Positions 1 to 64,000 of a stretch of DNA of 64,000 nucleotides are shown piece after piece. How positions within the stretch are numbered: the stretch's first letter is position 1; each line of letters starts with the position of its first letter. The stretch is from Phenylobacterium sp. RIFCSPHIGHO2_01_FULL_69_31 (GTDB lineage Bacteria > Pseudomonadota > Alphaproteobacteria > Caulobacterales > Caulobacteraceae). The translations under genes were made by a program, and so were the position numbers. The stretch is from NCBI RefSeq assembly GCF_001824475.1, contig NZ_MHXN01000039.1, positions 1 to 64,000 on the forward strand, in the 5' to 3' direction. Under the pieces are notes generated by a model. That model was given only the letters and a program-made list of their open reading frames with translations, was not told the DNA's origin and did not search any database.

Positions 1-44
1 CCGATCAAGCTCGGCGCGCCCGCCGATCAAGCTCGGCGCGCCCG
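1..44. repeat. 22-bp tandem duplication
   Basis: Bases 1-22 and 23-44 are identical, giving two perfect head-to-tail copies. Each contains the dyad AAGCTCGGCGCGCC. The duplication forms the 3' end of the minus-strand hypothetical gene and supplies its stop codon at 5-7. Because 22 is not a multiple of 3, the two copies are read in different frames. The repeat may continue to the left of the window. Confidence 0.8.
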
Positions 45-565
45 GCCGACCCCCTCCACCACCTTGCAGGTGGTCCCCCTCCCCCTACGGGTGAGGAGAT
101 GGAGCGGCGCAGGGTCGGGGGCGCCAGGTCGAGGTCGTGGCGGATGCGGACGATGCAGCTTTCGACGGCTGCGTGGACGGCCTCGGGGTCGGCGTCGTCG
201 GCCTCCAGCAGGACATCCAGGTCTTCCAGCGCCTCGTCGGCCTCGGCGCGTTCGTATTCATACCAGTCTCCGCGTTCGGGTGACGGCCGGGCCTCCGGGG
301 TCTGGGCGGGCGTCACCGCCGGTCGGGGAGCTGCGGGCTCGCGGGCCGCGCGGTCTGCCGCCTGGGCCAGCCGGAATTCCAGCGCGATGGTCTGGCGCAC
401 GGCGCGCGAGACACGGTGATAGGCCAAGCCCACCTGGACCTGCGCGGCCGGATCCGCGGCGGCTTCCCTGGCCGCGCTCAACCCGCGCACCATGACCATC
501 CCGGCCTCGGCCATCTCCGCCAGCACCCGTTCGTGCCGCTCGCGCATGTCGCTTCCGGTGGACAT
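5..565 (-). CDS. Hypothetical protein, helical, unknown function
   Basis: This is a 186-residue protein of unknown function. I chose the ATG at 565 because the reading frame upstream is low-complexity and looks non-coding. The protein is mostly alpha-helical, with an Ala/Glu/Arg-rich N-terminal half, a Pro-rich linker around residues 92-112 and an acidic stretch (EADEALEDLDVLLEADD). The last 30 or so residues are encoded by an intergenic-type palindromic repeat (50-88) and the 22-bp tandem duplication. The native C-terminus was therefore probably shorter or different. I do not recognise the family and see no signal peptide or membrane segment. Confidence 0.5.
   Translation of the reverse strand: MSTGSDMRERHERVLAEMAEAGMVMVRGLSAAREAAADPAAQVQVGLAYHRVSRAVRQTIALEFRLAQAADRAAREPAAPRPAVTPAQTPEARPSPERGDWYEYERAEADEALEDLDVLLEADDADPEAVHAAVESCIVRIRHDLDLAPPTLRRSISSPVGGGGPPARWWRGSAGRAELDRRARRA
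50..88. repeat. G/C-rich palindromic intergenic repeat, copy 1
   Basis: The sequence is a C-rich arm, CCACCACC..GGTGGT at the centre, then CCCCCTCCCCC. On the opposite strand it reads GGGGGAGGGGGACCAC...GTGGTGGAGGGGG. The same arrangement occurs at 59515-59548. It is a dispersed repeat of the kind that sits between genes in Caulobacterales genomes, and here it is read through by the 3' end of a hypothetical gene. Confidence 0.6.
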
Positions 566-763
566 GCGAGGATCAAAACACAGCAATGCGTCAGAAGCGG
601 TCGCAGCGGTGAGGCGGGGTGGGCTTTTTATGGCTGGGGGCCCGCCGGATGACCCGCCGCCGCCGCCGCCAAGTCCGGCTGAGCCGCCTCGCCCGCGAAC
701 AGACGTTCCGAACTTCGCAGGTGGGTGGGTAGGCGACATTGCGCGGCGGCGCTTGGTTCTGTC

Positions 764-1468
764 ATGCTTGCGGCCATGTTGGAGGCTCAGACGCGGACGG
801 ACACGGACACCATCGGCCTTGCCGGTGATGGCGACGACGTGGACCTGATCCGGGCCATCGAGGGCTCCTTCGATGTCCAATTCGGCAACGATCCGGCCAA
901 GTGGTTCACGGTGGGTGACATCTACGACGCGCTGCTCACGCGCATCCCCATGTCGTCCACCGCCGGGCTGTGTGCGACCTCGATGGCGTTCTACCGCATT
1001 CGGGCTGCGCTGAGGTGCACCGCCGGAGTTCGAGGTCGTGTGACGCCGGCGACCAAGCTGGCGGGGCTCACTCCATTGCCGCCGAAGCTGCTGTTCGCGA
1101 AGCTCTCTCAGGAAATGGGCGTGAGGACGTTGCCGAACACTTTGTCCTGGTGGGGCGGTGTCGGAGTCGTTGCACTGCTCTCCGGTGTTGTTGGCGCATT
1201 CTTCGTGCTCCAGGCCCACGCCATTTGGCCCGTGCTGCTTTTGATACCAGTAGGCATCGCTATGATCTCAACCGACGTTGGCGGGTATCACTCGACAACC
1301 GTCGGCGACCTCGCGCGCACGGTCGCTATTCGCAACTTCAGGCAGTTCGCCTCCGATGGCGCTGACAGTCGCCCGGAGACGTTGTGGCGCGCGCTGTGTG
1401 TGCTCATCGCTGACGAAATCCAATTCGACGCTGATCAGATCAGCGCAACCACGCGCCTAATCGCGTAG
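764..1468 (+). CDS. Hypothetical protein with ACP-like ends and a central membrane segment
   Basis: About 234 residues if translation starts at the ATG at 764; ATG 776 and GTG 725 are alternatives, and none has a convincing ribosome binding site. The N-terminal part (FDVQFGND...WFTVGDIYDALLTRI) and the C-terminal part (TLWRALCVLIADEIQF...ISATTRLI) both resemble helices 1-2 of acyl-carrier-protein folds. The Asp-Ser-Leu phosphopantetheine site is absent. Between them lie a C-T-S-M-A-F-Y-R-I-R segment and two hydrophobic stretches (GVVALLSGVVGAFFVLQA and IWPVLLLIPVGIAMI) that probably span the membrane. I take it for a carrier-protein-like hypothetical of unknown role. Confidence 0.55.
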   Translation: MLAAMLEAQTRTDTDTIGLAGDGDDVDLIRAIEGSFDVQFGNDPAKWFTVGDIYDALLTRIPMSSTAGLCATSMAFYRIRAALRCTAGVRGRVTPATKLAGLTPLPPKLLFAKLSQEMGVRTLPNTLSWWGGVGVVALLSGVVGAFFVLQAHAIWPVLLLIPVGIAMISTDVGGYHSTTVGDLARTVAIRNFRQFASDGADSRPETLWRALCVLIADEIQFDADQISATTRLIA

Positions 1469-1633
1469 CGCGGACCAATTGCGGCAATGTCCGCGATGGG
1501 TCGCAGTCGGGATTTGGCGCCAAGCCGAGAAGCGGACCTTGGCCCGAGCGCTCCGAGAAGCGGACCTTGGCCGACATCGGCGCGGGGTGGAGGCTGCGCC
1601 GCGCCGAGCCCGGAGCGGCTGGGCGTTCTGAGT

Positions 1634-1680
1634 GGAAGCCCCTAGCTTCGCTGACAGCTCCCCCTTCGGGGAGGCAATTC
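1634..1680. repeat. Intergenic repeat module related to 59566-59607
   Basis: This stretch reads GGAAGCCCC, then CTGACAGCTCCCCC, TTCGGGGAGGCAATT. It matches the second half of the composite repeat downstream of fadA (GGAAGCCCC...GTCAGCTCCCCC...GGGGGCAACT). The CTCCCCCTTCGGGGAG portion is a strong hairpin and could end minus-strand transcription from rcdA, whose stop lies 6 bp to the right. Confidence 0.5.
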
Positions 1681-1686
1681 CGGCGA

Positions 1687-2196
1687 TCAGCCGCCGAAGG
1701 CGGTCTTCAGGCGGTCCATGTGGGAGAGCACGGGGTTGGACGGCTCGGCCGTGCGGCTTTCCAGGTACATGCGCTTGTCCAGATGGCGGACGCGCTCGTA
1801 GAGGCGCTCGGCGCGGTCGGCCAGGCCGGTGAGGCCGCGGGGCAGTTCGCTGCGGGCCGCCTCGGCCTCGGCGCGGGACACGTCCTCGGCGTTCAGGCGG
1901 TAGCGGTCCTCGCAGGCGGCGGCGGGCGCCATGTCGCCCTCGCGGACCGCGCGCTGGACCAGCAGCCACGAGGCCACCTGCATCAGGCGGGTGGTGAGCC
2001 GCATGCTCTCGGCCGCATAGGCCAGGGCCGCGTTGCGCGAGAGCAGCTTGGACTCCTGGCGGCCTTCGCCGTCCAGGTAGCTGGCGGTCTCTTCCACCAG
2101 CTCCATGCCTTCCTGGAACGTCCGCTCGAACAGCTCGGAACGGGCGAAGTCCTGGATGACGTCGTCGCGCCAGTCGGGGCTCTGGGTATCCTGCAT
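1687..2196 (-). CDS. rcdA: RcdA, regulator of CtrA degradation (DUF1465)
   Basis: A 169-residue protein, the usual length for RcdA. In Caulobacter, RcdA is a cytoplasmic adaptor that, with CpdR and PopA, helps ClpXP degrade CtrA and other cell-cycle substrates at the pole. The sequence carries the family hallmarks FARSELFERTFQEGMELVEE, LSRNAALAYA, and ESMRLTTRLMQVASWLLVQR, followed by RAERLYERVRHLDKRMY. ATG 2196 is preferred over the GTG three codons upstream. The gene stands alone, 88 bp from the DUF1192 gene on the same strand. The flexible C-terminus ends DRLKTAFGG. Confidence 0.9.
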   Translation of the reverse strand: MQDTQSPDWRDDVIQDFARSELFERTFQEGMELVEETASYLDGEGRQESKLLSRNAALAYAAESMRLTTRLMQVASWLLVQRAVREGDMAPAAACEDRYRLNAEDVSRAEAEAARSELPRGLTGLADRAERLYERVRHLDKRMYLESRTAEPSNPVLSHMDRLKTAFGG

Positions 2197-2284
2197 CGGG
2201 CGCACTCTAACTCGTTTAGGGTTTCCACGCGCTGAACGAAACGTCGCGGCGCGACGTCTTCGTGCAACCGCCGTGCCAGCCGGA

Positions 2285-2491
2285 TCAGTTCGCGCGCGGT
2301 GAGAAAAGGGCGTCCGCCGCGGCCCGGCCCGATCGCTTCTTGTCGATCTGGGCCCTCACCCGCCGGGCCTCCGCCTCCAGGACTTCCAGGCGTTCCTCGA
2401 GCTCCGAGACGCCATAGAGATCAAGGTCTTCGCGGACGGCCTCCAGCAGGCGCTGGCCGCGGCCGATCCGGACGTCGACAGGTTCATCCAT
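2285..2491 (-). CDS. DUF1192 family small protein
   Basis: A 68-residue protein starting at ATG 2491 behind a strong ribosome binding site (GGAGGG). It shows the DUF1192 pattern: a short N-terminus (MDEPVDVRIG), then YGVSELEERLEVLEAEARRVRAQI, a short coiled coil resembling the C-terminal helix of FtsB-type proteins, and a basic KKRSGR tail. Proteins of this family are common in Alphaproteobacteria and have no established function. It lies between rcdA and the divergent quinone oxidoreductase gene. Confidence 0.8.
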   Translation of the reverse strand: MDEPVDVRIGRGQRLLEAVREDLDLYGVSELEERLEVLEAEARRVRAQIDKKRSGRAAADALFSPRAN

Positions 2492-2572
2492 CCTCGAACC
2501 CTCCTTTGCGTCCCCCGACGGGACCGCTATCTGAACGCCCAAGGCCGATTTGCGCAAGTTTCAGGACATTTC

Positions 2573-3565
2573 ATGACCAGCCCGCTCGAAGCCGAGACCA
2601 TGACCGTGATCGCCATCGAGGGCGGCAAGGGGCCGGCCTCCGCGCTGAAGCCCGTGCGGGCGCCGATCCCGGAGCCGGGCCCCGGCGAGATCCTGATCAA
2701 GGTGCGCGCGGCGGGCGTCAACCGGCCCGATATCGTCCAGCGTCTGGGCGCCTATCCGCCGCCGCCGGGCGCGCCGCAGACCCTGGGGCTGGAGGTCTCG
2801 GGCGAGGTGGCCAAGGCCGCCGGTCGTTGGAAGGTGGGCGACCGGGTCTGCGCTCTGCTGGGCGGCGGCGGCTATGCCGAGTACGCGGCGGTCGACGCCC
2901 GCCACGCCCTTCCGATCCCGGCGGGCCTCGGGTTCGAAGAGGCGGCCGGCCTGCCCGAGACGGTCTTCACCGTCTTCGCCAACGTCTTCGAGCACGGCGG
3001 GCTGAAGGCCGGCGAGACGCTGATGATCCACGGAGCCACCTCCGGCATCGGCGTGACCGCCATCCAGATGGCCAAGGCCGCCGGCGCCAAGGTGATCGCC
3101 ACCGGGCGCGGCGCCGACAAGGCGAAGACCGCCCTCGCCCTCGGGGCGGACGTGGCCGTGGATGTGACCGCCGAGGACTTCGCCGAGGTCGCCAAGCGTG
3201 AGGGCGGCGTCGACGTCGTGCTGGACATGGTGGCCGGCGACTACGTCCCGAAGAACCTGGACGCGCTGAAGACCGGCGGCCGGATCGTCTTCATCGCGGC
3301 GCTCGGCGGCGCGCAGCTCAACCTTCCGGTCTTCGCCATCATGATGAAGCGCGCGGTGATCACGGGCTCGACGCTGCGGCCGCGCAGCGCGGACGAAAAG
3401 GCCCGGCTGGCCGCCGAGATCGAGCGGGTGGTCTGGCCCTGGATCGCGGCGGGCAAGGTGAAGCCGCAGATCGACGCCACCTTCCCGCTGGAAGAGGCTG
3501 CCGCCGCCCACGCCCACCTGGAGGCCGGCGCGCATGTGGGCAAGGTCATCCTGCTCCCGAGCTGA
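2573..3565 (+). CDS. NAD(P)H-quinone oxidoreductase, PIG3/QOR type
   Basis: A 330-residue zinc-independent medium-chain dehydrogenase predicted to reduce quinones with NAD(P)H in the cytoplasm. The N-terminal GroES-like domain holds the PIG3 signature (AAGVNRPDIVQRLGAYPPPPG). The Rossmann domain holds HGATSGIGVTAIQMAKAAGA, with A.G.G pyridine-nucleotide binding, and DVVLDMVAGDYV. The zinc ligands of classical alcohol dehydrogenases are missing, as expected. I chose ATG 2573, preceded by CAGGA; an internal ATG at 2600 (MTVIAIEGGKG) is the other candidate. It is divergent from the DUF1192 gene and lies 135 bp upstream of the interrupted transporter. Confidence 0.9.
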   Translation: MTSPLEAETMTVIAIEGGKGPASALKPVRAPIPEPGPGEILIKVRAAGVNRPDIVQRLGAYPPPPGAPQTLGLEVSGEVAKAAGRWKVGDRVCALLGGGGYAEYAAVDARHALPIPAGLGFEEAAGLPETVFTVFANVFEHGGLKAGETLMIHGATSGIGVTAIQMAKAAGAKVIATGRGADKAKTALALGADVAVDVTAEDFAEVAKREGGVDVVLDMVAGDYVPKNLDALKTGGRIVFIAALGGAQLNLPVFAIMMKRAVITGSTLRPRSADEKARLAAEIERVVWPWIAAGKVKPQIDATFPLEEAAAAHAHLEAGAHVGKVILLPS

Positions 3566-3700
3566 GCCGCCGGGCGCTTTGTGTCCATACCGAAAAATCT
3601 AAACCGTTGACCTGCCGTCCGGCCGCTCCCACCGTTTGGGGGCGGACGTTGAGAGGCGCACCAGAATGGCCTCCGTCGCCCGAATGGGAGGACGAATTCC

Positions 3701-4555
3701 ATGGCCGTTGCGCCTTCGGCGGGCGAGGCCCCGCCGCTGCGATTCCATACCAAGGTGCTTTATGCGGTGGGCGGCACCGCGACCTACCTCAAGCTTCGCG
3801 CGCTCTCGACCTTCCTGGTCATCTTCTACAATCAGGTCGTGGGACTGCCCCCGCAGCTGGTGGGCTCGATTCTGGCTGTGGCGCTCGTCTTCGACGCGGT
3901 GCTCGACCCGATCATCGGGCAGATCTCGGACAACGTGCGGTCGCGCTGGGGCCGGCGGCACCCGTTCATGCTGGCCGCCGCCCTTCCCTATGCGCTGGCG
4001 TTCTACCTGCTCTGGAACCCGCCCGCGGACTGGGGACATGGCGCGCTGGCCGCCTACCTGGCCGTCTGCCTGTTCGCCGTCCGCTTCTTCGACACTTTCT
4101 TCGAGCTGCCGCACCAGGCGCTCGCGCCCGAACTGGTCAAGGGCTACGACGCGCGAACCAACCTCCTGGCGATGCGCCATTTCTTCATGGTGCTTGGAGG
4201 CCTCGGCATGACGGTCCTGGCCTATCAGGTGTTCCTCAAGGAGCAGCCTGACGGCAGTGGCGGCGTGCTCGCGCGCGAGGGCTACGTCGCCTACTCCATC
4301 ACCGGCGCGCTGATCATCTTCGGCACAATCGTTCTTTCCACGCTCGGCACGGCCAGCCGCATCCCGCACCTGACCCAGGCGCCCGTCCGCAAAGTCACGC
4401 TCAAGGCCATGGTGCTGGAGATGGCGCAGACGCTGAACAACCGGGCGTTCATTTCCGCGGCCCTGGCGATGATGTTCATCGCGGTGGCCGTTGGGGCGCG
4501 GAACGGGCTGGAGATCTATTTCGGCCTCTATTTCTGGGAGCTACGGCAGTTGTGA
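3701..4555 (+). pseudogene. MFS transporter (GPH/MelB-like), 5' part, cut by the transposon
   Basis: The first 283 codons of a glycoside-pentoside-hexuronide-type sugar:cation symporter. The GPH signature is clear (FDAVLDPIIGQISDNVRSRWGRRHPFM), and about seven membrane helices are encoded. Translation starts at ATG 3701 behind GGGAGGAC. At 4551 the reading frame runs into the left end of the Tn7-like element and stops three bases later (CGG CAG TTG TGA). The missing 3' part is at 43940-44598. Joining 3701-4550 to 43940-44598 gives 1,509 bp, an unbroken 502-residue protein of normal family length. As arranged here, the transporter is presumably inactive. Confidence 0.92.
4546..4550. repeat. 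Target site duplication GCAGT, left copy
   Basis: GCAGT directly precedes the left terminal repeat and also directly follows the right one at 43935-43939. Five bases is the duplication length made by Tn7-family transposases. Confidence 0.93.
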
Positions 4556-4572
4556 AAGTGCAAAAGGCGATG
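4551..4572 (+). repeat. Left terminal inverted repeat
   Basis: It begins TGTGAAAGTGCAAAAGGC and ends GATG. It pairs with 43913-43934 with three mismatches, at repeat positions 8, 9 and 14. It is probably the outermost TnsB binding site, and it lies 41 bp upstream of the tnsA start codon. Confidence 0.92.
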
Positions 4573-4613
4573 ACCCTCCGGGGGCCGATTGCACGCCAGG
4601 AGGACAACAGCCG

Positions 4614-5366
4614 ATGAGCCCGGCTCAACAGCCAGCGAGCCTGGATCGCAAAACGCAACAGGCAATGCGTCTAGTTTCGGATGTGCGGGAGGACTGGCTT
4701 TCCACAGCCCCGACGCCGCGAGCTCTGAGCGCGACGCGCGGGACGCTACGTGTGCCGTTCGACGGTGCGCCGGTTGGGTTCGAGTCGAGCTTCGAGCGTG
4801 ACTTTCTCGTCTCGTGCAGAATCGAACCCCGCATTCGCAAGGTGCGGGCGCAGCAATTGCAGATCCGCTATCTCGATCACGCGCGCATGACAGAGCGCCG
4901 GTACACCCCCGACTTCGTGGTTGATCTGCAAGCCTCGGCCGACGTGCCATTCACGCGGGTTGTCGTTGAAGTGAAACGGCTGGAAGATCTGTGGCGCTCG
5001 AGACGGGACATGCGAGCGGCTTATGCGGCCGCGAGGGTCTGGGCATGGAAGCAGCCGGCGACGATCTTCAAAGTGGTCACCGACCTCCAAATGAACTCCG
5101 GCTGGCTCACGAACGCGCAGCTACTGTCACCCTACTTGGACCGCCCCCACGACGCCGATCTGATCGAACTGATCAGGACGAAAATGCGGTCGCTAGAGTC
5201 GGCGCGGATTCGAGAGCTTGTCGCATCCGTCACCGGGAGAGGGTTCAGCTCGCACAGGACCTTGGCAGCGATATATCGCATGATGGCCCTCGGGGAGCTT
5301 CAGTGTGATCGCGGACTGCCAATCTCATCGATGACGTGGGTGACCTTTGCCTCCGGCAGGAGGTGA
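4614..5366 (+). CDS. tnsA: TnsA-like transposon endonuclease
   Basis: A 250-residue protein with the TnsA endonuclease fold. In Tn7, TnsA cuts the 5' ends of the transposon while TnsB cuts and joins the 3' ends, giving cut-and-paste movement. The nuclease residues are visible: F-E-S-S-F-E-R-D-F (Glu57/Glu61), Y-T-P-D-F-V-V (Asp100) and V-V-V-E-V-K (Glu119, Lys121). The C-terminal 100 residues form a helical, HTH-like region, as in TnsA proteins. The ATG at 4614 follows AGGAGG with good spacing, only 63 bp from the element tip, so the gene may be read from a promoter in the end. Unusually, tnsB does not follow directly; more than 6 kb of cargo separates them. Confidence 0.82.
   Translation: MSPAQQPASLDRKTQQAMRLVSDVREDWLSTAPTPRALSATRGTLRVPFDGAPVGFESSFERDFLVSCRIEPRIRKVRAQQLQIRYLDHARMTERRYTPDFVVDLQASADVPFTRVVVEVKRLEDLWRSRRDMRAAYAAARVWAWKQPATIFKVVTDLQMNSGWLTNAQLLSPYLDRPHDADLIELIRTKMRSLESARIRELVASVTGRGFSSHRTLAAIYRMMALGELQCDRGLPISSMTWVTFASGRR
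4645..4670 (+). promoter_or_regulatory. Putative second TnsB binding site inside tnsA
   Basis: This stretch contains AAAACGCAACAGGC, a 14-base exact match to the right terminal repeat, followed by AATGCG. It is in the same orientation as the left end, and Tn7-family ends carry several such transposase sites. It lies within tnsA codons 11-19. Confidence 0.6.
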
Positions 5367-5665
5367 CTATCTCAGGCGGCCCCAAGATACCTGGCGTGCG
5401 GTCGAGCCGTTCGGCGCGGGGGTAGCCGTCGGTGGCTAGGGAACTCCCGGCCGCAGCTACCTATTGGACTTCGGCACATAGCCGGGAGACAAGCCGATGA
5501 GTTGCGCGACCTTCTCGTGAGCGAAGAAGTCGCCTTTGCGGATGGCCTCACGACCGATTTCGGCGTCCTCGGCGGCGGTGAGATGTGTTCCGCTCCGGCC
5601 TTGGCCGTACGGCGCATGGGACCTCGTGCTCGTGGATACTCTAGTGCCGGTCGGCCGATCGGGCC

Positions 5666-5875
5666 CTAGTCGCCATCGGGCTGTTCCAATGGTCGGCGGG
5701 TTATGCCGTTGCCGTCGAGCAGCGAGACGTCGACTTCCAGCGCGCCCTCCGGGATGAGGACCAGGCCCTGCGTCGCTTCGATCGCCTCGCGCGTCGCAAG
5801 TTGTGCGGAAACGACGTAGTTGCCGTGTGTCTGGCTCCACTTCTTAAACGGATAAACCTTCACGCGCTTCGTCAT
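5666..5875 (-). CDS. Small hypothetical protein
   Basis: A 69-residue protein beginning MTKRVKVYPFKKWSQTHGNY. It mixes a basic N-terminus, a helix (ATREAIEATQG) and a strand-like LVLIPEGALEVDV, ending in an acidic LEQPDGD. I do not recognise a family, but the composition looks like a real small protein rather than a shadow frame. It sits between tnsA and a probably frameshifted small gene on the same strand, in a cargo stretch containing apparent gene remnants. Confidence 0.45.
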   Translation of the reverse strand: MTKRVKVYPFKKWSQTHGNYVVSAQLATREAIEATQGLVLIPEGALEVDVSLLDGNGITRRPLEQPDGD

Positions 5876-5917
5876 CTGCCCTCGCGGAATTCATGCTAGC
5901 CCGGCCGAGCCGCAGCG

Positions 5918-6257
5918 TCATTGGCTGACCTTTTCGAGGCTCACCGCCCGGTCGATGGCGACGTCGGGATTCTTGTAGCAGTAATTCCAACGCTCTTGCG
6001 ATGCGGAGCTTGTCGGCCAGCTTGGTCAGATACCAGACGCCGAGCGCGCCTTCGCTGTCAGGTCCGTCGGAGGGCGCGACCTCGGACACCAGATCATCCC
6101 CTGCCCCATTCTTCGAAACGGCGTACATCTGCCGCCCTTCGAAATCCCGAGACGGGTCCGCGACCGATGTCCCGTAATTGGCTTGGCTGTCGTAGATGGC
6201 GCCGTCGAGAAAACAGGCATCGCCGCCTGGCTGCTTTTCGGCGTTCAGTGTCGTCAT
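5918..6257 (-). pseudogene. Frameshifted small hypothetical gene
   Basis: From ATG 6257 the frame encodes a plausible soluble protein (residues 1-88, ending KLADKLRIA). Beyond that point it turns Arg/Pro-rich and continues to 5844. In a neighbouring frame the sequence instead continues QERWNYCYKNPDVAI...SLEKVSQ and stops at 5918-5920, which is far more protein-like. A deletion of two bases (or gain of one) near 5985-5990 would explain both readings. No function is recognised. It could be a genuine decay product or a sequencing error. Confidence 0.4.
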
Positions 6258-6416
6258 CGTATCGAAGCGAGCGCCCTGGCGGGTCCGCGCCGCGTCGCGA
6301 ACTGGGGCGCGCCTCGATCGGAGGCCATGTGCAAGCTGCAGCCGAGCTTGCCCGTCGGGCGCGGAGTCGCTCCGCTAACCGCATAGCCGGAGGTGATGCA
6401 GACTGCGGCCTCATGT

Positions 6417-7895
6417 TCACACAGGATCCACCGGCGTCGGCATAGGATGCGCACGCTCGATGATGCTTGCTGCCACAAAGCAGCGGTCCTCTCGGAATCG
6501 GCGGGCAAGCAGCTGAACGCCGCTCGGAATTCCACTCACCAGGCCGGTTGGAACTGAGAGGCCTGGAACTCCAAGGAGAGGTGTTACCAGTTGGGGCGAC
6601 TGCTCGCGGAGGACCTCTCGCATCCCCTCCGGGCCGACCTGGTCATGCTCCCACTCGAAAGGCGCGACCCATGAATTTGGCAGTAGGACCAGAGGGTAGT
6701 GTTGGAAGAAGAGGTCCCATTCGGCGCATATCGCGTTCCGTCTCGCTATGGCGGTGGCGAATCCGTGACGATCCAGTACGGGGGTGATCTTGTCTACGGA
6801 GTCCATCATGCGATTGAGACGCCTGTCCCCACCCACGTCTCGGCTCGCACCAGCCGGCTGGCGATCCTCATTTATGGCAAGCTCGTACCAAAGATTCGCC
6901 GCCTCTTCGAAATGCGGGAGATCGACCTCATCGACCATATAGCCGGCGTCTCGCAGAGCCTTGGCGGCACGATCCAGACTAGCTCCAACTGAGGCGTCGG
7001 GCCGATAGGTCTTGCCCCCGGCATATAGGGCTACGCGTGTCGGCCTGCCCGCGCCGGGGAACTCAAGGGGCGCTGGCGTCCACCAAGGGTCACCGGGGTC
7101 GTCCGCCGCGAGCGCCGCGAACCCGAGCTTGATGTCGGCGACGGTCCGTCCAAGAACACCCTCCACGAGGAATAGCGACTGGGCCAGGGATTTGCCTGTC
7201 GAGGTCCGCGCCGGCACACGCCCCATGGAGGGCCGGATAGAGGTGACGCCGCAGGCGTACGCAGGATACCGCACGGAACCCGCGATGTCGTTGCCATGCG
7301 CCAGCGCCCCCATCCCCGACGCAACTGCGCTCGAGGCGCCTCCGCTGGAACCGCCGGGCGTGATGGCGCGGCTCCATGGATTGAACGTGCGACCGTACAG
7401 GTCGTTCTCTGTGAACCAGCGCGACGAGAACGTCGGAACGTTTGTCCGTCCAATGATTACGGCACCCGCGCGCCGGAGGTTCCGAACCGGGGAACTGTCT
7501 TCTAGTGCGATGTTGTCCTTGAGCGCGATTGCGCCATCGGTCGTCGCATGGCCCTTGTAGTCCACGTTGATCTTGGTTGTGACCGGCACCCCGTGCAGCA
7601 GGCCAAGCGGTTCGCCGTTGCGAACTGCACGGTCCGCATTGTCAGCGGCGGCGAGCGCCTCCTCGTCCAGATGCTCGACGATTGCGTTCAATCGACCATT
7701 GACCGACGCCACCCGCTGCAACGCACTCGCGGTCGCCTCGCGGCTCGTGATTTTCCGGGCCCGTATTGCCTCGGCAAGATCTGTCGCACTCCATTTCCAC
7801 AGAGGCATAGCCGATCCCTTTATCGACGCATCGGCTGAGCCCGGGATTGAGCCGGCCGCCGCAGCAGCACCAAGTAAAATTTGTCGCCGGTTCAT
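6417..7895 (-). CDS. Exported amidase (amidase signature family)
   Basis: A 492-residue amidase-signature hydrolase expected to cleave a carboxamide to acid plus amine or ammonia. The Ser-cisSer-Lys triad is visible: Lys108 (HGVPVTTKINVD), cis-Ser in GGSSGG (181-186) and nucleophile Ser207 (GNDIAGSVRYPA). The N-terminus MNRRQILLGAAAAAG resembles a twin-arginine signal, so the enzyme is probably periplasmic. Its start lies 3 bp beyond the stop of the upstream TonB receptor, so the two form one operon: uptake across the outer membrane, then hydrolysis. Its length matches the NylA-type cyclic amide hydrolases, but the family is broad and the substrate is unknown. A second amidase is at 36295-37761. 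Confidence 0.88.
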   Translation of the reverse strand: MNRRQILLGAAAAAGSIPGSADASIKGSAMPLWKWSATDLAEAIRARKITSREATASALQRVASVNGRLNAIVEHLDEEALAAADNADRAVRNGEPLGLLHGVPVTTKINVDYKGHATTDGAIALKDNIALEDSSPVRNLRRAGAVIIGRTNVPTFSSRWFTENDLYGRTFNPWSRAITPGGSSGGASSAVASGMGALAHGNDIAGSVRYPAYACGVTSIRPSMGRVPARTSTGKSLAQSLFLVEGVLGRTVADIKLGFAALAADDPGDPWWTPAPLEFPGAGRPTRVALYAGGKTYRPDASVGASLDRAAKALRDAGYMVDEVDLPHFEEAANLWYELAINEDRQPAGASRDVGGDRRLNRMMDSVDKITPVLDRHGFATAIARRNAICAEWDLFFQHYPLVLLPNSWVAPFEWEHDQVGPEGMREVLREQSPQLVTPLLGVPGLSVPTGLVSGIPSGVQLLARRFREDRCFVAASIIERAHPMPTPVDPV

Positions 7896-7898
7896 GAC

Positions 7899-10088
7899 TT
7901 AGAAGTCCCGACGCACTTCGATTCCGACCTGACGCGGCATGCCCCAGCTTGCATACCGTGCGCCGAAGTTGGATGAGGCGTTCATCGCGGCGTAGTATTC
8001 CTGCCCGGTCAGGTTTGTACCGAAGACTCGGACGCTATAGTTCTCGTCGGGCGATCGCCAAGTCACAGAGGCATTCACTATGGTGTACGGGCCCTGCGAG
8101 TCCTCGCGAGCATTGAACTCGCGGAAGTAGACTCGGGTACGATAACTCACGTCGACGCGAAGGGTGAGAGGCCCATCGAACAGGACCGGGTCCGTTTCGT
8201 AAGACGCGCCGAGGTTCGTCGAAAAGCGTGGCGCGTTGTTCAGGTAGTTGCCATCAACTGACTGGACACCGGCAGGCAGGTTCACGGAATCAGTATTGAC
8301 GAATTCATTGAACCGGGCATCGAGAAATGAGGCGTTGCCGTTCAGCGTCAGCCCACGGAGAGGCCGCCAGAGGGCCTCGACCTCGATACCCTTGACCTCG
8401 GCCTTAGCGGCGTTCGCGATGAAGGACGCCAACCCGATGGTCTGCGACAGCTGCAGGTCTGTGTAATCGTAGTAGAACGCCGTGACGTTTAGCATGGCGG
8501 AGCCGCCAGCAAGTCGGTTCTTCCACCCAAACTCGTAGGATGTCAGCTTCTCAGGATTATACGCCTGGTCGCAGCCGCCACCGCTAAACCCACCGGCCTT
8601 AAATCCTTTAGAATAGGTCGCATAAAGGTTGCTATCGTCCGACACGTCGTATTGCACGCCCAGTCGCGGAGTCGTCGAGTCGAACTTCGTGGAGGCGGTG
8701 ACTGAGCATAGGCTCTCCAGCGCGGTTGGCCCCCACGAGTAACTATTCCTCTGGACTAAGGTGATGTCGTCTCGGGAGAACCGGATGCCTCCGAGTATCC
8801 GCAAGCGGTCCGAGACACGCGCCGTGATGTCGGTAAAAACGGCCAAGGTCTTCGCAGTTGAGGGGCGCGCCTCAAACGTCAGCTGGCTCCCCGGGACCGG
8901 CAAGCCGTTAATGCCTAACGGGAAAACATAGCCATAGAAGGAGCTATTAGTGTCGCGCATGTAGAAGGCGCCGACCACGCCTTCGACATGCCCAATGGTC
9001 GCAGACGCGTTGAGTTCCTGGGAGAACGTTCGCGCCCGCGACCGTCCTTCCGCTGGGAAGGCGTCGATATCTAGCGAGTCCTCATCGTTCAGGACGTGAT
9101 CCTTTAGCACCGAATAGGCGGTAATCGATTTCAACTGGGCGGCGCCAAGATCCCACGTCAACGTGGCCGTCGCCTGGCCGAAATCCCTGTCCGTGTTGAC
9201 CGGCCCGTTCGCGGCCGTCTCGCGCGGGCCGGTCGGTACGAGCACGCCCGCGAGGAAAGGGTTCTCCGCGACAGATGCGGCGGAGGGAGCGCTGGTGAGT
9301 GTATAGTACCCGGTCGGGCCCGATGCGGTGTGCCCAGTAAGGCTGAGATCGGCCTTGAACGTGTCGGTGATTTGCGCGGCAAGACGCAGACGCCCCGACG
9401 TCGCTCGACCCCTTTCGAGATCCGGGTTCCCAGGGACGACATTCTTGACGAAACCCTCGCCACGATTCCAGTGATCCACGACTAGGCGAGCCTGAAAACG
9501 ATCTGAAAGCGGTAGATTGATCAACCCTTGAAGCCGGCTCTCGTCAAAGGATGCATAGCTGCCGAGCAGGTATCCTTCGCGCTCACTTGTCGGAGCTTGT
9601 GTGATGAAATTGACCACGCCGCCGTTCGCGTTTCGGCCGTAAAGCGTACCCTGAGGGCCGCGAAGCACCTCCACGCGGGCGAGGTCGATCTGGGTCAAAT
9701 CGCCCATCGACGGACGCGGCTGGTAGACCCCGTCAACGTGGATGGCGACACCCGGGGAGCCGACGTTGAGCCCCACGCCGCGGATCGCGATCGCTGTATC
9801 GCCCAGCATCTTGCCTGACTGCATACTGGGCACCAGGAACTGCAGGTCGTTAGCCTTCGTGATCCCTCGCTCGTCGAGGCTCTCCCCTGTAAGCGCGGAG
9901 ATCGCGGCCGGCACGTCTTGGAGGCTTTCAGCGCGCTTCTGAGCTGTGACGACAACCTCTTCGATCGCCGTGTCGTCCGGCAGACCGCCTCCGAGGCTTG
10001 CACTCTGCGCGTGCGCCGCTTGCGACGCCGCGGCCATGGCCACGGCTGCAGCCGTGCCAAGCGCCAGGTTGCGAGAATGCCTCTTCAT
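7899..10088 (-). CDS. TonB-dependent outer-membrane receptor
   Basis: A 729-residue receptor. ATG 10088 follows a strong GAGGGGG ribosome binding site. A cleavable signal peptide (through AAHAQ) precedes a TonB box (IEEVVVTAQKR), a plug domain with RVEVLRGPQGTLYGRNANGG, and a 22-stranded barrel ending in the usual aromatic residue (VRRDF). Receptors of this subgroup in Caulobacterales and Sphingomonadales often take up organic compounds rather than iron. Co-transcription with an exported amidase suggests the ligand is an amide, which is inference. It is divergent from a TetR-family gene that may control it. Confidence 0.93.
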   Translation of the reverse strand: MKRHSRNLALGTAAAVAMAAASQAAHAQSASLGGGLPDDTAIEEVVVTAQKRAESLQDVPAAISALTGESLDERGITKANDLQFLVPSMQSGKMLGDTAIAIRGVGLNVGSPGVAIHVDGVYQPRPSMGDLTQIDLARVEVLRGPQGTLYGRNANGGVVNFITQAPTSEREGYLLGSYASFDESRLQGLINLPLSDRFQARLVVDHWNRGEGFVKNVVPGNPDLERGRATSGRLRLAAQITDTFKADLSLTGHTASGPTGYYTLTSAPSAASVAENPFLAGVLVPTGPRETAANGPVNTDRDFGQATATLTWDLGAAQLKSITAYSVLKDHVLNDEDSLDIDAFPAEGRSRARTFSQELNASATIGHVEGVVGAFYMRDTNSSFYGYVFPLGINGLPVPGSQLTFEARPSTAKTLAVFTDITARVSDRLRILGGIRFSRDDITLVQRNSYSWGPTALESLCSVTASTKFDSTTPRLGVQYDVSDDSNLYATYSKGFKAGGFSGGGCDQAYNPEKLTSYEFGWKNRLAGGSAMLNVTAFYYDYTDLQLSQTIGLASFIANAAKAEVKGIEVEALWRPLRGLTLNGNASFLDARFNEFVNTDSVNLPAGVQSVDGNYLNNAPRFSTNLGASYETDPVLFDGPLTLRVDVSYRTRVYFREFNAREDSQGPYTIVNASVTWRSPDENYSVRVFGTNLTGQEYYAAMNASSNFGARYASWGMPRQVGIEVRRDF

Positions 10089-10451
10089 AGTTTGCCCCCT
10101 CTTTGCCGCTGCGCTGCTGCCGCACACACGGCTTCGCTTACGCTGCAGCTAATTGCCGCGCGAAAGTTAGACGGATGTCCAAATTCTCGCAACCCCATCG
10201 TCGGCTGCGACACTTCGCCCTTCCCCTCACTTTCCGGCCGGCTTTAAATCCGGCCTTTGACAGGGTCACCGAAGATCGTGTTGCGCTCGCTCACGGGCCG
10301 ACGTGGTGATGCGGTCTCCGCCTGCGGTCAGCCGCCCTGCCGCCGGAAAGTCACTGGAGACGAGTCTTCTCGTCTATCCGCAGATTCTCTGCTTCTACTC
10401 TATCAGAATACTGTCTCATGGACCGTGGATATGGAAATTCGAGGGTGCCAC
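10089..10451. promoter_or_regulatory. Divergent regulatory region between TonB receptor and TetR gene
   Basis: 363 bp without a supported gene, holding the promoters of the leftward TonB-amidase operon and the rightward TetR gene. A short GGCCGG...AAATCCGGCC dyad is present near 10226-10255, and CAGATTCTCTG / CAGAATACTG half-site-like repeats lie near 10380-10413. I cannot assign -35/-10 boxes with confidence. Confidence 0.4.
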
Positions 10452-11129
10452 ATGGTCGAGCGTAGAATTACTAAGACGCGATACACGAGCGGCCGCGCCA
10501 CGATCTCCAATATCATCCGTGCAGCTGAGCGGGTACTTGCCGAGCAAGATCACGCCGCTCTCAGCTTGCGCAGGGTTGCTCAAGAGTGTGGCCTGCCGAT
10601 CGGCAACGTCTCGTACTATTTTCCTGCCAAGCAGCAATTGATCAAGGCGATGCTCGATTCCATCGTTGCCGATTTGGCGGCCCCGATGGACGAGCTCGAA
10701 CGATGGGCAGCCGACTATCCGAACGATGGGCTCGTTAAATATCTGAGCGGTTGGATGAAGTTCAACGAAGAGAGCCGCGTCGCGCGCATCTACGTAGAAA
10801 TTTGGTCAATGGCGAACAACGACTCGGAAGTCAGGGCCCACCTTGACCAATACTATGCTCATGGTGAAGCGCGCGTGCGCCGGATGCTAGCCCGCCTCAA
10901 TCCCGAGCTCAGCGACGAGGCGATGGATACCTTGTCAATATTTGCAATTTCGATCATGGAGGGCCTCATGCTCTTCGGCAACAATGGCCACAGACATGCT
11001 AGACATATGCCGATTTTAGCGGCGTACGCCATGGATGCAGTTCTCCATCATGCTCGGTCGCCTGATAGTGCGTCGCTTCGATCGCTCGTAGACCAATACC
11101 AGCAGGCGACAGCCGTCCCCATCGTTTAA
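10452..11129 (+). CDS. TetR/AcrR-family transcriptional regulator
   Basis: A 225-residue regulator. ATG 10452 is preferred because GAGGG lies seven bases upstream; ATG 10431 is in frame but less well placed. The N-terminal helix-turn-helix is clear (LSLRRVAQECGLPIGNVSYY, then FPAKQQLIKAML). The C-terminal domain is helical, with a FGNNGHRHARH stretch and no recognisable ligand site. It is divergent from the TonB receptor-amidase operon and is the obvious candidate repressor of it. The same type of regulator, interrupted by a stop codon, occurs at 40490-41215 beside the other hydrolase cluster. Confidence 0.88.
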   Translation: MVERRITKTRYTSGRATISNIIRAAERVLAEQDHAALSLRRVAQECGLPIGNVSYYFPAKQQLIKAMLDSIVADLAAPMDELERWAADYPNDGLVKYLSGWMKFNEESRVARIYVEIWSMANNDSEVRAHLDQYYAHGEARVRRMLARLNPELSDEAMDTLSIFAISIMEGLMLFGNNGHRHARHMPILAAYAMDAVLHHARSPDSASLRSLVDQYQQATAVPIV

Positions 11130-11522
11130 AGGGGGGCGTAGAGCAGCACGTCCACTTGGTGAGGCGGAGATCTACTCCACAGAAGGGCAGCTTTAACTGC
11201 CGGGCGTGGGCCCGGTCTGCGCGCTGAGCTTCGCCGCCGCCATCGACGGTCCGGCACGCTTCCGGCGTCCCGCGACGTGGCCGCTTACTTCGGGCTGACA
11301 TCCAGACGCTGGCAGTCCGGCTCCTCCATCGACGTCCAGGGGCGGATATGGGGAATGCCTAGCGCACAGGTGGTGGCCCAGCAAGCATCGCCCCGGTGAC
11401 AGCGAGTCCGGGGTCCAACAACACTTTAATTCTATTGCTGTAACTGGCGGTGTGATCGGAGAACGGCGCTCGGCTGACCGGCCTGGGCGCGAACCCGGTT
11501 GTCCAGTTCATAGGGTCAGCCC
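11130..11522. other. Gap upstream of tnsB
   Basis: 393 bp with no supported gene. It lies between the TetR gene and tnsB, and an in-frame stop (TAG 11511-11513) closes the tnsB frame just before its TTG start. This is one edge of the cargo block that separates tnsA from tnsB. I saw no terminal repeat here that would mark a nested transposon. Confidence 0.4.
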
Positions 11523-13265
11523 TTGCAGCGCAGAAGCGACTACGAATCCAAGATAGCCCATCCCGGGCCAGGCGCTCCGCTCGACATCCGCTTCCTCGAT
11601 GAGGAAAGGACAAGGGAGGCAGAACGGCGATGCAAGATCATCGAGGATCTGGAAGCTGGGGGCCGCTTCGACGGCGCTACTGTGCGCGCGGCGGCTGACG
11701 AGTTCGGCGCCTCGAAGTCGCAGTTCAACCGCTATCGCCGCAAATACCGCGAACTCAAGACTCTCACATGCCTACTCCCTCAAGGCAGCAACGGCGGCCG
11801 TGGCGCCGTTCGCCTTCACCCGGAGGTGGAGGCGCTAATCGTCGAGGTTCGGGAGGAGTTCGATCGGGACAAGCCCAATGCGCCAGACAACCACGCCTTC
11901 GCGGAAATCCGCAGGCGCGCTCGCGCGCGAAACCTACCCGAGCCAGCGCACAACACGCTCCGAAGCCGCTTCATTGGTGTGCCGATCCGCCAACGCAAGG
12001 AGCGCAAGTACGGTAAGAAAATTGCCCGGGAGCACCACAACGCCCTGGTGGGTGCTACGCCAAAGACCGACTTTCCGCTGCAACGCATTCAGATCGACCA
12101 CACTCTCGTCGATGTGGTTTGCACGGGCGTCCACGACCGCAGCCACATCGGCCGACCCTGGATCACCGTCGCCCTCGATGAACACACGCGGGCCGTACTG
12201 GCCTTCGTGCTTTCCTGGGAATACCCGAACGCGGCAACGGTCGCCCTTCTGATCACGCGGATCATGACGCCCAAGGAGGAATGGCTGAAGCGCCTGGGCT
12301 CATCCGCGAGCTGGCCTATGCACGGCAAGCCCGAAGCGATCTATGTCGACAACGCGAACGAGTTCAGCTCCGAAGCCGTCATCTTCGGCTGTCGGGAGTG
12401 GCAAATCCCCAAGCCTGAGACCCGCCCGCCCGGCATGCCGCATTTCGGAGGGATGATCGAACGCTTCATCGGGACCGCCATGGGTGAGATGAAGCTGCTC
12501 AAAGGTTCGACCGCCCACGCGCGTGGGTTCGGCAAGGAGCGAACGCGCAATCCTAACGAGACCGCCGAGATGAGCTTGCCCGAGCTCGAGCTCTGGATGA
12601 TTGAGGCAATTTGCGAGCAATATCATCGCAAGAAACATAGCGGTAACGACGGCCAGCGCCCCGACTATGCGTGGGCAAGGGGCATCTACGGCACCGAAAG
12701 GCGCCCTGGCCGCGGCGAGCCAGAGAAAATCGCAGACAAGCTGAAGCTCTTCCTCGATTTTGCGCCGATCGAATATCGGACCGTCCAGCGGTATGGCGTC
12801 CTTTGGGACGTGCCGTACTGGGGCGACGTCCTACAGCCGTACCTCGACGCCGGGGACAAGCGCCGCTTTGTGATCCGTCGCAACCCCTATGACCTCACGC
12901 GCGCCTGGTTCCGGAGACCGGAGGACGGCCTCTACTACGAGCTTCGCACCAACGAGATCACGACCGAAAACGTGGCGCTTTGGGAGTGGCAGCAGGAGCG
13001 GCGCAAACGCCGAGCGGCTGGCGACTCCACTGACGTCGCCTCGATCGACGCGTCGGTTCAGCGCCAGCGCGACCTCGAAAAAGATGCCCGCAACAAGACT
13101 GCCGCCCACCGGCGCCGATTGAATGCGGAGCGGCGGGCAAAGGGTGCCGAGGTGACGCGCGAGATTCTCGGCGACGTAACTTCGAGGCCCCACGCACCCG
13201 CGCCACCAGCCAAGCCCTACAACCGCGACATCTTCTTCATGGTGGATGATGAAACCCTCATTTGA
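11523..13265 (+). CDS. tnsB: TnsB/TniA-type DDE transposase
   Basis: A 580-residue transposase of the Mu/TnsB/Tn552 class, which binds the ends and joins the 3' ends to target DNA. An N-terminal HTH (VRAAADEFGASKSQFNRY) precedes the catalytic RNase H-like domain with Asp192 (QIDHTLVD), Asp276 (YVDNANEF) and Glu313 (FGGMIERFIGT). A beta-barrel and a basic C-terminal tail follow, the latter probably contacting TnsC. It is shorter than Tn7 TnsB (about 700) and close to TniA. The start is a TTG just after an in-frame stop with no clear ribosome binding site, so the true start may lie elsewhere or have been altered when cargo separated it from tnsA. It overlaps tnsC by 20 bp. Confidence 0.92.
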   Translation: MQRRSDYESKIAHPGPGAPLDIRFLDEERTREAERRCKIIEDLEAGGRFDGATVRAAADEFGASKSQFNRYRRKYRELKTLTCLLPQGSNGGRGAVRLHPEVEALIVEVREEFDRDKPNAPDNHAFAEIRRRARARNLPEPAHNTLRSRFIGVPIRQRKERKYGKKIAREHHNALVGATPKTDFPLQRIQIDHTLVDVVCTGVHDRSHIGRPWITVALDEHTRAVLAFVLSWEYPNAATVALLITRIMTPKEEWLKRLGSSASWPMHGKPEAIYVDNANEFSSEAVIFGCREWQIPKPETRPPGMPHFGGMIERFIGTAMGEMKLLKGSTAHARGFGKERTRNPNETAEMSLPELELWMIEAICEQYHRKKHSGNDGQRPDYAWARGIYGTERRPGRGEPEKIADKLKLFLDFAPIEYRTVQRYGVLWDVPYWGDVLQPYLDAGDKRRFVIRRNPYDLTRAWFRRPEDGLYYELRTNEITTENVALWEWQQERRKRRAAGDSTDVASIDASVQRQRDLEKDARNKTAAHRRRLNAERRAKGAEVTREILGDVTSRPHAPAPPAKPYNRDIFFMVDDETLI

Positions 13266-14178
13266 CGGCCGCAAGCTGACGGCGGGGGCTCGAGCGGCCC
13301 TGGAGGCGGACGACACCGCTCGGCTTCGTCAAATCCGGCGCAAGCCCTTCATCCTCCACGCTACCGCCGCCACCATCCATACACTGTGCGACGAGGCCCT
13401 GGAGGACTACCCAACGGAGGGGGACACCCATCTGCTGGTGGTGGGCGATAGCGGAATGGGTAAGAGCAAGATCCTGAAGCGGTTCGCAGCAATTCACGGC
13501 TGTCCGGAGGACGGTAAGCTGACCGCTGCTAATGTCCCCGTACTCTACATCAGTTGTTCGATCACGGCCTCGGCCAAGGGCTTCCTGGGCCGCATCTTCG
13601 AGCGGACGAACGCACCGTACAGCGCCAGCGCGAGCGCCGAGGTGCTCTATCCTCTGGCTTTGCGATTGCTCCGGAGGATCGGCGTCAAGCTGCTGATTGT
13701 GGACGAGGTGCATCACGTCCTTGCAGGCCCCAAGGATCGCCAGCTCGAAATGCTGAGCGTGCTCAAGCTGCTCGGCAATGACCTGGGCATTACAATCGTC
13801 GCCTCGGGAATCGACACTGCGCTTCGCGCCGTCCAGCTCGATCCTCAGATGGCCCGCCGTTTCGACCCGATTGCGTTGAACCACTGGCAATTCGCTGATG
13901 CGACGGCCGGCTTCCTGAACAGCATCGAAGCCACCTTGCCCCTGCAGCACGCTTCCGATCTGTCCGAAGAGCCGCTCATGCGTTGGATTCTCGCGGAGAG
14001 CGAGGGCCTGACCGGTGACATCGTCCGGATCGCGCGCCGCGCCGCGGTCACCGCCATCAAGACCAAGGAGGAACGCATCACGCTGAAGACCCTCAAGTCC
14101 CTTGGGTGGATCCGTCCCTCCCGTCGCCTCGCCGAATCCCAGGCTGCGCTGAAGGCGGGCCGCCAGGTGTTGGGTTGA
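13246..14178 (+). CDS. tnsC: TnsC/TniB-type AAA+ transposition ATPase
   Basis: A 310-residue AAA+ protein that in Tn7-like elements polymerises on target DNA and links the target selector (TniQ/TnsD or TnsE) to the TnsAB transposase. Walker A is GDSGMGKS (67-74), Walker B is KLLIVDEVHH (Asp153, Glu154), and a sensor region ITIVASGID follows. The length matches TniB and short TnsC proteins. The start overlaps tnsB by 20 bp, and the stop overlaps the probable TTG start of tniQ, so the three genes form a tightly coupled operon. Confidence 0.92.
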   Translation: MMKPSFDGRKLTAGARAALEADDTARLRQIRRKPFILHATAATIHTLCDEALEDYPTEGDTHLLVVGDSGMGKSKILKRFAAIHGCPEDGKLTAANVPVLYISCSITASAKGFLGRIFERTNAPYSASASAEVLYPLALRLLRRIGVKLLIVDEVHHVLAGPKDRQLEMLSVLKLLGNDLGITIVASGIDTALRAVQLDPQMARRFDPIALNHWQFADATAGFLNSIEATLPLQHASDLSEEPLMRWILAESEGLTGDIVRIARRAAVTAIKTKEERITLKTLKSLGWIRPSRRLAESQAALKAGRQVLG

Positions 14179-15146
14179 GCCAATTCCAGCTCTGGCCGAT
14201 CAGACCGCGTCCTCAGCCGGACGAACTGCTCTCTTCGTGGCTGCGCCGGATCGCGCTCGCGCACACGCCCAAGGTTCATAGCTTCTGCCACGCCGTATGG
14301 CCTGGCCTGCAGATTTGGAACCGCGACATCGACGCGTCGGCGCCGGCCGTCCTCGCAACGGTGATGGCGGAACGTACAGGTATTGCGGCGGCGGACGTCG
14401 AAGTCACGACGCTGCGGCCGTTCACGGGCGTCCTATTCGAGGATCTTCGGGGGCGAACAGCACACACCGACTGGATCCTGCCGGTCGGCATCTATCACCG
14501 CACGCGCCGGCGTCCCGGTCTGCAGTGGTGTCCCATGTGCCTCAGCGCCGACGAGGAGCCCTACTATCGCCGCCGCTGGCGCCTTGCGCTGGCCAGCACC
14601 TGTCCGCGCCATGGTGTGGTCCTGGCTGATCGCTGCCATGACTGCCGGCGACCGGCATCGCCGCATCGTGGCCAGGATCCGCTCTGTGACGTCTGCCAAG
14701 CAGATCGCCGCGAATGCCCGGTCGAGCCTGCGGATTCACAGGCGCTACAGTTCGAGCACCGCCTCGCTGAACTCTTGTCGGCCGATGCCCGGGCCTGGAC
14801 CCAACTTGAGGCGCTGCACCCCTTGTCGTTCTTCGGGGTAGTACGACAGGTCATGACCGTTGTTGGGGCGGGTGAGCGGTCCCAGGGCCTTCGAGATGAG
14901 ATCGCCCGGCACTGGGGGGGCGACCCGGCGCCGCCCTCCGAGAAACAGCTGGAGTTCATGGTGACGGCCGACCGTCACCGCATCTCGGCTCTCTCCGCCC
15001 GCCTCATGCGTGGCTGGCCCTGGCTTTTCGTGGCTCACTGCGCCGATGCCGGTGTGTGGAAATCCTGGGCGTTCGGTGAGCGGCGCTACGGCCGCTCGCC
15101 ATTCGCATACGCAGACCCCGTGATCCGGTTTCTCACCGCAGCCTAA
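14175..15146 (+). CDS. tniQ: TniQ-family target-selection protein
   Basis: About 323 residues if translation starts at the TTG overlapping the tnsC stop (GGTTGA). The N-terminus has the TniQ motif (LWPIRPRPQPDELLSSWLRRIA). The zinc-binding region is complete: CPMC at 119-122, C..H at 143/146, C..C at 154/157 and C..C at 171/174. TniQ/TnsD proteins bring TnsC to a target. This one is small, lacking the long C-terminal DNA-reading domain of Tn7 TnsD, so it would not be expected to recognise a dedicated attachment site. The insertion inside an MFS gene fits that. It is the last gene of the tnsB-tnsC-tniQ operon. Confidence 0.88.
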   Translation: MSQFQLWPIRPRPQPDELLSSWLRRIALAHTPKVHSFCHAVWPGLQIWNRDIDASAPAVLATVMAERTGIAAADVEVTTLRPFTGVLFEDLRGRTAHTDWILPVGIYHRTRRRPGLQWCPMCLSADEEPYYRRRWRLALASTCPRHGVVLADRCHDCRRPASPHRGQDPLCDVCQADRRECPVEPADSQALQFEHRLAELLSADARAWTQLEALHPLSFFGVVRQVMTVVGAGERSQGLRDEIARHWGGDPAPPSEKQLEFMVTADRHRISALSARLMRGWPWLFVAHCADAGVWKSWAFGERRYGRSPFAYADPVIRFLTAA

Positions 15147-15170
15147 GCCGGCAGTGCGAGTGACCAACGC

Positions 15171-15204
15171 GGAGGTGCGGCTCGTGCGGGTGCGCCGCAC
15201 CTCC
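15171..15204. terminator. Hairpin between convergent tniQ and E1 genes
   Basis: An 11-bp perfect stem, GGAGGTGCGGC pairing with GCCGCACCTCC around a 12-base loop, lies between the convergent ends of tniQ (15146) and the E1-like gene (15211). There is no long T-tract on either side, so its action as a bidirectional terminator is inferred from position. Confidence 0.5.
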
Positions 15205-15210
15205 GAAGGC

Positions 15211-16542
15211 TCAGAGGAGAATTCGCTCGCTACCGAAGTTGGCTTCCGGCTTGGGAACTTGCCCTCCGTCCATCATCATGTGGGGCGCGTTCAGGTCCAT
15301 CTGCAGGACGGCCGCAGCGGGCTTCAGGCTTGCTAGTCGTATTGCTTGTGCCAGCACCAGAGCGCCAGTAGCCGCACCGACGAACGGCACCGACACAGAG
15401 GCGTCGGCAAGGGGCACCACGCCGCACGCACCCGATGTTTGAGCAAGCGCCTCATAGGGCTCGGTGGCGAGATTTTTGGCCCGACGATCATCCGCGACGG
15501 GCTTGGTCCAAAGGCCGTCCAGGTTCGCGCCGGCGGGGATGACTCGGACCTGGAGACCCTCGAAGTCGACAGGACCGTGTCCAATGCCGGCGTCGATCAT
15601 GTAGGGGAAGCCGGCGCCGGCGACGGCGCGGCGGGCAGGCAGACTGTCCAATCCCGCGATCAGCATCTGGGGGTCACTGTCCTGCACCTGCACGTCGCCG
15701 AAGTTCCTGCGCTCGACGATATCAACATCCCATCCCAGCGCTTCCAGCCAGCGCTCTCCGATGCGCGCCTTCTTCCACCCGATGTCCTTGCTCGTGACCA
15801 GCAAGCTCGTGGGCTCGTTCTCCGGCCCGATCCGCTGGTTGTCCTGCAAGATCACCCTACGAGGCCCCTTGAACGGCAGGAATCCCAGATTCCAGATGAA
15901 GGCTTGGCCTAGATGCCCAAGGCCGAGAATCCAGAAGGAATTCGGCACGTCGAAGGCTGCGGGACCTTGTAGGGGGGCGTCGACACTCCAGGGCGCCCAA
16001 AGGGAGATCGTCAACGGCTCAAGGCGGTATCCTTGCTTACCGCGGATGTTTGCGAACACATCGCGCACCGCGAGCGCGCCTGCGAAGACACCGGCGAGCG
16101 CAAGTCGACCGTCCCCAGTAGTATGGTCGCCTTCCGGACGCAGACCCGACAGCCAACCATCCCACCAGCAACTCACGCCCCAGGCCTCAAGCTCCGGGCC
16201 GCGCCCGACGTAGATCGCGTGCGTGGTGTCGTCCGGCGGTGCAGTGACCGTTGTGGCGCCTAGATAGGCTGCGGCCCCAAGCAGCGTACGGCCCATGAGC
16301 TGCGGCACGAGGAGATCGGCGTCCTCTCCGAGGACCAGGTTCACGCGGCCGAAGCACTTGAAGGCAGTCGCCAGCACGGTCAGCGTCGCCGCTTGGCCGG
16401 CCGCTGTACGGCTCTGGTCCCCCGCGACGACAACGCAGATGCTGACTGCGTCAAGCCGAGCCTCCGCCTCGGGGAACGAGGACACCAAGCTGGCGTCGGT
16501 GAGCGCCTTGGTGATGCGCGAGCGGCGAATGTGGTCGGTCAT
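15211..16542 (-). CDS. E1-like (ThiF-fold) activating enzyme of a bacterial ubiquitin-like system
   Basis: A 443-residue E1-like enzyme predicted to adenylate the C-terminus of the ubiquitin-like protein encoded upstream and hold it as a thioester. Residues 1-195 form a divergent N-terminal domain. The active adenylation domain has the nucleotide loop ILGLGHLG (205-212), Asp234, an Arg/Lys-rich WKKARIGERW and a CxxC-free core. The presumed catalytic Cys373 lies in TSGACGVVPLADASVSVPFV, followed by the helix GALVLAQAIRLA typical of E1/ThiF proteins. The start codon overlaps the JAMM-peptidase stop (ATGA). It is the fourth gene of a Ubl-E2-JAMM-E1 operon of the Bil/Bub type, known in other bacteria to modify phage proteins. 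Confidence 0.82.
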   Translation of the reverse strand: MTDHIRRSRITKALTDASLVSSFPEAEARLDAVSICVVVAGDQSRTAAGQAATLTVLATAFKCFGRVNLVLGEDADLLVPQLMGRTLLGAAAYLGATTVTAPPDDTTHAIYVGRGPELEAWGVSCWWDGWLSGLRPEGDHTTGDGRLALAGVFAGALAVRDVFANIRGKQGYRLEPLTISLWAPWSVDAPLQGPAAFDVPNSFWILGLGHLGQAFIWNLGFLPFKGPRRVILQDNQRIGPENEPTSLLVTSKDIGWKKARIGERWLEALGWDVDIVERRNFGDVQVQDSDPQMLIAGLDSLPARRAVAGAGFPYMIDAGIGHGPVDFEGLQVRVIPAGANLDGLWTKPVADDRRAKNLATEPYEALAQTSGACGVVPLADASVSVPFVGAATGALVLAQAIRLASLKPAAAVLQMDLNAPHMMMDGGQVPKPEANFGSERILL

Positions 16543-17063
16543 GACGTCTTCTCCAGTTTCACGAACTTCGACCCAGCCGCGGAGTGATCGGTCCAGGCGC
16601 CGTCGCCGTGGTACTCGTAGATGCCGATGTTCCCTGGAGCCGGAGCGCCCCGCGCGAAGTTCGGCAGGATCATTGCGATGTGACCCGCACGCGGCATGAC
16701 GGGGTTGGCCCGGTCCGAGGGACTTTGGCCGTAACCTGCCGGATGAACATGCACGTCAGCGACAACGCCGTAGCCGCGAGAACGGCAGTGCTCCCACAGG
16801 CGCGGCAGCGCGACTTGGCGGATCGTCACCTCACCAGTGGCCAGTGCCAGCGGATCGATGTCGTCGTAAAAGACGAACTCCTGGATGCGTTTTGCCCCGT
16901 TGGGAAGCTCGACCCCGAGCAGGTAGGCGCCGCTTTCGCGCCGCCCACCCAGGGTGCGCCGAGCGAGCTCCCCCACGCCTACCCGCCAGACGGCGGTATC
17001 ACACAGCAGCCGTGGCCGACTGCCGATCAGCCAACCAAGCAGCGTGTTCAGAAACGAGCGCAT
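16539..17063 (-). CDS. JAMM/Mov34 metallopeptidase (deubiquitinase-like)
   Basis: A 174-residue JAB/MPN-fold zinc peptidase. The JAMM residues are visible: Glu43 ([10 protein letters not shown]), His105-Val-His107-Pro and Ser114-x-x-Asp117 (SPSD). In Bil-type operons this enzyme trims the ubiquitin-like precursor to a free C-terminal Gly and removes it from targets. That fits the Ubl here, which ends two residues after its last Gly. ATG 17063 is preceded by GGAG, and the gene overlaps the E2 gene by 65 bp, an unusually long overlap. It is joined to the E1 gene by an ATGA overlap. Confidence 0.82.
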
Positions 17064-17508
17064 AGAGGTGCTCCATGATGAAGGTTATGTGCCGGTCGCG
17101 CCGCCAAGCCTGATCCGGCCGGCTAACGGCCCAGTTGTTGTGATTAGCGGCGCCACGCTGCCAGCCGCGGTAGATTCCGCCGTAACCCGTCCCGGACTCA
17201 TTCCAGTCCTTCAGAGCGTCCACGACACCTGGCGTACTCTCGGTCGGTGCCGGTGGCCTGACCCCGCGGGCGTGATCCCACAGCTGCACGTAAGGTCCCT
17301 GTGCGGGAAAATCGTCGCACAGGAGCTGAAACTCCATGCTGGTTTTGAACGCGCCGTCCGCATCAGACCCGGTGACCCGCACCTCAATGTGGGGAAATTG
17401 GTTTCGGAGGACCGCCCAGCGGCCCTCCTCCACCCCGGCCTGAAACAGGACGGACTCCAGCTGGGCGGCGAGCGTTTGCTCGGCCGCCGAGGGCTCAGAA
17501 CACTCCAT
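16999..17508 (-). CDS. E2-like (UBC-fold) conjugating protein
   Basis: A 169-residue protein with the plan of prokaryotic E2 proteins: an N-terminal helix, strands (HIEVRVTG and MEFQLLC), the signature [12 protein letters not shown], then [18 protein letters not shown] and a C-terminal helix. Only two cysteines occur, Cys3 and Cys64. Cys64 precedes the F-P-x-x-G-P turn, whereas the canonical E2 active-site cysteine follows it. So either this is a variant active site or transfer does not use a canonical E2 thioester. The start overlaps the Ubl stop by 14 bp. Identification rests partly on gene context. Confidence 0.65.
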
Positions 17509-18016
17509 TGGTGAAGTCCCGCAGCGTCAGATCGAGCACCAGCGTGTCTTGCCCTTGCGGGGAGTACTTGCCGATGACGTCGTCCTTGGGCAGGGGGTTC
17601 TCCGCACCCGGCAGGATCAGGTTGGCGCGGGCCGCGGCCTGGGGCTCCAGTTTGAACCCCTGTTTGCCGACCGCCCACTGCAGCACCTTGAAGACCGTCT
17701 TCGCCGGCCCGAACACCTTCTCCTTCGTCAAGTGTTCGTAGCGCACCTGGACGGTGATCTTCTTGTTGCGATGCGCCACCAGGCGAACCGCCTTGCGGCC
17801 GGCGAGCGCGGCCATCGCTTCGTCCGCGTCGCGTTCAAACAGCTCGTAGTCGTCATCCAGGCCCAGGGCGGCACGGACGCCTTCGCGGTTCGCCTGGTCT
17901 TCTGTGACCGCCAAGTTCACGACCTGGCCACGGTCTTCGACCTGCACTTCGATCTGCAGGGTGGCCGCCGACTTCGCGCCGGCGCTGGGGTTTTCGGTGT
18001 CTTTCAGCGTTCCCAT
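17495..18016 (-). CDS. Ubiquitin-like protein (tandem beta-grasp), Bil/Bub type
   Basis: A 173-residue protein, first gene of the operon, long enough for two beta-grasp domains in ISG15-like style. The first unit spans about residues 18-85 ([18 protein letters not shown]...), the second about 86-168 ([18 protein letters not shown]...[11 protein letters not shown]). The C-terminus is ...DFTNGVF, so Gly171 becomes terminal only if the last two residues are removed, presumably by the JAMM peptidase two genes on. ATG 18016 follows GGAG. The E2 start lies within the last codons. A short Ala/Ser-rich N-terminal tail (residues 6-18) is probably disordered. Beta-grasp assignment is by pattern and context, not by a profile search. 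Confidence 0.68.
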
Positions 18017-18096
18017 CAGGGTCTCCAGGGCGCGCGAACCGACACGGACCGTCGGCGGGCGGCATTGACGAAAGGTCGAATTGGACTACAACAGCC

Positions 18097-18111
18097 AAAT
18101 CGGTCCGATTT
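18097..18111. promoter_or_regulatory. Perfect 15-bp palindrome, probable Xre operator
   Basis: AAATCGGTCCGATTT is a perfect 7+1+7 inverted repeat in the 160-bp divergent gap between the ubiquitin-like operon and the Xre-RES pair. A partial copy (AATCGGACC) follows at 18123-18131. The repeated half-sites suggest autoregulation by the Xre antitoxin, which could also affect the divergent conjugation operon. Confidence 0.55.
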
Positions 18112-18176
18112 CGTACAGTGCATAATCGGACCTAAACCTCAGATCAAGTTTTTTCTGAGACACCAGGAGGAGCCGT

Positions 18177-18566
18177 TTGCCACATGCCACAGACACACTC
18201 GAGCAGCCCTCGTCACAGCCCAGCAGCAGCGAGAGGCTGCGGGCGTTTTTCAGGATCGCTGAACTCTGGGGCCTCACCACAGATCAACAAATAATTCTGC
18301 TGGGCAGTCCCTCCCGTTCCACATTTTTCAAGTGGAAGAAAGACGGCGGGGAGATGTCACCAGATACAGAAGAGCGAATTTCGCATCTCGTATCGATCTA
18401 CAAGTCGCTTCAGATCATCGTTCCCGAGCCCGTCAACTCGGATACATGGCTGAAGCGACCGAACCGATTCTTTGATGGACGTACGGCGTTGGACAAGATG
18501 CTCGATGGTAAACTCACCGACATCTATGCAGTCCGTTCGTATGTAGACGCGCAACGCGGAGGGTAG
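18177..18566 (+). CDS. Xre/MbcA/ParS-type antitoxin (RES-Xre pair)
   Basis: A 129-residue antitoxin. The TTG start at 18177 follows AGGAGGA with good spacing; the first ATG in the gene is out of frame. The N-terminal Xre-like DNA-binding region (ELWGLTTDQQIILLGSPSRS TFFKWK) is followed by the C-terminal DUF2384/MbcA region (RPNRFFDGRTALDKMLDGKLTDIYAVRSYVDA) that binds and occludes the RES toxin. The RES gene starts 1 bp after its stop codon. Confidence 0.85.
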   Translation: MPHATDTLEQPSSQPSSSERLRAFFRIAELWGLTTDQQIILLGSPSRSTFFKWKKDGGEMSPDTEERISHLVSIYKSLQIIVPEPVNSDTWLKRPNRFFDGRTALDKMLDGKLTDIYAVRSYVDAQRGG

Positions 18567-18567
18567 A

Positions 18568-19278
18568 TTGCGTTATCCCACGCGCTCAGTGGATCAGAAG
18601 TGGCGGCGTTTAATTCCGTCCCGCTTTCCGCCAATCGACATCTACGAGCGCCTGGGCTCACCCGAGCTCGCGCGCGCGGCGATTGATTCGGAGAATCGAA
18701 CCAATCCCCGCCTGTTGGCGCGGGAGTGGCTCGTCGAGGGTTCCCCCCGCGTCGATGCCCGCTCCCCGCGCTTACAGAACTGGAATCACGCGCCGTTCGC
18801 CTACAAGAACCCCGAAGGCAGCACATTCCTCGATAAGGCCTTCGGAGTCATGGAGGTCGCGGACAGCGTGGAAGCGGCGTTGGCGATCGCCATCCGACGT
18901 CGCGAAATTTTCCTGAGCCGCACGGACGAGCCGCCGACGAATCTCGACATGCGAATGCTGGTGACGCGGATCAACGGCGAGTTCGCCGACCTGACGGGTC
19001 TGCCGCGCGACGCTTCGCAAAGAGATCGACGCCGTATCGGACTGGAGGTTTACAACGCCGACGGCTGCGGGGTGCTATTCAAGTGCGCAGAGCGTCCAGA
19101 CGCGACCTGCCTGGCTGTCTTCGACAATCGTGTTGTAGGGACGACCGAGCAGGCCGCGCACTACAGATTTGTGTGGGATGGAAGGCAGATCCGCAGCGTC
19201 TATGACTTCTCACCGCCGGGCAATGTGATCGAAAGATCGGCTCTCATCACTGGCGCGATCGAACAGGAAGCAGCGTAG
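18568..19278 (+). CDS. RES-domain toxin (NAD+-depleting)
   Basis: A 236-residue RES-family toxin; known members degrade or consume NAD+ and arrest growth. The start is a TTG at 18568 behind GCGGAGG, giving the usual RES beginning (RRLIPSRFPPIDIYERLG). Further family features are NPRLLAREWLVEG and the C-terminal DNRVVGTTEQAAHYRFVWDG RQIRSVYDF. It is adjacent to its cognate Xre antitoxin. The pair probably stabilises the element or acts as an abortive defence next to the ubiquitin-like operon. Confidence 0.82.
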   Translation: MRYPTRSVDQKWRRLIPSRFPPIDIYERLGSPELARAAIDSENRTNPRLLAREWLVEGSPRVDARSPRLQNWNHAPFAYKNPEGSTFLDKAFGVMEVADSVEAALAIAIRRREIFLSRTDEPPTNLDMRMLVTRINGEFADLTGLPRDASQRDRRRIGLEVYNADGCGVLFKCAERPDATCLAVFDNRVVGTTEQAAHYRFVWDGRQIRSVYDFSPPGNVIERSALITGAIEQEAA

Positions 19279-19716
19279 TGGCGCTTACCAACGCAGCGCG
19301 GGAAAATGCACACGCGCTGTAGACACAGCTGAAAATGATTCCTAAGTTCGGGTGGCGCTCGTCGCAGTTCACGTCCCCGCCGTGCTACCGAACGGGATAA
19401 CTACGGCAGTGAGAGACAACAGTCTCCCAACGGCCGAACCGATAGCGGATATAAGAGCAAACGCTCACCGCTCTCGGGTAAGAACAAGCAATACGCATAT
19501 CGCCTTTTCCTCCTTCTCCGGGTTTGAGCCCGGAGACTCCGTGCGCCCCATGCGCCACGTAGTTGGCCAGGGAGTGCGGAGTGGAAAAAAAGCGACGAGC
19601 GCCACCATCAGAGGTGGCCTAGCGGCGGCTTGAAGTCAAGACGACTGCACACAGAACAACCAGCTGGACCACGGAAGCGAAGCCTGCGGCACGTGACCGC
19701 AGATCAATCTCGAGTC
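19279..19716. other. Gap, no supported gene
   Basis: 438 bp between the RES toxin and the convergent NYN gene. It is AT-richer than its surroundings. It contains a short hairpin (CCGGGTTTGAGCCCGG near 19518-19533) that could act as a terminator. Frames here have no start signal or protein-like composition. Confidence 0.4.
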
Positions 19717-20433
19717 CTATTCAGCCTCTGTTGCGCTTGTCTCGCGACGTTCACGCACCCTTTGGCGACGTCTACGCTGCCGTTCGCGTTTCACTTCATC
19801 GTGCGTCGGGATCTCGGAAAGACGAAGGTCGCTGTGCTCGATCAACGCCGGCAGGACACGTTTTCCCAGGGAGTCCAGGTAAACCTTGATCCCCTCACGC
19901 CGAGCGAACTTGAACGCCGGCACGAAGTCTGTGTCGGCCGTCACAACAACGAGCGACCTCACGGTGTCGTTGAGAGACAGTCGCGCGATGTCGAGGCCGA
20001 TCCGGATATCAACGCCCTTCTGGCGCAGGTTGGGTTTGAGGTCGTTGGCCGTCAGCGCCCTTGGAGCCCGGGTCAACTTGTCCATCGCTGACTCGCGGAC
20101 TTGCCACCCCCCGATCCTGACGTCACCCATGCGGAGCGCCAGGTTGGGGGCGCTCGCCAGTTCGTTTTGCAGCCGCATTGCCGCCTGCGTGCGATCGCTC
20201 GCTTGCAAGTCCAGCTCAGATGCATCGATGGGATTGATCAGCACACCTTGGGCGGCTGGCGCGTCGTAGTAATAGATGCGCAGGAGGTCGCAGTCCTTCA
20301 CGGCCTCATGGGCGACTATCCGGTCGCATTCATCCAGGATGTCTTTCGCCGTCGGAAAGCGACGATGCCGGGCCCAGAGGACCTTCTGGATGAACCCGCC
20401 GTCGACGCAAATCGCGAATCGAGGCTTGAACAC
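19717..20433 (-). CDS. NYN-domain (LabA/PIN-like) protein, putative RNase
   Basis: A 238-residue NYN-domain protein. The acidic PIN-like active-site motifs are present: FAICVDGGFI near the N-terminus, KGVDIRIGLDIARL, and SLVVVTADTDFVPAFKFAR, followed by a helix and a strongly basic tail (RERQRRRRQRVRERRE). NYN proteins are metal-dependent RNases in several characterised cases. Its position in the defence-like block suggests an RNA-cleaving defence or toxin role, which is inference. It stands alone on the minus strand. Confidence 0.78.
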   Translation of the reverse strand: MFKPRFAICVDGGFIQKVLWARHRRFPTAKDILDECDRIVAHEAVKDCDLLRIYYYDAPAAQGVLINPIDASELDLQASDRTQAAMRLQNELASAPNLALRMGDVRIGGWQVRESAMDKLTRAPRALTANDLKPNLRQKGVDIRIGLDIARLSLNDTVRSLVVVTADTDFVPAFKFARREGIKVYLDSLGKRVLPALIEHSDLRLSEIPTHDEVKRERQRRRRQRVRERRETSATEAE

Positions 20434-20902
20434 CCACTACAGCTAACATTTTTCGGGATTCGGCAAAACGGCCGTCCGCCCGTGGCGTCCCTTTCGGTCC
20501 GCACTTATTAAGGGTGACGGGCGAACGACCTGTTTTGCAAGGACAGCCTATAGGCCGTGCCTTGCCGAAGTGTCAACGATGAACCGGAAAGCCTTGTTCC
20601 ATTCCGTTGAGCTAACCCTCAACCAGATGGATGCGCTCATGATCCGATGCAATAGGCAGCATCATCACACGTATGCCGCCACTCAAGACATCAACTCTGA
20701 AGACAGAGTTTTCTTCCAGCAGGGTTGAGCGCCCCTTTCCGGGATGTTGATCGCCGAAAGCGCCGCTGCTCAGCGCAAACATGCCCATCAGCGGGAATCG
20801 TTCTATCTTTATTCCTGCCTTTCTCGCGCATTTCGAACCAAAGGAGCCTAACTTGGCCGATCTGGTCTCGCGTTCTGAGTTTCGCCTGTCTTCGCTGTCG
20901 CG
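20434..20902. other. Gap, possibly one small minus-strand gene
   Basis: 469 bp of relatively AT-rich sequence. A minus-strand frame (about 20788 to 20612) encodes a protein-like stretch (ENSVFRVDVLSGGIRVMMLP) but has no ribosome binding site. I therefore do not call it. The rest shows no coding signal. Confidence 0.35.
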
Positions 20903-21436
20903 GTGGCCACCGGAGTGAGCACCACCCTCGTGGACGAAGAAGAAGGACATCTGCTGATCCGCCTGCTGGATCTCCCTGGCGTTCGGGAGATCGAGGCGCT
21001 GCTAGCGCGCGCCGTGGCCGCCCGAGGCAAGAACTGGCAGTGGTGTGACGAATACGATGAGGCCAAAGCGCTGGCGGAGCGGGTCTCGCGCCAAGCCTTC
21101 GGCATCGCCGAGGCGGACACACGACATGTCGATGACCCCAAGCGTTCCCGCGAGGACAACGACAACGAAGGAGGGTGGTGGGAAAGCCACTTCCGCGGCT
21201 ATGTCGAGAACAATCAGCCAGACCCAGGAGCTGATTGGGCAGCCCTCGATTGGGATGTCAGCGACGAGGCGGGGCGGCCGCTCCGCGCTCTCGGCTTCTT
21301 CCACCGCCAGATCGTTGCGGTGGAGTACGGCCTGTGCGGACACCTCCCGGGTGAAGTCGTAGACCTGAGCCCGGCCGAAGCAAAAGCGATCGAAGCTCGG
21401 CTGCAAGCCGACTTTCAACTATTCAAAGCAAAATGA
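20903..21436 (+). CDS. Hypothetical protein
   Basis: A 177-residue protein starting at GTG 20903; a second GTG at 20915 is possible. It is acidic and mostly helical in the first third (REIEALLARAVAARGK and YDEAKALAERVSRQAFG). A charged segment (DDPKRSREDNDNEGGWW) follows, then a more globular C-terminus with Trp and Cys (ALGFFHRQIVAVEYGLCGHL). I do not recognise the family. It lies alone between the NYN gene and the serine recombinase and may belong to the defence-like cargo. Confidence 0.5.
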   Translation: MATGVSTTLVDEEEGHLLIRLLDLPGVREIEALLARAVAARGKNWQWCDEYDEAKALAERVSRQAFGIAEADTRHVDDPKRSREDNDNEGGWWESHFRGYVENNQPDPGADWAALDWDVSDEAGRPLRALGFFHRQIVAVEYGLCGHLPGEVVDLSPAEAKAIEARLQADFQLFKAK

Positions 21437-21755
21437 ATTCTCAGGGTCTGCCGCACCGGGCTGCTGCGCGCTCAAGGCGCCGTGAGAGCAGAAAAGCGAC
21501 TGTGAAAACGAACGCCGCCGCCGGCGTCGTCATGGCGAAGTTCATCAAACCTTGAAGCATGCCGCGCCCATCTGGTTAGGCCTCGACTTAACCCTTTTAC
21601 GCCCGCGCCAGCCACCCACGCGCTCGCATATCGTTCCAAAACCCAAATCGGGACGTCGCGGTACATAGAAAATGGGATGGGATATAGTGACGGAAAATGG
21701 CCAACGGACGATGCCCGTAGCTGTTGTCACTAAATCGACCGTTTGTGGAACACGT
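21437..21755. other. Gap upstream of the serine recombinase
   Basis: 319 bp with no gene call. As the region upstream of a resolvase-family gene it could hold a res or inversion site. Stretches such as CCGTTTGTGGAACACG (21739-21754) carry partial dyads, but I cannot define a site with confidence. Confidence 0.35.
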
Positions 21756-22457
21756 ATGTCCCAGCCCGCGAGGTCAACCGTCCACCCAAGCAAGCCCAAA
21801 GCCCTGGCGTCAACGCGGTCGGTAGGACTGCGCGGCGTCTTAGTTGGCTATGCGCGGGTGTCGAAATCAGACGGCCGTCAGACCTTGGACCTCCAACGGG
21901 ATGCCCTGCTGGCAGCAGGCATCACGGCTAAGAACATCTACGAGGACCACGCCTCTGGTCGAAACGACGACAGGCCAGGCTTGGCGGCGTGCATCAAGGC
22001 TTTGCGCGGCGGGGACACTCTCGTGGTGTGGAAATTGGATCGGCTGGGCCGCAATCTTCGACACCTCGTCAATACCGTGCAGGACCTTCAGGCTGAAGGC
22101 ATCGGCTTGCGCGTGCTTACAGGCCAAGGTGCAGCCATCGATACGACGACCCCGGCCGGAAAGCTGGTGTTCGGAATATTCGCTGCACTCGCGGAGTTCG
22201 AGCGCGAGCTGATCTCTGAACGAACCCGAGCCGGTCTTGCCGCTGCGCGAGCGCGGGGCCGCGCCGGCGGACGCAAGCCCAAAATGACTGCGGCCAAGGT
22301 GCGCCTTGCGCAGGCAGCAATGGGGAAACCTGAGACTCGGGTCAGCGCGCTCTGTAGGGAAATAGGCGTATCGCGGCAGACCCTCTACCGACATGTTGGG
22401 CCACAAGGCGAATTGCGAGCGGCTGGACTTCAAGTGCTGGGTCGGAAGGCACCATAA
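21756..22457 (+). CDS. Serine recombinase (resolvase/invertase family)
   Basis: About 233 residues from ATG 21756; the conserved domain begins at VLVGYARVSKSDG, and an upstream in-frame ATG at 21672 also exists. The catalytic Ser lies in YARVS, with further resolvase motifs VVWKLDRLGRNLRHL and GIFAALAEFERELISERTRAGL. A C-terminal Hin-like HTH (VSALCREIGVSRQTLYRH) follows. It could resolve cointegrates, invert a segment, or be a relic of an inserted Tn3-type element. Tn5053/Tn402 elements pair a resolvase with tniABQ, but here 6 kb of other cargo intervenes. Confidence 0.85.
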   Translation: MSQPARSTVHPSKPKALASTRSVGLRGVLVGYARVSKSDGRQTLDLQRDALLAAGITAKNIYEDHASGRNDDRPGLAACIKALRGGDTLVVWKLDRLGRNLRHLVNTVQDLQAEGIGLRVLTGQGAAIDTTTPAGKLVFGIFAALAEFERELISERTRAGLAAARARGRAGGRKPKMTAAKVRLAQAAMGKPETRVSALCREIGVSRQTLYRHVGPQGELRAAGLQVLGRKAP

Positions 22458-22873
22458 ACTCCCGTTCCGGGAGCGGGTGGGAAGCGAACACCAGGCTTTC
22501 AGCCACCGAACTCAGCTTAGCGGCAGTCGTTGAACCTTCGCCGGGCTCCGCTGTCCGTCATCCATGCCCCGAGCAAATCCGCAGGGAACTTCGCCCAAGC
22601 AGGAGAGGGTTCAGGATGTGCGGCAAAGACGGCGCTGGTAGTGCGTGTCAGCGGGGAGAAAGCCCCATACGGATTGAGCGCCGCCGCTTCAATCGAGGCA
22701 GCGGGGCGGCGGAGGAGGTCTGCCGGCGAGCATGTACCAGGGCCGCCCCGCTCACGGGCTCTCCGCCTAGTCCGGGACTGGGAGATGCAGCGACCGCATA
22801 CGGAGCAGCGAACAAGGACGGCTGAAACCCTCGCATGCCGGCTGAAAAGCGCGCATGCGCGAGCGGCGGGCGA
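22458..22873. other. Gap between recombinase and cytochrome gene
   Basis: 416 bp with no supported gene. Frames here are Arg/Ala-rich with no start signal. It marks the border between the defence-like block and the amine-dehydrogenase block and may be an old insertion scar. Confidence 0.35.
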
Positions 22874-23359
22874 TTAGCGCCACGGGTAATCGGCTAGTCT
22901 GACGCCACGCGAAGCGAAACGATCAACGATTCTTCGGCGCAGGCTCACCACGTCGGCCGGACGAACCTGCGCCAAACGCGCCACTTCAGCGGACGTGAAG
23001 CGCTCGGGCTGCGCCGCTTCGCCCCGCCAGCGTTCGACGATGTAGTTCAGGACCGACGCCTTTTGCTCTGGGCTCAAGCCAGAGCCGGCCACGCCAGGCA
23101 CGCTTACCATGTAAAGGCGACCTTCGGCGTCGCCGGCCAAATGTCCGATTGACGTTTCGAAAGGCGGGATGCCGGCCGAAACGGCACCCCGCCCATCACT
23201 CACATGGCAACCGGAGCAACGCAGCAGGTACATTGCTTGTGGCGAAGTCATGCCGTGGAGCGGCTCGGCGCGCGCGCCCCATGCAAACGCAATGGCCGCC
23301 GCCGCGGCGGCAACAACCGCGCCCAGGCCGAGACCGGTGACGCCTCTGGCGGGCGGCAT
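22874..23359 (-). CDS. Monohaem c-type cytochrome, last gene of the amine dehydrogenase operon
   Basis: A 161-residue exported cytochrome c. An N-terminal signal segment (GLGLGAVVAAAAAAIAFAWG) is followed by one haem site, CSGCH, with a probable Met ligand in YMVSVPGVAGSGL. The ATG at 23359 overlaps the stop of the light-chain gene (TGATG), so it is translationally coupled. Its likely role is to accept electrons from the tryptophan tryptophylquinone cofactor, replacing amicyanin or azurin, which I do not see. The C-terminal 60 residues beyond the cytochrome fold are unusual and of unknown role. Confidence 0.8.
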   Translation of the reverse strand: MPPARGVTGLGLGAVVAAAAAAIAFAWGARAEPLHGMTSPQAMYLLRCSGCHVSDGRGAVSAGIPPFETSIGHLAGDAEGRLYMVSVPGVAGSGLSPEQKASVLNYIVERWRGEAAQPERFTSAEVARLAQVRPADVVSLRRRIVDRFASRGVRLADYPWR

Positions 23360-23910
23360 CAGCCCGCCGTTCCCACAACGATCGCGACCGTGCAGTGGTA
23401 GCCCTTGTTCGCGTTCGCCATGCACCAGTTGACGTCGTTGTTCAGCCCCATGGTGTACGGCGGGCGCTCGCCCTTGCTGCCCAGGCAGAACTTTGCGCCG
23501 GTGAAGGGCGTGTTTCCGCAGCAGTCGTAGTAGGAGACCAGGTAGTCGCGCTTGTCAGCGGGGTTATGACACGTGCCGACCCATGAGACCTGGGACGCTT
23601 CCGAGCCCATTGGGCAGGTCGATTTGCTTCCCCCAGCGGTTGTGCACAGGAAGCCATCGAGCGCGCAGTACCGCCAATAGGTGCAGGTCTCGTCATCCTC
23701 GGGCGCCGGGGCGCCGAACGCGCGGTCGAATGGCAACGTCGTAACGGCGCCGCCGAGCAATAGCCCTCCCAACTGGGCTAACGCGCTGCGCCGACCATGC
23801 GTGCGCGCGCTCCGGCGAGCGCTGGTGACCAATAGACCCTCCAGCGCCTCGCCAAGAACACGAGGTGCGCGCGACAGCGCGTGCTTCCAACCGCGGGGCG
23901 TGCTGCTCAT
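23359..23910 (-). CDS. aauA: Amine dehydrogenase light chain (TTQ subunit, aromatic-amine type)
   Basis: A 183-residue light chain of a methylamine/aromatic amine dehydrogenase, which carries tryptophan tryptophylquinone made from two of its own Trp residues. A twin-arginine-type leader (GRRSALAQLGGLLLGG) precedes the mature Cys-rich part. The cofactor residues are Trp110 (SWVGTC) and Trp162 (NDVNWCMAN), with Asp85 and Asp129 also kept. GTCHNP and NDVNWCMAN are closer to aromatic amine dehydrogenase than to methylamine dehydrogenase. The mature part has ten cysteines rather than twelve or more; Thr91 and Lys140 stand where two Cys that pair in the family would be. Confidence 0.9.
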   Translation of the reverse strand: MSSTPRGWKHALSRAPRVLGEALEGLLVTSARRSARTHGRRSALAQLGGLLLGGAVTTLPFDRAFGAPAPEDDETCTYWRYCALDGFLCTTAGGSKSTCPMGSEASQVSWVGTCHNPADKRDYLVSYYDCCGNTPFTGAKFCLGSKGERPPYTMGLNNDVNWCMANANKGYHCTVAIVVGTAG

Positions 23911-23941
23911 GTTCCTTGCTCCTGGCTCGGTTGTTGCATCA

Positions 23942-24547
23942 TCAGACGAATGCCAGCGCACGCTGTTTCGCGAGCTGCTGAACGGAGGCGGCGCCCGCCT
24001 CTAGCGCGTGAAATAGGCTCTCAAGCTGTTCGCGATTGTTGATCAGCCCCTTCGCGCGAACCACGCCATCGCCATCGAGCACGACCCCAAAAGGCAGGCG
24101 CTGCACGCGGTATGCCATTCCAAGTTCCGTCGAAAGCACATAGGCGAAATCCCCCAGACGGCGTCTTGAGATGAATGCCTGGTGGGTCGCTTCCTCACCG
24201 TCGCTGGCGAGGACGACATCGAGCCAGTGGCCCTCATCCTTTCGGACGCTATCCAGGACCGGCAGAAGCTGTTTGCAGACGGGACATGAGGTGGACAAGA
24301 AGAAGAGCAGCTGAGCACGCCCGCGGCCGGGCCCGACCACCACCCCCCCGCCGTTGAGGCTCGGCAGACGCATTGTTGGGCTCGCCTCGCCGACTTTGGG
24401 TCCGCCGCTGTCCATCAAAGCTCCGACCGGGGCGACACGTTCGTAGAGCACGCCGATCTGACGCAGCATGGCCCAAACCACGGCCGCCAGGACGAGGAAG
24501 CACAGCCAAAGGGCGCCCAACAGGACGAGTATCGTGCTCTGCGCCAT
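23942..24547 (-). CDS. mauD: MauD-like thioredoxin-fold maturation protein
   Basis: A 201-residue membrane-anchored thioredoxin-fold protein. One N-terminal membrane helix (ILVLLGALWLCFLVLAAVVW) is followed by a periplasmic domain with the redox motif CPVC (STSCPVCKQLLP). MauD is needed to form the many disulfides of the amine dehydrogenase light chain. The start overlaps the mauE stop (TAATG), and the light-chain gene follows after 31 bp. Order heavy chain-mauE-mauD-light chain matches the core of known mau and aau clusters. Confidence 0.88.
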   Translation of the reverse strand: MAQSTILVLLGALWLCFLVLAAVVWAMLRQIGVLYERVAPVGALMDSGGPKVGEASPTMRLPSLNGGGVVVGPGRGRAQLLFFLSTSCPVCKQLLPVLDSVRKDEGHWLDVVLASDGEEATHQAFISRRRLGDFAYVLSTELGMAYRVQRLPFGVVLDGDGVVRAKGLINNREQLESLFHALEAGAASVQQLAKQRALAFV

Positions 24548-25104
24548 TAGATGCGCCCCCCGCTCACCAGAGCCACGCCGCCGCGGGCCACCATCCGCCG
24601 TCGATTGGCGAGCGCCTGGCCTGCAGCCGCGACGCAAACGAACGCGAGGCAGCCGGCCGCCGCGCCGGCGAGGATCACCAACCAGGATGGCTGGCTCGAC
24701 GCCAGCGCTGCGGAGCTGAGCAGGCATGTGCAGAGCGCCAGGTTCCGCAGCACCAGGGCGAGACTGATCGGTGTGGGCGGGCCCCCGCAACCGCAGCTGA
24801 TCTCCGAGCGGCCCCGCACAAGGTTGACGCCCATCGCCACGGCGTAGAGGGCGAGAAGTGCCGCCGCAGCCATGAACGCCTGGTCTTGAAATGTCGGGAT
24901 GAGGAGCGCGGAGCCGACGGCGAATTCGGCGAGCGGAAGGAGTAGCGCGACGGCTGGGATGGCCAATTCCGGCGCGAGCCGGTAGTCCCAGAGGATGCCT
25001 TCGAAGCGTGCCGTGTCCAAAAGTTTGTGGGCGGCTGCGTGGAACAGCAAAAGCGCGGTGAACACCGCGAGCGTCCAAATCAGGAGATCTGTCGCAGTCG
25101 CCAT
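24547..25104 (-). CDS. mauE: MauE-like membrane protein (DoxX/VKOR-type)
   Basis: A 185-residue integral membrane protein with about four helices, the length and hydropathy of MauE. MauE works with MauD in light-chain maturation and export. The conserved Cys pair is present in SEISCGCGGPP, and RFEGILWDYRLAPE matches the family's N-terminal loop. It starts 1 bp after the heavy-chain stop and overlaps mauD at its 3' end. The long hydrophobic C-terminus ends in a basic segment (ANRRRMVARGG). Confidence 0.85.
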   Translation of the reverse strand: MATATDLLIWTLAVFTALLLFHAAAHKLLDTARFEGILWDYRLAPELAIPAVALLLPLAEFAVGSALLIPTFQDQAFMAAAALLALYAVAMGVNLVRGRSEISCGCGGPPTPISLALVLRNLALCTCLLSSAALASSQPSWLVILAGAAAGCLAFVCVAAAGQALANRRRMVARGGVALVSGGRI

Positions 25105-25105
25105 C

Positions 25106-26374
25106 TCACGGGACCGTCACATAGGCGGCGTCTTCGGCGACGATGCTGTGGGTCGGCTTGGCGGCAAACTTCGCGGTCGGATCGACCTCGAAGCGAACGA
25201 TCCGACCTTGGAAACGCGACACAGCGAACAGTGTCGGCGTCTTGTCGGCTGTGACCGCGAGATGGGTGAACGACGCGGCGGGCGACCGGTACAGCACTTG
25301 CCTGGACTTCATATCGACGGCCCAGATCTCCTCGGAGCCATGCTTGTGGCTACCGTCCGTCGCTCCGCTGTGCATTAAGACGAAGAGCACATCGTTCGCC
25401 GCATTGTAGGCGGTGATCTCGTAACCGCCCGGCGCCCAGTCCCGGGGTCCGCCAGACGTCATCTTGAAGCTTTCGATGAGTCGCGGCGCATCGCCCGCGT
25501 CAGACACCCGGTAGACGACACCCGAGTAGGACACGAAGATCAGGTTGCCGGCGCTATCGCGCTGGACATGGGTGAACAGCGGGTCCTTCTGGGCGTCGAA
25601 GATCTGCTCGCTGTACGCCTGCCCGGATGGTCTCCCGTTGGGGCCGAGCTTGACCGTCATCAGGGTGCCGTCGCCGCAGAGGGTCGAGAACCGATCGCCG
25701 GAGGCGGAAGGAATGATAGACCAGCACCCGGGGGTCGGCGCCTCGGCGACAGACTTGCCCGCATTCAGATCGATCACCGTCACCGAGGTCGCGGGCGTCG
25801 CGTTCTGGACCAGCGCGAAGCGGTTGCTGGCGGTCAGTTCGACGATGCCCCTCGCAGTCTGGGTGAGGGCATACTTTTCCGAGACGAGGATTTCGGCGCC
25901 CGGCTTTAGCGTTGCGAGATCGTAGCGACGGAACACCACCTCAGCTGGACCGGACATGATCCGCTTTGGATAGGTCGAAACCACATAGGCCGCGCCGCCT
26001 CCGCGGGCGACCACCACCTGGCCGTTCAAGCCGACCGTGATGTTGGCTTTGTAGCTCAAGTCGTCGGCGGAATAGATGTTGACGGACCCAGCCCCGTTCC
26101 AGCTGCCGTGGTTGATCAGCACATTGGGTCCAGGCTTCAGGGCAGATTCGACCGTAAGCTGCTCCGGGGGCAGCGGCTCCTGTGCGACGACCGGGCCGCT
26201 CGCGAAAGCGATGGCCGCGGGCAGGACGCCACCGCCAAGGGTGGTGACGAGCCACTTGACGGCAGCGCCCGCAGCGCCCGGTCCGCGCCGGCTTGAACGT
26301 AGGCTCCCCACAGAGAGGAGCGGCGTGGCCGCGGCCGATGGCTCCGACAGGGTCTCGGCGAGCGCTCTGGACAT
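25106..26374 (-). CDS. aauB: Amine dehydrogenase heavy chain (beta-propeller subunit)
   Basis: A 422-residue heavy chain of the TTQ amine dehydrogenase; with the light chain it forms a periplasmic alpha2beta2 enzyme that oxidises primary amines to aldehydes and ammonia. A long N-terminal export segment reaches about residue 66 (AIAFASGPVVAQEP). A seven-bladed propeller follows, with repeats such as VNIYSADDLSYKANITVG, VTVIDLNAGK and the C-terminal EEIWAVDMKSRQVLYR. ATG 26374 follows AAAGG. It is the first dehydrogenase gene, 41 bp downstream of a TonB receptor on the same strand. Confidence 0.9.
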   Translation of the reverse strand: MSRALAETLSEPSAAATPLLSVGSLRSSRRGPGAAGAAVKWLVTTLGGGVLPAAIAFASGPVVAQEPLPPEQLTVESALKPGPNVLINHGSWNGAGSVNIYSADDLSYKANITVGLNGQVVVARGGGAAYVVSTYPKRIMSGPAEVVFRRYDLATLKPGAEILVSEKYALTQTARGIVELTASNRFALVQNATPATSVTVIDLNAGKSVAEAPTPGCWSIIPSASGDRFSTLCGDGTLMTVKLGPNGRPSGQAYSEQIFDAQKDPLFTHVQRDSAGNLIFVSYSGVVYRVSDAGDAPRLIESFKMTSGGPRDWAPGGYEITAYNAANDVLFVLMHSGATDGSHKHGSEEIWAVDMKSRQVLYRSPAASFTHLAVTADKTPTLFAVSRFQGRIVRFEVDPTAKFAAKPTHSIVAEDAAYVTVP

Positions 26375-26415
26375 GCTGGTTGCCTTTTCTCTTCGGACCG
26401 ATCGGCCGCGCTGAA

Positions 26416-28977
26416 TCAGTAGCGGTGCGTCAGCGTCACCCCGACGGTCCGCGGGCGGATGGTCGAGGCGCTCCACACGTAGAGCGTCCTGCCGGCACCC
26501 GTGAGCGGGTGGGTGTCGAACAGGTTAGTCGCGAACACGGAGAGGTCTGTGCCACCGCGGGTGACGCCCAGCCGCGCATTGACGATGGTGCTGGCCTCGA
26601 TACGCGGGATCAGCGGATCGTAGTTGAACACGTCGGGGTCACGCGTTCCGCTCACGCCTGGCCGGCTGGAATAGGTCACGTCGGCGCGTACATAGCCGTC
26701 CAGCGTCGCCGTTAGAGGGCGCTCGTACTGACCGCTCAGCACCACCCGCCACGGCGCGCCCGCGCCTGAGATCGCAGAACCTTTGGCCAGGACTACGGCG
26801 CCGTCCTGCGAGACGAGCCCTTCATCAAGCGTGGCGTCTGTGTAGCCGACCGAGGCGCTGAGGACGAGGCCACGGGCCGGCGAAGCGTCCAGCTGAAGGT
26901 CGAAGCCCTTGACGGTGGCCGAGCCGAGGTTGTCCGTGAAGGAGAGCAGGCAAGTGGGAAGCAACAGGCTGGTCTGGATGTTCTTCCACTTGATCGCATA
27001 GGCGCTGCCCGCGACCGCCAACTTGCCGCCGAAGAACTTGTTCTTCGATCCGACCTCATAGCTCCACACGGAGTCGGAGCGGTACGTGGCGGGCGTGTCC
27101 GGGCGACCCGACGCGTCTGTGTAGCCGTAGCCGATCAGGTCTGCGTCACAGGCCGCGGGGAGCGGAAGCTGCGCTCCGCCCGGTCGGAAGCCTTTCGACA
27201 CCGAGGCATAAAGTAGGTTCTGGTCGTCGATACGGTAGTTGACGCTGACCTTCGGTGTGAACGCGGTTTCCGAGGTCTTGAGGGAGCCGTTGGCGTATAC
27301 CGGCTCCAGAACGCCCGAACCGAACGGGCAGGTCGGCCCCGTTGGACAGGGAATACCAAACGGGGCGTTGAGGTTGTTCTCCGGGCCGACCGTATCGAGC
27401 GTATAGCGAAGTTTGTTCTTTGAATAACGGGCGCCGGCTGTGACCGATAGCTGTTCCGTCAGTCGGAAGTCGATCTGTCCGAACAAGGCGGCCTGACGCT
27501 CATTGGTGCGGGCGTAGGCGAAGTAACTGCCGGACTCGCCGATCATCGGCGCGCCCCAGACGTTGTGGAAATTGAGATAACCAGGCCCGAACGGATCTGC
27601 GCCGGTCAGGTCGGGAATGCCGAAGTAGCTCTTGGCGTGGTAGAAGGCGTTCTCCTCGAGGAGCTGTTCGGACACCTGCCGCGTCTTCGAGTAGAAGAAG
27701 CCGGCAACCCACTTCAGCCGGCTGTCCTCGTCAGCGTTCGACTGGATCCGGATTTCCTGGGTGTACGCCTGTTGCTCGTCGTCGTAGGCGGTGATGCCCT
27801 TCTCGCCTGCGAGAGGCACGTCCAGCACGTAGTACTGGAGCGCGTACGGGATGGTGAAGTCCATGTACTGACGCTTGTCTTGCTCGACGAACGATGTCGT
27901 CGAGTAGACCGTGACGGGGCCGGCGTCCCATTCCACATTCAGGGCCGAGACGAAGAGCTCACGACGGCCTTTGCTGGTGTCCGGGAGCGTCAGAGCGGTC
28001 AGCCCGTTGGCCGCCGAAGGCGCGCCGGGCGAGAAGTCCGGAACGACGAACCGTCCGGCGCTCGGGTCTGAACCCGACAGCCAATAGGAGTCGGCACCGA
28101 CGCCGACATTCTGCACCTGGTAAAAGACCGACGGAGTGATGGTGAGATTTTCGGCCGGGGCCGCCGCCACGGCGAGTCGCACGACTTTGGTGGTCACGTC
28201 ATTGAAGTTCTTGTCCCCCTCGCCAGTCGGCTCGAACCGCAGGCCCTCGCCGTATGAGGCGCCGGTGGGATCCACGACGGTCAGGGTGGCCGGCACTCTG
28301 TCGATCCAGCCGCCCTCCTTGCGGTAGAGCGCGCTCAGTCTGAAGCCCAGACGATCCTGAAGCAGAGGCCCCCCGACAGCGACGCCAGCTTCGTAGCTCT
28401 CAGCGGCGCTGTGGGTGGACGACCCCTCGACGCGCACATGGGCAGCGAAGTCCGTAAGGCTCGGGTTCGGCTGGATGAAGCGGACTGTGCCGCCTTCGGA
28501 GCCTGCGCCGAACAAGGTGCCCTGTGGCCCCCGCAGAACTTCGACGCGCTCAAGGTCGAAGATGACCGGGAGAGAAGCGCCCGCACCGAAGCCGACCTGC
28601 CGAACTTGGATCGGAACATCGTCGACATAGATCCCGGTGGTTGAGGCTCCCGCGTTGGACGACACGCCGCGGACGGCCACGTCGCTGCTGCCCGTCACCG
28701 TGGGATTGAAGCTCAGACCAGGCGTGAAGCGGACGACGTCCCCGAACTGCTTCACGCCGCGGTCGTCCATCTGCTCCTGAGTCATTGCGGCCACGCTGAT
28801 CGGCACGCGCGACAGCGACTGAGCAGAACGCGTCGCAGTGACGACGATCTCCTGAAGCTCGGTGCTGCCGGGGGCGGCCACGTCCTGGGCGCGCGCGACA
28901 CCGGCGGCGCCGCAGGCCCCCAGCGCGAGGAGGCTGGCTCGCGCGACGAGGTGTCTGCGACGTTGCATGTGCGACAT
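26416..28977 (-). CDS. TonB-dependent outer-membrane receptor of the amine operon
   Basis: An 853-residue receptor with ATG 28977 behind GGGGAA. A signal peptide (LLALGACGAAGVARAQ) is followed by a TonB box (LQEIVVTATRS), a plug with RVEVLRGPQGTLFGAGSEGG and a barrel ending in an aromatic residue (LTHRY). It lies directly upstream of the dehydrogenase heavy-chain gene and probably shares its transcript. That suggests it imports the amine or a precursor. The plug loop GAGSEGG replaces the common GRNATGG. Confidence 0.92.
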   Translation of the reverse strand: MSHMQRRRHLVARASLLALGACGAAGVARAQDVAAPGSTELQEIVVTATRSAQSLSRVPISVAAMTQEQMDDRGVKQFGDVVRFTPGLSFNPTVTGSSDVAVRGVSSNAGASTTGIYVDDVPIQVRQVGFGAGASLPVIFDLERVEVLRGPQGTLFGAGSEGGTVRFIQPNPSLTDFAAHVRVEGSSTHSAAESYEAGVAVGGPLLQDRLGFRLSALYRKEGGWIDRVPATLTVVDPTGASYGEGLRFEPTGEGDKNFNDVTTKVVRLAVAAAPAENLTITPSVFYQVQNVGVGADSYWLSGSDPSAGRFVVPDFSPGAPSAANGLTALTLPDTSKGRRELFVSALNVEWDAGPVTVYSTTSFVEQDKRQYMDFTIPYALQYYVLDVPLAGEKGITAYDDEQQAYTQEIRIQSNADEDSRLKWVAGFFYSKTRQVSEQLLEENAFYHAKSYFGIPDLTGADPFGPGYLNFHNVWGAPMIGESGSYFAYARTNERQAALFGQIDFRLTEQLSVTAGARYSKNKLRYTLDTVGPENNLNAPFGIPCPTGPTCPFGSGVLEPVYANGSLKTSETAFTPKVSVNYRIDDQNLLYASVSKGFRPGGAQLPLPAACDADLIGYGYTDASGRPDTPATYRSDSVWSYEVGSKNKFFGGKLAVAGSAYAIKWKNIQTSLLLPTCLLSFTDNLGSATVKGFDLQLDASPARGLVLSASVGYTDATLDEGLVSQDGAVVLAKGSAISGAGAPWRVVLSGQYERPLTATLDGYVRADVTYSSRPGVSGTRDPDVFNYDPLIPRIEASTIVNARLGVTRGGTDLSVFATNLFDTHPLTGAGRTLYVWSASTIRPRTVGVTLTHRY

Positions 28978-29245
28978 GGAATTCCCCTGTTCCGATCTGG
29001 AGATCTTTTGTCTCTCAGGGCGCAATTCTGGGCGGACCGTCGGGGAGGGGTAGGTGCGTAAAGTGCGCGGTAGCGTGTGCGCAGGTCACCAAGCTGCGCT
29101 CGGGACGGCCGGCTTCCGGCCTCAAGCTGATCCTGGCTCGTGCAAGTTCGAGTTGCTTAAGCCGGTCGCCGCAGGGCGGCCGATGCGAGCACTTGGAAGC
29201 GAAGAGGCGGACGGCCGCTGAGCCAGCGGCCACCGTCAGCGACGC

Positions 29246-29626
29246 TTACTTCTTCAGGGTCGCCAGAAAGGCGATCAGATGCGCGCGGTCCTCTTGTCTC
29301 GGCGTCGAGATCATCATGGCTGAGCCCGGCGCGACGCGTTGCGGCGCAGCGAGGAAACGGTCGAGCTCAGCGACATCGAAGGTTAGGTTCGTCTTCTTGA
29401 GCGCTGGCGTATACCGCGCAAACGATCCCGCGCCAGCCTTGCGACCGACGACGCCGCGCAAATCAGGGCCTATGCCGGCATTGCCCTTGACGGTGTGGCA
29501 CGACACGCAGCGTTGCTGAAAGAGCTTGGCGCCTTCCGCCGCCTTTCCAGTGGTTGCGGCGGCCGCGCTCCCAGCCATGACTAGGGCGACACCCGCCACC
29601 ACGGCCTCTCCAAGGTAACGCCTCAT
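29246..29626 (-). CDS. Class I cytochrome c
   Basis: A 126-residue periplasmic cytochrome c with signal peptide (GVALVMAGSAAAA), haem site CVSCH and Met ligand in PGSAMMI. The body (GPDLRGVVGRKAG, FARYTPALK) matches soluble cytochrome c/c2. ATG 29626 follows AGGAG. It lies upstream of the TonB receptor on the same strand and is probably the mobile electron carrier from amine dehydrogenase to the oxidase. A GGCCGCT...AGCGGCC hairpin (29213-29231) follows the gene. Confidence 0.88.
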   Translation of the reverse strand: MRRYLGEAVVAGVALVMAGSAAAATTGKAAEGAKLFQQRCVSCHTVKGNAGIGPDLRGVVGRKAGAGSFARYTPALKKTNLTFDVAELDRFLAAPQRVAPGSAMMISTPRQEDRAHLIAFLATLKK

Positions 29627-29940
29627 CGACTCGACTCCTGCTGCACCGCGCGCATCGCGGACCGCTGGATAGCGATCGCACAGGCTTTGCGTTACCTCAG
29701 CACCCCGGGCCGCGGCAGGCGCTTAGAAGGCGCCTTTCGGTGCTGCGCGGCCACCACGAGTCCTCAGGCGCACATCTCGCCGTTGGCGGGCGATCGGGCC
29801 CGCGCGCCTCTGACGAACCTGCGCGCCGTTAGCCGCCGCTGCGGTGCTGGAAAGCCACCGTGCGGGGCGCCTTTCACACTCCAGCCGACCGCCACGCGAC
29901 AGCTACGGTGCCGGCATCTCAAACGACGTGATGATGCGCC
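29627..29940. promoter_or_regulatory. Divergent region between cytochrome c and gabT-like gene
   Basis: 314 bp separating the leftward amine-oxidation cluster from the rightward aminotransferase-dehydrogenase pair, so it should hold both promoters. I see no convincing paired -35/-10 or operator palindrome. Confidence 0.4.
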
Positions 29941-31242
29941 ATGACAAACGCCCAGCTCCTCGCCCGACGTGAACACGCCCTCCCGCGCGGTATCAGCACG
30001 GCCACTCCCATCTTCGCCGCGCGCGCCGAGAACGCGGAACTGTGGGACGTAGACGGGCGACGCTACATCGACTTCGTCGGCGGCATCGCCGTTCTCGGCG
30101 TCGGCCACCGCCACCCGCGGGTCGTTTCAGCGGTGCGTGATCAGCTGGAGTGCTATACCCACACGGCCTTCCAGGTCTGTGGGTACGAACCCTATGTGGA
30201 GCTCGCCGAGCGCCTGAACGCGCTTGCGCCATTCACCGGCGAGGCGAAGACGATCCTGTTCACCACCGGAGCCGAAGCGGTGGAGAACGCAGTGAAGATC
30301 GCGCGCGCCGCGACGAAGCGTCCAGCGGTGATCTCATTCGTCGGTGGGTTCCACGGCCGCTCCATGCTGGGCCTCGCGCTCACCGGCAAGGTGGCGCCTT
30401 ACAAGCGCGAGTTCGGCCCGCTCCCCGGGCCGGTCTACCACCTCCCCTTCCCGGCGCCTTACGCTGGCGTGACCGAGGAGCAGTCGCTTCAGGCACTGGA
30501 CTTCCTGTTCGCCGCCGACGTTCCCCCATCTCAGGTGGCGGCGATCGTGCTGGAGCCCGTGCAAGGCGAAGGCGGCTTCCACGTCGCTCCGCCGAGCCTG
30601 CTCGCCGCGCTACGCAAGATCTGTGATCACCACGGGATTCTGCTCGTGGCCGACGAGGTGCAGACCGGCTTCGCCCGGACCGGCAAGATGTTCGCGATCG
30701 AGCATTCAGGCATCGAGCCCGATCTCGTCACGATCGCGAAGTCGCTGGCCGGCGGCCTCCCGCTCGCCGGCGTCATCGGGCGCTCGTCCGTTATGGACGC
30801 CGCCGAGCCCGGCGGCCTGGGCGGCACCTTCGGCGGCTCTCCGCTCGGCTGCGCGGCGGCGCTGGCCGTTCTCGACATCATCGCCGAGGAACAACTGCTC
30901 ACCCGCGCCGATGCGATCGGCGCGCGTCTCCGTGCCTGGACCGAGAAGGTGTCGGCGCGCAATGATATGCCTGCGATCGCCAACGTCCGAGGCCTCGGGG
31001 CGATGATCGGTTTCGACGTCCTCAAAGCGCACGGCGCGAAGGAACCCGACCCGGGAGCCGCCAAGCGGATCGTCGCGGCAGCCGTTCAGCACGGCCTGCT
31101 CGTGCTCTCGGCCGGCATGCAGGGCGAGACCATCCGCTTCCTCCCGCCTCTGACGATCACCGACGAGGTCCTGGAAGAGGGTCTGACGCGCCTCGAGCAA
31201 GCCATGGTCGACATCTCCGCGGATCGTCCCGCCGATGCTTGA
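29941..31242 (+). CDS. gabT: 4-aminobutyrate-type aminotransferase (class III, PLP)
   Basis: A 433-residue class III aminotransferase that moves an omega-amino group to 2-oxoglutarate, giving a semialdehyde and glutamate. The PLP-binding residues are visible: GAEAVENAVKIAR, Asp238 (VADEVQTG) and Lys267 (LVTIAKSLAGG). The length and the FHGRS and TFGGSPLGCAAAL motifs match GabT. It overlaps the downstream dehydrogenase gene by 8 bp, so the pair converts an omega-amino acid to a dicarboxylate. Family members also act on 5-aminovalerate, 6-aminohexanoate or polyamines, so GABA is only the default substrate. Confidence 0.88.
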   Translation: MTNAQLLARREHALPRGISTATPIFAARAENAELWDVDGRRYIDFVGGIAVLGVGHRHPRVVSAVRDQLECYTHTAFQVCGYEPYVELAERLNALAPFTGEAKTILFTTGAEAVENAVKIARAATKRPAVISFVGGFHGRSMLGLALTGKVAPYKREFGPLPGPVYHLPFPAPYAGVTEEQSLQALDFLFAADVPPSQVAAIVLEPVQGEGGFHVAPPSLLAALRKICDHHGILLVADEVQTGFARTGKMFAIEHSGIEPDLVTIAKSLAGGLPLAGVIGRSSVMDAAEPGGLGGTFGGSPLGCAAALAVLDIIAEEQLLTRADAIGARLRAWTEKVSARNDMPAIANVRGLGAMIGFDVLKAHGAKEPDPGAAKRIVAAAVQHGLLVLSAGMQGETIRFLPPLTITDEVLEEGLTRLEQAMVDISADRPADA

Positions 31243-32719
31243 TGGCCTCGATCTAGCGCGTCCGGAGCTCCTCTCGGGCCAGAGCCTCATCGATGGCGCG
31301 TGGACCGATTGCGAGCGCGTCATCCCTGTGATCAACCCGGCCACGGGCCGGAAGATCGGAGATGTCGGGGACTGCGGCGCGCACGATGCCGAGCGGGCGG
31401 TGGCCGCAGCCAGCCGCGCCCTGCCGGGCTGGCGCGCCATCGCGCCGAGGACGCGGCAGGCCGCCCTGCTGCGCTGGCGCGAGTTGATCCTCGCGAACGC
31501 CGAAGACCTGGCCCGCATCCTGACCGCCGAGCAGGGCAAGCCGCTGGTCGAGGCTCGCGGCGAGATCCACTACGCGGCGAGTTTTCTCGAGTGGTTCGCA
31601 GAGGAAGCCAAGCGGGCCTACGGCGACATCATCCCGGGACATCAGCCTGACAAGCGTCTGCTGGTCCTGAGGGAGCCCGTGGGCGTCGTTGGCGCGATCA
31701 CCCCGTGGAACTTCCCGGCAGCAATGATCACCCGGAAGGTGGGGCCTGCCCTCGCCGTTGGCTGCACTATGGTCCTAAAGCCTTCGGAGCTGACACCTTA
31801 TACCGCACTGGCTCTGGCGCGCTTGGCGGTCGAATCAGCGCTGATCCCGCCAGGCGTCTTCAACGTGGTTGTCGGAGAGGCCGAGCCGATCGGTGCCGTG
31901 CTCACGCAGGACCCCCGGGTGCGGAAATTCTCTTTCACCGGCTCCACAGCGGTCGGCAAGATGCTCGGAGCGCGTTGCATGAGCACCGTCAAGCGGGTGT
32001 CGCTTGAGCTCGGCGGCAACGCGCCGTTCATCGTGTTCGACGATGCCGACCTCGGCCAGGCCGTCGAAGGCGCCATCGCTTCCAAGTTTCGCAACACTGG
32101 ACAAACCTGCGTCTGCGCCAATCGCCTGCTGGTGCAGTCCGGCGTCTATTCAGCGTTCGCCGAGCACCTGGCCGAGCGCGTTTCAGAGCTGGCGGTCGGC
32201 GACGGGCTGAAGGGGCAGATGGATCAGGGCCCGCTCATCAACGAAGCCGCCCTGCGGAAGGTTGAACGCCACGTAGAGGACGCCAGGGCCGGCGGAGCCT
32301 CGGCTTTGACCGGAGGCCATGCGCTCCCCGGCGAAGGCTGCTTCTACGCGCCGACAGTCCTGGTCGACGTGGCACCGGATGCTCTCCTGTGCCGTGAAGA
32401 GACGTTCGGGCCCGTGGCGGGTCTGGTCCGGTTCGAGACCGAGGCCGAGGCCATCGGCCTCGCCAATGAGGGCACCGCCGGGCTCGCCAGCTATCTCTAC
32501 ACGCGGGACCTCGACCGCGCCTTCCGCGTCACCGAGGCCCTTCGCTACGGGATGGTCGGCGTCAATACCGGGCTCATCTCGACAGAGGTTGCTCCGTTCG
32601 GCGGCGTCCGTGAGTCCGGCCTCGGCCGCGAAGGGGCGCGGCAAGGGCTGGACGATTATCTCGACTACAAGCTCATGTGCCTAGGCTTGGCGCCCGATCC
32701 TGGGGGCCGCTCCGGCTAG
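31235..32719 (+). CDS. gabD: Succinate-semialdehyde-type aldehyde dehydrogenase
   Basis: A 494-residue NAD(P)-dependent aldehyde dehydrogenase of the GabD class. Catalytic residues are in place: Asn159 (TPWNFP), Glu258 (LELGGN) and Cys292 (NTGQTCVCANR); FTGSTAVGK is the cofactor loop. It is translationally coupled to the aminotransferase by an 8-bp overlap. Together they would oxidise the aldehyde from transamination, and the same enzyme could handle aldehyde from the amine dehydrogenase. The adipate-semialdehyde enzyme NylE belongs to the same family, so specificity is open. Confidence 0.88.
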   Translation: MLDGLDLARPELLSGQSLIDGAWTDCERVIPVINPATGRKIGDVGDCGAHDAERAVAAASRALPGWRAIAPRTRQAALLRWRELILANAEDLARILTAEQGKPLVEARGEIHYAASFLEWFAEEAKRAYGDIIPGHQPDKRLLVLREPVGVVGAITPWNFPAAMITRKVGPALAVGCTMVLKPSELTPYTALALARLAVESALIPPGVFNVVVGEAEPIGAVLTQDPRVRKFSFTGSTAVGKMLGARCMSTVKRVSLELGGNAPFIVFDDADLGQAVEGAIASKFRNTGQTCVCANRLLVQSGVYSAFAEHLAERVSELAVGDGLKGQMDQGPLINEAALRKVERHVEDARAGGASALTGGHALPGEGCFYAPTVLVDVAPDALLCREETFGPVAGLVRFETEAEAIGLANEGTAGLASYLYTRDLDRAFRVTEALRYGMVGVNTGLISTEVAPFGGVRESGLGREGARQGLDDYLDYKLMCLGLAPDPGGRSG

Positions 32720-32789
32720 CCTGAGAATTGCTTCTGGTCGCGGCCGGTTCGCCAGCCGCGGTCAGGGTATGCCCTCACTGAGGCTCGAG

Positions 32790-32821
32790 AAAAAAGCCGC
32801 GGGCCCGGCTGGGCCCGCGGC
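32790..32821 (-). terminator. Rho-independent terminator of the leftward permease cluster
   Basis: A perfect 11-bp stem (GCCGCGGGCCC / GGGCCCGCGGC) with a 4-base loop is followed, on the minus strand, by six T. It ends leftward transcription 95 bp after the permease stop and lies 70 bp past the convergent dehydrogenase gene. Confidence 0.85.
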
Positions 32822-32916
32822 AGGATGCTGCCCACGCCAGGGAGGTGAGCGGGCGGCTTGGGCTCCTTGTCAGGAGATGCCGCGCAGCGCGGCGGCGCCC
32901 CTCGACGATCTGCGCG

Positions 32917-34323
32917 TCATGTCTCTCGCAAGTCGGCGCCAGTCTGCGCCCGGATACCCTTCCGACGGAGTCGATCGACCAACCCGTAGGCCGCGAGCAC
33001 CACTGCAAGGCTGAGCAGGCTGGCGTGCAGCTGACTGGCGAGGTCTGGCGTGAAGGCCATCGCGGCCAGGACGCCCATCATCGCGACGACGGCGGCATAG
33101 GCTGTCCATGGGAAGAACCAAAGCTTCAGGGTCAGAGGTCGCCCTTCCGCCTGAGCGCGCCGCCGCAGGACCATCTGTGAGCCAGCGATCAGCAGATAGA
33201 CGAACAGAATGATGGCACCCGAGGCGTTCACGAGGAACGCGAAGACCCCCCCCGGCGAGACGGCTGAAACGCCCACGCCGACGAAGCCGAACAGGGTGCA
33301 GAAGATGATGGCGCGCGCGGGTACGCCCCAGCTGCTGAGCCCGACGAGCCACTGCGGCGCGTCGTTGCGGCCCGCGAGGGTGAAGAGCACCCGGGAGGCC
33401 ACGTATATGCCGGAATTCAGGCACGACAGCACCGCGACGAGGACAACCATTTGCATGAGGATGGCGGCGCCGGGAATGCCGATGACCGTCAGCGCGGCGG
33501 TGAAGGGCGACTGACCGGGCTGGACCTGGACCCAGGGCATTACCGCCACGATCAGGCCCACTGCGCCCACATAGAACACGACGATGCGCGCCACGAGCGT
33601 GGTGGTAAGCTTGGCGACAAGCTCGGCCGAATCCTCCGCCTCGGCCGCTGCGACGGTGACGATCTCGGCACCCACCAGCGCGAAGATCACGCTCGTCGTG
33701 CCGGCGGCGACCGCCCACCAGCCGCGCGGCGCGAAGCCGCCATGGTCGACCAGATTGCCCCAGGTGGCGTCAGTCCCTGGGGGCAGGCCGAAGGCATAGG
33801 CCGCGGCCACAACGATGAAGGCGATGATCGCCGCCACCTTGATCGAGGAGAACCAGAACTCGAACTCCCCATAGGAGCGCGTGGACAGGAGGTTGGCGCC
33901 TGTCAGCACCACCATGAGCGCCAATCCGATCTGCCATGCGGGCAGCGGAATCCAACTGGCGACAATGTTGGCCCCGGCGATGGCCTCGATGGCCACGACC
34001 ACCACCCAGAAGTACCAGTAGAGCCAGCCTGCGATGAAGCCCGCCCAGTTTCCCAGCGCCAGACGTGGGAACTCCGTAAAGGACCCGACGTGCGGATGGG
34101 CGACGGCCATCTCACCCAGCATCCGCATCACAACAAGGACGAGCAGGCCCGCGAGTGCGTAGCTGACCACCGCAGCGGGCCCGACCGCGGCGATGGCCGC
34201 GCTGCTGCCGACGAACAGACCAGCCCCGATGATCCCTCCGATCGAGATCATCGTCACGTGTCGGGGCTTCAACGTGCGCGCGAGTTGCGGCGCAGGCACC
34301 TGGCCGACAGGTTCCGTCACCAC
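32917..34323 (-). CDS. APC-family amino acid permease (GABA/amino acid type)
   Basis: A 468-residue inner-membrane transporter with 12 predicted helices. The APC hallmark is in helix 1 (ISIGGIIGAGLFVGSS), and the GabP/AnsP-type GFAPRGWWAVAAGTTSVIFALVGAE and EAEDSAE motifs follow. The start is GTG 34323 behind GGGGAA. It follows the amidohydrolase gene by 58 bp and is the last gene before the terminator at 32790. With gabT-gabD ending convergently beside it, a role in taking up an amino acid released from an amide is likely; the exact substrate is not evident. Confidence 0.88.
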   Translation of the reverse strand: MVTEPVGQVPAPQLARTLKPRHVTMISIGGIIGAGLFVGSSAAIAAVGPAAVVSYALAGLLVLVVMRMLGEMAVAHPHVGSFTEFPRLALGNWAGFIAGWLYWYFWVVVVAIEAIAGANIVASWIPLPAWQIGLALMVVLTGANLLSTRSYGEFEFWFSSIKVAAIIAFIVVAAAYAFGLPPGTDATWGNLVDHGGFAPRGWWAVAAGTTSVIFALVGAEIVTVAAAEAEDSAELVAKLTTTLVARIVVFYVGAVGLIVAVMPWVQVQPGQSPFTAALTVIGIPGAAILMQMVVLVAVLSCLNSGIYVASRVLFTLAGRNDAPQWLVGLSSWGVPARAIIFCTLFGFVGVGVSAVSPGGVFAFLVNASGAIILFVYLLIAGSQMVLRRRAQAEGRPLTLKLWFFPWTAYAAVVAMMGVLAAMAFTPDLASQLHASLLSLAVVLAAYGLVDRLRRKGIRAQTGADLRET

Positions 34324-34381
34324 GAAATTTCCCCAAATCTGATCTGCATCGGAATCCCGATAGGCCCGCCTCGAAGTCCCC

Positions 34382-36103
34382 TCATGGACGGCCGCGCTCG
34401 TAGACGAGCTTTCCGCCGAGGATGGTCATGTCCACCTTGATGCCTAAGATGGCCTCGGGATCGACGGTGAGCGGATCCGCGCTCAGCACGATCATGTCTG
34501 CAAGCTTCCCCGCCTCGAGGGTGCCCTTCGACCGCTCCTCCCAGGACAGGTAAGCGGCCTTCTCAGTGTATCCGCGAATGGCTTCCTCGATGGAAACCCG
34601 CTCCTCCGGCCCCACGACCTCGCCGGACGGGTTCTTGCGGGTGACCGCCGAATAGAGGCCCACCATCGGCCCGATCGGCAGGTTGTCCGAACCGAAGGCG
34701 ACGTGCAGCCCAAACTTCTTCCAAGGCGTCGCCACGGCGTTGTTGTGACGATAGCGGGTGGCGTCGAGCGTCTCCCGGTACCGTCCGTCCAGGTTGTAGG
34801 CGAAGTTCGGCTGTTGCGAGATCAGGATCCGGTACTTCGCCATTTTCACCATCGTGGCCTCGGGCGGCATGACGGTGAAATGGTCGAGGAACCATCTGTG
34901 GTCGCTATCCTTGATCTGGGGATAGCGGTCGAGAGCGCGCGCATAGGCGTCGACGGTCTGCACGATGGCAGCGTCGCCGATGGCATGCAGGGCAAGCTGC
35001 CACCCGTTGGCCGCAGAGGCGTCCACTAGGGTCTGCAGCTCGGCGTCGGTGTAACGGCCCTTGCCCCGGAATCCTGGGAGGTTCTTGTAGTCGGCCAGTG
35101 TCCAAGCGGTGGGCCCGGTGAAGCCGCCGTCGACCGGGTTCTCGCCGATGCCGCCGAGACGCACCCATTCGTCGCCTTCGCCGCTCTTCTTCCCGTACGC
35201 CTTGAGGCGTTCCGGGCCGGGGAAGTCGATGTAGGTGGTCACGCGAGGGATGGCGTGGCCTGTTTCAGAGTGCAGCAGCGCCAGCCGGCGCGGCGTCAGG
35301 CCGCTCGTCGTCTTGCCGGAGCCGCCGGCCCCGACGGGCTCGTCGTCAATGGTCGTCGAAGCCGAATGGAAGCTCGTGATGCCCAGCTCGAGAAGCCGTC
35401 TCATCGCCGCGACGTAGCCGGGCTTGAGCTCTTCCCAAGGGGCGGGCGGCACGTGCCGAAGGAAGAGGTCGATCCGCTCGCGCACGACGCCGTTCGGTTC
35501 GCCGCCAGCGTCATGCTCGATGAGCCCGGTGGGTGGATCAGGCGTCTTGCGGTCGATGCCCGCCATCTTCAGCGCAAGGCTGTTTCCAACGGCCGAATGT
35601 CCGCCCGCCCGGGTCAGGGCGACCGGATTATTCGGCGCCGCGGCATCGAGATCTGCACGATTGAGGTTGCGGCGTTCCGCGAACAGCGCCTCGTCCCAGC
35701 CATAGCCGGTGATCCATTCGCCTGGCCCAAGCTCAGCGGCCTTAGCCCGGACAATCTCCTGGACCTCCTTGATCGAGCGCGCAGGCTCGATGACCACTTG
35801 CCGCCGCGCGAGACTATAGATGTGCAGGTGCGTATCGATGAAGCCGGGCATCAGCGTGCGCCCGCCGAGATCGATCTTCGACTTCGCGTCGTATTTCGCC
35901 GCGAGTTCGTCTCCTCCCAGCTCCACGATGCGGCCATCCCGCACGGCGACGGCTTTGCGGATCGAGAACTCCCGATCTACGGTGAGGACCTTCCCGTTGT
36001 AGAGAAGAATGTCGGCGGGCTCTGCACTCTGTGCGCCGCCCGCGCTCGCCGCCAGCAACGCCGCGATCGAGATCAGCAGACCTCCACGTCCGGTCAGCCT
36101 CAT
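34382..36103 (-). CDS. Exported amidohydrolase (amidohydrolase 3 / YtcJ-like)
   Basis: A 573-residue metal-dependent hydrolase with a signal peptide (LLISIAALLAASAGGAQSAE), hence periplasmic. Metal-ligand motifs are GFIDTHLHI, HSETGH, LHAIGDAAI and FGSDNLPIGPM; the C-terminal strand GKLADMIVLSADPL is typical. ATG 36103 follows GGGAGGGG. The family includes N-substituted formamide deformylases and other enzymes that cleave C-N bonds. In a cluster with an amidase and an amino acid permease it probably releases an amine or amino acid from an N-acyl compound. The substrate is not deducible. Confidence 0.85.
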   Translation of the reverse strand: MRLTGRGGLLISIAALLAASAGGAQSAEPADILLYNGKVLTVDREFSIRKAVAVRDGRIVELGGDELAAKYDAKSKIDLGGRTLMPGFIDTHLHIYSLARRQVVIEPARSIKEVQEIVRAKAAELGPGEWITGYGWDEALFAERRNLNRADLDAAAPNNPVALTRAGGHSAVGNSLALKMAGIDRKTPDPPTGLIEHDAGGEPNGVVRERIDLFLRHVPPAPWEELKPGYVAAMRRLLELGITSFHSASTTIDDEPVGAGGSGKTTSGLTPRRLALLHSETGHAIPRVTTYIDFPGPERLKAYGKKSGEGDEWVRLGGIGENPVDGGFTGPTAWTLADYKNLPGFRGKGRYTDAELQTLVDASAANGWQLALHAIGDAAIVQTVDAYARALDRYPQIKDSDHRWFLDHFTVMPPEATMVKMAKYRILISQQPNFAYNLDGRYRETLDATRYRHNNAVATPWKKFGLHVAFGSDNLPIGPMVGLYSAVTRKNPSGEVVGPEERVSIEEAIRGYTEKAAYLSWEERSKGTLEAGKLADMIVLSADPLTVDPEAILGIKVDMTILGGKLVYERGRP

Positions 36104-36294
36104 GCGCCCCTCCCGCGATTGTGAGCGCACGCCGTTGCGCGCCCGTCACCGTTCCAGGACCCGAAGCTTTGCCCTCGCTCCGGAGATGAGGAAGTTGCGA
36201 TTTTGGACGGGGATGGTGCGCCGCCTGCACCTAGCCGAAGAGGCCTCGATGAGCTCTGGCCGTTAACGCTCGCGTGCGTGTCGGGTCGCGCATC

Positions 36295-37761
36295 TCATTC
36301 TCGACCGGTATGCTCTCCGCCATGTGTCCGGCATTGAACGCCGTCCGCCGACCGCTCCTCCCTCGCCCACAGTCTCGGCACAACAGGGCCGGCCCGGCTT
36401 TCGATCGCAGCCGCCGCCTGGAGGCAGAGGTCTTCCCGGAACCGCGTGGCGATGAGCTGAACGCCGATCGGGGCGCCATCCACCAATCCGACGGGAACGA
36501 CCGCAGCCGGCAGGCCGAGTAGGTTCACGGGGCCGACGAAGCGCAAGCCTTTCCAGAACAGGTTTCGGGCGCTGCCGTCGACATCCGCGTTTGGCCCAGG
36601 GGTCCGCTGCACGGAGACCGGCGTCAACAGCACCGGGTGCCGTTCGAGGAATTCCATCCAGGTTCGGATAAAGCCTGTGCGACGGGCGATCCCGCGCATG
36701 TAACCCTCGAGGTCCGTCACCGTCGATGACGCAAGCGAGGCTTCGATCAGGCGCTTGAAAGCGTCGCTCCCGACTTTCCGCATCAGCGGCGCCTGCATCA
36801 CGGCGAACTCCGCGAACAGGAGGTCCCGCCAGAGCCCCCACACGGCCGAAAGCTCAGGAACCTCGACCTCTTCGAGTTCGTAGCCAGCCGCCGCCAGGTG
36901 CTCGCCGGCCTGGCGATAGAGCGCAACCACTGCGGGGTCGCAATCCATGTCGTCCGGGATCCTGGCGATGGCCGCGCGCCGAGGGACGGAATCCCCGTCC
37001 AGTGGCGCAGGCGCGTACCACGGATCTCGACGGTCCTGCGCCGACATCACTTCGAGCGCGACGCGCGCATCCTCAACCGTACGCGTCAGGGGCCCCTGGG
37101 CCGACATCAGCTGGGACACGAGGGCCCGCTCTTCCATGGCGGTCGGGTTGTAGGCAGCGATCCGTCCCTGGGTCGGCTTGATCGTCACGACGCCGTTGCA
37201 ATGAGCCGGCCAGCGAAGCGACCCGCCGATATCGTTGCCATGGGCGATCGCCCCGATGCCCGCTGCGACGGCCGCGGCCGCGCCGCCCGAGGAGCCCCCG
37301 CAGGTGATGCCGGCGTCCCAGGGGTTGAAGGTCATGCCGTGCAGCGGATTGTCGGTGAAGGCGCGAAGCGAGAACTCGGGTGTATTGGTCAGTCCAAGTA
37401 GAATGGCGCCCGCGCGTCTGAGGTTCGCGACGACCGGCGCGTCCTCCTGCGCAATATTGTCTTTGAAGGCGACGACGCCGTTCGAATTCGCCTGGCCGGC
37501 CACGTCCACATTGATCTTGATGGTGATCGGCACGCCGTGCAGCGGCCCCAGTTCGGCTCCGCTCGCCTGGTGCGCGTCCGCAGCCTTGGCCGCACTAAGA
37601 GCGTCGGCCGCAAGCGGCACGACCACAGCGTTCAGGGGCGGGTTGGCGATAGACATCCGGGCCAAGTGCGCCTGCACGACCTCGACCGCACTGACTTGAC
37701 CCTCCCGGACCGCGCGCGCGGTTTCCACCGCCGTCCACTGCCAGATTGATGTCTTCGTCAT
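36295..37761 (-). CDS. Amidase (amidase signature family), cytoplasmic type
   Basis: A 488-residue amidase with Lys82 (HGVPITIKINVD), GGSSGG at 155-160 and nucleophile Ser181 (GNDIGGSLRWPA). Unlike the amidase at 6417-7895 it has no export signal (MTKTSIWQWTAVETARAV), although the two share GNDI.GS.R.PA and the LKDNIA/FKDNIA region and are clearly related. Length and start (WQW/WQD type) recall NylA-like 6-aminohexanoate cyclic dimer hydrolases, but such resemblance is common in this family. It lies between the LysR and amidohydrolase genes on the same strand. Confidence 0.88.
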   Translation of the reverse strand: MTKTSIWQWTAVETARAVREGQVSAVEVVQAHLARMSIANPPLNAVVVPLAADALSAAKAADAHQASGAELGPLHGVPITIKINVDVAGQANSNGVVAFKDNIAQEDAPVVANLRRAGAILLGLTNTPEFSLRAFTDNPLHGMTFNPWDAGITCGGSSGGAAAAVAAGIGAIAHGNDIGGSLRWPAHCNGVVTIKPTQGRIAAYNPTAMEERALVSQLMSAQGPLTRTVEDARVALEVMSAQDRRDPWYAPAPLDGDSVPRRAAIARIPDDMDCDPAVVALYRQAGEHLAAAGYELEEVEVPELSAVWGLWRDLLFAEFAVMQAPLMRKVGSDAFKRLIEASLASSTVTDLEGYMRGIARRTGFIRTWMEFLERHPVLLTPVSVQRTPGPNADVDGSARNLFWKGLRFVGPVNLLGLPAAVVPVGLVDGAPIGVQLIATRFREDLCLQAAAAIESRAGPVVPRLWAREERSADGVQCRTHGGEHTGRE

Positions 37762-37962
37762 GTCCCCTCCGTTCTGCGCCGGCCTCTGTAAGGCCGTTCC
37801 GCTGGTCGCGACGCGCCAGGCGCTGCGGCGCGGCTCGCGTCACCCTACCGGCTGGTAATGCATCCAAGGGTGCTCCCGCCGGTGTGAAATGAGCACCGCA
37901 CGGGGGCTTCGCCGCCCGTCCGCCTCATGGTCGCCACCGCCAAACCTGTGCCGTGGCTTCCA

Positions 37963-38973
37963 CTATGACGCCGCGCGGACACCTGGCGACTGCGCCTGAC
38001 TATGGCATTCGATCGCGCATTGCAGCCAGCGCCTGAAGCTCGCGACGAGGGGGGCGTTGCCGCGGTCCGCGCGACACGTGAGGACGTAAGCTCCGAGGAT
38101 CGTCTCGCGGCTGCTCTGGGGGCCCACCACCACGAGCCGTCCAGCCTGAAGGTCGTCCCTCAGCAGGAACGGGTTGGCCAACACCACCCCTCGACCGCTG
38201 CGCGCCGCTTCAAGGGCGATGTGCGCATGCCATAGCCTTGGGCCGGGAAGCCCGGACGGGACGTCGACTCCCTGGCGCCCGAGCCACGCGATCCACTGAT
38301 CGGCGCTCTCCTCGTGGAGCAAAGGCGCCTTCAGGAAGTCCTCAGGGGCGGCGATCGATTCCAGAGTGTCGGCCAGGGACGGGCTGGCGAGGGCCAGGAC
38401 CGGAGGGCGCGCGATCTCGAAGGTCTTTAGGAACGGGTCCGGCGCGGGCGCGGGATCGGGGACGAACCGGATGTCCACGTCGGTGCCGCGCGCGGTGAAG
38501 TTGGGCTGCTGGTCTGTGGGCTGCAGCTCAAGTTCTATATCGGGATGCTGATCCTGAAAGGTGATCAGCCGACCCGCCAGCCACTCGGATGCGAACCCCG
38601 GCACGCAGGAAATGCTGAGCAGGTTGTCGTTGCCCCGGCGGATGAGCTCGGCCGTCGATTCCGCGATCTCATTGATCGCTCTCGAGATTCGGGCGTGATA
38701 AACGCGTCCGTCGTCGGTGAGTTGGCTGCCGCCTCGAAGTCGGTCGAGCAGCGGGACCCCCAGCCAAGATTCGAGACTCCTGACATGCCGGCTCACCACT
38801 GTATGGTCTATGCTCAGCGCCTGGGCAGCCCCGCGTATCCCGCGCAGTCGTCCCACCGCTTCGAACGCCCGCAGCGCTGCAAAGGGAGGCACGGCCCGGC
38901 GATCATCGAGCGGTGTCTCGCGACGTGCGCCGACCAGCGTCAGCGCGCCAGGGCGTTTGTCGGCGTCACGCAT
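37963..38973 (-). CDS. LysR-family transcriptional regulator (GcvA-like)
   Basis: About 336 residues from ATG 38973; an ATG five codons upstream (38988) is also possible. The N-terminal winged HTH is clear (FEAVGRLRGIRGAAQALSID HTVVSRHVRSLESWLGVPLL), and the C-terminal periplasmic-binding-like effector domain follows (PDIELELQ, VDIRFVPDP, GRGVVLANPFLL). It lies inside the leftward hydrolase cluster, 201 bp upstream of the amidase, and is the likely activator of the downstream amidase-amidohydrolase-permease genes. Confidence 0.85.
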   Translation of the reverse strand: MRDADKRPGALTLVGARRETPLDDRRAVPPFAALRAFEAVGRLRGIRGAAQALSIDHTVVSRHVRSLESWLGVPLLDRLRGGSQLTDDGRVYHARISRAINEIAESTAELIRRGNDNLLSISCVPGFASEWLAGRLITFQDQHPDIELELQPTDQQPNFTARGTDVDIRFVPDPAPAPDPFLKTFEIARPPVLALASPSLADTLESIAAPEDFLKAPLLHEESADQWIAWLGRQGVDVPSGLPGPRLWHAHIALEAARSGRGVVLANPFLLRDDLQAGRLVVVGPQSSRETILGAYVLTCRADRGNAPLVASFRRWLQCAIECHSQAQSPGVRAAS

Positions 38974-39074
38974 CGCAGGGCCCTTCATCTGGAAAGAATA
39001 GCAAGCCCTGCCACAGACGACCCGCCGCGGCGGCGGATCGGGGCCTTGGCGGGACGGATTGGGCTCATGGCGCG

Positions 39075-40247
39075 CTACATACCTTTCGCGGCGGCGTGCG
39101 CCGCCCGCACGAACGCGTCCCTCGCTCGGTAGAGATTCGCACCGCCAGCCGTCGGCCAGGCCGCGTTCGTCACAATGATCAGACCATCTTCGGGGAAGGT
39201 CGTGATCGACTGGCCGAAGATGCCCACGGCTTCGTATCCGCCGTCGTCGCGCATCCACCAGAAGTAGCCATAGCCGGGCGGGGGCGCCCCATTCTTGATC
39301 TGCGGCGTCGTCGCCTGTTTGACCCAGCCTTCCGGCAGGATCCGCTGTCCCCTTGCGACCCCGTCCTCGAGCACAAAGAGGCCGAACCTTGCGTAATCTC
39401 GCAGGGTCATCGACATGCAGCAGCCGCCACGCTCATGACCGCTGGTGTCTGTCAGCCAGATTCCGTCCCGTTCCATCCCGAAGGGGCCCCAGATCTTCTC
39501 TGAAGCATATTCGGCAAGCGACTTGCCCACTGCTGTAGACACCAACACGCCAACAAGGTCGGTTTCACCGGTGTTGTAGGTGAACTTAGCGCCGGGAGTG
39601 TTCGCGCGCGGCAGGCGGCTCATGTAGCTCACGATCGGGTTCTGACCGGGCTCACGAAAGGCCGTTCCGGCCCTCGCCACATCCGAGTTGGGATCGGTGT
39701 AATCTTCGTTCCACCGGACGCCGGAACTCATCGTCAGGAGTTGCCGGATCGTGACCCCTTCGTATGCCGATCCCTTGAGCGCCGGGATGTAGTTCGTGAC
39801 CACATCGTCGAGGCTCTTGATCTTACCGTCCTGGATCGCCGCCCCCACGAGGGTCGAGGTGACCGACTTTGCAACCGAGAAGGATGTCCAGCGGTCTTCC
39901 GGCTTACGTCCGAGCCCATAGCGCTCCAGCAGGATTTTGCCGTCCTTCAACACGAGGACGCCGGACAGCCGGTTTTCGGCCATGTAATCCTCGACGCCCT
40001 GCTCGCGGCCATCGAAGGTCCAACGGGGGGAAATCTGTCGAACTGCGAGCGGCAGCGGACGCACATAGGTTCCCTTCCGGATCGTCTCGACCGGATAGGC
40101 GGTCTCCATCGACCCGTAGAGGATCCTCTGCTGCTCGGGGGACAAGGTCAGAAGATTCGGTCTCGATTCCGCCGACAGCGACGCGCTCGAGGCGCAGGCC
40201 CCCAGCAGCAAGGTCAGGGCCAGGGCCGCGGGCCTTAGCTTACCCAT
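39075..40247 (-). CDS. NylB-like serine hydrolase lipoprotein (beta-lactamase fold)
   Basis: A 390-residue serine hydrolase of the beta-lactamase/penicillin-binding family, closest in pattern to NylB (6-aminohexanoate-dimer hydrolase). Ser124-x-x-Lys127 (FSVAKS), Tyr224 (FTYNTGETD) and a WNEDYTDPNSDV loop resembling YNEDYVDPASEV of NylB are visible. The lipobox LGAC (Cys18) marks a lipoprotein, unlike cytoplasmic NylB. ATG 40247 follows GGGGG. With two amidases, an aminotransferase and a semialdehyde dehydrogenase in the same element it completes a nylon-oligomer-like enzyme set, but esterases and other amidases share this fold. Confidence 0.8.
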   Translation of the reverse strand: MGKLRPAALALTLLLGACASSASLSAESRPNLLTLSPEQQRILYGSMETAYPVETIRKGTYVRPLPLAVRQISPRWTFDGREQGVEDYMAENRLSGVLVLKDGKILLERYGLGRKPEDRWTSFSVAKSVTSTLVGAAIQDGKIKSLDDVVTNYIPALKGSAYEGVTIRQLLTMSSGVRWNEDYTDPNSDVARAGTAFREPGQNPIVSYMSRLPRANTPGAKFTYNTGETDLVGVLVSTAVGKSLAEYASEKIWGPFGMERDGIWLTDTSGHERGGCCMSMTLRDYARFGLFVLEDGVARGQRILPEGWVKQATTPQIKNGAPPPGYGYFWWMRDDGGYEAVGIFGQSITTFPEDGLIIVTNAAWPTAGGANLYRARDAFVRAAHAAAKGM

Positions 40248-40268
40248 AAGATCGTACCCCCAAGCCAA

Positions 40269-40288
40269 TTTAGTACGATCGACCTAAA
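40269..40288. promoter_or_regulatory. 20-bp imperfect palindrome, probable TetR operator
   Basis: TTTAGTACGATCGACCTAAA matches its own complement at 16 of 20 positions (TTTAG...CTAAA arms, CGATCG centre). It lies 21 bp upstream of the NylB-like start and in the divergent gap facing the interrupted TetR gene. It is a good candidate operator for that regulator. Confidence 0.6.
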
Positions 40289-40441
40289 CACGGCGCCGTT
40301 CGTGATACAAGACCAAGGTCCGGACGGCTTGTTCTGGACCAGCGCCCTCACGAAGGATCGACGGCAATGTTTCGAGGCTCGCGAGAGATTCTGTGCTCCG
40401 CCGCCCGAGGAGCCTACTTATCGCAGCTCAGCGGGTACGCT

Positions 40442-40451
40442 GGGGGGGGGG
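40442..40451. repeat. Ten-base G homopolymer
   Basis: A run of ten G lies 38 bp upstream of the TetR pseudogene start. Long G runs are prone to slippage in replication and in sequencing; here it could vary promoter spacing or be miscounted. Confidence 0.85.
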
Positions 40452-40489
40452 CGGACGAGGCCTCGCAGCCGCATAGCGCCGGAGGAGCG

Positions 40490-41215
40490 ATGAACGAACC
40501 CGCATCCTTGAAGATCAAGATTCGAGCCGGTGCCTACCCGAGGACCGCGGATACGGTCGAGCAGATCCTGAGGTCTACGCTCAAGATACTCATGACCGAT
40601 GGCTATTCGGCTTTGAGCATTCGCCGGGTGGCTGGCGACTGCGGCGTCGCGATCGGCAACCTGACCTACCATTTCCCGAACAAGGCCGCTCTGCTCAAAG
40701 AACTGTTGGAAGCGGTTCTGGAAGCCTATGCGGATCGGGCGAGGCAAGGGGCTTAGGAGTTCAAGCTGGACGACCGCACCGCTTTGAAGGCCGGCCTGTT
40801 CAACGTCCTGCGCGACGTGCAGAGCTTCCAGACGACGCATCTGTTTCCCGAGCTCTGGTCGCTCGCTAACCACGACGAAGAGATTTCGTCGCTGCTGCAC
40901 AACTTTTACCGCCGCCTGCATCTTCCGGTCATCGCGCGCATCCGACGCTTGAACCCGACGCTGGATGAGGCTGACGCCGAGACTGTCGCAGTCTTCATCT
41001 CGAGCTTCGTGGAGGGGTCCACGATCTTCGCGGGGCACGGGAAGCCCCATGCTGGACGAATGGCTGACCTGGCGTCCATCGCGCTCGAGACACTGGTCGG
41101 GATGGTCGAGACCATGACACCGGAACGTCTTCATGCGCTGCGCGAGCCTTGGGCGAACGCACCTCCCGAAATCTCCGGGCCGGCTGAGTTCCTCCTGCGC
41201 GAGCCTGTGGGGTAG
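40490..41215 (+). pseudogene. TetR-family regulator interrupted by an in-frame stop
   Basis: ATG 40490 follows GGAGG and opens a TetR regulator with a normal HTH (LSIRRVAGDCGVAIGNLTYH, then FPNKAALLKELL). After 88 codons (DRARQGA) a TAG occurs at 40754-40756. The same frame then continues for 152 codons with a TetR effector domain (LFPELWSLANHDEE...FVEGSTIFAGHGKPHAG) matching that of the intact regulator at 10452-11129. Total length 241 codons is normal. A single-base change creating TAG explains it, unless it is read through. If inactive, the NylB-like operon may be derepressed. Confidence 0.85.
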
Positions 41216-41446
41216 AAGCATCGGGAAAGAGGCGCGGAGCTGAAGCTCTCGCTGAAACCGCCGGAGGGCCCGGGCTCCCAACCCATTTGAAGCCACGCGC
41301 TGCGTCCCGGCCTCGGACATCAGGGGCTCAGCAGGATGTGAGCGCGTCCACCTCGTCGTTTCGTCAAGCGAGACGGGCCGAGCGAATTTGCGAGAGCGTG
41401 CCGTGCATGAGGTTCCGGTTGGCGTCGCAGCCTGGCGGGTTTTCAA

Positions 41447-41563
41447 CTAGGTGAGCGCGACCCAGGCTCCGATGATGGCTAGAACTGCTATCGCGCCGCC
41501 TAGCGGGTACATGGCGAGGCGCCACCAAGGCGTCTCACTGAAATCGTCCGGGTGCTCGGCCAT
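41447..41563 (-). CDS. Small single-pass membrane protein (38 aa)
   Basis: A 38-codon gene: an acidic N-terminus (MAEHPDDFSETPWWRLAMYP), then one hydrophobic helix (LGGAIAVLAIIGAWVALT). ATG 41563 is preceded by AAAGGG at seven bases, a good ribosome binding site. No homologue is recognised. It stands alone between the TetR pseudogene and the right-end transposition gene. The combination of ribosome binding site and sensible membrane topology supports it, but it is short. Confidence 0.45.
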   Translation of the reverse strand: MAEHPDDFSETPWWRLAMYPLGGAIAVLAIIGAWVALT

Positions 41564-41882
41564 ATGGGCCCTTTAGCATCCTGGCGACGTGGCGTCGCTG
41601 GCGCGGTGGGGGGGCTAGGGCGTCGACGCTCTGCAGCGATGTTACGCTGCTCCAGATGGCGCGGCCGGCGACGCGCAACGGAAAGTCGCCGAAGAAGCGG
41701 TCAAGAGTACAGCCCAAAGCGCATCGGACGCGGGCGCTAAGCAACGGTAACGGTGGAGAAGCGTCCCTGTGGAGACCCGCGCGTCACTCAGCGAACCGCT
41801 CGAGCAGCTTAACGTCGTCGATCTGGTGCCGCTCACATCTCACGCATCTTCTTATAGGCGTCAGCGACGACGTCGCTGAGCA
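41564..41882. other. Gap before the right-end gene
   Basis: 319 bp downstream of the TnsE-like gene with no supported coding sequence. I saw nothing structured in it. Confidence 0.35.
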
Positions 41883-43754
41883 TCAGCCTATCGCCTGTAT
41901 GGTCTCGGGCAGCGCAACCGGCGGATCGAAGAGTGTTCTCGCCAGCGCCTCCAAATCTTCCGCCAGCAGGGCTGCGAGCCGGCGGCGCGCGGTGTGGGGT
42001 ACGATGCGAGCCCTCACGTCGCTGTAAGAGACGGGCCAGACCCCCCGCCATGTAGCCTCTCGCGTCGAGGGGCGCGACGACAGCTTGGAGATAGCGTGCT
42101 CTGCAATCGCCGATAGCTCGCGCACGGACATAAGGCCGCCGTCGTGACGAGCGACCAACCCAAGGCTGATCCGTTCAGTCTTGCGGCGGCGGGACACCTC
42201 GAACGCGTAGACCCTTCTGCCAGAAACCTGGATGTGGCCGACGGCAAACTGGCGGTCACGCCAAGCGCTGCCCCAGCTTGGATGAGCCTGCAACAACATG
42301 ACTTTGCCCGCGGCGCCTCGAAGGGGATCTTGGCCCACGAGTCCTCCACTTTGGTGGCGCCCTAACTTGCCGATCGCACTCGCGAACACAGAGAGCGGAT
42401 AGCTGAGCGCCTGACGGTCGTAAGGTGCAAATTGACCGACCTCTCCGGCCTGTCGCTCCAGTAATCTGTCCGAAGGTGGCGGACCGGGCTCCGCCGGTGC
42501 TGCGCGGTAGGAGGGGCCTGGTCGAAGGATCACGCCCCCAACGCTGGCGTCGCTCCCGGGGCTCAGGGCTGACAGACTGTCGACCGTGCGTTCATTCCAG
42601 CTTGTCTGACGCGAGCCGCCGCGGCGATATCGTCGAGCAATCTCGTACTTGATCTCGATCCGCCCTAGTCGGGGGAAGGCCCTCCGCAGTGACTCAGGAA
42701 ACGGTGAGAGCCCGCCGACAGAAAGCCCGGGGCGGCGGTGACTCTCCAACGCGGCATCCCGTGAGATGATCGTGCGATAGCGGCTGGAAGTCTCAGGCTC
42801 GCCCGCATCCGGATCGTCAACGTCCAACTCATCTGTCCCGTGCGGAAGCTTGACAATTAAGCGTTTGAACGGCGCGGGTCGAAAGTCGCTCAAGATTGCA
42901 GCGGCCACGAACGCGCGTTCCTGTCGCTCGCCGTAGTGATCAAGATCAACCGGCACCGTGTGGCCGAGCAAGGCGTAGGAGTGCTGTCCGGCCGCGAGCA
43001 CGGCTGGCGGTAGAGGGCCCTCTCCACTTGCATCAAAAGAGCCAAGCATATCTGCGGCGGCGGCCTGCCACATCGTCATCAGGTCGGGTGAGTTGAGCAA
43101 CATGGCGAGGTGCAAGGCGGACGATCTATCCGTGAGACCGGCGACAGGTGCGATCTGCATCACCTCCGGTTCGACCATGCCCGAGGCATCGAGATCGACG
43201 AGCCCCGTTCCCGGAGGGCTATGGGCCGCCGACATGAAGCCGTCGGCCAACCAACTGACCGGACCGAAATAGAAGCGAAGCAATTCGCCTGCCCTGATGT
43301 AGATGCGCCTTCCGGCATGTTCACATACCGTCGCGATCGGATAATCCTGTATCGGCCGAGGCGTGACCGCGCTTCCGAGGGGACGATGTCCGATAGCGGC
43401 GTACGCGCTCAGCCCGTTGTCGGAAAGCTGGCATAGCTGATTGGCCTGAAGCCGCGTTGCTTGCCGCTCGACCAACGCTTTTGCCGTCCCGGAGATCACT
43501 CGATTCTGGAAGATCGTTCCCGGCCGCAGGATCGACAGCTGCTCTATGGGAGCCCACACAGAAACGCGGCTCCCGCCGCCTTCGCCTTCCAGAACGCCTA
43601 GGCTGCACTCGATCTCGTAGCCGTCGGTGCGCGCCGTGCTCGCTCGTATCCGGCTGTGGCTGATCAACACATAGCGATCATCCCCCGGCAGCCACGGGAG
43701 ACTCAGTGCATGCTCAGCGAGCGGTACAATCGGCTGGGAGGGCGATGGGGACAC
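41883..43754 (-). CDS. TnsE-like transposition protein at the right end
   Basis: A 623-residue protein starting at GTG 43754, 180 bp from the right tip and pointing inward. I read it as TnsE-like from position and architecture. An N-terminal beta-rich part is followed by RRIYIRAGELLRFYFGPVSW, comparable to the RYHIPQLELARSLFLINSY segment of Tn7 TnsE. A central acidic/Arg-rich region then leads to SVGGVILRPG, comparable to the HLGGVL segment, and to a C-terminal domain (FASAIGKLGR, VGHIQVSGRRVYAFEVSRRR, WPVSYSDVRARIVPH). In Tn7, TnsE steers transposition to replicating DNA and plasmids. Similarity is weak by eye, so an unrelated end-linked gene is possible. Confidence 0.5.
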   Translation of the reverse strand: MSPSPSQPIVPLAEHALSLPWLPGDDRYVLISHSRIRASTARTDGYEIECSLGVLEGEGGGSRVSVWAPIEQLSILRPGTIFQNRVISGTAKALVERQATRLQANQLCQLSDNGLSAYAAIGHRPLGSAVTPRPIQDYPIATVCEHAGRRIYIRAGELLRFYFGPVSWLADGFMSAAHSPPGTGLVDLDASGMVEPEVMQIAPVAGLTDRSSALHLAMLLNSPDLMTMWQAAAADMLGSFDASGEGPLPPAVLAAGQHSYALLGHTVPVDLDHYGERQERAFVAAAILSDFRPAPFKRLIVKLPHGTDELDVDDPDAGEPETSSRYRTIISRDAALESHRRPGLSVGGLSPFPESLRRAFPRLGRIEIKYEIARRYRRGGSRQTSWNERTVDSLSALSPGSDASVGGVILRPGPSYRAAPAEPGPPPSDRLLERQAGEVGQFAPYDRQALSYPLSVFASAIGKLGRHQSGGLVGQDPLRGAAGKVMLLQAHPSWGSAWRDRQFAVGHIQVSGRRVYAFEVSRRRKTERISLGLVARHDGGLMSVRELSAIAEHAISKLSSRPSTREATWRGVWPVSYSDVRARIVPHTARRRLAALLAEDLEALARTLFDPPVALPETIQAIG

Positions 43755-43889
43755 AACTCCACGTTGCCAAGTAATCGTTTCGATAGAGCTACCGGACTAC
43801 TTCTTTCCAGTTGCGAGGGCGTTTTCTGGCGCAGACCGCCTGGAGTCTCAAAGAGACGCGGTTCGTCGTACTGCTTAGGTCCCCTTCAG

Positions 43890-43905
43890 GCTCATCGACT
43901 GTTTC
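43890..43905 (-). promoter_or_regulatory. Putative second TnsB site in the right end
   Basis: On the minus strand GAAACAGTCGATGAGC matches the terminal-repeat core GCAACAGGCGATGCGC at 13 of 16 positions, in the same orientation. A weaker partial match (GAAAACGC) lies further in near 43819-43826. Confidence 0.45.
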
Positions 43906-43912
43906 CGCGGCG

Positions 43913-43934
43913 CATCGCCTGTTGCGTTTTCACA
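43913..43934 (-). repeat. Right terminal inverted repeat
   Basis: On the minus strand it begins TGTGAAAACGCAACAGGC and ends GATG, matching the left end at 19 of 22 positions. Its outer end abuts the right GCAGT duplication. Confidence 0.92.
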
Positions 43935-43939
43935 GCAGT
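43935..43939. repeat. Target site duplication GCAGT, right copy
   Basis: Identical to 4546-4550 and directly adjacent to the right terminal repeat. In the repaired transporter gene a single GCAGT spans the Gln-Ser codons (CAG TCG). Confidence 0.93.
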
Positions 43940-44598
43940 CGCAGCTCGCCGCCCTGGCGACCATGAGCGTGATCGGTGGGTTCCTGGGCGTGCTCCTCGC
44001 CCCCATCGTCGGCCGGACCCTGGGCAAGAAGAACGGGGTGATCGCGGTCTTCGCCACCGCCATCGTCGTCCACATCACGCCGGTCTCGCTGCGCCTGCTG
44101 GACCTGGCCCCGGAGAACGGGACCACCGCCCTGCTCTGGCTGCTCTACGGCGAGGAGATCATCAACGCCACCTTCGCCGCGGCCACCGGCATCCTGCTTG
44201 CCTCCATCGTCGCCGACGTGGTGGAGGATGCGGAGGTCAAGACGGGCCGACGGTCCGAAGGGCTGCTGCTCTCGGCCAACAACCTGTTCCGGAAGGTGAT
44301 CTCCGGCATGGGCATCTTCATCGCCACGGGCGTGCTGGCCTTCATCCAGTTCCCTGAAAAGGCGGAGCGGGGGCAGGTGCCGCCCGAGGTGCTCCAGAAC
44401 CTGGGCCTCGCGTACATCCCCACGATCGTAGGCCTGTACGGCATCGCCATCGGCCTGCTGCTCACCTACGGCATCAGCCGCGCACGCCACGAGGAGAACC
44501 TGAGCATCCTGGCGACCCGGGCCGCCGAACAGGCCGCGGCCGAGGCAGGGCCGGGCATCGGGTCGGGAGAAATTCCCACCGAGCCGGGGAGGCGCTGA
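43940..44598 (+). pseudogene. MFS transporter (GPH/MelB-like), 3' part
   Basis: The last 219 codons of the interrupted transporter, in frame with 3701-4550 once one GCAGT is counted. It encodes about five membrane helices (VIGGFLGVLLAPIVGRTLGK, NATFAAATGILLASIVADVV) and a GPH-type GLLLSANNLFRKV segment, ending in a soluble tail rich in Ala/Glu. An ATG at 43963 could start a 211-residue fragment, but without the first seven helices it is unlikely to work. The stop is 8 bp from the end of the convergent TetR gene. Confidence 0.9.
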
Positions 44599-44606
44599 GA
44601 CAGGCC

Positions 44607-45839
44607 CTAGCGCTCGAAGATGCCCTTCAGCAGCGGGCGCACGAACACCGACGCCGCCGTCTTGGGCCGCACGTCGGGCACCAGGTAGCCGAGGTCGGCG
44701 CAGGCGTTCAGCGTGGCGTTCAGCATCTGGGAGGCGATGAAGGCGTCCACCGGCCGCAGCGACCCCTCGGCGATCCCGTCCGAGATCATCGAGGCGAAGC
44801 GGTCGGAGACCCGGTTCGAGTGCTCGACCATCACGCCGCGAATCTGCTCGGGCAGGGCCGTCAGGGCGTTGGTGCGCAGCAGGGGGCCGTGGTCCGAGAG
44901 CTGGAACTCGGCGAGCGCGGCGGCGCAGGCGGAGAGCTTGTCCCACTGGTCCCCGGGCAGATCCATGGCCAGCCGCTGGGCCCGGGTCATCACCTCGAAG
45001 CTGCGCTCGAAGCAGGCGACCACCAGGTCGTCCTTGGCCTCGTTGTGGTGATAGAAACTGCCCTTGGTGACGTTGAGCTCGGCCGAGATCTTGTCCACCG
45101 AGGCGCCGCGGTAGCCGCGCCGGTTGATCAGCCGGGTGGCCGCCAGCAGGAAGGTCTCGCGCGCCAGTTCGGGCCCATCGCGCGCCGCCAGCTTCTCCAT
45201 GGCGATCGGCTTGGGATCCCAGGCGGCGCCGTCCGCCGCCACGCCGTGCAGGAAGATGTCGACCATGCGGTCGCGGATGCGCGGATAGTCCTCGGGGTCG
45301 AACTTCGCCAGCCAGGCCCCGCCCCAGAACACCTGCTCCAGCAGCATGCGTGTCCGCGCCGTGCGCCGGCCGCGCGACATCCAGCAGAGGTCGGGATGGT
45401 CGAAGATCTGCCGCGCCTTGCGGAACAGCCGGCCATAGGCGCTCGCCACCTCCTCCCGCCGCGGCGAGGTCAGGGCGCGCAGTTCCGAGATGATCGGCAG
45501 CGGCGGCGCTGTCCCCGCCAGGGTGGCGGCGAGGGTGTCGAGGTAGAGCGTGAAGAACCGGTGCAGCCGCTCGGCCGGGGTCGCCGCCTTCACCGCCTGG
45601 TCCGCCAGGTCGTGCAGCGTCTCGATCCCGCGGGTGATGCAGGCAGCCGCCAGGTCGTCCTTGCGCTTGAAATAGTAGGTGACGCTGGTGGTCGACAGGT
45701 CGACCGCTGCGGCGGTGTCGCCCAGCGTCAGCCCTTTGATGCCCTTGCGGTTCAGGATCCGAGTGGCGGCGTCCAGGATCGCCTCACGCTTACGCTCGAA
45801 CCGGTCTGTGGATTTCACCGTGGCGTTTCGTGGAGCCAT
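44607..45839 (-). CDS. Tandem TetR-family regulator (two fused TetR units)
   Basis: A 410-residue protein containing two complete TetR units. The first HTH is near residues 15-60 (AILDAATRILNRKGIKGLTL, then VDLSTTSVTYYFKRKDDL). The second is near 215-260 (ARETFLLAATRLINRRGYRG, then LNVTKGSFYHHNEAKDDL). Each has a helical ligand domain. Tandem TetR proteins of about 400 residues occur in Alphaproteobacteria and may bind DNA as pseudo-dimers. ATG 45839 is chosen because upstream codons are low-complexity. It is convergent with the MFS 3' fragment and follows the Xre-family regulator gene by 100 bp. Confidence 0.85.
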   Translation of the reverse strand: MAPRNATVKSTDRFERKREAILDAATRILNRKGIKGLTLGDTAAAVDLSTTSVTYYFKRKDDLAAACITRGIETLHDLADQAVKAATPAERLHRFFTLYLDTLAATLAGTAPPLPIISELRALTSPRREEVASAYGRLFRKARQIFDHPDLCWMSRGRRTARTRMLLEQVFWGGAWLAKFDPEDYPRIRDRMVDIFLHGVAADGAAWDPKPIAMEKLAARDGPELARETFLLAATRLINRRGYRGASVDKISAELNVTKGSFYHHNEAKDDLVVACFERSFEVMTRAQRLAMDLPGDQWDKLSACAAALAEFQLSDHGPLLRTNALTALPEQIRGVMVEHSNRVSDRFASMISDGIAEGSLRPVDAFIASQMLNATLNACADLGYLVPDVRPKTAASVFVRPLLKGIFER

Positions 45840-45939
45840 GGACACCCTATTCCCCGAATGGACGTTCTTTTGACCCCGAAAGCGCGGCTTCGCCAAGGGT
45901 GTAACGCGCACCGGTTGACCCGGCGGCATGCCGCAAACG

Positions 45940-47355
45940 TCAGCTGTCCGAGAAGCCGAAGGGGGCGCTCGTCCGGCGGATGTCGTCCGGCAGGATCGAA
46001 CGGCCGATGGGCGGCGCCGAGCGGGCCGTGCATTCGGTGCGATGGCAGAGGCGGCAGGTGACGCCGATCGGCGTGGCGGCCTGCGCATCGGCGGACTGGC
46101 CCTGGGTGTAGATCAGCCGGCCGGCGTGCTCGGCCGCGCAGCCCAGGGCGATGGCCCGCTCCACCTTGGGCTTGCCATAGCCACCGCCGCCGGCGGTCAC
46201 GGTGCGGGCGATGGAGAAGAAGCGCTGGCCGTCCGGCAGCTCCAGCCATTGGGTGACCAGCTGGCGGGGCGTGCGGAACGCCTGGTGGACGGTCCAGAGC
46301 GGGCAGCCGCCGCCGTGCCGGGCGAAGGGGAAGCCGGCGCCATCCAGGCGCTTGGAGATGTTGCCGGCCTCGTCCACGCGGATGAAGAAGAACGGCACCC
46401 GCTCCTGCCCCGGCTTCTGCAGGGTGGTGAGCCGGTGGGCGACCTGCTCGAAGCTGGCGCCGAATTGCCGGCCCAGGGCCTCCACGTCGTAGCGGCGCGC
46501 TTCGACGGCCCTGGCGAACGCTGTGTAGGGCATCAGGATCGCCGCCGCCGCATAGCTGGCCAGAGCGCGGCGGGTCAGGCGCTCGCCGCTGTCGGTGGCG
46601 AAGCTGGCCTGGGCGACCACCGCATCCACGTCGGCGCCCAGCTCCAGATAGGCGAGCTGGAGGGCGAGCTGGAAGGTCTGGCTGGCGTTGTCCAGTTCGT
46701 CGCTCAGCAGGATTTCGCGCCGATGGTGGTCCAGCCGCCGGGTGGAGCCGACCATGACCTCCGGCGGCAGGCGCCGGACCCGCAGGTTGTGGCGGGCCTT
46801 GAAGTACGGCGTGAAGCCGTCGTGCGCCGCCACCGCCTGGGCCAGCCGCTCGGCCGCGTCGTCCAGGGTGGGGAAGCTGTTGCGGCGCGCCTCCAGGAAC
46901 CGGCGGGACTCGGCGACGGGATCGGACGCCTCCGAGGCGCCGACGCCCGGCGCATCGGCCGCCACCCCCCGGTCCGCCAGGGCCAGCTGCTCCTCGCGAT
47001 AGGCCGTGTAGAGCCGCAGCAGGGCCTCGGTGATGCCCGGAAAGTTCGTAGTGACGTCGGCGGTCTCCAGCGACGGCAGGTCGATGTCGGCGAACATCGG
47101 GTCCTTCAGCACCGCCTGCAGCCGCGCCGCGTCGTCGTTGGCGCCCTGGCGGGTCAGGGCCGCCATGTCGAGCTTGTAGGTCTGGGCCAGCCGCAGCAGC
47201 ACCTCGGCGCTAAGGGGCCGGTGATTGCGCTCCAAGAGGGCGATGTACGACGCGGAGACGTCGAGGTCCGCGGCCATGTCGGCCTGGGTCAGCCCCAGGT
47301 CGCGGCGGAGGCGGCGAAGGCTCGGACCCACATAAAGGCGGCGTTCGGCAGGCAT
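45940..47355 (-). CDS. Xre-family short-chain acyl-responsive regulator (ScfR/RamB-like)
   Basis: A 471-residue regulator with an N-terminal Xre HTH (LRRLRRDLGLTQADMAADLD VSASYIALLERNHRPLS). A central IrrE-like domain follows, without an intact HExxH (LALQLAYLELGADVDAVV), then a C-terminal Cys-containing domain (CRLCHRTEC). Relatives such as RamB and ScfR control the glyoxylate bypass and short-chain acyl-CoA metabolism. It is divergent from aceA across 146 bp containing a TTACAA...TTGTAA dyad, so control of aceA is very likely. ATG 47355 is preferred over the codon seven residues upstream. Confidence 0.87.
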   Translation of the reverse strand: MPAERRLYVGPSLRRLRRDLGLTQADMAADLDVSASYIALLERNHRPLSAEVLLRLAQTYKLDMAALTRQGANDDAARLQAVLKDPMFADIDLPSLETADVTTNFPGITEALLRLYTAYREEQLALADRGVAADAPGVGASEASDPVAESRRFLEARRNSFPTLDDAAERLAQAVAAHDGFTPYFKARHNLRVRRLPPEVMVGSTRRLDHHRREILLSDELDNASQTFQLALQLAYLELGADVDAVVAQASFATDSGERLTRRALASYAAAAILMPYTAFARAVEARRYDVEALGRQFGASFEQVAHRLTTLQKPGQERVPFFFIRVDEAGNISKRLDGAGFPFARHGGGCPLWTVHQAFRTPRQLVTQWLELPDGQRFFSIARTVTAGGGGYGKPKVERAIALGCAAEHAGRLIYTQGQSADAQAATPIGVTCRLCHRTECTARSAPPIGRSILPDDIRRTSAPFGFSDS

Positions 47356-47379
47356 GGCAGGCTCTTGGTTTGTCACACC

Positions 47380-47406
47380 TTACAACATTACATGGAAATC
47401 TTGTAA
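47380..47406. promoter_or_regulatory. Inverted repeat TTACAA-N15-TTGTAA between regulator and aceA
   Basis: The arms TTACAA (47380-47385) and TTGTAA (47401-47406) are perfect complements, and flanking bases extend the symmetry (GTCACACC on the left, GTTTGACAC on the right). Its position between the ScfR/RamB-like gene and aceA makes it a likely operator for that regulator. Confidence 0.6.
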
Positions 47407-47501
47407 AGTTTGACACCTAGACCGCGCGCAGACTCCACAGCGCGCCGCACGCCGGGCTACCCCACGCTCAACCGAACACGACTGACCAGGGGTTTCCCGC
47501 A

Positions 47502-49094
47502 ATGGCGTATCAAGACCACATCATCGAGATGAGCCAGCTCATCAAGAGCAAGGGCGGCACGTGGGACGGCATCAGCGCCGAATCCGTGGCCCGCATGCGC
47601 CTGCAGAACCGGTTCAAGACCGGCCTGGAGATCGCCAAGTACACCGCCGGCATCATGCGCGCCGACATGGCCGCCTACGACGCCGATCCGGCGAACTACA
47701 CCCAGAGCCTCGGCTGCTGGCACGGCTTCATCGCCCAGCAGAAGCTGATCTCGATCAAGAAGCACTTCGGCACCACCAAGCAGCGCTACATCTACCTGTC
47801 GGGCTGGATGGTCGCCGCCCTGCGCTCGGACTTCGGCCCGCTGCCGGACCAGTCGATGCACGAGAAGACCTCGGTGCCGGCGCTGATCGAAGAGATCTAC
47901 ACCTTCCTGAAGCAGGCCGACGCCCGTGAGCTGGGCATGCTGTTCCGCGACCTCGACGCCGCCCGCGCGGCCGGCGACAAGGCCAAGGAACAGAAGCTGA
48001 TCGACGCGATCGACAACTACGAGACCCACGTCGTTCCGATCATCGCCGACATCGACGCCGGCTTCGGCAACGCGGAAGCGACCTACCTGCTGGCCAAGAA
48101 GATGATCGAGGCGGGCGCCTGCGCCCTGCAGATCGAGAACCAGGTCTCCGACGAGAAGCAGTGCGGCCACCAGGACGGCAAGGTCACCGTGCCGCACGAG
48201 GACTTCCTCGCGAAGGTCCGCGCCTGCCGCTACGCCTTCCTCGAGATGGGCGTCGACAACGGCATCATCGTCACCCGCACCGACAGCCTCGGCGCGGGCC
48301 TCACCAAGCAGATCGCGGTCAGCCACGCCCCGGGCGACATCGGCGACCAGTACAACAGCTTCCTGGATTGCGAAGAGATCGCGCCCGCCGACATGAAGAA
48401 CGGCGACGTGGTCCTGAACCGCAACGGCAAGCTGCTGCGTCCCAAGCGCCTGCCGTCCAACCTGTTCCAGTTCCGCGAAGGCACGGGCGCCGACCGCTGC
48501 GTCCTGGACTGCATCACCTCGCTGCAGAACGGCGCCGACCTGCTGTGGATCGAGACGGAAAAGCCGCACATCGAGCAGATCGCCTCGATGGTCGACCGGA
48601 TCCGCGAAGTCGTCCCGAACGCCAAGCTGGCCTACAACAACAGCCCGTCGTTCAACTGGACCCTGAACTTCCGCCAGCAGGTGTACGACGCCTGGCAGGC
48701 GGCCGGTAAGGACGTCTCGTCCTACGACCGCGCCGGCCTGATGAGCGTGGACTACGACACTACCGAGCTGGCGGCCGAGGCCGACGAACGCATCCGCACC
48801 TTCCAGGCGGACAGCGCCAAGCGGGCCGGCATCTTCCACCACCTGATCACCCTGCCGACCTACCACACGGCCGCCCTGTCCACGGACAACCTGGCCAAGG
48901 AGTACTTCGGCAAGCAGGGCATGCTCGGCTACGTCGCCGGCGTGCAGCGCCAGGAGATCCGTCAGGGCATCGCCTGCGTGCGGCACCAGAACATGTCCGG
49001 CTCGGACATCGGCGACGACCACAAGGAATACTTCGCCGGCGAAGCGGCCCTGAAGGCCGGCGGCGTGCACAACACGATGAACCAGTTCGCCTAA
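47502..49094 (+). CDS. aceA: Isocitrate lyase
   Basis: A 530-residue isocitrate lyase of the longer bacterial type, splitting isocitrate into succinate and glyoxylate in the glyoxylate bypass. The active-site loop is [10 protein letters not shown], with the catalytic Cys in CGH. Mg-binding and substrate motifs include DIDAGFGN and [10 protein letters not shown], with TRTDSLGA and [11 protein letters not shown] further on. It starts at ATG 47502, ends in a strong terminator at 49120, and is followed by the malate synthase gene, giving the full bypass in 4 kb. Expression is probably controlled by the divergent Xre-family regulator. Confidence 0.96.
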
Positions 49095-49119
49095 ACCGCG
49101 CTCAGGTTCACGCGTCGAA

Positions 49120-49157
49120 AGGGCGGCCTGGGATGTCTCGGGCCGCCCTCTTTTTTT
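49120..49157 (+). terminator. Rho-independent terminator after aceA
   Basis: A 9-bp stem (AGGGCGGCC / GGCCGCCCT) with a 12-base loop is followed by C and seven T. It lies 25 bp beyond the aceA stop, so glcB is probably transcribed largely on its own. Confidence 0.88.
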
Positions 49158-49215
49158 CTGCTATGGCCTGTGCGGCGCTGCGCCCGCAGCGCCGGAAGCC
49201 CTGTCGAGATTGAAG

Positions 49216-51378
49216 ATGGACATCAGCAACACCCTCGCCGTCGACGACCTCCTGCACGCCTTCGTGGAGGCCGAGCTGCTGCCGGGGACGGGCGTGGACC
49301 CGCAGGCCTTCTGGAGCGCCTTGGAGGCGATCCTCGCCGACTTCACGCCGCGCAACCTCGAGCTTCTCCGCCGGCGCGACGAGTTGCAGGCGCTGATCGA
49401 CACCTACTGGCGCGAACGCCGCGGCAAGCCGGTGGACGTGGCCGAGGAGACCGCCTTCCTCCGCCAGATCGGCTACCTGCTGCCCGAGCCCGCCGCGTTC
49501 GAGATCGGCACGCAGGGCGTCGACCCGGAAATCGCGAGCATCGCCGGCCCGCAGCTGGTGGTGCCGGTGTCCAACGGCCGCTATGCACTGAACGCCGCCA
49601 ACGCCCGCTGGGGCAGCCTGTACGACGCCCTCTACGGCACCGACGCCCTGGAGCCGCCGACGGGGACCAAGGGCTACGATCCGGCCCGCGGCGCCAAGGT
49701 CATCGCTTATGCCCGCGCCCTGCTGGACCGCGTGGCCCCGCTGTCCAACGGCAGCCACGCCGACGCCGAGGGCTATGCCATCGTGGGCGAGAACCTGGTC
49801 GTGCGGCTGAAGGGCGGCCAGGAATCGTTCCTCGCCGACCCGGCACAGTTCGCCGGCCACCGCGGCCACGCCCTGACGCCGGACGCGGTGCTGCTCCGGC
49901 ACAACGGCCTGCACCTTGAGATCCAGGTCGACCGGTCCAGCAACATCGGCAAGGACGACCCCGCCGGCGTCGCGGACGTGCTGGTCGAGGCGGCGCTGAC
50001 CGCCATCCAGGACTGCGAGGACTCGGTCGCCGCGGTCGATGCCGAGGACAAGGTGGGCGTCTATCGCAACTGGCTGGGCCTGATGAAGGGCGACCTTTCC
50101 GCCAGCTTCCAGAAGGGCGGCAAGACCGAGACCCGCCGCCTGGACCCCGACCGCGTCTACATGGCCCCGGACGGCGGCCAGGTCACCCTGCGCGGCCGTT
50201 CGCTGATGCTGGTCCGCAACGTCGGCCACCACATGACCACCGACATGGCCCGCTTCGGCGGCGAGCCGGTGTTCGAAACGGCCGTCGACGCCCTGATCAC
50301 CGTCACCGCGGCCCTGCACGATCTCAAGGGCGCCCGCGCCAACAGCCCGGCCGGCTCGGTCTATGTTGTGAAGCCCAAGATGCACGGGCCCGACGAGGTC
50401 GCGCTCGCCGTTCGCCTGTTCGACCGGGTCGAGGACGCGCTGGGCCTGCCCCGCAACACGGTCAAGATCGGCATCATGGACGAGGAGCGCCGCACCAGCG
50501 CCAACCTCAAGGCCTGCATCGCCGCGGCCAAGGATCGGGTGGTGTTCATCAACACCGGCTTCCTCGACCGCACGGGCGATGAGATCCACACCGCCATGGA
50601 GCTGGGCCCGGTCGCCCGTAAGGACGCCATCAAGGCCGAGCCCTGGCTGCCCGCCTACGAGAAGCGCAACGTGGAGATCGGCCTGGCGACCGGCTTCCAG
50701 GGCAGAGCCCAGATCGGCAAGGGCATGTGGGCCGCGCCCGACATGATGAAGGACATGCTGGCGGCCAAGGTCGGCCATCCGAAGGCCGGCGCGAACACCG
50801 CCTGGGTGCCCTCGCCCACGGCGGCCGTGCTGCACGCCCTGCACTACCACGAGGTGGATGTGCCCACCCTGCAGGGATCGATGGCCGCGGCCGGCGAGAC
50901 CACGGGCCTGACCGAGTTGCTGACCCCGCCCATGGCGAAATCCAACTGGAGCCCCGCCGACGTGCAGCAGGAACTGGACAACAACGCCCAGGGCATCCTC
51001 GGCTATGTGGTCCGCTGGATCGACCAGGGCGTCGGCTGTTCGAAGGTGCCCGACATCCACGACGTGGGCCTGATGGAAGACCGCGCCACCCTGCGCATCT
51101 CCAGCCAGCACATCGCCAACTGGCTGCACCATGGCGTCTGCACCGAGGCCCAGGTGCGCGAGACCATGGCGCGGATGGCGAAGGTGGTGGACGGCCAGAA
51201 CGCGGGCGACCCGCTCTACACGCCGATGAGCGGCAATCCCGACAGCATCGCCTATCAGGCGGCGCTGGACCTGGTGTTCAAGGGTCGCGAGCAACCCAAC
51301 GGCTACACCGAGCACATCCTCACCCGCCGCCGCCGCGAGCGGAAGGCCCAGGCGGCCGGGGCTCTCGCCCCGGCCTGA
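49216..51378 (+). CDS. glcB: Malate synthase G
   Basis: A 720-residue malate synthase G, condensing glyoxylate with acetyl-CoA to malate in the cytoplasm. The length is typical for form G and much above form A. Catalytic and binding motifs are [67 protein letters not shown] and the C-terminal WLHHGVC. ATG 49216 is preferred; a TTG two codons earlier is possible. It follows aceA and ends 4 bp from the convergent ydbL-like gene. Confidence 0.95.
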
Positions 51379-51382
51379 TCGG

Positions 51383-51736
51383 CTACTTCCGGACCCAGCC
51401 GCCGCCGGCGGGCTTGTAGAACTCGCCCGACTTGATGCGCGCCTGCACCACCGTGGTGTAGGCCGAGGCGCCGGCCGCTTCGACCGACACGCCGTTCTTG
51501 GCGGCGGCCTGGCGGTAGAGGGCGGCGCGGCCCTGGTTGATCTCGTCGACGGCGGCCTTCAGCGCCGGGTCGGACGAGGGCTTCACGAAGCCCAGGAAGC
51601 CATCCGCCTGCTCGCCCACGACGCCCTGCGCCTTGGCGGCGTCGACGGCCGCCTTGGCGTCCATGGCGTAGGCGGCGGCCGGGGTGATGGCCAGGGCGGC
51701 CAGCACGGCCGCGGTGATGTTGAAACGATCGCTCAT
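51383..51736 (-). CDS. ydbL: YdbL-family (DUF1318) periplasmic protein
   Basis: A 117-residue exported protein with a signal peptide ending AAYA. The mature part has the DUF1318 pattern: KAQGVVGEQADGFLGFV, INQGRAALYRQAAAKNGVS and a C-terminal KPAGGGWVRK. YdbL is the small periplasmic partner of YdbH-YnbE in Enterobacteria, thought to help YnbE assemble correctly. ATG 51736 follows AGGAGA, 15 bp from the ynbE-like stop. It is the last gene of ydbH-ynbE-ydbL. Confidence 0.85.
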   Translation of the reverse strand: MSDRFNITAAVLAALAITPAAAYAMDAKAAVDAAKAQGVVGEQADGFLGFVKPSSDPALKAAVDEINQGRAALYRQAAAKNGVSVEAAGASAYTTVVQARIKSGEFYKPAGGGWVRK

Positions 51737-51751
51737 GATGTCTCCTCTCCC

Positions 51752-51922
51752 TTAGAAGAGGTTGGGGTTTTTCTGGATGAGGGCTTTGACGTCCTCGTCC
51801 AGCTGCAGGCGGACGTTGGCGTCCAGCTTGGCGTAGATGTTGATCGGGGCGACCTCCACCCGAACGGTCGGGGTGCAGGCCGTCAGGCTCGTCAGCGCAA
51901 GCGCGGCCAGGGCCAGTCTCAT
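51752..51922 (-). CDS. ynbE: YnbE-like small lipoprotein
   Basis: A 56-residue lipoprotein. The signal segment LALAALALTSLTAC carries the lipobox LTAC, and the mature part (VRVEVAPINIYAKLDANVRL, ending QKNPNLF) is the YnbE pattern. YnbE forms an outer-membrane beta-stack bridging with YdbH for phospholipid transport. ATG 51922 follows GGAG. The gene is only 57 codons and easily missed; neighbours on both sides confirm it. Confidence 0.85.
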   Translation of the reverse strand: MRLALAALALTSLTACTPTVRVEVAPINIYAKLDANVRLQLDEDVKALIQKNPNLF

Positions 51923-51960
51923 GGGGCGGTCTCCGTCATCATGTCTCCGTATGTGAAGCG

Positions 51961-54960
51961 TCACGGCTGAACCGGACCTGAACTGCGCGCCTTCTGGTAC
52001 TCGGCGTAGTCCGCCAACAGATCGTCCAGGTTGAGGGTCGTGTCGAGCGTAAGGTTCACCCCCGTGCCGGAGGGCAGCGGCAGGGTGCGGCCCAGGAAGC
52101 GCTTCTGGATCAGATCCATGAGGGTCAGCTTGATCCTTTGCCGGGTCGGCGGGTCGTGGCGGCCCACGATGTGGAAGATCACGCCCAGGCGCCCGTCGGG
52201 CTGGCTGGCGATCGAAGCCTCCAGCTTATCGAAGGCCAGGTTCTCCATGGCCTGGTAGGCGAAGTCGGTGAAGGTGGCGTTGGGATCGACCACGGCGGCG
52301 GGCGCATCGATGGCGGTGTCCGCCGAAACGCCGGTCAGGGCGGTGCGGTCGATGGAGATCCGGCCGGGCTGGATCGCCCTGATCTCGCCGCCCGAGATGC
52401 GGACGCGGCCCTCGGTCATCTCGAACGGGATCTTGCCGCTGACCTTGGCGTCGAACTCGACCTTGTCGCCGAAAGGTGTCGCCTCGACCAGGTCGTGCAG
52501 CTGCACCCCCTCCAGCAGCAGAACGCCGCGGGTCGGCGCGCCGGGAACCAGCGGGATCTCCAGGGTCTCGACCCGCACCTTGCCGCCGCCGACGTCCGCC
52601 TCGCCGCCATCGACCTTCAGCAGGTTGTCCACCACGCCGAAGCTGGCCCGCAGGTTCTCCAGCAGGATCGGCGCCTCGACCCGTTCGACGTCCAGCGACT
52701 GGCCGGGCGCGGCCACCAGCGGGGCCAGGCTTGTGAAGGTGAGCTCGCCCTTCAGGCCCTTCACCGGGCCGGCAGGACTCTGGAAATCGAGCCGGGGGAT
52801 GGTGACGACGCCGCTGCTGGTGGAGCCATCCGGGGTCCAGTCGAAACGGCCCTTGAACTTCGCCTGCCCGACGGCCGGCGAGCCGACCGCCGAGGCCAGC
52901 GGCGAGATCTGGTCCGGCTGCAGCCCGCCCTCGGCGAATTCCAGCATCGGCGTCTCGATCACCACCACGCCCAGCCCCAGCCGGCCGTCCTGCGTGACCA
53001 GCGCGTTCCCCAGCGGGGCGCCGCCCGGCAGCCTGAAGTCGAGGTCGGCGCGCCAGATGAACTCCGACAGGCTGGCCTCGCCGGTCATCAGGAAGGGGTT
53101 GAACCGCCGATCGGGCGCGGTGTCCTCCTGCCGCGCCGTGTCGATGCGGGCCTGGGCGGTGACCTTGCCGTTCCGGCTCTGGGCGGCGATGCGCCCGGCG
53201 CCGCCGACCACCCGGCCTTGGACGAAGGGCGCCGTGGCCGTGACCGCCTCGGCCCGCCCGGCGATCCGCCAGTCGGCGCCGGTCATGCGGAACAGCGGCC
53301 CGCCCGCCGGACAGAGACGGCCGGACAGCCGCTCGATGTCGTTGGCGCCGAAGTCGAGGCGCTCGGCCCGCACCGTCACGCAACGCTCGGCGACGAACGT
53401 CAGGCCGCCGTCCGCCACCTGCAGCCGGCCGGCCGCATCCAGGTCGGCGCCCTGTACGAACCCGACCGAGGCGCGGGCGCGGACCCGGCCGGTGGCGCTC
53501 ATCCCGCCCTCGACCAGCGCGAGCTTCGCCACATCGGCCTCGACGGCGGGCAGCCCGCCGCCCCTTACCGTCAGACGGAAGGCGCCGCCCGACGGACCGA
53601 ACGCGGGCGCATCGCCCCGGCCGGCCAGTTCGACCACCCCGCCGCCCGCCACGGCGACCCTGACCGGCTTCGGCAGGCCAAAGCTCGCCGCGCCACCCTT
53701 GACCCGCACCGAGATGCCGGGGGCGGCGATCCGGAAACTGCGGGCGGCCCGCTTCAGGGCGACCATGTCGGGTGTGTCCTGCGCCGTCGTGGCGCCCAGG
53801 CCGCTCCAGCCGCCTTCACCGACGATGGCGCCATCCAGCGCCGCTTCGACGCCCGCGGCCGCCGCCGAGATGCGCCCCCGCGCCATTGCGGCGAGCGAGG
53901 ACAGCCGCAGATCACGGGCCCGTAGGCCCTCCAGCCCGCCGGTGAGCTTCACGCTCCCCGCGACGCGGTCGCCGCCTTTGCGGGTCCAGCGCAGATCGTC
54001 GGAGACGGCCGCCAGGCGGATGAACTTCGCGTCCGTTTCGCCGAACCGCCCCGCGGAGGCGGTCACGCTGGCGGTGGCCTTGCCCGAGACCGCCAGGTCG
54101 GGAATCCAACCAGCGGCCTGGCCGGTCAGCCCAGCCTTGAGCTCCGCACCGTCCAGCATCTGGCCCGCCACGGTGATCCGGCGGCTGGTGAGGTTCAGCG
54201 CGGCCACCACGGCGCCGTCGCCGCGCTGCTTCTTGAGGTCCGGGTAGGGAAGCTGGGCCGTCAGGGTCAGGCGGCCGTCTGCGGCCTGGGTGGTCCCGAA
54301 CCTCGCGGCGCTCACGGGCGCGGCGACGGCGACGTCCAGGCGGCCCTGGCGCGTCACCGACCGCACCGTCGCGGCGCCCAGGCTGACGTCGAAGTCAGGG
54401 CTCCGCAGCCGCGTCGGGGCCGTGGTGGCGGCCAGGGACTGCAGCTTGCCGTCCTCCACCACCGCGTCCGCCGACATGCGCAGGGGCCCGTAGTCGGTGG
54501 CGAGCATCAGGGTCCCGCCCTCGATGCGGATGCGCGGCTGCGTCGCGTCCGGGCGGGGCGGGCGGCGCAGGAACTCCTGCACCAGCGGGTCCAGGGCGCC
54601 CACGTGCAGGCCGTCCTGCCGGAGCTGGGCGCGGAGCACCGGCTTCTTCAGCGTGACCGAGATCACCTCCAGGCCCGTGATGCGGGCCCGGTAGCGCACC
54701 TCGGCCCGTTCCGCCGCGAAGTCCGGGGCTCTGGGGTCGCCGATCCGCAGCCGGGCGGTGAAGACGCCGGGACCGAAGGCCTCCACCTGGGCGTCCGCCG
54801 CGATCCCTTTGGACTTCAGCCAGCCGGTCAACGCCTCACGCGCCAGCATCTTGCGGTTCAGCCAGATCAGGCCCCCGGCGATGAGCAGCACCAGGCCCGC
54901 CACCGCAAGGATGCGGAGCACGGGTGCGCGCGGGCGGCGGGGTTTGGCGTCGTCGGTCAC
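51961..54960 (-). CDS. ydbH: YdbH-family AsmA-like envelope lipid transport protein
   Basis: A 999-residue protein with one N-terminal membrane helix (VLRILAVAGLVLLIAGGLIW LN) and a very long periplasmic region of repeating beta-strands typical of the AsmA-like/bridge-like lipid transporters. The C-terminal third holds the YdbH domain (LLLEGVQLHDLVEATPFGDK, VEFDAKVSGKIPFEM, GEIRAIQPGRI). With TamB and YhdP, YdbH moves phospholipids from the inner to the outer membrane. It heads the ydbH-ynbE-ydbL operon with gaps of 38 and 15 bp. Confidence 0.87.
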   Translation of the reverse strand: MTDDAKPRRPRAPVLRILAVAGLVLLIAGGLIWLNRKMLAREALTGWLKSKGIAADAQVEAFGPGVFTARLRIGDPRAPDFAAERAEVRYRARITGLEVISVTLKKPVLRAQLRQDGLHVGALDPLVQEFLRRPPRPDATQPRIRIEGGTLMLATDYGPLRMSADAVVEDGKLQSLAATTAPTRLRSPDFDVSLGAATVRSVTRQGRLDVAVAAPVSAARFGTTQAADGRLTLTAQLPYPDLKKQRGDGAVVAALNLTSRRITVAGQMLDGAELKAGLTGQAAGWIPDLAVSGKATASVTASAGRFGETDAKFIRLAAVSDDLRWTRKGGDRVAGSVKLTGGLEGLRARDLRLSSLAAMARGRISAAAAGVEAALDGAIVGEGGWSGLGATTAQDTPDMVALKRAARSFRIAAPGISVRVKGGAASFGLPKPVRVAVAGGGVVELAGRGDAPAFGPSGGAFRLTVRGGGLPAVEADVAKLALVEGGMSATGRVRARASVGFVQGADLDAAGRLQVADGGLTFVAERCVTVRAERLDFGANDIERLSGRLCPAGGPLFRMTGADWRIAGRAEAVTATAPFVQGRVVGGAGRIAAQSRNGKVTAQARIDTARQEDTAPDRRFNPFLMTGEASLSEFIWRADLDFRLPGGAPLGNALVTQDGRLGLGVVVIETPMLEFAEGGLQPDQISPLASAVGSPAVGQAKFKGRFDWTPDGSTSSGVVTIPRLDFQSPAGPVKGLKGELTFTSLAPLVAAPGQSLDVERVEAPILLENLRASFGVVDNLLKVDGGEADVGGGKVRVETLEIPLVPGAPTRGVLLLEGVQLHDLVEATPFGDKVEFDAKVSGKIPFEMTEGRVRISGGEIRAIQPGRISIDRTALTGVSADTAIDAPAAVVDPNATFTDFAYQAMENLAFDKLEASIASQPDGRLGVIFHIVGRHDPPTRQRIKLTLMDLIQKRFLGRTLPLPSGTGVNLTLDTTLNLDDLLADYAEYQKARSSGPVQP

Positions 54961-55193
54961 GGTCGGCGGTTTCTGGCGTTCATCCCCTCATAGCGGGAAT
55001 CGCGCCGGAACCGTGACCGTTCCGAAGATACGGCTCCAGGACGCAGTCCTGCGGAGCGCGGAACGCGCGAAGCAGGATGGTGGAGGGGAGGAGATCGGGC
55101 TCGGAGCGGTTAGACCCGTTCGCTCCACCGGCCGCGCAAACGACCGGTCCCCCCTCCGCCGATCTTACGCTTAACGCGCCGGCTTGGACGCAC

Positions 55194-55970
55194 TCAGACG
55201 GCGAGCTGAGCCCAGGCGATGCCGCCGTCGACCGCGATGGTCTGGCCCACCACGTAGTCGCCGGCGCGGCTCGCCAGGTAGATGGCGACGCCCTGCATGT
55301 CCTCGTCCGTGCCGATCCGGCGGGACGGGATCCGCTTGGCCACCTCGTCCCCCTGGTCGCGCGCGACCCGGTTCATTTCCGAGGCGAACGCGCCGGGCGC
55401 GATCGCGCTGACCACGATGTTGTCCCGGATCAGCCGCGCGGCCATGCGGCGGGTCAGGAAGATCAGGCCGGCCTTGGAGGCGTGGTAGGAGTAGGTCTCC
55501 TGCGGGTTCAGGCGGATGCCGTCGATCGAGGCGATGTTGATCACCTTGGACGGGCGGTCCGGGCTGCCGGCCTTGGTCAGGGCGCCGTGCAGCGCCTGGG
55601 TCAGGAAAAAGGGCGATTTGAGATTCAGGTCCATGACCTTGTCCCAGCCGCTCTCCGGAAACTCGTCGAAGTCCGCACCCCAGGCCGCGCCCGCGTTGTT
55701 CAGCAGGATGTCGAGCTTGTCTTCTTTCGCCATGTAGGCGGCGGTCAGGGCCTTCACCCCGTCCACCGTCGAGACGTCCTGCGGCAGCGCGATGCACTGC
55801 GGGCCCAGTTCCTCCGCGGTCTCCAGGCAGGCGGGAGCCTTGCGCGACGAGATATAGACCCGGGCCGCACCCGCCTCGAGGAAGCCCTTGGCGATCATCT
55901 TGCCGATGCCGCGCGAGCCACCGGTGACCAGCGCCACCTTGCCGTCCAGCGAAAACAGATTCGAGGCCAT
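55194..55970 (-). CDS. Short-chain dehydrogenase/reductase (SDR)
   Basis: A 258-residue classical SDR with the Rossmann motif TGGSRGIG, NNAG, and the catalytic Ser-Tyr-Lys (NIASIDG...YSYHASKAG). The later motifs are IAPGAFASEM and GQTIAVDGGIAWAQL. The start at ATG 55970 is supported by AAGGGGA; an ATG six codons upstream lacks one. It is divergent from the beta-oxidation gene fadB, so a role in acyl metabolism is possible. The alcohol or ketone substrate cannot be told. Confidence 0.88.
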   Translation of the reverse strand: MASNLFSLDGKVALVTGGSRGIGKMIAKGFLEAGAARVYISSRKAPACLETAEELGPQCIALPQDVSTVDGVKALTAAYMAKEDKLDILLNNAGAAWGADFDEFPESGWDKVMDLNLKSPFFLTQALHGALTKAGSPDRPSKVINIASIDGIRLNPQETYSYHASKAGLIFLTRRMAARLIRDNIVVSAIAPGAFASEMNRVARDQGDEVAKRIPSRRIGTDEDMQGVAIYLASRAGDYVVGQTIAVDGGIAWAQLAV

Positions 55971-56018
55971 CCAGCCGTCCCCTTCCATGTCGTTGCGGCA
56001 GGCCTGCAACGTGCGCAG

Positions 56019-56065
56019 TTCCCGTCCCGGGAATTGACTTGGCCTCGCCGGCCGAGGCCTATAAC
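56019..56065. promoter_or_regulatory. Two palindromes and a TATAAC box between SDR and fadB
   Basis: TTCCCG-TCC-CGGGAA (56019-56033) and GGCCTCG-CCGGC-CGAGGCC (56041-56059) are perfect inverted repeats in the divergent promoter region. The second directly precedes TATAAC (56060-56065), a plausible -10 for fadB. The nearest TTGACT is 20 bp upstream of that, longer than the usual spacing. They may be sites for a fatty-acid regulator. Confidence 0.45.
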
Positions 56066-56132
56066 ACGCGTTTGAATTTCACGGCCGCCAGATTTTTGAA
56101 CGAGCGGTCCGCCAGCCATTTCGAGGAAGCAC

Positions 56133-58214
<2,082 letters not shown>

Positions 58215-58226
58215 GCCTGATCCGGA

Positions 58227-58256
58227 GGCGGGGCGTCCCGGGACGCCCCGCCTTTT
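58227..58256 (+). terminator. Rho-independent terminator after fadB
   Basis: A perfect 26-base palindrome (GGCGGGGCGTCCC / GGGACGCCCCGCC) is followed by four T, 13 bp after the fadB stop. Some read-through into fadA is likely, as the two act together. Confidence 0.82.
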
Positions 58257-58295
58257 CTCTGCCCATCCTCTGACCTTACGGAAAGACCCTACGGA

Positions 58296-59501
58296 ATGCG
58301 TGAAGCTGTCATCGTCGCCGCCAAGCGGACTCCCATCGGCAAGGCCTATCGCGGCGCCTTCAACAACACCTACGGCGCCACGCTGGGCGCCGAGGCCATC
58401 CGCGCCGCGGTGGCCCAGGCCGGGATCGACCCCGGCGAGGTGGACGACGTGGCCATGGGCTGCGCGCTGCAACAGGGCACGACCGGCAACAACATCGCCC
58501 GCCAAGCCGCACTGCGCGCCGGCCTGCCCAACACCGTCTCGGGCATGACCATCGACCGCCAGTGCAGCTCGGGCCTGATGGGCGTGGCCACGGCGGCCAA
58601 GTACATCATCAACGACGGCGCCCCGATCGCCATCGGCGCCGGCATCGAGTCGATCAGCCTGGTGCAGAACGACAAGGTGAACCGCTTCATGGCCACCGAT
58701 CCGTGGCTGAAGGAGCATGTGCCGGAGCTGGCGACCTCGATGATCGAGACCGCCGAGATCGTGGCCGAGCGCTATGGCGTCAGCCGCGAGGCCCAGGACG
58801 AATACGCCCTCCAGTCGCAGCAGCGCACCGCTCAGGCCCAGGCGGAAGGCCGCTTCGCCCAGGAGATCGTCCCGGTCACCACGATCATGAAGGTGCTGGT
58901 CAACAAGGAAACGGGCGAGACGGCCGACAAGGAGATCACCATCTCGGCCGACGAGGGCAACCGCCCCCAGACCACACTGGCCGACCTCCAGAAGCTGTCG
59001 CCCGTCTTCAAGGGCGGCCGCTACGTCCAGGAAGGCAAGTTCGTCACCGCCGGCAACGCCAGCCAGCTCTCCGACGGCGCCGCCGCCGTGGTGCTGATGG
59101 AGCGCAAGGAAGCCGAGAAGCGCGGCCTGGAGGCCCTGGGCGCCTATCGCGGCATGGCCGTGGCCGGCTGCGGTCCCGAGGAAATGGGCATCGGTCCGGT
59201 GTTCGCGATCCCGAAGCTGCTCGAGCGCAACGGCCTGACCATCGACGACATCGACATCTGGGAGCTGAACGAGGCCTTCGCGTCGCAGGTGCTCTACTGC
59301 CGTGACAAGCTCGGCATCGACCCGGCCAAGTACAACGTCTCGGGCGGCTCGATCTCTATCGGCCACCCCTACGGCATGACCGGCGCCCGCTGCACCGCGC
59401 ACCTGATGTACGAAGGCAAGCGCCGCAAGGCCAAGTACGGCGTCGTCACCATGTGCGTCGGCGGCGGCATGGGCGCCGCAGGACTCTTCGAGATCTTCTA
59501 A
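58296..59501 (+). CDS. fadA: Acetyl-CoA acyltransferase (thiolase)
   Basis: A 401-residue thiolase that cleaves 3-ketoacyl-CoA to acetyl-CoA and a shortened acyl-CoA. The nucleophile Cys90 is in [11 protein letters not shown], the His motif is [14 protein letters not shown], and the second Cys is in [26 protein letters not shown] is also present. ATG 58296 starts 82 bp beyond fadB, across its terminator. A composite intergenic repeat follows the gene. Confidence 0.94.
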
Positions 59502-59504
59502 AAT

Positions 59505-59607
59505 TCCTCCCCTTCAGGGGGAGGGGGACCACGAAGTGGTGGAGGGGGCTTCCTCAACGATCTAAGCGGAAGCCCCTTCCGTCAGCTCCCCCAAACGGGG
59601 GGGGCAA
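59505..59607. repeat. Composite G/C-rich intergenic repeat after fadA
   Basis: It has two parts. The first (about 59515-59548) is GGGGGAGGGGGACCAC-GAA-GTGGTGGAGGGGG. The second (about 59569-59607) is GGAAGCCCC...GTCAGCTCCCCC...GGGGGGGGCAACT. The parts occur separately at 50-88 and 1634-1680 near the left edge. It fills the convergent gap between fadA and the DUF3501 gene, where it may stop transcription from both sides. Confidence 0.6.
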
Positions 59608-60201
59608 CTAGGCGAAATCCTTCGCCAGCTCGGCCCGGCTGGCCGGGGACAGCCCCGCCAGGTGGCTGTAGCGCTCATGGCTGCAGCCGATCATGATCTC
59701 GGCGCCCGGCTTGCGAAACACCGCCACATGCTCCGGCTTCAGCGGAAAGCGCAGGAAGTGGACCGACGAGGCCTTGCCGTCCTCGCGGGTGCGTTCGACG
59801 TCGCCCTCGGGCACCCCCAGCACACGCTCGCCATCGACCTGGATGAAGAAGCAGTCCTCGACACCGCCCAGGCGAGCCAGGACGGCCTCGCGCCGGATCG
59901 GGTCGTCGATCTCGAACATGATGGTGGCGACCAGTTCCGAGCCGTTGGGGATCAGCGGGTTGTAGGCGGCCAGCTCGTCCGGGATCTGGTCGGCGCCGCC
60001 CTTCTCGATCAGCAGCATCTCCTGCACCTGGAAGAGCATGGTCTCGTAGCTCTCGAAGTAGAAGGTGCAGTAGGGCCCCAGCTCGATCCGCCGCAACCGC
60101 TTCAGCGGCAGCAGTTCGGCGCGCCGGGCCTTGCGGACCTTGGCGAACTCGGCGTCCGGCAGAAGGTCGGACGGATCGATGCGGCGTTCGGCGAGCGGCA
60201 T
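59608..60201 (-). CDS. DUF3501 family protein
   Basis: A 197-residue protein of the DUF3501 family, recognised from AERRIDPSDLLPDAEFAKVR, the Tyr/Phe-rich GPYCTFYFESYETMLFQVQE and EMLLIEKGG, and the C-terminal HFLRFPL and IGCSHERYSHLAGLSPASR. The biochemical function is unknown. Its ATG overlaps the stop of the Fe-S protein gene (TGATG). Rubrerythrin, the Fe-S protein and DUF3501 occur together in many proteobacteria, suggesting one redox function. Confidence 0.87.
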   Translation of the reverse strand: MPLAERRIDPSDLLPDAEFAKVRKARRAELLPLKRLRRIELGPYCTFYFESYETMLFQVQEMLLIEKGGADQIPDELAAYNPLIPNGSELVATIMFEIDDPIRREAVLARLGGVEDCFFIQVDGERVLGVPEGDVERTREDGKASSVHFLRFPLKPEHVAVFRKPGAEIMIGCSHERYSHLAGLSPASRAELAKDFA

Positions 60202-61586
60202 CAGAACACTCCGTAGGCGCGGGCGAAGACTTCGATCGGATGGGCCTCGGCCGGACGCGGCGGGGCGGTCTGCGCCGTGTCGTCCCCGATCAGCTGGGCC
60301 AGGTGCTTGCAGGCCAGGGGGCAGTCCGAGCAGAGGGTCTCGTTGCCCTTGGCCGCCACCTGGCGGGCGGCGGGGCGGCCCACCTTCACCGCGGGCGGCC
60401 GGGTTTCCTTCATCACCCCGAAGGTGCCGCCGTGGCCCGAGCAGCGCTCGACCAGGTCGACCTTGGTGTCGGGGATCAGCTTCAGCATCTCCATGGACTT
60501 GGCGCCCATGTTCTGCGCCCGGGCATGGCAGGCGTGGTGGAAGGTGACGCCGCCCTCGACCGGTTTCAGCCCCTCGACCAGCCCGTAGGTCCGGGACAGC
60601 TCGACGACGTATTCGGCCACGTCCTTGGTCTTGGCCGCGAGACGGCCGATGGCGTGATCCTCGGGCAGCATCAGGGGCCATTCGAACTTCATCATCAGGC
60701 CGCAGGAGGCGGTCAGGGCCACCACGTCGTAGCCCTGTTCGATGTAGGGCGCGAAGGCGGCGGCCACGCGGCGCGCCTTGCCGGCCACGTCCTTGATGTC
60801 GCCGGCCTCGAGCTGCGGCATGCCGCAGCATTCGGGATAGACCAGCTTCACCTCGACGCCCTGCAGCGCCAGCACCTTGGCGGCGGCCACCGCCGTGTCC
60901 GGCCTGTTGTAGTCGACGAAGCAGGTCGCATAGAGCGCGACCTTGCGCTGGCCGAAGGCCGGGCCCTGGGGATTGGGCGCCAGCGGCGTCTTCAGCCGGT
61001 CGGTCGCCGTCTTCGAGTGGTATTTGGGAAGCTCGGCCTCGGCGTCGATCTGGGCGATGGCCTCGAGCAGCTTGCGCAGCGGCGTGTTCGTCCGCGCGGT
61101 GGCCCAGTTGGCGAGGCCGGCCACGGGCTTGGCGAGCTTACCGTTGCGGTCGGTCATGCCGAGCTGTTCGCGCACGAACTCCTTCTCGCCCGCCCGCCGC
61201 TTGGCGGCCCGGTAGCGCAGGATCAGGTGCGGGATGTCGATGTCGAAGGGATGCGGCGGGACATAGGGGCACTTGGTCAGGAAGCACATGTCGCAGAGGG
61301 TGCAGGCCTCGGCGATGTGCGCATGGTCCTTCGGGCCGATGCCGTCGATCTCGCCCGTCGGGCCCTCGTCGATGGCGTCGAACATGCGCGGGAAGCTGTC
61401 GCAAAGATTGAAGCAGCGCCGGCACGTGTGACAGATGTCGAACTGCCGCTGCAGCTCGGCCTCCACCTTCGCCAGGTCGTAATAGTCCTCGTCCTGCCAC
61501 AGGATGGGACGCCGGAACGGCGCATCGAGGCTGCCCTCGCGCGGCGGAGCCCCGGCGGCGGGGGGCGCGGTGCGATCTTCGCTCAT
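60201..61586 (-). CDS. GlpC-like (Fe-S)-binding heterodisulfide-reductase-type protein
   Basis: A 461-residue protein with two N-terminal 4Fe-4S sites ([15 protein letters not shown] and [13 protein letters not shown]) and two C-terminal CCG-type domains ([14 protein letters not shown], then [15 protein letters not shown] and [12 protein letters not shown]). This is the pattern of GlpC and heterodisulfide reductase subunit D relatives, which pass electrons. ATG 61586 follows AGGA. It is the middle gene between rubrerythrin and DUF3501 and is likely part of a peroxide- or redox-related electron pathway. Confidence 0.88.
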
Positions 61587-61616
61587 GTCAGTCCTGCGGT
61601 CGGCCGAACGAAAGCC

Positions 61617-61639
61617 CTCCTCCCCCATTGGGGGAGGAG
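61617..61639. terminator. Hairpin between rubrerythrin and Fe-S genes
   Basis: A perfect 10-bp stem CTCCTCCCCC / GGGGGAGGAG with a 3-base loop lies in the 70-bp gap between the rubrerythrin stop and the Fe-S protein start. There is no T-tract, so it may act as an attenuator or RNA-stability element, reducing downstream expression relative to rubrerythrin. It resembles the arms of the intergenic repeats. Confidence 0.5.
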
Positions 61640-61656
61640 AAGCGCCATGTGCTCGC

Positions 61657-62073
<417 letters not shown>

Positions 62074-62243
62074 GCTGTTCTCCCTAGGCGGCGGCGAACC
62101 CCCCGGCTCTACCGCCATGCGGCAGCGACTATGGACCCGCGCCCCCATCGATCAACATGATATGCTCTATGCTGAGCATCGACGGGTTCTATGGAGCTTG
62201 ACCGGTTCCTCGCGGGTTCCCCCTCCAACGCAAGGAGACGGTC

Positions 62244-62435
62244 ATGGCTGACAACAAGATCCAGGGCGAAGGCGACTACATCTCGGGCAAGAAGTACCAG
62301 GACATGCAGCACGAGTTCGCCGAGAAGGGCCCCGTGGAGCAGAAGGCCCGCGAAGCCGAACAGGCCCTGGACGGCCCGGAAGGCGAGGCGCTGGAAGAGG
62401 CCCGCAAGGACACCGCCGAAGGCAAGATTCGCTAA
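62244..62435 (+). CDS. Small charged hypothetical protein
   Basis: A 63-residue, strongly hydrophilic protein (MADNKIQGEGDYISGKKYQD, then EQKAREAEQALDGPEGEALE and EARKDTAEGKIR) with no membrane segment. ATG 62244 follows AAGGAGA. Composition resembles small general-stress proteins found beside oxidative-stress genes. It is divergent from the rubrerythrin operon and its stop overlaps the stop of the convergent AlkB-like gene by 4 bp. The function is unknown. Confidence 0.7.
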   Translation: MADNKIQGEGDYISGKKYQDMQHEFAEKGPVEQKAREAEQALDGPEGEALEEARKDTAEGKIR

Positions 62436-62992
62436 GCCCGCAGATTGCGGAACGTGATGGAGTAGCGGTGCGCCCCGGCCTCGGGGAGCGAATGTTCCCA
62501 GTCCGTGCGCGCCGGCCCATCCAACAGATAGATCGAGCGCGGTTCGAGCGGGACATTGATCCGCTCGAACCGTTCGCCTGTGCGCCGTCGGAACCGCATG
62601 ATGGTGGGCGCCAGCAGAGAGACCCCCACGATCTTCTCGAACACCGGCCGGTCCCGATGCCAGCCGATGGGCGCGCCCTCGCGATACTCGTTGATCAGCA
62701 CGTGGGCGAAGTCGCCGGGCGCCACGCCGGCGAAGGCCGCAGCGCGGTCGCGAAGGGGCAATAGCCAGTCCGGCAGGGGCTGGGCGTCCACCAGGCCCGG
62801 CCCATTGAAGTCGTACTTCAGCCCGAACGAGATCACCCGCCGGCGGCCTTCGTAGCCGCGGAACTGAAACGGCTCGAACGGCAGGGTCTCCAGCCGGGCC
62901 GCAAGGTCGGCCTCCTCGACCGGCGAGATCAGGCCGGCCCGATAGCGGAAGCCTGGCGGCGCGGCGGGCGGAAGGTCGAAGAGGGACGTCAC
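62432..62992 (-). CDS. AlkB-like 2-oxoglutarate/Fe(II) dioxygenase
   Basis: A 186-residue AlkB-family dioxygenase, expected to remove alkyl groups from nucleic acid bases (or to act on protein, as some relatives do). Fe ligands are the HRD (GWHRDRP) and the distal His in WEHSLPE; the oxoglutarate-binding Arg pair is in HRYSITFRNLR. VLINEYREGAPIGWH and SIYLLDGPAR are typical of the short AlkB homologues. The start is ATG 62992. It appears to be a single-gene unit. Confidence 0.87.
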   Translation of the reverse strand: MTSLFDLPPAAPPGFRYRAGLISPVEEADLAARLETLPFEPFQFRGYEGRRRVISFGLKYDFNGPGLVDAQPLPDWLLPLRDRAAAFAGVAPGDFAHVLINEYREGAPIGWHRDRPVFEKIVGVSLLAPTIMRFRRRTGERFERINVPLEPRSIYLLDGPARTDWEHSLPEAGAHRYSITFRNLRA

Positions 62993-63071
62993 GGCGTCGA
63001 GATGGACGCAAACGAAGGCGGCGGGAAGGTCGCCCTTCCCGCCGCCGGCCGTTCAGGTCCGCATTCCGCCA

Positions 63072-63428
63072 CTAGTAGCGGGGATAGTCGTTGTAGCCGT
63101 AGCGGCGATCCTCATCGCGGCGCGCCTCGCGCACGTTGACCGACAGGGCGTCGAAGCGGCGGTTGAGGTCGGCGCGCTCCCAGTTCGACAGGCCGTTGCG
63201 GCTATAGCGCGCCTCCAGGCGCACCAGGCGGTTGAACCGGTCGCGCAGGCGGTAGGCCTCGCGCGGGGTCAGCTGGCCGGAGCGGATGCCCTGGTCGATG
63301 CGGAAGTCGATCCGCTCCATGCGCCGCTCGATCGGCATCCAGTCGCGGCCGTAGCCGTAGGGTTGGGCGCTCGCGGCGCCGGCGGTCAGGGCGGTGGCGG
63401 CGGCGAGGCCCAGAATGATGGTCTTCAT
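63072..63428 (-). CDS. Exported helical repeat protein (one repeat)
   Basis: A 118-residue protein with a signal peptide (LGLAAATALTAGAASAQ) and one copy of a roughly 60-residue helical unit (RIDFRIDQGIRSGQLTPREA, then LRDRFNRLVRLEARYSRNGL and ERADLNRRFDAL). A Tyr-rich C-terminus (RRYGYNDYPRY) follows. The start is ATG 63428. The unit recurs twice or more in the next gene, so the two are paralogues. Predicted to be periplasmic; the function is unknown. Confidence 0.75.
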   Translation of the reverse strand: MKTIILGLAAATALTAGAASAQPYGYGRDWMPIERRMERIDFRIDQGIRSGQLTPREAYRLRDRFNRLVRLEARYSRNGLSNWERADLNRRFDALSVNVREARRDEDRRYGYNDYPRY

Positions 63429-63518
63429 AACGATCTCTCCTCGTAACGTGGGTTGTCGTCCCTCGTCATGGGGGGTCAAAACGGCAGACCTCCCGATTGG
63501 TTCAGCGGCTGTGGCGCC

Positions 63519-64000
63519 TCAGTAACGGTTCCAGCCGTAGACGCGGTCGCCGTCCGTCCGGGCCATGCGGATCTCGGCGCTCAGGTCGTCGAAGCGGCGA
63601 TTGAGGTCCGCACGTTCCTCGGCCGACAGGCCGTCGACGCGGTAGCTGGCCTCCACCCGGGCGATGTCGTTGAAGTCCTCGCGCAGCGCTTCCGCCTCGG
63701 CCATGGTCAGTTGGCCGCTGCGCACGCCCTGTTCGATCCGGGCGTCGAGGTCGAGCTTGCGGTCTTCCATGGCCACATAGCTCTCCGCGCCGCCGGTACG
63801 GACCGCGAGGCGCATCTGGTCGTCGATCAGGCCGAAACGGCGGTCGAGGTCCAGCTTCTCCCGGGCGCTGAGGCCGCCGTAGCGGTAGCGGACCTCCAGG
63901 GCCACCAGCGAGGCCATGTCGTCACGCATCAGCCGGGCTTCGGCTCCGGTGATCTCGCCCGTGGCGAGGCCGGCGTCGATCCGGTCGTCGAGAACGGCCT
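63519..64000 (-). CDS. Helical repeat protein, 5' end outside the window
   Basis: A partial gene whose frame is open to the right edge of the window. The visible part has two copies of the same unit as the neighbouring gene. One is LDDRIDAGLATGEITGAEAR with LSAREKLDLDRRF; the other is LDARIEQGVRSGQLTMAEAE with LSAEERADLNRRF. It ends DRVYGWNRY. Internal ATG codons exist (63929), but coding similarity extends upstream of them, so the start lies beyond 64000. It is probably exported like its neighbour; the function is unknown. Confidence 0.7.
   Translation of the reverse strand, partial: AVLDDRIDAGLATGEITGAEARLMRDDMASLVALEVRYRYGGLSAREKLDLDRRFGLIDDQMRLAVRTGGAESYVAMEDRKLDLDARIEQGVRSGQLTMAEAEALREDFNDIARVEASYRVDGLSAEERADLNRRFDDLSAEIRMARTDGDRVYGWNRY

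Follow-up and report, generated by a model that had tools for sequence, protein, structure and literature searches.

A Tn7-like transposon of 39,384 bp in Phenylobacterium carries a complete four-gene Bil operon, and the E2-like protein of this operon, BilB, lacks a cysteine at both positions at which its relatives carry one. The transposon lies in a 64,000-nucleotide stretch of genomic DNA, referred to here as the window, and a nearly identical copy occupies a different gene in a second Phenylobacterium genome. BilABCD is reportedly a bacterial ISG15-like system, and the window operon resembles it in containing a tandem ubiquitin-like (Ubl) protein, an E2-like protein, a JAMM peptidase, and an E1-like enzyme in the same order, with PADLOC models matching all four; it differs in the missing BilB cysteine, in its Tn7-like carrier, and in a neighbouring Xre-RES pair. 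The locus is filed as a Bil variant, not as a canonical member, because the catalytic cysteine of BilB is missing, and it probably works like Bil. The evidence leans somewhat towards a Bil subclade, carried as cargo of a Tn7-like element, in which the cysteine-less BilB would act as a non-catalytic, UEV-like partner.

Gene content and predicted folds of the Bil operon

Four overlapping open reading frames, all of them intact, lie on the minus strand between positions 15211 and 18016, and PADLOC gives their order from 18016 down to 15211 as BilA, BilB, BilC, and BilD. In PADLOC, none of the four proteins matches a family other than its own Bil model. The bilA gene (17495–18016, minus strand; PADLOC BilA, 2.6e-39) encodes the tandem beta-grasp Ubl, in which Gly171 is invariant in 14/14 aligned sequences and is followed by two residues, V-F. 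The bilB gene (16999–17508, minus strand; PADLOC BilB, 3.9e-41) encodes the E2-like protein with a UBC fold, and bilC (16539–17063, minus strand; PADLOC BilC, 1.3e-59) encodes a JAMM peptidase with the motif E...HxH...SxxD formed by E43, H105-V-H107, S114, and D117. The product of bilD (15211–16542, minus strand; PADLOC BilD, 4.5e-137) is E1-like, with the nucleotide-binding motif LGLGHLGQ and a cysteine, Cys373, whose register was set by alignment. In a search of PDB sequences, the bilC product matched the solved BilC structure 8tyx (E 5.3e-5). Pfam on its own would not suffice to name the four proteins: BilB matches DUF7665 (1.3e-13), BilC and BilD match Prok-JAB and ThiF below threshold, and BilA has no Pfam match. 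Of 20 related loci searched, 12 have the complete four-gene set with its order unchanged, the remainder including several contig ends or weak matches, and chance is excluded by this co-occurrence. The region 15211–18016 is confirmed as encoding the BilABCD gene set. The preliminary description had given the same four overlapping genes with the content of a bacterial ISG15-like antiphage system, which stands; its label "Bil/Bub-type" narrows to Bil, to which the PADLOC matches point.

The beta-grasp and UBC folds that had been proposed for the products of 17495–18016 and 16999–17508 are both present in the predicted structures. AlphaFold2 models were built from small alignments of the window and genome-locus sequences, plasmid rows being left out (11 of 17 rows then in hand for BilB, 8 of 14 for BilA). 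The BilB model adopts a UBC fold with a pLDDT of 90.2. Its Foldseek matches are UBC-type proteins almost throughout, with a single one below E 0.001 (Ube2k, 5.2e-4), and VIA-align ranks first a chain of 8tz0, a bacterial E1-E2-Ubl complex (Z 11.0; rmsd 3.4 across 123 residues), many eukaryotic E2s following within about 1–2 Z units. The BilA model comprises two beta-grasp units with a pLDDT of 82.5, and its Foldseek matches include the tandem Ubl pair of OASL, linear di-ubiquitin, and ISG15, at low whole-chain TM-scores (about 0.4). Against PDB sequences, BilB gave no match either as a single sequence or as a profile, and the search with BilA found no Ubl.

Absence of the E2 cysteine from BilB

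In Ubl conjugation by an E1-E2 pair, a cysteine on each enzyme is normally thought necessary. Related BilB proteins typically present two cysteines at the site, in the form GxCLYxPCDR, whereas the BilB of the window carries neither at the corresponding residues 109–118 and has cysteines only at residues 3 and 64. The UBC catalytic position in this set is an assignment from sequence register rather than from a residue-by-residue structure alignment; a profile of the BilB proteins of the window's clade, defined below, aligns with a profile of the remaining BilB proteins at 99.9% probability, and its Y and R anchors stay lined up. Among 28 scorable rows of the 29 in the set (L109 being a fragment), both cysteines occur in 7, only the first in 2, only the second in 7, and neither in 12, so that 16/28 retain at least one. 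A review (PMC11354881) places the catalytic cysteine of a characterised BilB at Cys138 of a CEHH motif, and either cysteine of GxCLYxPCDR may correspond to it. The ordinary E1-E2 thioester relay implied by the preliminary description is unsupported in that form, because the BilB of the window has no cysteine at either position used by its relatives.

The loss is shared by a well-supported clade. A tree of 30 BilD rows, some of which are truncated where a contig or flank stops, groups the window with L054, L069, L070, L060, L059, L108, and L075 (support 99/97), and all eight members have a BilB without either site cysteine. All eight also share the signature YRxWxR(x4)HN in BilB, which occurs in 0/21 other rows (one a fragment), and all eight retain the BilD cysteine, the BilC E/HxH/SxxD motif, and the BilA glycine. 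Members of the clade come from the window's family, from plasmids of Bradyrhizobium and Rhizobium, and from three more families of the class. The pair L055/L056, in which the first cysteine is kept, stands next to the clade with weaker support (93/87). Four further cysteine-less rows, L062, L111, L113, and L117, fall outside it, of which L062 aligns poorly at the BilB site and L113 forms a long branch; given their position, the loss is probably not unique. Cysteine loss may recur in the Bil family, or the cysteine may be less critical there than assumed.

These patterns bear on two other readings of the operon. The loss of a catalytic residue would suit a degraded, non-functional Bil with a decayed BilB, but the four frames are open, the remaining motifs are intact, and one replacement motif is common to eight divergent loci from several families, which leaves decay highly improbable. 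An ordinary Bil operating by the published mechanism, with BilB catalysing as an E2 through Cys64 or through a nucleophile other than cysteine, would agree with a fold and an operon that are the same as in Bil and with a cysteine position that already varies among relatives. The Cys64 column is indeed Cys in the window, L054, L060, L069, and L070 (5/8). In L059, L075, and L108, however, it is Leu, and the BilB of genome G700 (L075/L123) has no cysteine across its whole open reading frame, so that any cysteine nucleophile is ruled out there. Non-conserved cysteines lie near the site in L054 (a few residues before) and L060 (a few residues after); none is common to all eight members of the clade in the alignment. 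Catalysis by BilB along ordinary lines is thus held to be rather doubtful.

A non-catalytic role for a UBC fold has a familiar form in UEV proteins such as Tsg101, which possess the fold without the catalytic cysteine. Tsg101 is among the VIA-align matches of BilB (Z 9.1), but at 7% identity and as one among many UBC matches at similar Z; the common fold suggested by the model does not show a common function. In the literature searched, which lay outside the primary Bil papers, no earlier description of a cysteine-less BilB was met, and such a description may exist.

Of 101 genomes in the genus, 39 came up in the search with the BilD family, mostly through weak ThiF-like matches, and 7 have near whole-length matches, the window's included; in the sample of the class, 84/385 genomes were listed, mostly with weak matches. 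The BilB model matched 4/398 genomes of the phylum, and 1/5 and 5/199 in two further samples. BilD had no match among phages, and a scan of viral contigs, sensitive to close relatives only, likewise gave none.

Modules adjoining the operon

The toxin-antitoxin pair to which the operon had been described as divergent is identified by Pfam as an Xre/MbcA-type antitoxin (18177–18566, plus strand; PF09722 and PF20432), divergent from bilA, and a RES-domain toxin (18568–19278, plus strand; PF08808, 8.9e-12). Xre-RES pairs lie near bilA in 4/8 loci of the clade. The window, L054, and L108/L124 share the same divergent layout beside bilA, while the pair of L075/L123 lies about 1.5 kb upstream in a co-directional layout. 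The toxin of L054 is assigned by its 42% identity to the RES protein of the window, since Pfam is silent on it. No Xre-RES pair was detected by tblastn at 18 other Bil loci with 0.9–11 kb of upstream sequence, a search that a divergent RES could escape and in which the L123 pair became visible only with a longer flank. The contrast of 4/8 with 0/18 gives a Fisher p of 0.005, for loci that are not independent and flanks of unequal length.

The other four members of the clade carry different modules. An XRE plus M78 (ImmA/IrrE) regulator occurs at L060, L059, and L070, and also outside the clade at L056, L113, and L117; L069 has a UvrD module, whose helicase also bears an M78 domain. A UvrD-type helicase stands upstream of bilA in 11/14 cysteine-containing loci whose upstream region is available (L052 and L055, where it is missing, being left out) and in 2/12 cysteine-less loci, some of the latter having upstream stretches of no more than about 1 kb.

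The association with Xre-RES and the divergent layout common to the window, L054, and L108/L124 would suit a reading in which Bil controls the toxin, BilA being attached to antitoxin or toxin and freeing toxicity upon infection as a form of abortive infection. The four members with XRE-M78 or UvrD instead, the presence of XRE-M78 beside loci outside the clade, and the distant co-directional pair at L123 count against it, and transcriptional control fits these modules better. Control of the toxin by Bil is therefore judged distinctly unlikely. PMC13373217 describes CapK+CapS regulators of CBASS, Bil, and Bub, and mentions CapW and CapH+CapP for Bub; since such regulators are described, a regulatory role of the neighbouring modules is the simpler reading, and the Xre-RES pair beside Bil is proposed to be a co-inherited regulator or a backup toxin.

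The Tn7-like carrier element

The element spans 4551–43934 and is bounded by ends beginning TGTGAAA. The left end, TGTGAAAGTGCAAAAGGCGATG at 4551, and its inverted partner, which ends at 43934, are alike at 19/22 positions, and a 5-bp target-site duplication, GCAGT, flanks them at 4546–4550 and 43935–43939. The insertion interrupts a gene for an MFS_2 transporter (PF13347), the 5' part of which lies at 3701–4550 on the plus strand and the rest after 43940; when the element and one copy of the duplication are left out, a single continuous MFS reading frame results. The same MFS locus is uninterrupted in another Phenylobacterium genome, G014, with 82% DNA identity over 3,129 aligned positions spanning the junction. 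An initial search for terminal repeats within 10–24 kb found none because the element is larger, and a search for an empty site via the TetR flank gave nothing.

The transposition genes are all on the plus strand and are compared here by identity with those of a Tn7-like element on the Sphingomonas plasmid pISP1 (NC_020562.1): a TnsA-like endonuclease (4614–5366; 46% identity; PF08722), whose start codon is uncertain between 4491 and 4614, a TnsB/TniA transposase (11523–13265; 59%; PF09299 at its cut-off), a TnsC/TniB ATPase (13246–14178; 52%; PF05621, 5.1e-49), and TniQ (14106–15146; 69%; PF06527, 4.5e-30). In the window, tnsA is about 6 kb away from tnsB, whereas the two adjoin in the pISP1 element, which also has other neighbours. 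A Tn5053/Tn402-like carrier had been entertained on account of tniABQ and a resolvase, an assignment dropped when TnsA was found at 4614–5366. The proposal of a Tn7-like carrier holds, with TnsA, TnsB, TnsC, TniQ, terminal repeats, and the 5-bp duplication all present. Its placing of Bil directly after tniQ holds as far as the two adjoin (tniQ ends at 15146), but bilD meets tniQ tail-to-tail and is not co-directional with it. Amine-degradation genes travel in the same element as Bil.

At its right end, the element encodes a protein of 623 aa (41883–43754, minus strand) that has no Pfam, plasmid, or PDB-sequence match and might, as a guess, be a target selector or a TnsE-like protein. General searches recognised neither TnsF nor TnsE in the element. 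Tn6022, according to Faure 2023 (PMC10293859), targets comM through TnsF. The element has TnsA, TnsB, TnsC, and TniQ in common with Tn6022, and its copy in genome G026, described below, sits in comM/yifB near Walker B; it differs in the distance of tnsA from tnsB, and its copy in the window has an MFS target. The element resembles Tn6022 in some of its genes and in one of its targets. The main text of Benler 2021 (PMC8649781), in the part available, contains no occurrence of ubiquitin, ISG15, or ThiF.

Second insertion and horizontal transfer

The same element is present in a second Phenylobacterium genome, G026, with 2 mismatches over 36,029 non-overlapping bases of the 39,384. The compared pieces measure 16,563 bp (2 mismatches), 17,455 bp (none), and 2,074 bp (none), and window positions 6625–9979 were not found in G026 at that identity. 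The identity stops at 4551 and 43934, beyond which the flanks differ. In G026, the copy lies inside a comM/yifB gene with CCGCC on either side, 19 codons off the Walker B stretch LDELPEF. Its flanks are on two contigs, C9 and C6, which are tied together because the duplication matches and the frame is restored, the joined flanks yielding a 532-aa open reading frame. The window's genome has its own intact comM/yifB of 513 aa (Mg_chelatase, 1.1e-93; YifB family TIGR00368, 2.1e-148), and between the two hosts the comM regions agree at 83.5% of 3,617 aligned positions (81% over 2 kb).

Contamination or a chimeric assembly can hardly explain the shared element, which is 99.99% identical in hosts about 16.5% apart at comM and has a separate duplication at each of its two targets. 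Such a near-identical element at two sites in diverged hosts indicates recent horizontal transposition between Phenylobacterium hosts, and the earlier suggestion that the Bil system can move between hosts by transposition is borne out by the two insertions. Of 101 genomes in the genus, two (that of the window and G026) have TnsB at E ≤ 1e-60; at the same cut-off, TniQ was found in 1/385 genomes of the class, which is that of the window. The transposon part of the account is solid.

Proposed working and significance of the variant

The biochemical part of the account is a sequence-based prediction. BilC would trim Val-Phe after Gly171 to give mature BilA, and BilD would adenylate BilA and carry it as a thioester on Cys373. 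The BilB protein, having no nucleophile, would be a non-catalytic, UEV-like partner that positions the BilA~BilD thioester against the target, and BilA would pass straight from BilD to that target; the part of the literature searched contained no earlier case of direct E1-to-target transfer in Bil. The Bil system of Collimonas is said to conjugate its modifier to a phage structural (tail) protein, and by analogy, a phage structural (tail) protein would most likely be the target here; a role in phage defence is presumed. BilC may also be able to undo BilA conjugation. A bolder and rather unlikely proposal extends the non-catalytic partner to a mobile class of Ubl systems, in which the E2 fold would be a cysteine-free adaptor marked by YRxWxR....HN, the E1 would act directly on the target, and Xre-RES would be the effector or switch.

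With a conserved Bil branch that has no E2 cysteine yet keeps the motifs of E1, peptidase, and modifier, the question of whether an E2 fold can function non-catalytically becomes testable in a minimal four-protein system. The locus also documents, in nature, how a whole Bil system passes from species to species as a single unit with amine-degradation genes.

Cargo and right end of the Tn7-like element

In the related Tn7-like element of the Sphingomonas plasmid pISP1, tnsA adjoins tnsB, whereas in the window element approximately 6 kb of cargo (5367–11522), carrying an amidase, a TonB receptor, and a TetR regulator, lies between the two genes. Apart from the Bil operon, the cargo of the window element includes an amine-degradation gene set (within 6417–40268), containing the light and heavy chains of a methylamine-dehydrogenase-type enzyme, MauE and a thioredoxin-like protein, two amidases, an aminotransferase and an aldehyde dehydrogenase, an amino-acid permease and an amidohydrolase, and two TonB receptors. 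At its right end, the window element encodes a 623-aa protein (41883–43754), for which no match was found in Pfam, plasmids, or PDB sequences and which is a candidate target selector.

Genes surrounding the Bil operons

In the window, an NYN-domain protein (19717–20433) is situated between the RES toxin of the Xre-RES pair and a serine resolvase. The Bil locus of genome G006 possesses a second Xre-RES pair (L054 664–1655), on the opposite side of the Bil operon. Upstream of many Bil operons, a UvrD-type helicase is encoded (among them L069, L071–L074, L110, L111, and L116), and the L069 helicase contains M78 and PD-(D/E)XK domains. A regulator annotated as LuxR- or sigma-like also precedes the Bil operon in several of these helicase loci. 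In genome G352, the alignment of the BilA ORF (L059 9360–11971) is confined to the second β-grasp domain, which suggests a single-domain BilA or else a misread frame.
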